Origin: a virus
DNA: 25,488 bases
Strand: one strand, 5' to 3'
IMG/VR virus record: IMGVR_UViG_3300017719_000180
Span: 1 to 25,488 of that record
The stretch's first letter is position 1. Every line of letters begins with the position of its first letter. Both the position numbers and the translations under genes were made by a program. Shown piece by piece: positions 1 through 25,488 of the stretch. The notes under the pieces are model-generated. The model ran no database searches. It was not told where the DNA came from and was given only the letters and a program-made list of their open reading frames with translations.

Positions 1-192
1 ATCCTTCAAGATTATAAGTGTGCGATTGATGGTTTGCCGTTGTCGCTTGCGGATGCTGTATTCGGTCACGATACTCCATGGTCTGCAGGTGGACTTGATG
101 GCGAGATGATTCGAAGTAAGCATAACATCGACATGGGCAGGTGCACATTAGATGAGTATCGTGCGATTCTTCAGATGCGAGGAGCGGCATAA
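1..192 (+). CDS. C-terminal fragment of a possible HNH-type protein (5' end outside window)
   Basis: An open frame enters from the left edge and ends at TAA 190-192, giving 63 residues. The fragment contains a Cys-x-x-Asp-Gly, then GHDTPWSAGG, then KHNIDMG. This spacing resembles the core of HNH nucleases, where an H-x-x-P-x-S-x-G-G stretch is followed by an H-N or C-N pair and a G. In that family these residues coordinate a metal and cleave DNA. The reading is from motif shape only, and the N-terminal part is missing. The next gene starts inside the stop codon (TAATG), so the two are probably translated together. It could also be an unrelated small phage protein. Confidence 0.5.
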   Translation: MLQDYKCAIDGLPLSLADAVFGHDTPWSAGGLDGEMIRSKHNIDMGRCTLDEYRAILQMRGAA

Positions 193-368
193 TGCCCAAG
201 CACTTCACTGAAAAAAACTGGTCTTCGCTGTCTCAGTTGAACAGTTTCTTTAATAACCAAAAGGGGAGGGGACGAGAAAAAGTCCTCTCCTTTATTGGTC
301 ATACTCTCGAAACAAACAAGGCGATCTACAAACTTGGTCCGGATGGGTTGATTATTGAAAAGAAATAA
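192..368 (+). CDS. Small protein of unknown function, 58 aa
   Basis: The ATG overlaps the last base of the preceding TAA, and the frame runs to TAA 366-368. The product is 58 residues, begins MPKHFTEKNWSS and is polar with a lysine-rich end. It has no membrane segment, no cysteine pairs and no motif I recognise. Overlap with the upstream HNH-like gene suggests co-translation, and a late-promoter-like octamer begins at its stop codon, so it probably ends a transcription unit read from the left. Support is the coupled start and uninterrupted frame. Confidence 0.5.
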   Translation: MPKHFTEKNWSSLSQLNSFFNNQKGRGREKVLSFIGHTLETNKAIYKLGPDGLIIEKK

Positions 369-371
369 ATA
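364..371 (+). promoter_or_regulatory. T4-type late promoter-like octamer AATAAATA
   Basis: AATAAATA lies across the end of the 58-aa gene, 26 bases before the ATG of the 471-aa gene. T4 late promoters have only a TATAAATA-like -10 element read with the phage sigma-like factor. One mismatch at the first position is tolerated in many T4-like phages. Placement between genes supports it, though AT-rich octamers also occur by chance. Confidence 0.45.
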
Positions 372-396
372 GTAGCATAACCTTTAAGGAACCGCT

Positions 397-1812
397 ATGC
401 CAGCATTACAATCAAAAGACATGGGTACGAAAATCTCCAGTTCAGGTCCATATGCTGGCGAAACCCGCGACAAGATCTTCGAACTTAAAATCAAAGACGG
501 TAAACAGTTCACCCTCGGTTCTGCTGAAAGTGGACCTAAAGTGACTGGCGTGTCATATGACAAAACGACACGCAAGTTTTCCTTTTATCGATCGACAAAC
601 AAGAATGTTATTGAAACAGTAAGTTACACTAGCGTGTTCAAAGACCCTGAGTTCGGTGGTGGTAAAGGATCAGGCGGTGGTGCTGATGACACCAAGTACA
701 CTGAATCTTTGCAGTGCTATTATTGCTCTTATGTTTTCAATGTGGCGAGAAAGAAAGTTACTAGTGTTTCTCCTGCCGAATTAGAGAAAGGGACGCGGTT
801 CGTTGCTGCATCAGAAACGCTCAAGAACTGCCTTGATAAAGGTCCTGGGATGTGGTTGACAACAGACGTGTACATCAAAACAGCGAACCGATTGTACGAT
901 GAGTATGGTACAAAGATGACATCTCCTGTTTATTTTCATCGCGGTTCGAAGTTTATGAATAATATTTATGCCGCTAAGACCAAGTGTCATAAAATTGATA
1001 AGGCGACCGGATCACCGCAAGCACCAGGATCGTTCTCCCACGATAAGTGGAACCCAGGAGATATCTGGGCATCTACCTTCCCTATGACAGAGAAACCGCT
1101 TGGCGATTATACATCGAGTTGGGGCGAGTTGAACGAACGAGTATACGACCTCTCGAAGAGCGGTAAGTTACTTGGCATTTCATTGAAGAAAATTGAGGCA
1201 AACGCTATGCGCGCAAACTATCAGCAGTTCAATGCACCTACACTTGCTCCTCCTGCATCTTACACGTTTGGCAGTTGGTCATACGGTAAGACTGGAGGCT
1301 TCTTTAAATCACAGGACATCTATATTCGAATCGGTACGAAAGAAGTTCAGTTCCGGACGTTTGGAGGTACGACTTCTTGGCAGGGTGAGATCAAGGGGGT
1401 TGCTGCAGCAGGTGGACGAATTGGTGGTGGTAACGTGCACTTTTACTGCAAAGAAGTATTCGGCAAGGGAACTTTTGGCAACTACGAAACTGAAGCAGAA
1501 TACCTTGAGTGGTTCAAGCGTAATGAAAGCAATGGCGTTTCGCAACAAAGAATGTATGACTTGTACAAAAAATACAACAGTCAATCCTCACCTTCCTTGC
1601 CGTTGCTGGATCAGGCAGAGTTTATGAAGAACCTTGCCGCGATACCAAAGTTAAAGGAATATAATTTCAAAAACAGTAAAATGATCTGTTTGGAATTTTT
1701 GGACGTGATCATGTCAGGTACAACAGCGCAACGTGATCAACTAGCAACTAAGATGTTTCGTTATGCTGAGTCGGCGACCGATCAGTCCAGTTACTTTATC
1801 AAACTATACTAA
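397..1812 (+). CDS. Conserved-type phage protein of unknown function, 471 aa
   Basis: The ATG at 397 follows an AAGGA ribosome site nine bases upstream and a late-promoter-like octamer. I do not recognise the family with certainty. Visible features are a CYYC pair near residue 105, a glycine-rich linker near residues 85-95, a segment NPGDIW followed about 40 residues later by SGKLLGISLKK, and glycine-rich stretches near residues 325-355. The D-I-W ... G-I-S-L-K-K pairing recalls the D...[ES]-x-K core of PD-(D/E)XK nucleases, but that is inference at fold level. There is no head-targeting N-terminus like those of the genes downstream. The next gene has its own promoter-like octamer, so this gene may be mostly separately expressed. 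Confidence 0.7.
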   Translation: MPALQSKDMGTKISSSGPYAGETRDKIFELKIKDGKQFTLGSAESGPKVTGVSYDKTTRKFSFYRSTNKNVIETVSYTSVFKDPEFGGGKGSGGGADDTKYTESLQCYYCSYVFNVARKKVTSVSPAELEKGTRFVAASETLKNCLDKGPGMWLTTDVYIKTANRLYDEYGTKMTSPVYFHRGSKFMNNIYAAKTKCHKIDKATGSPQAPGSFSHDKWNPGDIWASTFPMTEKPLGDYTSSWGELNERVYDLSKSGKLLGISLKKIEANAMRANYQQFNAPTLAPPASYTFGSWSYGKTGGFFKSQDIYIRIGTKEVQFRTFGGTTSWQGEIKGVAAAGGRIGGGNVHFYCKEVFGKGTFGNYETEAEYLEWFKRNESNGVSQQRMYDLYKKYNSQSSPSLPLLDQAEFMKNLAAIPKLKEYNFKNSKMICLEFLDVIMSGTTAQRDQLATKMFRYAESATDQSSYFIKLY

Positions 1813-1818
1813 TAAATA
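1811..1818 (+). promoter_or_regulatory. T4-type late promoter-like octamer AATAAATA
   Basis: AATAAATA overlaps the stop of the 471-aa gene and lies 27 bases before the ATG of the structural-protein gene. It is nearly the same arrangement as at 364-371. A repeated layout at successive gene starts makes a promoter role more likely than chance. Confidence 0.5.
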
Positions 1819-1844
1819 GAATAAGAAAATTAGGAGAATGTGAA

Positions 1845-2633
1845 ATGGCACAATACAGCGTACACCGTCAAGATCATTATGGTCCAAGTAATAACGATCT
1901 GCACGAAGTCGTGATAATTGCGGATAAAGACGGTAACATTATAAACTCGTCTGGCGCGGCAAGTAATATCCCAATCGCAGCCGGCGATGTATCTGGTTAC
2001 ACACATATTAATAAGTTTGGTGCTACCGATGGAGACGTGACCGAAGGGACTGTTTGGGACGGTAATGACGGCAATGTCTCATACCCATACCCAGACGCTG
2101 GACTAGTTTCCGTTTCTTCTTTAACAGAGGTCGGCGAAGATGTAATCGTTGACGGTCTAGACGCAGAATACAATCTGCAGAGTGAGACGATTGCTATCGG
2201 CGCGACAGGTACTCTGACATTCTCCCGCGTGTTCCGTGTTAAAATGTCCACCATTACAAACCAAAGCGACATCACCATCAATCAAGGTGGAGATCTTGCT
2301 GCGAAAATTCTCGCTGGTCTAGGTCAGACTTTGATGGCAACATACACAGTACCTGCCGGTAAGACTGGTTACATATTAGGCATTCATTTGGGTTCAGATA
2401 AAGCATCGACTAACTCACGTATGACCTATCGTTTGTTTTGTCGTGAAATTTTAAATGGTGGCGTGTTTCGAATCAAAGCAAACCTAAACGCCGCAGGTGG
2501 ACAAAGTCTAGATATCTCGTATCCAGTTCCGTTAATTGTCCCAGAAAAACATGACATTAAGATTGATGTTGTGGCAGGGCAACAGACGCAGGTATCGGCA
2601 ACCTTCGATATTATTCTGGTAGACAACGATTAA
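1845..2633 (+). CDS. Probable virion structural protein, 262 aa
   Basis: The start is supported by a TAGGAG site about ten bases upstream of ATG 1845. The product is acidic, rich in beta-forming Val/Ile/Thr residues, and lacks signal peptide, membrane segments and cysteine pairs. It contains GTVWDGNDG followed by YPYPD, then a run of short strands (VSSLTEVGEDVIVDGLDAEYN) typical of the beta-sandwich decoration or fibre-like proteins that marine phages encode. The second half (from about residue 165) looks like another beta domain with a receptor-like jelly-roll pattern. Function as a head- or tail-decorating protein is inferred from composition and late-type context. It is separated by zero bases from the next gene (TAATG). 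Confidence 0.6.
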   Translation: MAQYSVHRQDHYGPSNNDLHEVVIIADKDGNIINSSGAASNIPIAAGDVSGYTHINKFGATDGDVTEGTVWDGNDGNVSYPYPDAGLVSVSSLTEVGEDVIVDGLDAEYNLQSETIAIGATGTLTFSRVFRVKMSTITNQSDITINQGGDLAAKILAGLGQTLMATYTVPAGKTGYILGIHLGSDKASTNSRMTYRLFCREILNGGVFRIKANLNAAGGQSLDISYPVPLIVPEKHDIKIDVVAGQQTQVSATFDIILVDND

Positions 2634-3856
2634 TGAACGATTTTCAAGAATACATTACTGAGCAACAAAATACGCACATGACTCATATCGAGGACAAAGT
2701 CCTCTATGGCGGCGTAGACGGGACACGTCAGGCGATTAATGCACTGCGCGAGTTGCGTAACTTGCTCGGTGGGAAACGCGGTAGTAGAGTTTCGGTTAAG
2801 TGGGACGGTGCTCCTGCTATCTTTGCTGGAATAGATCCTCGCGATGGCGAGTTCTTCGTGGCGAAGAAAAGCATCTTCAATAAAAACCCAAAGGTCTACA
2901 AGACTGATGCTGCGGTTGACGCTGACACCTCTGGTGATCTGGCAATTAAGTTAAAGGATGCACTCAAATATCTTCCTGCCCTTGGAATCAAAGGTGTGAT
3001 ACAGGGCGACTTCCTCTTTGGTCGAGGCGATGTACAAACGGAAGAGATCGACGGGGAAAACTACAGCACGTTTCACCCGAACACGCTTGTCTATGCGATT
3101 CCGTATAAGCAAGCAGTAGAAGTGAGAAGGGCAAAGATTGGAATCGTCTGGCATACTTCTTACACCGGAAACACATTTGAAACGATGCGCGCATCCTATG
3201 GCGTGGACGTTGCCTCTTTAAATAATTCGCGGCACGTCTGGTCTCAAGATGCAATGCTGAACGATATGCGCGGCGCAACCCTAACCAAGCGCGAAACCGA
3301 AAGTGTTAACGAAATGCTTTCGACCATCGGCAGACTCTTTAACAGTGTATCCGGCACAACTCTTCGCGAGTTGGAGGGGAATCAAACGCTCGCTCAACAT
3401 ATCGAGCAGTTCAATAACACGTATGTCCGCGAGGGGCAAACTGTTACAGATACCCGCGCACACACTGCCAAACTCATTCGCTGGATAAAAGCGAAGTATC
3501 AAAAAGAGATCAATGCAAGAAAAACAACGCGCGGAAAAACTACGCAGCAAAGAAAACTTGATGACTTACTTTCGTTCTTTTCTACCGAAAACCGTGCGAA
3601 TCTGATTAAAATATTCGAGTTGCAAAAATTAATTGTGCTAGCGAAACTAAAGCTTATAAATAAACTTAATTCGATTGGTAATTTTAAAACGTTCGTCAAA
3701 TCTACGAAAGGTTATAAGGTTGCTGGTCAAGAAGGATTTGTAGCGATAGACACACTTGGTGGTGACGCGGTGAAACTGGTTGATCGTATGGAGTTTTCAT
3801 ACAACAACTTTTCGCCCAAAATTTTGAAGGGATGGCAGACACCAAAGAGGAGATGA
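2633..3856 (+). CDS. Ligase/capping-type nucleotidyltransferase-like protein (DUF6267-like) with head-targeting N-terminus
   Basis: 407 aa, translationally coupled to the preceding gene. Residues 1-10 read MNDFQEYITE, nearly the T4 internal-protein targeting peptide (MKTYQEFIAE), with a predicted cut after Glu10. The body carries, in order, motifs that match covalent nucleotidyltransferases (DNA/RNA ligases, capping enzymes): KWDG at 56-59 (motif I, Lys56 the candidate adenylated lysine), FFVAKKS at 74-80, VIQGDFLF at 122-129 (motif III-like), EGFV at 367-370 (motif IV) and AVKLV at 379-383 (motif V, Lys381). A long, mostly helical insertion of about 235 residues separates motifs III and IV. 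I recall this family as a DUF common in marine phages. Activity is inferred, since motif III has Asp in place of the usual Glu. A role in repairing or capping nucleic acid early after injection would fit. Confidence 0.7.
   Translation: MNDFQEYITEQQNTHMTHIEDKVLYGGVDGTRQAINALRELRNLLGGKRGSRVSVKWDGAPAIFAGIDPRDGEFFVAKKSIFNKNPKVYKTDAAVDADTSGDLAIKLKDALKYLPALGIKGVIQGDFLFGRGDVQTEEIDGENYSTFHPNTLVYAIPYKQAVEVRRAKIGIVWHTSYTGNTFETMRASYGVDVASLNNSRHVWSQDAMLNDMRGATLTKRETESVNEMLSTIGRLFNSVSGTTLRELEGNQTLAQHIEQFNNTYVREGQTVTDTRAHTAKLIRWIKAKYQKEINARKTTRGKTTQQRKLDDLLSFFSTENRANLIKIFELQKLIVLAKLKLINKLNSIGNFKTFVKSTKGYKVAGQEGFVAIDTLGGDAVKLVDRMEFSYNNFSPKILKGWQTPKRR
3655..3662 (+). promoter_or_regulatory. Perfect late-promoter octamer TATAAATA inside a gene
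   Basis: An exact TATAAATA occurs about 200 bases before the end of the nucleotidyltransferase-like gene. It could start a late transcript for the basic-protein genes beginning at 3860. Its position inside a coding sequence and the AT-rich local context mean it may be chance. Confidence 0.3.
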
Positions 3857-3859
3857 TCA

Positions 3860-4396
3860 GTGGCGAAACCACTTGGATTTAAAGACTTCATCACAGTTGA
3901 TTATAGACCAGGAGAAGATGATCAACTGAAGTATAAGGCGCAGAAAAGAAAGAAAGATTTAGACCGTGGTCTTAACGACGACTGCTGGTCTGGATACAAG
4001 CGCGTCGGGATGAAAAAGAAAGGTGGTAAGATGGTACCGAACTGCGTACCAGAAGACCAGCAACCAACTCAAGAGAAACTCAGTCTCGCCTCTCGCCGCG
4101 CACTCGCGCGAGCGATGAAAAGGAATAAAGCAAAAATAAAGATGGGTCGCCGACGTGCGATGCAGCGAGTTGCCACACCTGATGTGTTGATGAAGCGCGC
4201 CAAGAAACACGCTCGTAACATTATGTTCAAGAAAATCGCTAAGAAGCATCGCGGTGAAGTTACACCTGCGCGCAAAGCGGCGATTGAAGATCGTCTAAAT
4301 AAGATGAAGGGGCGTATTGATAAAATGGCGCGAAAGATGATACCGCAGATTCGAAAGATAGAAAAAGAGAGAAGATCTGGCGGTTCAGACAAGTAG
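3860..4396 (+). CDS. Very basic putative head-internal / DNA-binding protein, 178 aa
   Basis: It starts at GTG 3860, three bases after the upstream stop, with GATGATCAG before it. An N-terminal FKDFITVD aligns loosely with the head-targeting peptides of its neighbours but lacks the Glu of the cleavage site. Residues 42-64 hold the motif CWSGYKRVGMKKKGGKMVPNC, a short module I recall in many marine T4-like phage proteins. From residue 73 a long Arg/Lys-rich helix region (LSLASRRALARAM onward) is strongly positive and probably binds nucleic acid. There are no membrane segments. Charge, family memory and context suggest a packaged DNA-condensing or core protein, but this is inference. The gene is followed by a ten-base gap. 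Confidence 0.6.
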   Translation: MAKPLGFKDFITVDYRPGEDDQLKYKAQKRKKDLDRGLNDDCWSGYKRVGMKKKGGKMVPNCVPEDQQPTQEKLSLASRRALARAMKRNKAKIKMGRRRAMQRVATPDVLMKRAKKHARNIMFKKIAKKHRGEVTPARKAAIEDRLNKMKGRIDKMARKMIPQIRKIEKERRSGGSDK

Positions 4397-4406
4397 GGAT
4401 TACATA

Positions 4407-5939
4407 ATGACATCTATTCCATCTTTTAAACAGTATCTGGTTGAGGAAGAAAGAGAAGCGTTCTTCACGTTTGGTCGAATGAACCCTCCGACGATCGGTC
4501 ACGGTAAACTGATGAATGTTCTGTCGGCAAAAGCAGGACGTAATCCACACAAAGTATACCTCTCACATACTCAAGACGGAAGGAAGAATCCGCTAGAGTA
4601 TCGTCAAAAAGTTAAGCACGTTCGTAAAATGTTTCCGAAGCATTCCCGTAATGTCATACTGGACACCGGAGCGAAAACTGTCTTCGACGTGGCAACGAAA
4701 TTATATGACCAAGGTTTCAATAAAGTCACCATGGTCGTAGGATCTGACCGCACAACTGAATTCAAAACACTTCTTGATAAGTACAATGGTGTCAAGGGTC
4801 GTCACGGTTTTTACAACTTCGAACGAATCAACATCGTATCAGCAGGGGCGAGAGATCCAGATGCGTCAGGTGTTGAAGGTATGTCTGCCTCTAAGCAACG
4901 TGATAACGCAAAGAATAATGATTTTACTGCATTCTCTCAAGGTGTCCCGTCAACTATGTCGAACAACGAAGCAAAGCGTTTGTTCAATGACATTCGTAAC
5001 GGTCTGGGTCTGAAAGAATCGTCGCACTTTAAGAACCACGTTGAACTTGAGCGTGTATCTGAAACTCGCGAGCAATATGTCGAAGGTAATCTGTTCGAAG
5101 AAGGCGATCGCGTTCGTGTCAAATCAAATGAAAAGGTAGGATATGTCCACCGTCTCGGTGCTAACTATGTCATCGTTGCGCTCGACGAAGGTCGCGTATC
5201 CCGTCAATGGTTAGACGGTATCGAAAAGTTAGAGGAGAAAGGTTTCGCAGGGTCAGGTACTCTCCGTGATCTGATGCCAGATGTCGACTCATTCCTTGAC
5301 CGATTTACTCACGGTAAGAAGTACAAGCATGCAGTTCGCTTGTTCCTTGACCTCAGAAAGAAGAATCCAAAAAACGCATACCAAAACCTTCGCCGTGCTG
5401 CGCAGATCGCAGACGTCGATCTTCGCTCGCTCGATAAAGTATTCCGCGATATGGTCAAGAAGGGCAAGATGCCTAAGCACCTGATCAACTACCCAACTCT
5501 ACAGAAAGAAAACTATCTTCCTGACGAGGGAACTGACGCGGCAGTCAAGCATGCTAAGAAGATGACTCCAAAGGCAGAAGAAGCAGCGACGCGTCAAGAT
5601 CCAGATATCAAAGACCGCAAGGGTACACAACCAGCATCGTATCACTCTGGACTATCCAAAGCGCAAAAGGTTGCACGCGATCGTCAGTTTAAGAAGCAAG
5701 CAAAGATGCGTGACAATGATCCGAAGGCATATAAACCTGCTCCTGGTGATAAGACTGCGAAGACCAAGCAGTCAAAGTACACTGCGGCATATAAGCGTAT
5801 GTTTGGAGAGAGCGAATTAGCGGCAGTGAAGAAAACAATTAGTCGTGAGAAAGAGCAGGATGCTGTGCGTCACGACCGTATGATGGATCGCGCTAGATTA
5901 CAACGCGCACAAAGAAAGGCGAGGGAAACACGTCCATGA
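4407..5939 (+). CDS. HIGH-superfamily nucleotidyltransferase fused to SH3-like and basic modules, 510 aa
   Basis: Residues 7-13 (FKQYLVE) form a head-targeting-like peptide with a possible cut after Glu13 or Glu14. Residues 18-170 form a cytidylyltransferase/adenylyltransferase-like Rossmann domain: FGRMNPPTIGH at 22-32 (the HxGH-type nucleotide-binding motif), VGSDR at 111-115 and GMSASKQRDNA at 158-168 (the ISSTxxR-like motif). Residues about 231-276 (EEGDRVRVKSNEKVGYV) look like an SH3/KOW-like beta barrel. Residues 285-365 are helical. Residues about 398-467 contain KGTQPASYHSGL and AYKPAPGDKTAKTK, a basic module I recall from several marine phage proteins. The C-terminus is highly charged. 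In related enzymes the reaction joins an NTP to a phosphorylated small molecule, as in NAD synthesis. The substrate here is unknown. Confidence 0.7.
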   Translation: MTSIPSFKQYLVEEEREAFFTFGRMNPPTIGHGKLMNVLSAKAGRNPHKVYLSHTQDGRKNPLEYRQKVKHVRKMFPKHSRNVILDTGAKTVFDVATKLYDQGFNKVTMVVGSDRTTEFKTLLDKYNGVKGRHGFYNFERINIVSAGARDPDASGVEGMSASKQRDNAKNNDFTAFSQGVPSTMSNNEAKRLFNDIRNGLGLKESSHFKNHVELERVSETREQYVEGNLFEEGDRVRVKSNEKVGYVHRLGANYVIVALDEGRVSRQWLDGIEKLEEKGFAGSGTLRDLMPDVDSFLDRFTHGKKYKHAVRLFLDLRKKNPKNAYQNLRRAAQIADVDLRSLDKVFRDMVKKGKMPKHLINYPTLQKENYLPDEGTDAAVKHAKKMTPKAEEAATRQDPDIKDRKGTQPASYHSGLSKAQKVARDRQFKKQAKMRDNDPKAYKPAPGDKTAKTKQSKYTAAYKRMFGESELAAVKKTISREKEQDAVRHDRMMDRARLQRAQRKARETRP

Positions 5940-6163
5940 AATTTAAAGAGTTTGTAGTCAACGAAGATGCGTTGTCAGATAAGGCAGCAAAGTCTGGTAT
6001 CTCCAAGTCGACGTTGAAGAAGGTATATGATCGCGGCGTCGCGGCGTGGAAAACAGGGCATCGTCCAGGAACCACACCAGCACAGTGGGGTCACGCTCGT
6101 GTCAACGCTTTCATCGTTAAGAAAAAGAAAGGTGGACTAAATCACGATAAGGATCTAGCATGA
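5936..6163 (+). CDS. Small DUF5824-like phage protein with head-targeting N-terminus, 75 aa
   Basis: It overlaps the upstream gene by four bases (ATGA), so it is coupled. The N-terminus MKFKEFVVNE fits the targeting pattern, with Glu at position 10 and Val-Asn-Glu as the cleavage-site triplet. The rest carries GISKSTLKKVYDRGVAAW, then TGHRPGTTPAQWGHARV and a lysine-rich end LNHDKD. I recall this block as a widespread phage domain of unknown function (DUF5824-like). It is a short helical domain and probably nucleic-acid or protein binding. The mature product after cleavage would be about 65 residues. The family call is from memory. Confidence 0.65.
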   Translation: MKFKEFVVNEDALSDKAAKSGISKSTLKKVYDRGVAAWKTGHRPGTTPAQWGHARVNAFIVKKKKGGLNHDKDLA

Positions 6164-6417
6164 AAACATTTTTTGAACTTAGAACTGAAAGCGTGGCGAC
6201 AGATTATGTTAATAAGGATCGCGACGCTCACGAACCTTCTTACAGAAAAAAGAATTCTATGAGCGATTTGAAAAAGGCATCATCCAAGGCAGCGAAGAAA
6301 GGTGTTGGCGGCGATGTCGCAGTGGGTCGAGCACAGAAGTTTCAGCAGAAAAGGCGACTCGCAAAGGGTCAATCTTTGAATAAGAGACCGCCTCTGCCAG
6401 AGGAAAATCAATCATGA
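6160..6417 (+). CDS. Small basic protein, candidate head-internal protein, 85 aa
   Basis: The start overlaps the previous stop by four bases. It begins MKTFFELRTE, with Phe at 4 and Glu at 10 as in the targeting peptides of neighbours, but Arg at position 8 departs from the I/L/V preference, so cleavage is doubtful. The rest is Lys/Arg/Ser rich without cysteines, membrane segments or recognised motifs. It probably is disordered or DNA-bound. Its position in the middle of the basic-protein cluster is the main guide to its role. Confidence 0.5.
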   Translation: MKTFFELRTESVATDYVNKDRDAHEPSYRKKNSMSDLKKASSKAAKKGVGGDVAVGRAQKFQQKRRLAKGQSLNKRPPLPEENQS

Positions 6418-6596
6418 GTAAAACTAAGAAACCGCGCAACAAGAAAATGAGTCAAGCGAAGAAAGAAAGAGTAGCGGAGAACAGTTTGCAAAGTAATAAA
6501 TATGATCTGAAGAACTCAGGATCGCAAAACCTGAAAATGAATAACAATAACCGCGCGCAATCTAAGGTGTTTCGCGGCGCATCGAGAGGAAGTTAA
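6414..6596 (+). CDS. Small Lys/Asn-rich basic protein, 60 aa
   Basis: It starts inside the stop of the preceding gene (ATGA) and ends one base before the next ATG. The product is almost entirely Lys, Arg, Asn, Ser and Gln, for example KKPRNKKMSQAKKERV, and lacks hydrophobic core residues, so it is probably disordered. No targeting peptide is visible. A nucleic-acid-binding or filler role in the head is inferred from charge and neighbours only. Confidence 0.5.
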   Translation: MSKTKKPRNKKMSQAKKERVAENSLQSNKYDLKNSGSQNLKMNNNNRAQSKVFRGASRGS

Positions 6597-6597
6597 A

Positions 6598-7800
6598 ATG
6601 TCAGCACAAGATAAGTTGGATCGCCGCGCAGCAAAGCACGGTCTGGGGTCAGATGAGCGTAAGCGCAAGATTCAGAAAGCGAAAGATTTCTTCAGCAAAC
6701 CTGTGCCGACATATAGCAAAGACGAATTGCGTAAAATGGGTCATCCAGTTGAATCGACAGCAGAGTATGGTAAGTCAATGGATAGAATCAAAGACAAAGA
6801 AAAGAACGCTGCTATCAAACCAAAGGATCGTGAAACTTTGGGCAAACTTGCTGACCTCATGAAGAAACAAAAGCGAACCGAAGCATACCGCAAACCTACA
6901 CAGGCAGAGATTGACGCTGACAAAAGGAAAGACGGTAAGAGCAAAGATTCTTCAACAAGATATCGTGACGTGAAGAAGAAGATGTACGGTAACGCAATGA
7001 GCGGTCTAAAAAAGGAAACAGCAGGTCAAGAGTACACTGCAGTACCAGTAAACACTGCTGGTGATGTTAGTGGTGGCGATCGTATGTCAATTGCGAAACT
7101 TGATGCTATCATGAAGAGGCGTTCAAAGGATAAGCGCCAGAAAGAATCGGTCGAACTTGACGAAAACAAGGTCTTCTTCGTCAAGGTAGGCGATGGTCGT
7201 GATAGTATGACTGTTAAGACCAAGGCAAAAAATAGTCGTGAAGCATTGAAGAAGATGCGCGCTGAACATCCAAAAGACAGAGTGTCTTTAGATATTAATC
7301 AAAAACAAGGGAAATCCGCAGGTACATTCGAATCATCTTTGCCAGCACACCTTCAGGGGATTATCGGTAAAGGCGGAAACATTGACGCTAAGAAAGTTAA
7401 AAAAGATCCAGTACTTAACAAGAACAAAACTAAAGTTACGGATGTGACTCCAAAGGGTTATGGACCTAAAGAAGAAGAAGTTGACGAATCAACTATGCGC
7501 GATCGTCAGGTGGTTAGAGCAATGCGAATCGCAAAGGATATGGCAGGAAATCATACTGGTGCTACCAAAGCAATCGAGAAATTGAAGAAAGGATTATCTG
7601 ATCACCCTAAAGTAAGAGGTGCACTTCGAACCGCAAATGAGTCTGTTTCTTCTGCTGATAAGAAACCCCAGAACTTCCGTGACCCAGAAACAGGCAAGTT
7701 GAAGGTTCGTATGGTACCAGTTGACCGTGACGTTGTTCGCGGTGACGATAAAGCGAGAATTGTTCGTAAGAAGCGTTTCAAGCACTTGAGGTCAAAATGA
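6598..7800 (+). CDS. Lysine-rich putative head polyprotein with internal protease-like sites, 400 aa
   Basis: ATG 6598 follows the previous stop by one base, and the ribosome site GAGGAAG lies just upstream. The protein is rich in Lys, Asp and Glu with no membrane segments. It can be divided into a charged helical N-terminal part (1-185), a small beta-alpha domain (VFFVKVGDGRDSMTVKTKAK, residues 192-235), a linker with LPAHLQGIIGKGGNID (248-263) and a helical domain (MRDRQVVRAMRIAKDMAGNH, 300-347), then a basic tail. ELDE (186-189) and EVDE (294-297) precede the folded parts and resemble (I/L)-x-E cut sites of T4-type prohead protease. This suggests processing into several internal peptides, as happens to T4 core proteins. 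The domain blocks are familiar from marine phages, but their functions are unknown to me. Confidence 0.6.
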   Translation: MSAQDKLDRRAAKHGLGSDERKRKIQKAKDFFSKPVPTYSKDELRKMGHPVESTAEYGKSMDRIKDKEKNAAIKPKDRETLGKLADLMKKQKRTEAYRKPTQAEIDADKRKDGKSKDSSTRYRDVKKKMYGNAMSGLKKETAGQEYTAVPVNTAGDVSGGDRMSIAKLDAIMKRRSKDKRQKESVELDENKVFFVKVGDGRDSMTVKTKAKNSREALKKMRAEHPKDRVSLDINQKQGKSAGTFESSLPAHLQGIIGKGGNIDAKKVKKDPVLNKNKTKVTDVTPKGYGPKEEEVDESTMRDRQVVRAMRIAKDMAGNHTGATKAIEKLKKGLSDHPKVRGALRTANESVSSADKKPQNFRDPETGKLKVRMVPVDRDVVRGDDKARIVRKKRFKHLRSK

Positions 7801-8138
7801 AAAAGTTTAGTCAGTTCATAGAAGATAAAGTGGATGCTTGCTGTGAAGCATGTAATGAAGAACTCATACATGAAGCGGCAGAGTATCAGGGCAAGAAAGT
7901 TACTTTGAACAACCCTGTTCGCGGTGGTACGAAGAAATTCTATGTCTTCGTTAAGAACGAGAAGGGTAATGTCGTTAAAGTTTCGTTCGGTGATCCAAAT
8001 ATGGAAATAAAGCGAGACGATCCGGCACGACGTAAGAGTTTCCGCGCTCGTCACAACTGTGACAATCCAGGACCAAAGTGGAAAGCACGATACTGGTCTT
8101 GTTATCAGTGGCGATCAGGGTCTAAGGTAGATAGTTAA
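7797..8138 (+). CDS. Putative head-internal protein with N-terminal leader, 113 aa
   Basis: It is coupled to the previous gene by an ATGA overlap. The first 26 residues start MKKFSQFIED and end LIHE, followed by AAEYQGKKVTLNNP. An (I/L)-x-E site at Ile24-His-Glu26 would release the mature domain exactly where the conserved-looking sequence begins. Cys15, Cys16 and Cys19 lie in the leader. The mature part (KFYVFVKNEKGNVVKVSFGD, then RRKSFRARHNCDNPGP and YWSCYQW) is a compact basic beta-rich domain. I recall this domain from many marine phages, sometimes near head core genes. H-x-C and C residues could bind a metal. Its exact role is unknown. Confidence 0.65.
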   Translation: MKKFSQFIEDKVDACCEACNEELIHEAAEYQGKKVTLNNPVRGGTKKFYVFVKNEKGNVVKVSFGDPNMEIKRDDPARRKSFRARHNCDNPGPKWKARYWSCYQWRSGSKVDS

Positions 8139-8434
8139 TGCTCCGGTTCGCTCAATACATTGTTGAAGATGTGAAAAGAGAGCAAAAACTTAACGGTAGA
8201 AAGTTTTCCGTGTCTTATCATGTGGAACCAACCCCATCTCAAAAGAAACATATAAACAATATATTCGTACCGTATGCTCAAATGTATACAAAGGATGGGT
8301 ATGACGTGACCGTTCGTTCTTCGCGGCATATGGGTCGCGAGTCAAGGTTTGTTTTGTTTAGAACGAAGGGCGGCAAAAGTCAACCGATGGTTGACAAACT
8401 TATAAGTACCCACGGAAAAATAAAAGACGCCTAA
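8138..8434 (+). CDS. Small protein with canonical head-targeting-like N-terminus, 98 aa
   Basis: The start overlaps the last base of the previous stop (TAATG). Residues 1-10 are MLRFAQYIVE, a textbook match to the T4-like targeting pattern with Ile8-Val9-Glu10 as the cut site. The mature part (from Asp11) is basic, with a beta-alpha alternation and no known motif. The family is not recognised. It ends the long head-internal block and is followed by a noncoding gap with a perfect late-promoter octamer. Confidence 0.6.
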   Translation: MLRFAQYIVEDVKREQKLNGRKFSVSYHVEPTPSQKKHINNIFVPYAQMYTKDGYDVTVRSSRHMGRESRFVLFRTKGGKSQPMVDKLISTHGKIKDA

Positions 8435-8446
8435 GAAATAAATCAG

Positions 8447-8454
8447 TATAAATA
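8447..8454 (+). promoter_or_regulatory. Perfect T4-type late promoter octamer TATAAATA
   Basis: TATAAATA sits 13 bases after the stop of the upstream gene in a 145-base noncoding gap, about 125 bases before the ATG at 8580. It is the best placed late-promoter candidate in the window and would drive the coiled-coil, calcium-loop and following genes. No -35 element is needed for this promoter class. Confidence 0.6.
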
Positions 8455-8474
8455 ACTGGAGTGGTTGAACAATA

Positions 8475-8496
8475 CGAAAGCGCTAACACGCCTTCG
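8475..8496 (+). other. RNA hairpin in the 5' leader of the 8580 gene
   Basis: CGAAAGCG and CGCCTTCG can pair over eight positions with one A-C mismatch and a six-base loop CTAACA. It lies just downstream of the late promoter octamer, so it would be at the 5' end of that transcript and could protect it from nucleases. There is no following T run, so it is not a typical terminator. Confidence 0.4.
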
Positions 8497-8579
8497 ATGA
8501 ACAATGATTTCGTCAGAAGTATTAATATCATCAATATATTAAATTGACGATAAATTCAATGGATCAATTGGAGGTTAAT

Positions 8580-8861
8580 ATGTCTGTAGATACAGATCGC
8601 CTGAGCCGTATTGAAGAAAAAATAGATAAACTCTCGGACGCTATAGTACAACTGGCGAGAGTGGAAGAAAAAATTGCTGACTTGGAAGTAAGACGTGAAG
8701 AGCAGCATGAAAGATTAAATAATCTGTCGAAGAAAATCGACAGTATTGATACGCATGTCACGACACTTGTAGAGAAAGTCAATGTCATGCAAAGAGTTGG
8801 ATGGATTGTCCTTGGTGTATTTGTCACCGGAGTATCTGCTCAGTTCTTTAGTTTAATTTAA
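8580..8861 (+). CDS. Coiled-coil protein with C-terminal membrane anchor, 93 aa
   Basis: A strong GGAGG site at 8570-8574 fixes the start at ATG 8580. An upstream TTG in frame is less likely. Residues about 5-68 show heptad patterns (RLSRIEEKIDKLSDAI and similar) typical of a long coiled coil, and residues about 71-92 (VGWIVLGVFVTGVSAQFF) form one membrane segment near the C-terminus. This layout resembles haemolysin XhlA-like and other small phage membrane proteins found near lysis genes. A lysis or membrane-anchoring role is inferred from layout only. Confidence 0.6.
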   Translation: MSVDTDRLSRIEEKIDKLSDAIVQLARVEEKIADLEVRREEQHERLNNLSKKIDSIDTHVTTLVEKVNVMQRVGWIVLGVFVTGVSAQFFSLI

Positions 8862-8872
8862 CGGAGAATACA

Positions 8873-9802
8873 ATGAACCCTGAATATATTAGAAAAATTA
8901 AAGACCTCTTGGGTGAAGTGCGTAAGAAAGAGATGGATCCCGTCGGTAAAGCAGATGCTGACATCGACAATGATGGTGATGTTGATTCTTCTGATAAGTA
9001 TTTACACAAGCGTCGCAAGGCAATTTCTAAGTCAATGAAGAAGGAAGGTGACGCCAAAGTAACTCCCTGCCCTTCATGCGAGGGTTCAATGGAGAATCAC
9101 GATCCCGAGTGTCCAAAGGCGAAATCTGAAGGTTGCGGCGACTACGACAAGAAGACTAAGAAAGAAGAAGTCGAGAATGACCTTGATGAAAACTATCGAA
9201 CTCTTGCAACTAAAGGCATGGGTGCTGAGACTAAGAAGTCTATCAACGTTGGACGTCAGGTAGACTATTTCCACCCTTCAAATGGTGATAAGAAGCAGGG
9301 AACAATCAGTAAGATTCACGCGACTGGATACCACGTTAAAGATGATAACGATGGTAAGACGCATAAGTTTGATTTCCATGATAGAGCAAAAGCAAAGAAA
9401 ATGATGGAAGCAAACCAACCTGTTATATCTGAGCAATGGGGTTTCGGTGAAGTAATCGAAACGACTGACGAAGGTCTGAGCGTTTACTTCGACCATGGTG
9501 TTGAGTTCAATGTTCCGGCAGAATCCCTTACATTCCTTGAAGATAAGAAGCACACAAAGGGCGCAACTCCCCCTGAAGGTCTACTGGATAAAGAGTCGCC
9601 AAGGTCTAAGCAATTCGTAAAAGACCACCAGAAGTCTGACAAAGAGATTGAAGATAAAGAAAAGAAAGGTCACGAAGACGCTACTAAGGCAGGGCGTGTT
9701 ACTAAGCAAGCACCTGCTCGTCCTGGCGAAAAACGTGTCGGCGACACTAAAATTGTAAACCCAGTACAAGGAGCGGTAACGCAAACCACTGGCAAGGAAT
9801 AA
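8873..9802 (+). CDS. Multidomain protein with dockerin-like Ca loop, zinc knuckle and internal cut sites, 309 aa
   Basis: ACGGAGAA precedes ATG 8873. Residues 30-41 (DIDNDGDVDSSD) match the D-x-D-x-D-G-x-[IV]-x-x-x-D calcium loop of dockerin/EF-hand type. Residues 66-80 hold CPSC then H and C, a CCHC zinc-knuckle pattern. DLDE (103-106) precedes NYRTLATKGMGAE, and PVISE (183-187) precedes QWGFGEV. Both triplets (LDE, ISE) fit prohead-protease cut sites and split the protein into three modules. The middle (VDYFHPSNGDKKQGTISKI) and third (GFGEVIETTDEGLSVYF) modules look like small SH3/KOW-type barrels. The C-terminus is charged and disordered. The modules are familiar from marine T4-like phages. 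A head-internal role is inferred. Confidence 0.6.
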   Translation: MNPEYIRKIKDLLGEVRKKEMDPVGKADADIDNDGDVDSSDKYLHKRRKAISKSMKKEGDAKVTPCPSCEGSMENHDPECPKAKSEGCGDYDKKTKKEEVENDLDENYRTLATKGMGAETKKSINVGRQVDYFHPSNGDKKQGTISKIHATGYHVKDDNDGKTHKFDFHDRAKAKKMMEANQPVISEQWGFGEVIETTDEGLSVYFDHGVEFNVPAESLTFLEDKKHTKGATPPEGLLDKESPRSKQFVKDHQKSDKEIEDKEKKGHEDATKAGRVTKQAPARPGEKRVGDTKIVNPVQGAVTQTTGKE

Positions 9803-9805
9803 TCT

Positions 9806-10108
9806 ATGGCTAAAGTTCGAGGCAAGAACTTTGACTTAGATAATGATGGGGTTATTACAGATCAAGAGTTAGAAAGATCTGAAAAACTCATGAACTTAGA
9901 GAATGAAGACAAGAAGCAAGACGCGCAGCGCCAGATGGCGTGGTTAGCAGCAATCTCAATGCCAATCTATGCCGTCTTGCCCCTCCTCCCATTTGTCCCA
10001 GTAGAAAGACTAAATACTCTGGCGTCGATGAGTGACATGCTGTTTCTGTCACAGGCATCGGTAATAGGGTTGTTCTTCGGAGCACAGGCATACATGTCTA
10101 AAAAATAA
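9806..10108 (+). CDS. EF-hand protein with two membrane segments, 100 aa
   Basis: It starts three bases after the upstream stop. Residues 10-21 (DLDNDGVITDQE) are a perfect 12-residue EF-hand loop, with Asp1, Asp3, Asp5, Gly6, Ile8 and Glu12 all present. Residues about 46-67 (WLAAISMPIYAVLPLLPFV) and 75-96 (MLFLSQASVIGLFFGAQAYM) form two membrane helices. The loop would face one side of the inner membrane together with the charged N-terminus. Calcium binding is well supported by sequence. The function is not known, but a membrane-disrupting or host-modifying role near the lysis genes is possible. Confidence 0.6.
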   Translation: MAKVRGKNFDLDNDGVITDQELERSEKLMNLENEDKKQDAQRQMAWLAAISMPIYAVLPLLPFVPVERLNTLASMSDMLFLSQASVIGLFFGAQAYMSKK

Positions 10109-10127
10109 CAAACGGGATAATTATAGT

Positions 10128-10499
10128 ATGAGATTGTTTGAAGAGTTAAATGACAAAAACTTTGAAATGTTTGCTGTACGTCATTACTACAACCCCGTTT
10201 GTGCCGATCCGGACGAATTCTATGAAGACCTTAATCGCTTCAAGTATCTAAAGCGACTCATCACACGCTACAAAGAGACAGGCAAACCGTCGGTCAATCT
10301 CATCTTAAATCACCTAGTTGTGATTTTTAATGTTTTTGGTATTGACTCCGGTCTCAAAATGTTGCATCATAAGATCAAGAGAGATAGTGATTTCGAGATC
10401 ATTAAACCTTTCTTACTCTATCTCAAGGTCATAGACAACACTAAATACCTTGGAGTAGAAATGGATAAATTAATAATTGAAGAATTGAGGAAATTATAG
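10128..10499 (+). CDS. Conserved small T4-like phage protein (DUF7207-like), 123 aa
   Basis: The ATG at 10128 has only a weak GGGATAA site upstream. The helical product contains NFEMFAVRHYYNP, FYEDLNRFKYLKRL and LILNHLVVIFNVFG, blocks I recall as conserved across T4-like cyanophages. No enzymatic motif is visible. The N-terminus MRLFEEL is vaguely similar to the targeting peptides nearby but does not fit the pattern. The stop TAG overlaps the GTG start of the next gene, and these two genes usually occur together in related phages. The family name is from memory. Confidence 0.65.
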   Translation: MRLFEELNDKNFEMFAVRHYYNPVCADPDEFYEDLNRFKYLKRLITRYKETGKPSVNLILNHLVVIFNVFGIDSGLKMLHHKIKRDSDFEIIKPFLLYLKVIDNTKYLGVEMDKLIIEELRKL

Positions 10500-11086
10500 T
10501 GTCATTAGCATCTAGAGCAGGTGATCTGTATTATTCGTTTCGGTTCGTTAAGTTACTGACAACACCGTTCGAAGATACAGAAGCATACAAGCTTGGGATC
10601 ATTGACGAGAAAGGCACCCGCGTAAAATCAAAAAAGATATCGAGCAGCGAAGAGAAATCTGCTTTCACCACCTTTCACCGTCTTGTTTTCAATGTAAAGA
10701 AACTACTGGAAAAACTTCCTGGGGGTCAATCGCGTTTAGCGTCCTACGCTGCAGCACTTTTCTTATTAAAAGAGAAGTATGATCTGTCCGACTCCACAGT
10801 TGACAATCTCATTGAGAAGTCTGGTCTCGAGATCATGGACTTCCTTGCTGAAAAATCTGAGTGGTATTTACTTCCAGACAAGCAACTCTCTCCTGGCGTT
10901 TATCGACTCCGCGAATCGAAACTCGACAACGTCAATTGTCAAGAAATAGCAAAACCAAAAGATAAAATTCGAATACAGTCTGATACGTATCCCATAGGAG
11001 AAATATTCGGATTAGACGTCTACGAAGCGACACACCTAAATACTAATCAAAAGATATATGTTGTGCTCGGAGAAATATACAAATGA
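10499..11086 (+). CDS. Conserved T4-like phage protein of unknown function, 195 aa
   Basis: It begins at GTG 10499, whose first base is the last base of the previous TAG. The N-terminus MSLASRAGDLYYSFRFVKLL and the inner block LVFNVKKLLEKLPGG with LASYAAALFLLKEKY are characteristic of a protein I recall in most marine T4-like phages. It is mainly helical, then beta-rich at the end (GLDVYEATHLNTNQKIYVVLGEIY). No cysteine pairs, membrane segments or catalytic motifs are seen. It may be a structural or head-assembly protein, but I cannot name a function. It overlaps the next small gene by four bases. Confidence 0.65.
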   Translation: MSLASRAGDLYYSFRFVKLLTTPFEDTEAYKLGIIDEKGTRVKSKKISSSEEKSAFTTFHRLVFNVKKLLEKLPGGQSRLASYAAALFLLKEKYDLSDSTVDNLIEKSGLEIMDFLAEKSEWYLLPDKQLSPGVYRLRESKLDNVNCQEIAKPKDKIRIQSDTYPIGEIFGLDVYEATHLNTNQKIYVVLGEIYK

Positions 11087-11256
11087 AGTCGTTTAAACAA
11101 TACGTACAAGAAACCATGACGACCGGACCAGGAGTTGCTGGCACATCACCATCTGATCCTGCTGACTGGGCACAAGGTTTTAAAAAGAAAAGACGCCGCC
11201 CATTGACTCGAAGCTACATTGAGGTTGGTGGTAAGTTTCGTAAGAAAATGAAATGA
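11083..11256 (+). CDS. 57-aa protein with head-targeting-like leader
   Basis: ATG 11083 lies in the stop of the previous gene (ATGA), and TGA 11254-11256 overlaps the start of the next one. The product starts MKSFKQYVQE, with Phe4, Tyr7, Val8 and Glu10 in the same positions as the T4 internal-protein leader. The remaining 47 residues are small and basic, with GFKKKRRRP in the middle. After cleavage it would be a short DNA-binding peptide. Coupling on both sides and the leader match support it as a real gene despite its size. Confidence 0.65.
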   Translation: MKSFKQYVQETMTTGPGVAGTSPSDPADWAQGFKKKRRRPLTRSYIEVGGKFRKKMK

Positions 11257-11543
11257 AACTCTCGTTTCTACTAGTATTGTTTCTCACAGGTTGTGTAGCA
11301 GTTTCCCCCAACCTCGAGCAACATGAAGACCTAGTTACTGGCACCATCTATTATTCCCTAGAGATTGGTGTATCATACCCTGCTAAGAAGTTTATGACCC
11401 CTGAAGAGTGGAAAGAATATCATCAGTCTCCAGACAGTCAAAAAGAAGCATTGTATAAATCATATAAGGAACGAGAAGAAATTGAAGAAAACTGGTCGAA
11501 CTTCATCAACAATTGTTTGATAGAGTTTACGTTCGACTGTTAA
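11253..11543 (+). CDS. Putative small lipoprotein, 96 aa
   Basis: It starts four bases inside the previous gene. Residues 1-14 (MKLSFLLVLFLTGC) form a short signal peptide ending in a lipobox L-T-G-C, with Cys14 the probable lipid-modified residue after signal peptidase II. The rest is a polar, Glu-rich helical region ending with two cysteines. It is immediately followed by a holin-like gene. In phage lysis cassettes small lipoproteins in this position can be outer-membrane spanins, but length and lack of a partner inner-membrane spanin leave that open. It may instead act in superinfection exclusion. Confidence 0.6.
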   Translation: MKLSFLLVLFLTGCVAVSPNLEQHEDLVTGTIYYSLEIGVSYPAKKFMTPEEWKEYHQSPDSQKEALYKSYKEREEIEENWSNFINNCLIEFTFDC

Positions 11544-11554
11544 TAGGAGGAATT

Positions 11555-12028
11555 ATGTTAAGTGGAATCGTTGGATCGTTGTTGGGTTTTGGAGGTAGTG
11601 TGGTCCCAGCAGTCACAGATTATTTTGGTAAGAAGCAAGATAATGCGTTCGCCCTCAAGAAAATGGAGAAGAAAGCGCAACTTATCAAATCAGGTTATAC
11701 TCATGAAATGCAGATGTTTGAGCAGCAAGCGAGCGATAAAGAACACGCTCGACTCATTGAACATGACATATCAATTAATCAGGGCACCGGATTTATCTCT
11801 GGATTACAGCGTTCAGTTCGCCCTGTGATCACATACAGTTTCTTCATTCTGTTTGCTACAGTTGAGATCACGCTCCTACAAAAAGCGATGGCGATGGACA
11901 TTCCCTTTAACGAGGCGCTTGCGATTATTTGGGATGATGATACTCAAGCAATCTGGGCAGCAGTTGTTTCGTTTTGGTTTGGATCGCGTGCTATTGAAAA
12001 GTCAAGGAACCGCGTAAACAACTCTTGA
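11555..12028 (+). CDS. Holin-like membrane protein (GTA-type 3TM holin-like), 157 aa
   Basis: A strong AGGAGG site at 11545-11550 selects ATG 11555. An earlier in-frame TTG is less likely. The N-terminus is glycine-rich and hydrophobic (SGIVGSLLGFGGSVV), a polar coiled region follows (KKMEKKAQLIKSGYTHEMQM), and two further hydrophobic stretches lie near residues 86-105 (VRPVITYSFFILFATVEI) and 130-147 (AIWAAVVSFWFGSRAIEK). The RP and FWFGSR motifs resemble the GTA_holin_3TM family. Such proteins permeabilise the inner membrane so that endolysin can reach the wall. The lipoprotein gene upstream supports a lysis role. The endolysin gene lies over 5 kb away at 17313. Confidence 0.6.
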   Translation: MLSGIVGSLLGFGGSVVPAVTDYFGKKQDNAFALKKMEKKAQLIKSGYTHEMQMFEQQASDKEHARLIEHDISINQGTGFISGLQRSVRPVITYSFFILFATVEITLLQKAMAMDIPFNEALAIIWDDDTQAIWAAVVSFWFGSRAIEKSRNRVNNS

Positions 12029-12053
12029 CTAACCACTAGATATAGTGTACTAG
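12025..12053 (+). promoter_or_regulatory. Weak sigma70-like promoter before nrdA
   Basis: TTGACT at 12025-12030 (five of six -35 bases) is followed after 17 bases by TACTAG at 12048-12053 (three of six -10 bases). It falls at the only gap before nrdA, an early/middle-type gene that would need expression before late promoters act. The poor -10 keeps this tentative. Confidence 0.3.
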
Positions 12054-12084
12054 TGAACTCTAACGATTGAAGAGCAACTAAATC

Positions 12085-14070
12085 ATGCCAATAAGAATAC
12101 AACCTGACCGAGACAACCTACTTGAAGACTACGCGGTCGGAATGCTCAAAGACTTTTATATGCTCGAGACTGAGTCTTCGCCTCAAGAGGCATACGCTCG
12201 GGCAGCACGTGCTTGGTCAACATTCCAAGGGGATCTAGATCAAGACTTAGCAAAGCGACTCTATGAATACGTTTCTAAGAAGTGGTTCATGTTCGCCTCT
12301 CCCGTCCTTTCTAATGCGCCGGATAAGAACGGCGAAGGTAAAGGACTGCCCATCTCATGCTTCCTCACATACGTCCCAGACACACTTGACGGTTTGATTA
12401 ATCATTCGTCAGAGTTACGCTGGTTGTCAGTTATGGGCGGCGGAGTCGGAGGTCATTGGAGTGATGTAAGAACTGTTTCGGACATCGCCCCAGGACCCAT
12501 CCCATTCCTTCACACCGTGGATGCTGATATGATTGCCTATCGTCAGGGCAGGACTCGTAAGGGTTCATATGCCGCATACCTTGACGTATCGCACCCTGAC
12601 ATCATAGAATTCCTAAATATTCGTATACCCACTGGTGATGTCCAGCGGAAAGCACTGAACCTGCACAATGCTATCAATATTTCTGATGAATTCATGCAAG
12701 CAGTGGTGAGTAACACAAATTTTGAACTTCGTGATCCAAAAGATAATGTAGTTAAAGAGTCAGTGAATGCTCGTAAACTCTGGGAGCGTATTCTTGAAGT
12801 ACGATTCCGAACGGGCGAACCCTATTTGAATTTCATCGACACAGCAAATAACGCATTGCCAGATCATTTGAAACAACTTGGACTGAAGGTCCGTGGATCA
12901 AATCTCTGCAATGAAATACATTTACCGACTAGTGCTGAAAGGACAGCAGTTTGTTGCCTTTCTTCGCTAAACTTGGAGTATTACGATGAATGGAAGGAAA
13001 CATCTATTGTTCGGGATCTTATTAGGATGCTCGATAACGTACTTGAGTTCTTTATTAACAACGCACCTGACTCAATCTCAAGAGCAAAGTACAGCGCTGC
13101 CCGTGAACGTTCCCTCGGGTTGGGTGCTATGGGCTTCCACTCCCTTCTCCAAAAACATGGAGTTGCATGGGAATCTACCACCGCATGTGAAATCAATAAT
13201 GTTGTCTTTGAACATATCCGAACTGAAGCAGATAAAGAAACGCGGTTGCTCGCCGACGAGAGAGGTGAGTGCGGCGATGGCGTTGGTACTGGAAGGAGAA
13301 ACTCCCATCTTATGGCGATTGCCCCTAATGCTTCCAGCGGAGTTATCTTGTCAACTAGCCCATCGATCGAACCATCAAAAGCAAATGCCTACACGCATCG
13401 CACAAGAGCAGGGTCGTTCCTAGTCAAGAACAAGTATCTCGAAGGTTTACTCGAGAAGCATGGCGAGAACAATGAATCGAACTGGACTTCGATCATAACG
13501 AATAAAGGTTCGGTTCAACATCTACCATTCCTAACGGAAGGGGAGAAAGCGATCTACAAAACAGCACAGGAACTGGATCAGAACTGGGTGGTTCAGCATG
13601 CAGCAGATCGTCAGAAATATATTTGCCAAGGGCAGTCGGTTAACCTGTTCTTCCCATCTGGCGCTGACAAAACATATGTCAACAAGGTACATCTGAAGGC
13701 ATGGAAAGAAGGTCTGAAGGGTCTGTACTATCTACGTACAGAAGCGAAGAGTCGTGCTGAAAACGTCTCTGAGAAGGTTGAGCGCGTTGCTCTACAGGAT
13801 GACACTCGCTCCATCATTTACGGTAAGAAGAACTGCCCATATTGTCAGATGGCGAAAGATGAGATGACCATGCGAGGCATGCCATTTGATTACATCGACC
13901 TTGAAGAAGTGGGTAAAACAGCATCTGAAGTGACAGGAAGAAGGGTTGGTACAGTACCTCAAATTTATCTTAACGGAAGTTATATTGGTGGTTATGATGA
14001 CTTGATTGGATACCTAAATAATACTCCTACCAATCAAGAAGAATCTGAATGCAGAGCATGCGAGGGATAA
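12085..14070 (+). CDS. nrdA: Class Ia ribonucleotide reductase alpha subunit with embedded glutaredoxin domain
   Basis: 661 aa. It reduces ribonucleoside diphosphates to deoxy forms with NrdB. Visible active-site residues are Cys92 (PISCF), Asn273-Leu-Cys275-Asn-Glu277 (thiyl radical Cys and acid), Cys290 in AVCCLSSLNL, and the Tyr548-Tyr549 radical-transfer pair in LYYLRT. No ATP-cone precedes the catalytic domain, so it probably escapes dATP feedback. Residues about 576-645 form a glutaredoxin domain (CPYC 584-587, TVPQIYLNG 623-631, GGYDDL). The protein then ends ESECRACEG, the redox-active CxxC tail. The glutaredoxin thus sits between the core and its own substrate tail. nrdB follows after three bases. 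The start ATG has a weak GAAGAG site upstream. Confidence 0.93.
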   Translation: MPIRIQPDRDNLLEDYAVGMLKDFYMLETESSPQEAYARAARAWSTFQGDLDQDLAKRLYEYVSKKWFMFASPVLSNAPDKNGEGKGLPISCFLTYVPDTLDGLINHSSELRWLSVMGGGVGGHWSDVRTVSDIAPGPIPFLHTVDADMIAYRQGRTRKGSYAAYLDVSHPDIIEFLNIRIPTGDVQRKALNLHNAINISDEFMQAVVSNTNFELRDPKDNVVKESVNARKLWERILEVRFRTGEPYLNFIDTANNALPDHLKQLGLKVRGSNLCNEIHLPTSAERTAVCCLSSLNLEYYDEWKETSIVRDLIRMLDNVLEFFINNAPDSISRAKYSAARERSLGLGAMGFHSLLQKHGVAWESTTACEINNVVFEHIRTEADKETRLLADERGECGDGVGTGRRNSHLMAIAPNASSGVILSTSPSIEPSKANAYTHRTRAGSFLVKNKYLEGLLEKHGENNESNWTSIITNKGSVQHLPFLTEGEKAIYKTAQELDQNWVVQHAADRQKYICQGQSVNLFFPSGADKTYVNKVHLKAWKEGLKGLYYLRTEAKSRAENVSEKVERVALQDDTRSIIYGKKNCPYCQMAKDEMTMRGMPFDYIDLEEVGKTASEVTGRRVGTVPQIYLNGSYIGGYDDLIGYLNNTPTNQEESECRACEG

Positions 14071-14073
14071 TAC

Positions 14074-15033
14074 ATGTCGTTGTTACAACCAAGTAAGACC
14101 TACAAACCATTTCTATATCCTTGGGCAGTAGAATTGGCAAAAAAGCATGAAGAGATCCACTGGATCGAAGATGAGGCAGAACTCAGTGAAGATGTCCAAG
14201 ACTGGAAAACTAAACTATCCGAAGACGAAAAAGAGTTTATCACTCAAGTCCTTCGTCTTTTCACACAGTCAGATGTTCAGGTGGGCGAGAACTACCATGA
14301 ACTGCTGATCCCACGTTTTAAAAATAACGAAGTGCGCAATATGCTTTCTTCGTTCGCTTCCCGCGAAGCAGTACACCAGCGTGCCTACGCGCTGTTGAAT
14401 GACACGCTTGGTCTGCCTGACGAGGAATATCATAAGTTCCTCGAATACAAAGAGATGGCAGATAAGATTGACTTCATGAAAGAAGGTGATTGTAACAGTA
14501 AGTCGGGTCTCGCGCTCGCGCTCGCGCAGTCAGTATTCAATGAAGGTCTCTCGGTGTTCGCATCATTCGTCATGCTCCTCAACTTCCAACGTTTCGGTAA
14601 GATGAAGGGCATGGGTACAATCGTCGAGTGGTCCATTCGTGACGAGTCAATACACGTACAGGGCAATGCTAAGTTGTTCCGCACACTCTGTGAAGAGTCG
14701 CCGCGTATTGTTAACGATGAACTGAAATCTAAGATCTACGAGATGGCAAAAAATGCAGTAGAACTTGAAGACAAGTTCATTCAACTCGCTTTCAAAGGCA
14801 ACGATGTACAGGGTCTTACAAAGGACGAAGTACGCAAATACATTCGACATATTGCTGATCGCCGTTTGCTACAACTTGGACTCAAGACTAAGTTCAGACA
14901 AAAGGACAATCCACTACCTTGGCTTGACTGGGTACTAAATGGAGCGTCGCATGATAACTTCTTCGAGAAGCGAGTCACCGAGTACTCAGTAGTTGGCATG
15001 GAAGGCGACTGGGGGTGGGAAGAGGTCGCCTGA
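14074..15033 (+). CDS. nrdB: Class Ia ribonucleotide reductase beta subunit
   Basis: 319 aa, partner of NrdA, supplying the tyrosyl radical from a di-iron centre. Metal ligands are visible at Asp67 (QSDVQVG), Glu98 and His101 (SREAVHQRAY), Glu157 (NEGLS), and Glu191/His194 (IRDESIH). The radical tyrosine is Tyr105, seven residues after Glu98 as in E. coli. Length is shorter than bacterial NrdB (about 375) but typical for phage forms. A GCG-CTC tandem repeat near 14514-14526 encodes part of GLALALAQ and is not unusual. The TGA overlaps the start of the zinc-ribbon gene, so the three are one unit. Confidence 0.93.
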   Translation: MSLLQPSKTYKPFLYPWAVELAKKHEEIHWIEDEAELSEDVQDWKTKLSEDEKEFITQVLRLFTQSDVQVGENYHELLIPRFKNNEVRNMLSSFASREAVHQRAYALLNDTLGLPDEEYHKFLEYKEMADKIDFMKEGDCNSKSGLALALAQSVFNEGLSVFASFVMLLNFQRFGKMKGMGTIVEWSIRDESIHVQGNAKLFRTLCEESPRIVNDELKSKIYEMAKNAVELEDKFIQLAFKGNDVQGLTKDEVRKYIRHIADRRLLQLGLKTKFRQKDNPLPWLDWVLNGASHDNFFEKRVTEYSVVGMEGDWGWEEVA

Positions 15034-15167
15034 TGGAATTCGAATACGAGTTTGAGTGCCCAGTTTGTGATACAGCGATGACGTTGGTGGTAAAGGATTG
15101 CGAAGAACCACCAACGCATTGCCCCATGTGTGGTTCTCCTAACGATGAGCATTGGGAAGACTTATGA
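15033..15167 (+). CDS. Mini zinc-ribbon protein, 44 aa
   Basis: The ATG overlaps the nrdB stop (TGATG), and the TGA at 15165-15167 overlaps the next start. Two cysteine knuckles, CPVC (residues 9-12) and CPMCG (31-35), form a rubredoxin-like zinc ribbon. The rest is acidic. Such mini proteins occur next to nucleotide-metabolism genes in T4-like phages and may bind metal or RNA polymerase. The position between nrdB and a nuclease gene with overlaps at both ends supports translation. Confidence 0.7.
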   Translation: MEFEYEFECPVCDTAMTLVVKDCEEPPTHCPMCGSPNDEHWEDL

Positions 15168-15574
15168 CTTGGTATTATGAAGACGAAGTATTCGATCCGG
15201 ATGAGGACTTTATCAAGGACTATGTTGGGTTCGTGTATTGCGTGACTGAGAAAGAATCAGGCAAGAAGTACATTGGTAAAAAGTTCTTTTGGTCAGTCCG
15301 CAAACTCCCACCACTCAAAGGCAAGACTCGTAAGCGAACCAAGATCACCGAGTCTGACTGGCGCAAGTATTATGGATCCAACGAGCAACTCAAATCATTA
15401 GTAGAGGAGCGCGGTGGTGATGCGTATCATCGAGAGATCCTTCGCCTATGTACTACGAAAGGTCAGTGCTCATACTACGAAGCGAAGGCACAGTTTGATC
15501 ACGATGTACTGTTGAGTGATGAATATTTCAACGAATTTATTGGTTGTAAAATTCATTCTAAACATTTACATTAG
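15164..15574 (+). CDS. SegE-like GIY-YIG endonuclease, 136 aa
   Basis: ATG 15164 overlaps the previous stop (ATGA). An in-frame TTG 12 bases earlier is less likely. The N-terminal half has FVYCVTEKESGKKYIGKK, matching the paired G-[IV]-Y ... Y-I-G of GIY-YIG nucleases, followed by the conserved-looking block KGKTRKRTKITESDWRKYYG (SegE-type). Lower down, HREILRLC and YYEAKAQF supply the usual Glu position (Glu in YEAKAQ). These are stand-alone homing-type nucleases in T4-like phages that cut recipient DNA to spread. It may instead be a captured, non-mobile form. It precedes a late-promoter-like octamer. Confidence 0.7.
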   Translation: MTWYYEDEVFDPDEDFIKDYVGFVYCVTEKESGKKYIGKKFFWSVRKLPPLKGKTRKRTKITESDWRKYYGSNEQLKSLVEERGGDAYHREILRLCTTKGQCSYYEAKAQFDHDVLLSDEYFNEFIGCKIHSKHLH

Positions 15575-15582
15575 TATAAATA
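15575..15582 (+). promoter_or_regulatory. Perfect T4-type late promoter octamer TATAAATA
   Basis: TATAAATA begins one base after the stop of the SegE-like gene and lies 35 bases before ATG 15617. It is followed by a T-rich stretch. The placement in the intergenic gap matches those at 364, 1811 and 8447, so it probably starts a late transcript for the next gene. Confidence 0.6.
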
Positions 15583-15616
15583 TTTTTTATAATTGAATGA
15601 TAATGGAGTTTTTATA

Positions 15617-16054
15617 ATGGCATTGAATAATAGATTACACGTATTCGAAATTCTTGAAAAGGCGTCAAAGCTTAAGAGTAGGGATGAAAGAATTGAAATG
15701 TTACAGCAACATAAAATTATGCCTCTTCTAGATGTATTGAAGGGCACATTCGATAATACCATTCAGTGGAATCTTCCTGATGGTACTCCCCCATACACCC
15801 CTAACACAGAGGATGCTCCTTCACCCTCTTCGCTGTTAAAACAACACATGAACTTCAAGTATTTCGTCAAGGGATTGCGCGAGAGCAGCAGTCTTCCGGC
15901 AGTTAAACGTGAGCGCATGTTCATTGACCTGCTAGAGTCTGTTTCTTCGCAAGATGCATCGGTCGTAGTATCGATGATCAATAAGAAGAGTCCATATAAA
16001 GGTATCACGAAGAAACTCGTACAAGACGCGTTTCCGGACCTGATTGTGGAATGA
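15617..16054 (+). CDS. DUF6433-like phage protein, 145 aa
   Basis: A TGGAG site precedes ATG 15617 by nine bases. An in-frame TTG 24 bases upstream is less likely. The protein holds DVLKGTFDNTIQWNLPDGTPPY, KYFVKGL, PAVKRERMFIDLLESV and the C-terminal GITKKLVQDAFPDLI, the layout of a family (DUF6433) I recall from T4-like marine phages. It is helical, with no signal or membrane segment. Function is unknown, and its own late-promoter octamer suggests a late structural or assembly role. Confidence 0.75.
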   Translation: MALNNRLHVFEILEKASKLKSRDERIEMLQQHKIMPLLDVLKGTFDNTIQWNLPDGTPPYTPNTEDAPSPSSLLKQHMNFKYFVKGLRESSSLPAVKRERMFIDLLESVSSQDASVVVSMINKKSPYKGITKKLVQDAFPDLIVE

Positions 16055-16148
16055 TTTGATAACCCCGTTGTGAGAATAGAAACTAAAGGAGGCACTTCCA
16101 TACTATATTATTGAGTCTATAATCCAAGTAAAACAATAAGGAGGTCTT

Positions 16149-16319
16149 ATGACTACATTTAATCAGTTGGAACGACTGAGAAGAGATTCACGAGAACTTG
16201 GGCATTATATTCACAAATTGCAGAAAAGAGGTAATTCTAATAAAGCGTATCAACTCTCTAAGAAACAAACGTTTCTAGAGAACGCTATATCAGAAGTTGA
16301 ATCCCGCGTAAGGAGGTGA
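16149..16319 (+). CDS. Small basic coiled-coil-like protein, 56 aa
   Basis: A perfect TAAGGAGGT site at 16137-16145 sits four bases before ATG 16149, and the frame ends TGA 16317-16319. The product (MTTFNQLERLRRDSRELGHY...) is helical, basic and has heptad-like Leu/Ile spacing. No family is recognised. Its last codons lie in a second very strong Shine-Dalgarno-like stretch. The upstream noncoding part 16055-16136 has another AAAGGAGG (16085-16092) with no close start codon, plus a TATAAT at 16118-16123 that could be a sigma70 -10 without a good -35. Confidence 0.6.
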   Translation: MTTFNQLERLRRDSRELGHYIHKLQKRGNSNKAYQLSKKQTFLENAISEVESRVRR

Positions 16320-16364
16320 TCCTATCTGGACATGCCCCCTTCATTGGGGGTATTGTTCCCTCCT
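16309..16364 (+). promoter_or_regulatory. Self-masking extended Shine-Dalgarno element with hairpin
   Basis: TAAGGAGGTGATCC at 16309-16322 is the complement, over 14 bases, of the usual 3' end of bacterial 16S rRNA. It has no start codon at normal spacing. The nearest ATG (16332) is 15 bases on, opens a 22-codon frame and lies inside a hairpin: ATGCCCCC (16332-16339) pairs with GGGGGTAT (16346-16353), with one G-U pair and a six-base loop. Further on, CCTCCT (16359-16364) can pair with AGGAGG (16311-16316), enclosing the hairpin and hiding the ribosome site. The gene at 16382 follows. It lacks a poly-T tail, so it is more probably a translational control element than a terminator. Confidence 0.5.
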
Positions 16365-16381
16365 AAACATGGAAAATTGTT

Positions 16382-16621
16382 ATGCCAACATACGATTTAA
16401 AGAACACCGAAACAGGCGAAACGAAAGAGTTTATTGTTTCGATAAGTAAGAAAGAAGAGATGGTTGCTAGCGGAAAATGGCAACAAGTACATCTCTCTCC
16501 ACCGCGAGACGTAACGCACGTCGGCAGTATGATCAGCAAGACCGGAAGTGACTGGAGTGATCATCTGAAGAATATTAAGAAATCAACTGGGAAACGTGTT
16601 AAAAATACGATTAACGTCTGA
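16382..16621 (+). CDS. Small phage protein with MPTYD start, 79 aa
   Basis: ATG 16382 has no clear ribosome site of its own and lies 60 bases after the extended Shine-Dalgarno element, so its translation may depend on reinitiation or refolding. The N-terminus MPTYDLKNTETGETKEF resembles the beginning of FmdB-like zinc-ribbon proteins common in T4-like phages, but the cysteines are absent. The C-terminal half is a basic helix (SDWSDHLKNIKKSTGKRV). The function is unknown. The TGA overlaps the phoH start by one base. Confidence 0.65.
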   Translation: MPTYDLKNTETGETKEFIVSISKKEEMVASGKWQQVHLSPPRDVTHVGSMISKTGSDWSDHLKNIKKSTGKRVKNTINV

Positions 16622-17316
16622 TGAAAACAAAACAGCAGCAATCGGAATCGATGATCATTCGCATCGATGACCTCCGTACCATAGAACCCATCACTGATCA
16701 CCAGCACCAAGCGTTTAATGCATGGCGCGAGGGCGATCACCTAGCATTAATGGGGACCGCCGGAACCGGCAAAACATTCTTAGCAATGTATCTTGCTCTC
16801 GAAGAAGTTCTTGACCGTTCCACTCCATACGATCAACTCGTTATCGTGCGCTCGGTTGTACCGACTCGTGATGTCGGATACCTTCCTGGATCGCTCGAAG
16901 AAAAACTCGATGCCTTTACTGGACCATATCGTGCTGCCACTGCTGAGATGTTCGAGGACAACAAGGCATACGAGAAACTCATACACAACGATTACCTGAA
17001 GTTTGAGTCAACCTCGTACATTCGTGGCGTGACCTTTGATCACTCTATCATACTGGTTGATGAGTGCCAGAATCTAAACTTTCACGAACTTGACTCGGTG
17101 ATCACGCGCGTGGGTCAGGGCACTAAGATAATCTTCTCTGGCGACTATAAGCAGTCAGACTTTAAGAGCGACAGAGATAAGAAAGGAATAAATACTTTTT
17201 TACAGATCTTGGATCAAATGAAGAACTTCTCGGTTGTAAACTTCACATGGGAAGACATCGTAAGAAGCGACTTCGTCCGAGATTACATCATGACAAAAGA
17301 ATGGATGGACATATGA
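16621..17316 (+). CDS. phoH: PhoH-like P-loop ATPase
   Basis: 231 aa, the usual size of the phage PhoH family, which is an ATPase/RNA-helicase-like protein of unclear role (linked to phosphate stress in hosts). Walker A is GTAGTGKT at 45-52, and Walker B is ILVDEC at 144-149. The signature VRSVVPTRDVGYLPGSLEEK (76-95) and FSGDYKQSDF near 175-184 are typical. The start ATG is coupled to the previous stop, though ATG 16651 is an alternative. It is a common marine phage auxiliary gene. A possible internal late promoter for lysozyme lies near its end. Confidence 0.92.
   Translation: MKTKQQQSESMIIRIDDLRTIEPITDHQHQAFNAWREGDHLALMGTAGTGKTFLAMYLALEEVLDRSTPYDQLVIVRSVVPTRDVGYLPGSLEEKLDAFTGPYRAATAEMFEDNKAYEKLIHNDYLKFESTSYIRGVTFDHSIILVDECQNLNFHELDSVITRVGQGTKIIFSGDYKQSDFKSDRDKKGINTFLQILDQMKNFSVVNFTWEDIVRSDFVRDYIMTKEWMDI
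17187..17194 (+). promoter_or_regulatory. Possible late-promoter octamer AATAAATA before lysozyme
   Basis: AATAAATA lies inside phoH, 119 bases ahead of the lysozyme ATG. It would allow late transcription of lysozyme from within an early/middle gene. It may be chance. Confidence 0.25.
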
Positions 17317-17762
17317 ACAAAGAAAGTGTATTTGAGCAACTTAAAATCGACGAGGGCGTGAAGTACGAAATCTATCGCGACCACTTGGGATATCCTACGT
17401 TTGGAGTCGGTCACCTAATTGTAAAGGATGACCCTGAGTATGGAGAACCTGAGGGAACTGAGGTTTCTGAAGACCGAGTATGGGAAGCGTTTGAACGTGA
17501 CTTGCGTGTCGCAGAAAACGAGTGTGTTGCGCTATACAACAATAAGTTTATGATGTGGCCAGGCGAAGTTCAAGAGATCCTAGTGAATATGATGTTTAAC
17601 ATGGGGCGTACTCGCTTGGCAAAATTTAAGAACTTCCGCGCAGCACTTGAGGAGCAAGACTGGAAGCGTGCTGCTGTAGAAGGCAGAGACAGTCGCTGGT
17701 ATCGTCAGGTAACGAACCGCGCCGAACGTTTAATGACCCGAATGGAGAATGTTGATAAGTGA
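17313..17762 (+). CDS. T4-type lysozyme (GH24 endolysin), 149 aa
   Basis: ATG 17313 overlaps the phoH stop (ATGA) and matches the T4 lysozyme N-terminus. A longer upstream frame in the same phase is not needed. The catalytic Glu14 (KIDEGVK), Asp23 (YRDHLGY) and Thr29 (YPTFGVGH) match Glu11, Asp20 and Thr26 of T4. SRWYRQVTNRAERLMTRM at the C-terminus also matches T4 (SRWYNQTPNRAKRV). It hydrolyses peptidoglycan glycosidic bonds at lysis. There is no signal peptide, so it depends on a holin. It is homologous to T4 gene e. The stop overlaps the next gene's GTG. Confidence 0.95.
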   Translation: MNKESVFEQLKIDEGVKYEIYRDHLGYPTFGVGHLIVKDDPEYGEPEGTEVSEDRVWEAFERDLRVAENECVALYNNKFMMWPGEVQEILVNMMFNMGRTRLAKFKNFRAALEEQDWKRAAVEGRDSRWYRQVTNRAERLMTRMENVDK

Positions 17763-18442
17763 AATACATTTTCATTCACATCCCAAAGAACGGCGGATCC
17801 TCTGTTGTACGGTCGGATTTACTTAAGGCGATAGTACAACAACCTAGTAAAGCAAAATTATCTACTTCATATATTATGGAGACTGGTATCAACCGAGCTT
17901 GGGGTCACTCTAGATGGAGAAATTTGGATGTTTCTTGGAGAAACTCTTATCCCGCATTCACTATAGTTCGAAACCCATGGGCATGGATGGTTTCTCAGTA
18001 TCGCTTTAAACAGAAAATACTTACTGAAAAAAAACTGAGGTCGGAAAACGACGCATTCGACGTTGATTGGTCATTCGATCAGTTTATTGATTGGTTGGAT
18101 AAAGAAAAAGATAAACCATCATTTCAGCACCTTAACTGTCATAGAACGACGTGTAATGTACAAACGCAAAAAAGTTTTATCGTTAACGAAGCAGGTATTC
18201 CATGCGTTGATGCACTTCGGTTTGAAAACTATAACGAAGATACTATGAAATACTTAGAATTGAATGAACCGCTGAAGGCAAGAAATATTACTGGAAAGGT
18301 TCATCATGATTACAAAACATATTACAACGATGATACTCGCCGCTGGGTCCAAGAACTTTTATCGGAAGATATCGATCACTTTGGATTTACGTTTGAAGGC
18401 GGAGCAACAAAAAATTATTTTTATGAACAGGAGGATGCCTAG
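17759..18442 (+). CDS. Sulfotransferase-family protein, 227 aa
   Basis: It starts at GTG 17759, coupled to lysozyme. The N-terminal FIHIPKNGGSS (residues 5-15) matches the PAPS 5'-phosphosulfate loop of carbohydrate sulfotransferases. FTIVRNPWAWMVSQY (67-81), with Arg71 and Ser79, matches the 3'-phosphate-binding motif. Enzymes of this family move sulfate from PAPS to sugar hydroxyls. The protein is soluble, with no membrane segment. Codon use appears more A/T-ended than nrdA by eye. It is not followed directly by the glycosyltransferases but precedes them in one direction. Confidence 0.82.
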   Translation: MKYIFIHIPKNGGSSVVRSDLLKAIVQQPSKAKLSTSYIMETGINRAWGHSRWRNLDVSWRNSYPAFTIVRNPWAWMVSQYRFKQKILTEKKLRSENDAFDVDWSFDQFIDWLDKEKDKPSFQHLNCHRTTCNVQTQKSFIVNEAGIPCVDALRFENYNEDTMKYLELNEPLKARNITGKVHHDYKTYYNDDTRRWVQELLSEDIDHFGFTFEGGATKNYFYEQEDA

Positions 18443-18444
18443 AA

Positions 18445-18597
18445 ATGGCAAAGTACAACCGTTTCGATCCTAGAAACAAAAAGAAAGGCCGCCACAAAAA
18501 CCAATATCTAGATCGCTCATCATATAAAAGGAAGGCGCGACAAGATCAGCAAAACGAGTCGCTCTTCGAAGAGCGAATGCAAACAAAGTACAATTGA
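18445..18597 (+). CDS. Small basic protein, 50 aa
   Basis: ATG 18445 follows a CAGGAGG site at 18428-18434 and ends TGA 18595-18597. The product (MAKYNRFDPRNKKKGRHKN...) is highly basic, with YLDRSSYKRKARQD and an acidic C-terminal SLFEERMQ. No family is recognised. It lies between the first sulfotransferase and a small membrane protein. The strong ribosome site is the main support. Confidence 0.55.
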   Translation: MAKYNRFDPRNKKKGRHKNQYLDRSSYKRKARQDQQNESLFEERMQTKYN

Positions 18598-18604
18598 GGT
18601 TAGT

Positions 18605-18733
18605 ATGTTTGAAAATTTTCTATTATGTTTTGTATCAGTGTTATTGGTGATCACTCAGTACAATATCTGGGTTGTTAAGAACCAACTTGAGTCACTGAAA
18701 AAAACGTTGAAAAATTTGGGTGCCGAAAAATGA
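18605..18733 (+). CDS. Small single-pass membrane protein, 42 aa
   Basis: It has a GAGGTTAGT ribosome site before ATG 18605, and its stop overlaps the next ATG (ATGA). Residues 5-20 (FLLCFVSVLLVITQYN) form one membrane helix, followed by a basic amphipathic tail (LESLKKTLKNLG). The size and layout are typical of phage small membrane proteins. It could anchor or regulate a neighbouring enzyme. Function is unknown. Confidence 0.55.
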   Translation: MFENFLLCFVSVLLVITQYNIWVVKNQLESLKKTLKNLGAEK

Positions 18734-19530
18734 AGACGCTTATCTATCAAGTGTGTATCGGTAAGGCAGCGAAATCTAAACTGTATAAGCACTGTATGCA
18801 ATCAGTAAAGGATTACTGTGAGGCGCACGGTATTGACTACATTAGGCAAGATGTACCAGTGCTCAGAATTAAACCTGATGTTTTCCGCACTAATCGTAGC
18901 AAAGACTCGTATGAAAAACATGGCGGATACCTGCCAATCTACGAGAAAGAAAATGCATTCGCGTATCTCGAAGAGTATGACCGCATCGCTATTATTGATG
19001 CCGATATCTACATTCGCCCTGACTCACCAAATATCTTCGAAGAGTTCGGTGATGATCATGCGTTTGGTGCGGTATGCGAGCGCGAGATGCCAATCACCGA
19101 GCAATATAAAATTAAGATTAAAGGGTACTCAAAGATGCAGTACTCTACTCTTCACAAACCACAAATTGGAATTGATTTCGAACCAAACGATAAAGGGTTT
19201 GAGTTCTACAACATGGGTATGATCTTGCTCAATAGCAAAAAGTTCCTACCGTTCCTCAAGGGTCAAACGCCAAAACAGTTTATTGAGCGCGCAGAGTTTC
19301 AGAACTTTGTCGATGGCATGGGCGCATGGAAATGGAGCACTGATCAAACTCTGCTTAATTTCTTTTTGAAGAAACATAAAGTTCCTACCGAGCATATGCA
19401 TTGGAAGTGGAACGGTCTTTTCACTGCTAACACAAACTTGGATGAGTGCCATTTTATACATTTTTTCCTTAAAGATAGACTGCCTGATGCGGGTGAAAAT
19501 GTAGCAGAATTAATGGAGTTAATAAAGTGA
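18730..19530 (+). CDS. GT-A-fold glycosyltransferase-like protein, 266 aa
   Basis: It is coupled to the 42-aa gene. AIIDADIYIRPDSPNIFEEF carries the D-x-D metal/sugar-nucleotide motif (Asp90-Ala-Asp92) of GT-A enzymes, and FYNMGMILLNS plus HFIHFF follow in the positions seen in GT8/GT34-like families. There is no membrane segment, so it is cytoplasmic. Acceptor and sugar are unknown. It begins a tight cassette of eight carbohydrate-modification genes, each starting inside or within two bases of the last. Confidence 0.75.
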   Translation: MKTLIYQVCIGKAAKSKLYKHCMQSVKDYCEAHGIDYIRQDVPVLRIKPDVFRTNRSKDSYEKHGGYLPIYEKENAFAYLEEYDRIAIIDADIYIRPDSPNIFEEFGDDHAFGAVCEREMPITEQYKIKIKGYSKMQYSTLHKPQIGIDFEPNDKGFEFYNMGMILLNSKKFLPFLKGQTPKQFIERAEFQNFVDGMGAWKWSTDQTLLNFFLKKHKVPTEHMHWKWNGLFTANTNLDECHFIHFFLKDRLPDAGENVAELMELIK

Positions 19531-20261
19531 TTCAAGGTAAGATCATATATGTTCCTGGACATAAAGAGTCCATCGAGCAAGCAGAACAATCTGCGAATAC
19601 CTTTTCTAATTTCAATGGATGGAATGTTCAATTACGTGCAGGAATCACCCCTAACACCTACCGAGAACCGCTCAGATTAAAATGGATTGAGAACGGTCGA
19701 ATGGCGGGACATGCTTCGCGCCTTGATCGGTATCCAGACGAGGAATCGAGATGGCAAAAAATGTTGTTGACGAAAAAAAGTTGCGCAACCAACCATCTTA
19801 GATTTTGGCAAGAAACGGTTAAGTCCGGTAAAACTATGGTATTCTTAGAACATGATTCTATTTGTATTGGAGACTTCCCAGAGGATATAGAGTTCGAAGA
19901 TATATTGGTTCTGAATATGCAGTATGTTTTTGATGATCCGAGTCCACTTGCGAGGTTCTGGAGACATACTCCTAAAAATAAAGAACCAGGAATATACAAC
20001 TTCGAACCAAGTTATCCGGTAAGATATACTTATAAAAACGAATGGAATGGAGCAGACCTAATACCAGGAACTGCGGCATATGCGATCACTCCACAAGGCG
20101 CACAAAAAATGCTCGATGGAGTTAAGAAGCATGGACTTGATCAATCAGATTATATGATCAACAGCAAACTTGTTAACATTCAATACCTTTTCCCTAGTAT
20201 CGTTAAGTTCAACGACGTAAACCTTAAAACATCGCACGGAGATGGCACGCGACTACCGTAA
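19527..20261 (+). CDS. GT25-like glycosyltransferase, 244 aa
   Basis: It starts at GTG 19527, overlapping the previous stop by four bases. The layout matches the LPS/GT25 family: IIYVPGH near the N-terminus, CATNHLRFWQ (86-95), FLEHDS (107-111) with Glu108-His-Asp110 in the place of the usual E-D-D, and PGTAAYAITPQGAQKML after residue 175. These enzymes transfer sugars to LPS or collagen-like acceptors. Codon use is A/T-rich by eye. It is the first of four paralogs in this cassette. Confidence 0.72.
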   Translation: MIQGKIIYVPGHKESIEQAEQSANTFSNFNGWNVQLRAGITPNTYREPLRLKWIENGRMAGHASRLDRYPDEESRWQKMLLTKKSCATNHLRFWQETVKSGKTMVFLEHDSICIGDFPEDIEFEDILVLNMQYVFDDPSPLARFWRHTPKNKEPGIYNFEPSYPVRYTYKNEWNGADLIPGTAAYAITPQGAQKMLDGVKKHGLDQSDYMINSKLVNIQYLFPSIVKFNDVNLKTSHGDGTRLP

Positions 20262-20262
20262 T

Positions 20263-20928
20263 ATGAAAACGTTTATCATTTATAATAAACCGATCAACCA
20301 ATCTTATATCAACGCGATCGATTCTAAAAAGTCTTTTGAAGAATACAAAGGTTGGGATGTAGAATTGTTTGATGGTTGTAATCCATCGAATCTGGATGAA
20401 TATCAGAAAATGTACAAACTGAAAGACATAAGAGCAGCGAATAGATCCGCTTCGAAGAAGTCTTGTTTCTATTCACATTTTCATCTTTGGAAATATTCTA
20501 GCGAGAACAACATTCCTATCGCCATCATAGAGAACGACACTGAGTGTTTATCGGACTTACCGGAGATTAATCAAGAAGGGGTGTTTCACCTTTCTATAGA
20601 GACGAATATTAAATGTCAAGCGCACGGCAGAAAGGTTGATGTCGATTCTATGCTGATATCAAAGAAACCTGCAGGTATTCATGAGGTTCAAGAGTTGAGT
20701 CAGAAGAACCTCAGAACTGGAAAAAAGTGTATGCCAGGATCTACTGCATACGTGATCACTCCAGGATCCGCCAAAGTTCTGATCAAAGACTGTGAGATAA
20801 AAGGTTGGTACCAAAACGATTCATTAATCACTACAGATTTGGTAAATCTACAGTATTTGAAACCTTCGCCAGTAAAGTACTGCGCAAAAAAAGAACTTAA
20901 ATCTTCTTCAATTTGGAAGGCGGATTAA
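20263..20928 (+). CDS. GT25-like glycosyltransferase, second copy, 221 aa
   Basis: ATG 20263 is one base after the previous stop. An in-frame ATG at 20242 would overlap the upstream gene more and is less likely. The family pattern is present: FIIYNKP, SCFYSHFHLWKY (67-78), IAIIEND (86-92) with Glu90-Asn-Asp92, and MPGSTAYVITPGSAKVL. The C-terminal part LVNLQYLKPSPVKY resembles LVNIQYLFPSIVKF of the gene just upstream, which indicates shared descent. Catalytic activity is likely but unproven. Confidence 0.72.
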   Translation: MKTFIIYNKPINQSYINAIDSKKSFEEYKGWDVELFDGCNPSNLDEYQKMYKLKDIRAANRSASKKSCFYSHFHLWKYSSENNIPIAIIENDTECLSDLPEINQEGVFHLSIETNIKCQAHGRKVDVDSMLISKKPAGIHEVQELSQKNLRTGKKCMPGSTAYVITPGSAKVLIKDCEIKGWYQNDSLITTDLVNLQYLKPSPVKYCAKKELKSSSIWKAD

Positions 20929-21656
20929 TGTATCTTCGTGATCACAAAATACTGTATCTTCATATACCAAGAACTGGAGGGCAAAGTGTAACACGGTTCT
21001 TCTATGATTGCTTGGGTATCCTTGATCAGTTTGCCAACACGAACGGATACAATGAAATCAAACAAAGTAAAACAGTAGAACAACTCTATCAGTCAGACTC
21101 GCCGAATGAACGATACCTATTCGCCAAGAACAATCATTGGAAAATGCCAGGACCACTGATCCTGACGCATATGACGTTGGACGAGTATGTACAGCATGGA
21201 TATATTACTGAACAGGAGTTGCTTTCTACCAAAAAATTAGTTACAGTAAGAAATCCATACGAAAAGATTATCAGTTCATGCAACTATCGAAATGTTGCCC
21301 CAGACTGGTTCTGGTTAGATCGTATGGTTAATGAAAGCAAAATGGGTTCAGAGAAATATCGGCACTTCATGAGACAATCTGATTACATAAAATACAACGG
21401 CGAAGTCACTGTTGATGAAATCGTGCGGATTGAGGATATCAACCGCATACCTTCCCTTGTATCAGATAGAATCGATGTGACCGGAAAATCTGTACCTCAC
21501 TTTCATAAACTCCCTGCAGGGACAGTCTACAAGCGTGTGATCGACAGAGAGATCATATGCGCAACTGAGGTGGGGCATATTAAACGCGCAACATTAGATT
21601 GGATCAACGACTACTACCACGAAGACTTTGAGAGGTTTGGATACGAAAAGGTATGA
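20928..21656 (+). CDS. Second sulfotransferase-family protein, 242 aa
   Basis: ATG 20928 overlaps the previous TAA (TAATG). A TTG in the same frame at 20913 is less likely. LHIPRTGGQS (11-20) is the PAPS 5'-sulfate loop, and LVTVRNPYEKIISSC (104-118) is the 3'-phosphate motif. PGPLILTHMTLDEY may contain the catalytic histidine (His81). It resembles eukaryotic-type Sulfotransfer_2 enzymes. It is embedded among glycosyltransferases with no gaps, so it probably sulfates the glycan they build. It is only distantly similar to the first sulfotransferase. Confidence 0.82.
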   Translation: MYLRDHKILYLHIPRTGGQSVTRFFYDCLGILDQFANTNGYNEIKQSKTVEQLYQSDSPNERYLFAKNNHWKMPGPLILTHMTLDEYVQHGYITEQELLSTKKLVTVRNPYEKIISSCNYRNVAPDWFWLDRMVNESKMGSEKYRHFMRQSDYIKYNGEVTVDEIVRIEDINRIPSLVSDRIDVTGKSVPHFHKLPAGTVYKRVIDREIICATEVGHIKRATLDWINDYYHEDFERFGYEKV

Positions 21657-22351
21657 AGGCAAAAATTATTACACTCCGAGATAATAAGTTCTCGGTAGCA
21701 GCAGTAGAGAAGGCACTCGCCTCATCAGAAAAAGTCGGAAACGGTTTTACCGTTGAGGTATACGATGCGATCACACCAGAAATGGTTGATGATAAAATGA
21801 AAGAGCATCGCCTCACTTGGAACTATCCATCTGCCGGTGAGGAGTATGACATGAAAAGTGGATTGAAGAAAGCAGCATATATGACCGCGAAACTCAACAA
21901 GCGAATCGGTTGTTTCTTATCGCACTATGAGCAGTGGAAACAGTGTGCTGAGTCTGGAGAATCGATGATCGTACTGGAGCATGATGCACTATTCACCAAC
22001 AAGGTTGAAGTTGACATGCTCGAGGAAAGTAGTTACAATATAATAGGATTGAATAATCCGAAGGGTGCTACGCGACGTGCCAGTCTTTTCGATCAGCAAG
22101 TCAAACAGCGACCCGAGGGTGTTGTATCTTGCCCGAAGGTTGATCTGGATCATGTACCCCAAGGATTAGCAGGTAATTCTGCATACTATATAAAACCTGA
22201 AGGCGCAAAGAAGATGCTAGAACTGGTGAATGAATTTGGTGCGTGGCCAAACGATGCGATTATGTGTCGCCAGTTACTCGGCGGTAAACTGGGTGTCACG
22301 AACCCATACTACACGAAAGTACAAGGACTTGTTTCAACTACATCATTATGA
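21653..22351 (+). CDS. GT25-like glycosyltransferase, third copy, 232 aa
   Basis: It overlaps the previous gene by four bases. The family pattern is clear: KIITLRDN, RIGCFLSHYEQWKQCAESGE (84-103), MIVLEHDALF (105-114) with Glu109-His-Asp111, and LAGNSAYYIKPEGAKKMLEL. Compared with the first two copies it keeps the canonical C-x-L-S-H motif, and G/C-ending codons are more frequent. Acceptor is unknown. Confidence 0.75.
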   Translation: MKAKIITLRDNKFSVAAVEKALASSEKVGNGFTVEVYDAITPEMVDDKMKEHRLTWNYPSAGEEYDMKSGLKKAAYMTAKLNKRIGCFLSHYEQWKQCAESGESMIVLEHDALFTNKVEVDMLEESSYNIIGLNNPKGATRRASLFDQQVKQRPEGVVSCPKVDLDHVPQGLAGNSAYYIKPEGAKKMLELVNEFGAWPNDAIMCRQLLGGKLGVTNPYYTKVQGLVSTTSL

Positions 22352-22995
22352 AATCTTTTGTTATTACGATTGAGTCTATGCCCGAGTCAGTCAAACTCGC
22401 CGAGCGATGTATTCGCTCCATGCCTGAGTTTGATGTACAGAAATTTACTGCGATTACACCAGACGATGATCCTATAATGATCGCAGGTTGCGAGGGTTTA
22501 GACCTATCGTTTTTTGATGTCGACGCTCGTAGATATTCCCGCTTTGAGCGATGCGTGTCAGCGTTCTTATCTCACTACTCATTATGGAAACAGTGTGCTG
22601 AGGAAAACGTTGAGTATCAAATCTTTGAGCACGATGCTGTTTGCGTAGGAAACCTTCCTAAGTTTATTTCGTATGAGGGTTGTATCTCGCTAGGCGCGCC
22701 AAGTTACGGTAAGTTCAACACACCGAAGGTTCTGGGCGTCTCCCCTCTCGTCAGTAAGATTTACTTTCCTGGCGCGCACGCGTACCGACTTAAACCAAAG
22801 GCGGCGAAAACCCTCGTGCAACACGCTAGAGAGAACGCTGCGCCCACCGATGTATATCTGTGTAAGAGTAACTTCCCTTGGTTGCAGGAATACTACCCTT
22901 GGCCAGTAGAAGCGCGTGACACCTTCTCTACGATACAACACGAGCGAGGTTGTCAGGCGAAGCATGGATACAATGAGAAATATAAACTGTTATGA
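22348..22995 (+). CDS. GT25-like glycosyltransferase, fourth copy, 215 aa
   Basis: It starts four bases before the end of the third copy. FVITIESMPES begins the fold, CVSAFLSHYSLWKQCAEENV (69-88) parallels the same block of the gene upstream, and QIFEHDAVCV (91-100) carries Glu94-His-Asp96. FPGAHAYRLKPKAAKTL matches the acceptor-site block. The near-identical SHY..WKQCAE stretch with the third copy suggests a tandem duplication followed by divergence. Confidence 0.75.
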   Translation: MKSFVITIESMPESVKLAERCIRSMPEFDVQKFTAITPDDDPIMIAGCEGLDLSFFDVDARRYSRFERCVSAFLSHYSLWKQCAEENVEYQIFEHDAVCVGNLPKFISYEGCISLGAPSYGKFNTPKVLGVSPLVSKIYFPGAHAYRLKPKAAKTLVQHARENAAPTDVYLCKSNFPWLQEYYPWPVEARDTFSTIQHERGCQAKHGYNEKYKLL

Positions 22996-23663
22996 TAAAT
23001 GTAGTCTGCGTTTTATGGGGCGATAAGTTTCCCGAAACATATGCTCAAAACCTGAAGTCAATGGTAGAGCGTAACTCCACGGTTCCTCATAAATTTATTT
23101 GCCTGAGCGATAGAAAGATAGAAGGCATCGAGACTAAGATCCTTCGCCCAGGAATGAATGGGTGGTGGAATAAACTTCAGATATTTGATGGCAGTATCAA
23201 AGGGCGAATCGTATACCTTGACCTTGACACTGTGATCACTGGAAACATCGACTGGTTGCTCAGTTATGATGGTGCTTTCGCTGGAATCGAAGACCTCGGC
23301 AGTGTCAATCCTCACCAGAAACATTTGTCTAACGTGCTACAGAGTGCGGTGATGTCATTTGACTCAGCAAAGATGGACTGGGTTTGGTTTGACTTTATGA
23401 TGCAGCAACAGACGATAACGTCAAAATTCCGAGGCGATGGTGAGTATCTACACAGTGCCATAAAGAAACCTGTTTTGCTGCAACGTAAATTTCCGGAGCA
23501 AATTAAGTCGTATAAGTATCAGGTGTATCCGGATAATATTGGAGGCACTTCCATTGTTTGTTTCCATGGTCGCCCAAGTATTATTCAAGCGATGAATGAA
23601 TCAGTAACAACCCCAATGAAAACATATGAACCACAAGAGTGGGTGAAGGAATATTGGAAATGA
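22992..23663 (+). CDS. GT-A-type glycosyltransferase-like protein, 223 aa
   Basis: It overlaps the previous stop (ATGA). VVCVLWGDKFPETYAQNLKS begins a nucleotide-sugar fold, IVYLDLDTVITGNIDWL holds the D-x-D motif (Asp77-Leu-Asp79), and SIVCFHGRPS near the end supplies a conserved histidine block seen in GT8-like phage proteins. It lacks membrane segments. It is unlike the GT25 copies in sequence, so the cassette contains two fold groups. Confidence 0.72.
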   Translation: MINVVCVLWGDKFPETYAQNLKSMVERNSTVPHKFICLSDRKIEGIETKILRPGMNGWWNKLQIFDGSIKGRIVYLDLDTVITGNIDWLLSYDGAFAGIEDLGSVNPHQKHLSNVLQSAVMSFDSAKMDWVWFDFMMQQQTITSKFRGDGEYLHSAIKKPVLLQRKFPEQIKSYKYQVYPDNIGGTSIVCFHGRPSIIQAMNESVTTPMKTYEPQEWVKEYWK

Positions 23664-24340
23664 CTAAAGTTGTACACGTAATTGGTAACGGCGACAAGGC
23701 GACTTACTACAACAAAGAAGAGCGTAAAGGCATGAAGATCTTATGTAACATGCCTCCGTTCGAGATATCACCAAGCGAAGTCTATGCTACTTGTATGGTT
23801 GATTTTAAAATGATGATGGCGCTGACTGAGGGTTCGGTCAACCTTGACAGTTATCAGTGGATTTTAGGCACTCGCCCTAAGATCTGGATGAACGATAAAA
23901 AGCGTGCGCTCTTCTACATGAAGTACGCTCCGAACATCCGAGAGTTCTATACTCACATTCCTAAGTACGCCAAGAACGCAACCAACTTTAACTGCGGTCA
24001 CATGGCAGTACACTATGCCGCGAACAAGCAGAAAGCAGACGAAGTACATATGTATGGATTCGACACGCTACTTGACTTCAACATGCGTAGCACCACTGAC
24101 CTTGTACTTAACAGCGATCGCAGTAACAACAATAACTATCGCCTACTTAACAACTGGAGACCTGTCTGGACCAGTTTGTTTAAAGAGTTCCCGAATACTA
24201 AGTTTGTTCTACATCACAACCATGACAACCTGAAAATTAAAAAGCTTGACAATATCGAAGTAAAAGTATACAATGGTATTCTAACTAAAGCGCAACAGCG
24301 TAAAGACGAAAGTGATTTCAGTGAGACAACAAATGTTTGA
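23660..24340 (+). CDS. Possible Rossmann-type sugar transferase, 226 aa
   Basis: ATG 23660 overlaps the previous stop (ATGA). An in-frame GTG at 23639 is less likely. VVHVIGNGDKATYY (4-17) looks like the nucleotide-binding start found in GT42-like sialyltransferases and MptE-like proteins, ILCNMPP follows, and the second half has NFNCGHMAVHYAANK, EVHMYGFDTLLDFNMRS and VLHHNHDN. This pattern is one I recall as a conserved marine phage protein of unknown substrate. The transferase call is weak. It closes the glycan cassette and overlaps the exonuclease gene by eight bases. Confidence 0.5.
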   Translation: MTKVVHVIGNGDKATYYNKEERKGMKILCNMPPFEISPSEVYATCMVDFKMMMALTEGSVNLDSYQWILGTRPKIWMNDKKRALFYMKYAPNIREFYTHIPKYAKNATNFNCGHMAVHYAANKQKADEVHMYGFDTLLDFNMRSTTDLVLNSDRSNNNNYRLLNNWRPVWTSLFKEFPNTKFVLHHNHDNLKIKKLDNIEVKVYNGILTKAQQRKDESDFSETTNV

Positions 24341-24998
24341 ACATGTAGGAATTGATCTGGGTTATGAAGACCTAGATTGTGAAACCAAAGAGTCGGGTAG
24401 AAAGTATTCAACACCCGAAGGCGTTAAGTACCCATCGATCACCACGGTACTCAGTATTCTCTCGCGCGATGCGATTATGGCATGGCGACGTAGAGTCGGC
24501 GCTGAGGAAGCAAATAAGATCTCTCACCGTGCTTCAACACGTGGTACAGCGGTACACGCTATCATCGAAAAGTACCTGAACAACGATGAGGACTACCGTG
24601 AAGGATATTTGCCAAATATCATTGACAACTTCCTGACGGTTAAAGAAGTATTAGATTCCCGTATCGGTAAGATCTATGCTCAAGAGGTTCCACTGTATTC
24701 TGATTACCTTGGCGTTGCTGGTCGCGTTGACTGTGTCGCTGAGTTTGATGGTAAACCTGCAATCATTGACTTTAAGACTAGCAAGCGTTTAAAGACAATC
24801 GAGCATGTTGAGAGTTATTTTATGCAGGAAGCATTTTATGCTATAGCATGGGAAGAGCGTACTCAGATTCCTATTACTCAACTGGTTACAATCATCTCAG
24901 TGGATGGTGGTGAGTGTCAAGTGTTTGTTGAGCATCGCGACAACTGGGTCAAACCTTTGCAAGATGTAATCGCTAGATACGACAAGAAGAGAAAGTAA
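24333..24998 (+). CDS. PD-(D/E)XK exonuclease (RecB/MGME1-like), 221 aa
   Basis: The start chosen is ATG 24333 (MFEHVGIDLGYEDL). Upstream in-frame GTGs at 24312 and 24321 would extend it by four to seven residues. The catalytic core is visible: RGTAVH with His75, QEVPLY (Glu118), AGRVDCVAEF (Asp133), AIIDFKTSKR (Asp146, Lys148) and a QEAFYA motif at 165-170. Such enzymes trim DNA ends in replication or recombination and occur in T4-like marine phages. The tRNA cluster follows after five bases. Confidence 0.85.
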   Translation: MFEHVGIDLGYEDLDCETKESGRKYSTPEGVKYPSITTVLSILSRDAIMAWRRRVGAEEANKISHRASTRGTAVHAIIEKYLNNDEDYREGYLPNIIDNFLTVKEVLDSRIGKIYAQEVPLYSDYLGVAGRVDCVAEFDGKPAIIDFKTSKRLKTIEHVESYFMQEAFYAIAWEERTQIPITQLVTIISVDGGECQVFVEHRDNWVKPLQDVIARYDKKRK

Positions 24999-25003
24999 TA
25001 ATT

Positions 25004-25079
<76 letters not shown>

Positions 25080-25104
25080 AATTAGTTTATATATAAAGTA
25101 ACAT

Positions 25105-25180
25105 GGGGCGGTAGCTCAGTAGGGAGAGCGACTGGTTTGCATCCAGTAGGTCGGGGGTTCGATCCCCTCTCGCTCCACCA
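25105..25180 (+). tRNA. tRNA-Ala (anticodon TGC)
   Basis: Acceptor GGGGCGG pairs with TCGCTCC. Position 3 is G opposite T at position 70, the G3-U70 identity element of alanine tRNAs. The anticodon loop is TTTGCAT, the T loop TTCGATC, and CCA is encoded. Confidence 0.95.
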
Positions 25181-25184
25181 TGTT

Positions 25185-25272
25185 AGAGGATTGTCTGAGT
25201 GGTCGAAAGAGGCGGTCTTGAAAACCGTTAGACCGAGAGGTCTCGGGAGTTCGAATCCCTCATCCTCTGCCA
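25185..25272 (+). tRNA. tRNA-Ser (anticodon TGA)
   Basis: The acceptor AGAGGAT pairs with ATCCTCT. The anticodon loop is CTTGAAA, a long variable arm (ACCGAGAGGTC region) marks a class II serine tRNA, the T loop is TTCGAAT, and CCA is encoded. It starts four bases after the alanine tRNA. Confidence 0.95.
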
Positions 25273-25279
25273 ATATTAA

Positions 25280-25355
25280 TGGCGAGTAGTTCAGTTGGTA
25301 GAACGCGTGACTGTTAATCACGTTGTCGCAGGTTCGAGCCCTGCCTCGCCAGCCA
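25280..25355 (+). tRNA. tRNA-Asn (anticodon GTT)
   Basis: The acceptor TGGCGAG pairs with CTCGCCA. The anticodon arm is CGTGA/TCACG with loop CTGTTAA, the T loop is TTCGAGC, and the 3' CCA is encoded. It is the last of the four tandem tRNAs. Confidence 0.95.
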
Positions 25356-25375
25356 TTCTTATAGGGAAGTTGGAA

Positions 25376-25488
25376 TTAATCTGCCAGCGGATTGTCTAGG
25401 GATTTTTGTAGGATATCTCTGAGGTCCGCGTCAAGTTTATCCATCTTTTTCTCGAGGCGATCTTCGAGGGTTCTCATAGTATCTCGCA
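25376..25488 (-). CDS. Opposite-strand small or partial gene ending near the tRNA cluster
   Basis: On the minus strand a frame enters from the right edge and ends at TAA (25376-25378). If it begins at the ATG at 25477-25475, with GAG six bases upstream, it is a 33-residue helix MRTLEDRLEKKMDKLDADLR... with heptad spacing typical of a coiled coil. It may instead continue beyond the window. It is the only minus-strand frame I support, and marks a possible convergent boundary of transcription units. The 20 bases between it and tRNA-Asn hold no clear terminator. Confidence 0.4.
   Translation of the reverse strand, partial: RDTMRTLEDRLEKKMDKLDADLRDILQKSLDNPLAD

What the first reader, a model, noticed from the sequence alone, without database searches (positions are those of the whole stretch)
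2633..3856. Unannotated-type family carries ligase/capping nucleotidyltransferase motifs
The 407-aa product has KWDG (56-59), VIQGDFLF (122-129), EGFV (367-370) and AVKLV (379-383) in the order and relative role of motifs I, III, IV and V of covalent nucleotidyltransferases, but with a 235-residue helical insertion and Asp in place of Glu in motif III. I recall the family only as a DUF. With a head-targeting leader it could be an injected DNA/RNA end-repair enzyme.
Basis: partly seen in the sequence, partly recalled or inferred. Interest (0 to 1): 0.75.

Follow-up and report, generated by a model that had tools for sequence, protein, structure and literature searches.

The report
Divergent ligase-type enzyme with head-targeting leader
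A protein known only as 'family of unknown function DUF6267', carried by hundreds of marine viruses of bacteria, looks like the catalytic half of a DNA- or RNA-joining enzyme; most of the genomes checked have no other recognisable ligase, and in this virus the protein also carries a signal for packing it into the virus head.

Summary
Window 2633-3856 encodes a 407-aa member of Pfam DUF6267 (6e-101). The named residues (K56, D58, G59, D126, E367, G368, K381) are invariant in all 236 distinct full-length homologues collected. AlphaFold models of the long form (pLDDT 90.7) and a short form (91.2) both retrieve DNA ligases, RNA ligases and capping enzymes first: ranks 1-7 and 1-23. No single hit has E<0.001, and sequence profiles give only marginal support. 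I judge ligase-type covalent nucleotidyltransferase at about 0.85.

Corrections: only residues 219-348 are a helical insertion. The Asp in motif III is a family hallmark. The leader is not family-wide: here MNDFQEYITE matches T4 IPIII MKTYQEFIAE in register, but most cyanophage members start where the leader would end.

New: 12 of 14 DUF6267 genomes lack a recognisable ATP-dependent DNA ligase; none has a PF01653 or PF09414 ligase. This window also encodes DUF6433 (15617-16054), which matches the DNA-binding domain of T4 ligase gp30 (hhalign 94%). Best reading: the catalytic piece of a polynucleotide ligase, possibly a split DNA ligase with DUF6433, packaged in this lineage. Activity, substrate, partnership and packaging are untested; two genomes with a classical ligase besides argue against simple replacement.

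The parts
2633..3856 (+). DUF6267 gene, 407 aa; divergent ligase-type covalent nucleotidyltransferase
2633..2662 (+). Codons 1-10, MNDFQEYITE: T4-type capsid targeting leader; predicted prohead-protease cut after E10
   Evidence: same register as T4 IPII/IPIII MKTYQEFIAE|A; rule L/I-x-E (PMC9026906); disordered in the model; inferred, no proteomics
2675..2695 (+). Invariant H15-x-x-H18-x-E20-D21 at the N-terminus of the mature protein; role unknown
2798..2809 (+). Motif I, K56-W-D-G59; K56 is the predicted nucleotidylated lysine
2852..2869 (+). Motif Ia-like strand, FFVAKK (74-79), K79 invariant
2996..3019 (+). Motif III, V-I-Q124-G-D126-F-L-F; Asp where ligases have Glu
3287..3676 (+). Helical insertion, residues 219-348, basic (net +10 for 209-348)
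3731..3742 (+). Motif IV, E367-G-F-V
3767..3787 (+). Motif V, A-V-K381-L-V-D-R385; the ORF ends 22 residues later, so no OB domain or motif VI
4407..5939 (+). Linked HIGH-type nucleotidylyltransferase (GRMNPPTIGH, phage 'cytidylyltransferase/NMNAT'), also with a leader (FKQYLVE); fused to DUF6267 in S-PM2
5936..6163 (+). Small ORF with a leader-like N-terminus (MKFKEFVVNE)
7797..8138 (+). Small ORF with a leader-like N-terminus (MKKFSQFIED)
8138..8434 (+). Small ORF with a leader-like N-terminus (MLRFAQYIVE)
15617..16054 (+). DUF6433: stand-alone domain homologous to the N-terminal DNA-binding domain of T4 ligase gp30; candidate partner in trans
   Evidence: PF20025, 2.7e-25; hhalign 94%, P 1.5e-7

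Best explanation
DUF6267 is a divergent covalent nucleotidyltransferase of the ligase/capping superfamily that most likely works as the catalytic piece of a polynucleotide ligase. K56 attacks an NTP (probably ATP) to form enzyme-Lys-NMP; D58, K79, D126, E367 and K381 line the nucleotide and metal site; the nucleotide then goes to a 5'-phosphate end, which is sealed. It has no C-terminal OB domain; its basic helical insertion, and possibly the stand-alone gp30-type DNA-binding protein DUF6433 encoded 12 kb downstream, would hold the nucleic acid. In this clade a T4-type leader sends the protein into the prohead, is cut after E10, and the mature enzyme would enter the cell with the DNA. Shown here: family, conservation, motif order, predicted folds, leader register, gene linkage, gp30-DBD homology of DUF6433, absence of other recognisable ligases in 12 of 14 relatives. 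Inferred: catalysis, substrate, partnership, packaging and injection. Component estimates: covalent nucleotidyltransferase 0.85; joins polynucleotides 0.55; works with DUF6433 0.35; packaged in this clade 0.65.
For: Catalytic residues invariant in 236/236 homologues. Confident models of long and short forms; PDB neighbours: ranks 1-7 DNA ligases for the long form (best E 0.032), ranks 1-23 all ligases/capping enzymes for the short form; an annotated phage RNA ligase in BFVD at E 0.0033, prob 0.98. Profile alignment with a joint RNA+DNA-ligase profile puts motifs I and III in register, P 6.5e-4, 0 of 120 column shuffles as high. 12 of 14 DUF6267 genomes have no PF01068 ligase and none has PF09414 or PF01653, with T4 as positive control for the first two. 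Reviews report that cyanomyoviruses lack gp30 (PMC2984593) and that subgroup 2.1 phages lack any known DNA ligase but encode a stand-alone ligase DNA-binding domain (PMC7824862), which is DUF6433. DUF6433 is in this window and matches T4 gp30-type DBDs at 94%, P 1.5e-7, 0 of 100 shuffles. Leader; five leader-type ORFs, all in 2633-8434.
Against: No Foldseek PDB hit reaches E 0.001, and TM-scores are low (about 0.2). Sequence profiles are marginal: 27% at best, 7% with a broader ligase set, and at noise level against DNA or RNA ligases alone. No OB domain or motif VI, which DNA ligases use. Stenotrophomonas phage DLP6 and S-CRM01 have DUF6267 and also a classical PF01068 ligase, so it is not simply a gp30 replacement. 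DUF6433 occurs in Sinorhizobium and Caulobacter phages, which were not named among the DUF6267 carriers. Cyanobacterial host ligase could serve the phage. No direct detection in virions; leaderless S-CREM2 DUF6267 was not among the virion proteins.
Confidence: 0.5

Rival explanations
1. A stand-alone RNA ligase that re-joins host or phage tRNAs cut by host defence nucleases early in infection, delivered by the virion in this clade.
For: No OB domain or motif VI, as in RNA ligases; some bacterial PF09414 RNA ligases are short ORFs of 237-250 aa; motif III QGD and motif V KLV resemble QGE and KLV/KAI of some RNA ligases; short-form model ranks Trl1 and Naegleria RNA ligase high; phages carry tRNAs, four in this window.
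Against: No PF09414 match; no polynucleotide kinase/phosphatase looked for or found beside it; a gp30-type DNA-binding domain in the same window points to DNA; profile match to RNA ligases alone is at noise level.
Confidence: 0.25
2. A covalent nucleotidyltransferase with a non-polynucleotide target (protein NMPylation, small-molecule or cap transfer), coupled to the adjacent HIGH-type nucleotidylyltransferase; one version is an NMN/NAD+ cycle in which the enzyme uses NAD+ and the neighbour rebuilds it from NMN.
For: The HIGH-type gene lies within 4 kb downstream in 171 of 182 loci and is fused to DUF6267 in S-PM2; published work calls it NMNAT-like and finds it in virions; an invariant HxxHxED element precedes motif I.
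Against: No PF01653 match; the neighbour's true substrate is unknown; the linkage may only reflect conserved gene order in T4-like phages.
Confidence: 0.17
3. Motif mimicry: a different fold whose KxDG, EG.V and K.V motifs are coincidental.
For: No individually significant fold or profile hit.
Against: All superfamily residues invariant, correctly ordered and on the expected strands; both models retrieve the same superfamily out of 350,542 chains.
Confidence: 0.08

Closest known systems
ATP-dependent DNA ligases, T4 gp30 type (PF01068)
   Same: Predicted core fold; motif order I-III-IV-V; relatives that carry DUF6267 mostly lack it; its DNA-binding domain occurs as separate DUF6433 in the same window
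   Different: No detectable PF01068 match, Asp for Glu in motif III, no OB domain/motif VI, 130-residue helical insertion, invariant N-terminal HxxHxED
RNA ligases (PF09414; T4 Rnl2, Rnl5/DraRnl-like, stand-alone bacterial forms)
   Same: Nucleotidyltransferase core without C-terminal OB domain; motif III QG(E/D) and motif V K-L/A-V/I look alike
   Different: No PF09414 match, no Rnl2 or Rnl5 accessory domain recognised
mRNA capping enzymes (RNGTT/Mce1, Pce1)
   Same: Same superfamily, appear among the fold neighbours
   Different: No OB domain, no GTP specificity evidence
T4 internal proteins IPII/IPIII (capsid targeting sequence)
   Same: 10-residue leader with aromatics at 4 and 7, I8 and E10 in the same positions
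   Different: Cargo is a large enzyme; leader absent in most cyanophage members; cleavage and packaging not shown
Pfam DUF6433 / stand-alone ligase DNA-binding domain (PMC7824862)
   Same: Same phage group, similar distribution, same window
   Different: Published proposal was recruitment of a host ligase; a phage-encoded catalytic partner was not proposed in the passages read

Membership tests
Pfam DUF6267 | Profile match over curated cut-off | tested here: met
   339 bits vs 27, residues 13-394
Covalent nucleotidyltransferase superfamily | Motif I KxDG with invariant Lys | tested here: met
   K56/D58/G59 in 236/236
Covalent nucleotidyltransferase superfamily | Motifs III, IV and V in order with acidic, EG and Lys residues | tested here: met
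   D126, E367-G368, K381 invariant; Asp instead of Glu in III
Covalent nucleotidyltransferase superfamily | Adenylation-domain fold | tested here: inconclusive
   Favourable: top ranks all in the superfamily for two models, but best E 0.03 and 0.06; coordinates not available for an active-site overlay
Covalent nucleotidyltransferase superfamily | Forms enzyme-Lys-NMP | not testable with these tools
   needs assay
ATP-dependent DNA ligase | PF01068 profile match | tested here: not met
   No match in the hmmscan
ATP-dependent DNA ligase | C-terminal OB domain with motif VI | tested here: not met
   ORF ends 22 residues after motif V; model ends in one helix
ATP-dependent DNA ligase | DNA-binding domain | tested here: inconclusive
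   Not in the ORF (DUF6267 vs T4 DBD 0.4%); present as separate DUF6433 in the window; partnership not shown
RNA ligase PF09414 | PF09414 profile match | tested here: not met
   No match
NAD+-dependent DNA ligase | PF01653 match with Ia domain | tested here: not met
   No match in P0001 or in 15 phage genomes
T4-type capsid-targeted internal protein | N-terminal leader ending in L/I-x-E | tested here: met
   MNDFQEYITE vs T4 MKTYQEFIAE; most long-form homologues keep it
T4-type capsid-targeted internal protein | Cleaved and present in the virion | not testable with these tools
   No virion proteome of a leader-bearing member found; leaderless S-CREM2 member not detected in its virion

The most novel reading that the evidence does not exclude
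A split DNA ligase: in cyanophage-type T4 phages the gp30 ligase has been taken apart or replaced, with the DNA-binding domain as one protein (DUF6433) and a new branch of catalytic domain without OB fold (DUF6267) as another, acting in trans; in one lineage the catalytic piece is also packed into the head and delivered with the genome.
Probability: 0.28. Interest if true: 0.87.

Novelty: new variant of a known kind. Interest (0 to 1): 0.72.

Why it matters
Reviews have said that cyanomyoviruses, among the most abundant marine phages, have no recognisable DNA ligase and left open whether they hold an unrecognised one (PMC2984593) or recruit the host's through a stand-alone DNA-binding domain (PMC7824862). 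DUF6267 is a concrete phage-encoded candidate, present in 468 deposited phage records and with its active-site residues invariant, and one purified protein with a K56 mutant would answer the question. It would also give a function to a family that is still a DUF and a worked example of an enzyme that gains or loses a capsid-targeting leader at a clean boundary.

Tried and rejected
PDB sequence search with the protein and with a 13-sequence profile: nothing related. Pfam beyond DUF6267: only chance hits. NCBIfam and PADLOC: none. Plasmids: none. hhalign against DNA-ligase-only or RNA-ligase-only profiles: noise level, and a first run used wrongly oriented loci and was redone. One long shuffle run timed out and a first motif regex was too strict; both repeated. 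I first suspected S-CREM2 gp160 (297 aa, in the virion) to be the DUF6267 protein; it is not; the real one lies at 58.9-59.8 kb and is not in the proteome table. PF04675 for the ligase DNA-binding domain missed even T4 gp30, so its silence means nothing. DUF6267 function in defence: no support. Idea that DUF6267 carries the leader in all phages: rejected.

Full report
What is there. Window 2633-3856 (+) is an intact 407-aa ORF. It is a full-length member of Pfam DUF6267 (PF19782, 6e-101) and PHROG 455. The window is a 25-kb fragment of a virus record with T4-like gene content: DUF6267, HIGH-type nucleotidylyltransferase, nrdA/nrdB, SegE-type endonuclease, PhoH, phage lysozyme, glycosyltransferases and four tRNAs. 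DUF6267 was found in 468 of 50,697 phage records, nearly all cyanophages, plus Methylophilales, Pelagibacter, Vibrio, Pseudoalteromonas and Stenotrophomonas phages, in no plasmid, and among bacterial and archaeal assemblies in 37 contigs of mixed taxonomy, nearly all from metagenome bins, which I read as phage contigs. T4 has none. No paper in the library uses the name DUF6267.

Motifs. In 70 diverse homologues, 29 columns are invariant; they include K56, D58, G59, D126, E367, G368, K381 and R385, and also H15, H18, E20, D21, K79, Q124, P149, N150, Y154, H174, T175, Y177, N262 and K338. Across 236 distinct full-length homologues all the predicted catalytic residues are kept; the two sequences missed by the regex differ elsewhere. 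In the model K56 ends strand 52-56, D126 sits inside strand 122-129, E367-G368 opens strand 368-372 and K381 lies in strand 379-382, which is where motifs I, III, IV and V sit in ligases (general knowledge of the fold). Asp instead of Glu in motif III is universal in the family. Natural short forms (about 298-310 aa) keep every motif but have a much smaller helical region.

Fold. AlphaFold2 on the 70-row alignment gave mean pLDDT 90.7 and pTM 0.86; a short form, L211:1898-2791, gave 91.2 and 0.86. Foldseek against PDB: for the long form ranks 1-7 are DNA ligases, and I count 22 of the top 50 as ligases or capping enzymes; for the short form ranks 1-23 are all ligases or capping enzymes, and I count 41 of 50. 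The best E-values are 0.032 and 0.064, so no single hit is significant, and the hits are related to each other, so the ranks are not independent tests. Among viral models the best match outside DUF6267 itself is an annotated RNA ligase of Agrobacterium phage Atu_ph07 (E 0.0033, prob 0.98). Profile comparison is weak: with a joint RNA+DNA ligase profile score 30, P 6.5e-4, motifs I, Ia and III in register and 0 of 120 column-shuffled controls as high, but a larger ligase set gave P 0.005 and single-class profiles noise. I take the fold as likely (about 0.85), not proven.

Leader. MNDFQEYITE lines up residue by residue with MKTYQEFIAE of T4 IPII and IPIII. In T4 the first ten residues of IPIII suffice for targeting, residues 4 and 7 matter for targeting and 8 and 10 for processing, and gp21 cuts after L/I-x-E (PMC9026906); the window protein has F4, Y7, I8, E10. 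The leader is disordered in the model. Most long-form homologues have it or a close variant, while short cyanophage forms and the long forms of P-HM2 and S-PM2 start directly at M-(x)-N-x-H, that is at residue 13 of this protein. So the leader is an add-on at a clean boundary. In the window five ORFs carry a strict leader pattern and all lie in 2633-8434; no ORF outside that block does. Some cyanophages with leaderless DUF6267 have the leader on the neighbouring cytidylyltransferase instead, for example S-RIM2 MKKFSAFLTEA. Virion proteomics in the literature detects that cytidylyltransferase in S-SM1 (PMC3037559), S-CREM2 (PMC10665884) and an NMNAT in S-SCSM1 (PMC9602691). S-CREM2's leaderless DUF6267 (58.9-59.8 kb) is not in its table of virion proteins. 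Packaging of the leader-bearing form is therefore an inference.

Neighbour. A GRxNPPTxGH nucleotidylyltransferase lies within 4 kb downstream in 171 of 182 loci with enough sequence, and in S-PM2 the two are one 591-aa protein. Its substrate is unknown, although papers call it NMNAT-like.

The missing ligase. A review states that cyanomyoviruses lack a g30 homologue and that either a distant homologue is unidentified or they do without (PMC2984593). A second states that subgroup 2.1 phages (cyanobacterial and alphaproteobacterial) lack any known DNA ligase but encode a stand-alone alpha-helical ligase DNA-binding domain, AAX44695.1, which might recruit a host ligase (PMC7824862). Here, 14 of 14 tested genomes have DUF6267 (13 were chosen for it), 12 have no PF01068 ligase, none has PF09414 or PF01653; T4 rings for PF01068 and PF09414. 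AAX44695.1 is P-SSM2 PSSM2_317 and belongs to DUF6433. DUF6433 is also encoded in this window at 15617-16054 (2.7e-25). A DUF6433 profile against T4 gp30-type DNA-binding domains gives probability 94%, P 1.5e-7 over 125 columns, with 0 of 100 shuffles near it, which confirms the published idea independently. The two families have similar distributions (475 or 424 records for DUF6433, depending on the query, and 468 for DUF6267), but DUF6433 also occurs in Sinorhizobium and Caulobacter phages, and shared core-genome membership alone would give much of the overlap. With T4 gp30 as query, Synechococcus is not among the ten commonest names, the tenth having 53 records.

How it most likely works. 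ATP (or another NTP) is attacked by K56, NMP is passed to a 5'-phosphate end and the end is sealed. Lacking an OB domain, the enzyme would need its basic helical insertion, or DUF6433, to hold the nucleic acid. The in-trans arrangement is the most interesting reading but rests on genome content and homology of the parts, not on any interaction evidence. DLP6 and S-CRM01, which have DUF6267 and a classical ligase, show that DUF6267 is not only a stand-in for gp30. RNA repair, or a target other than polynucleotides, remain open.

Verdict. As a new branch of the ligase-type superfamily it is a new variant of a known kind.

Noticed in passing
window 2633-8434: Five ORFs with T4-style head-targeting leaders (2633, 4407, 5936, 7797, 8138) sit in one block of small, mostly very basic ORFs (K+R up to 30%); none outside the block. 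Looks like a cassette of internal head proteins.
   Followed up: partly
window 15617-16054: DUF6433, a stand-alone domain homologous to the T4 gp30 ligase DNA-binding domain, next to a SegE-type GIY-YIG endonuclease gene (15152-15574).
   Followed up: yes
window 2675-2695: Invariant HxxHxED just after the leader cut site in all DUF6267 members; position suggests metal, substrate or leaving-group binding, but nothing known explains it.
   Followed up: no
L093:3992-5767: S-PM2 fuses DUF6267 and the HIGH-type nucleotidylyltransferase into one 591-aa protein without a leader.
   Followed up: partly
window 3860-4396: CWSGYKRVGMKKKGGKMVPNCVP resembles a stretch of S-CREM2 gp160 (CWPGYEKKGTKKMFGKEYNNCVK), which was found in virions.
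   Followed up: no
BFVD H8ZNG8; PHROG 4808: A 728-aa DUF6267-fold protein and a cytidylyltransferase-matching PHROG bear ribonucleotide reductase names; probably misannotation or gene-order carry-over.
   Followed up: no
window 18730-23663: Run of glycosyltransferase-like genes (GT8 and GT25 matches) among further unscanned ORFs in a phage fragment.
   Followed up: no
window 12085-14070: Ribonucleotide reductase large subunit carries a C-terminal glutaredoxin domain.
   Followed up: no
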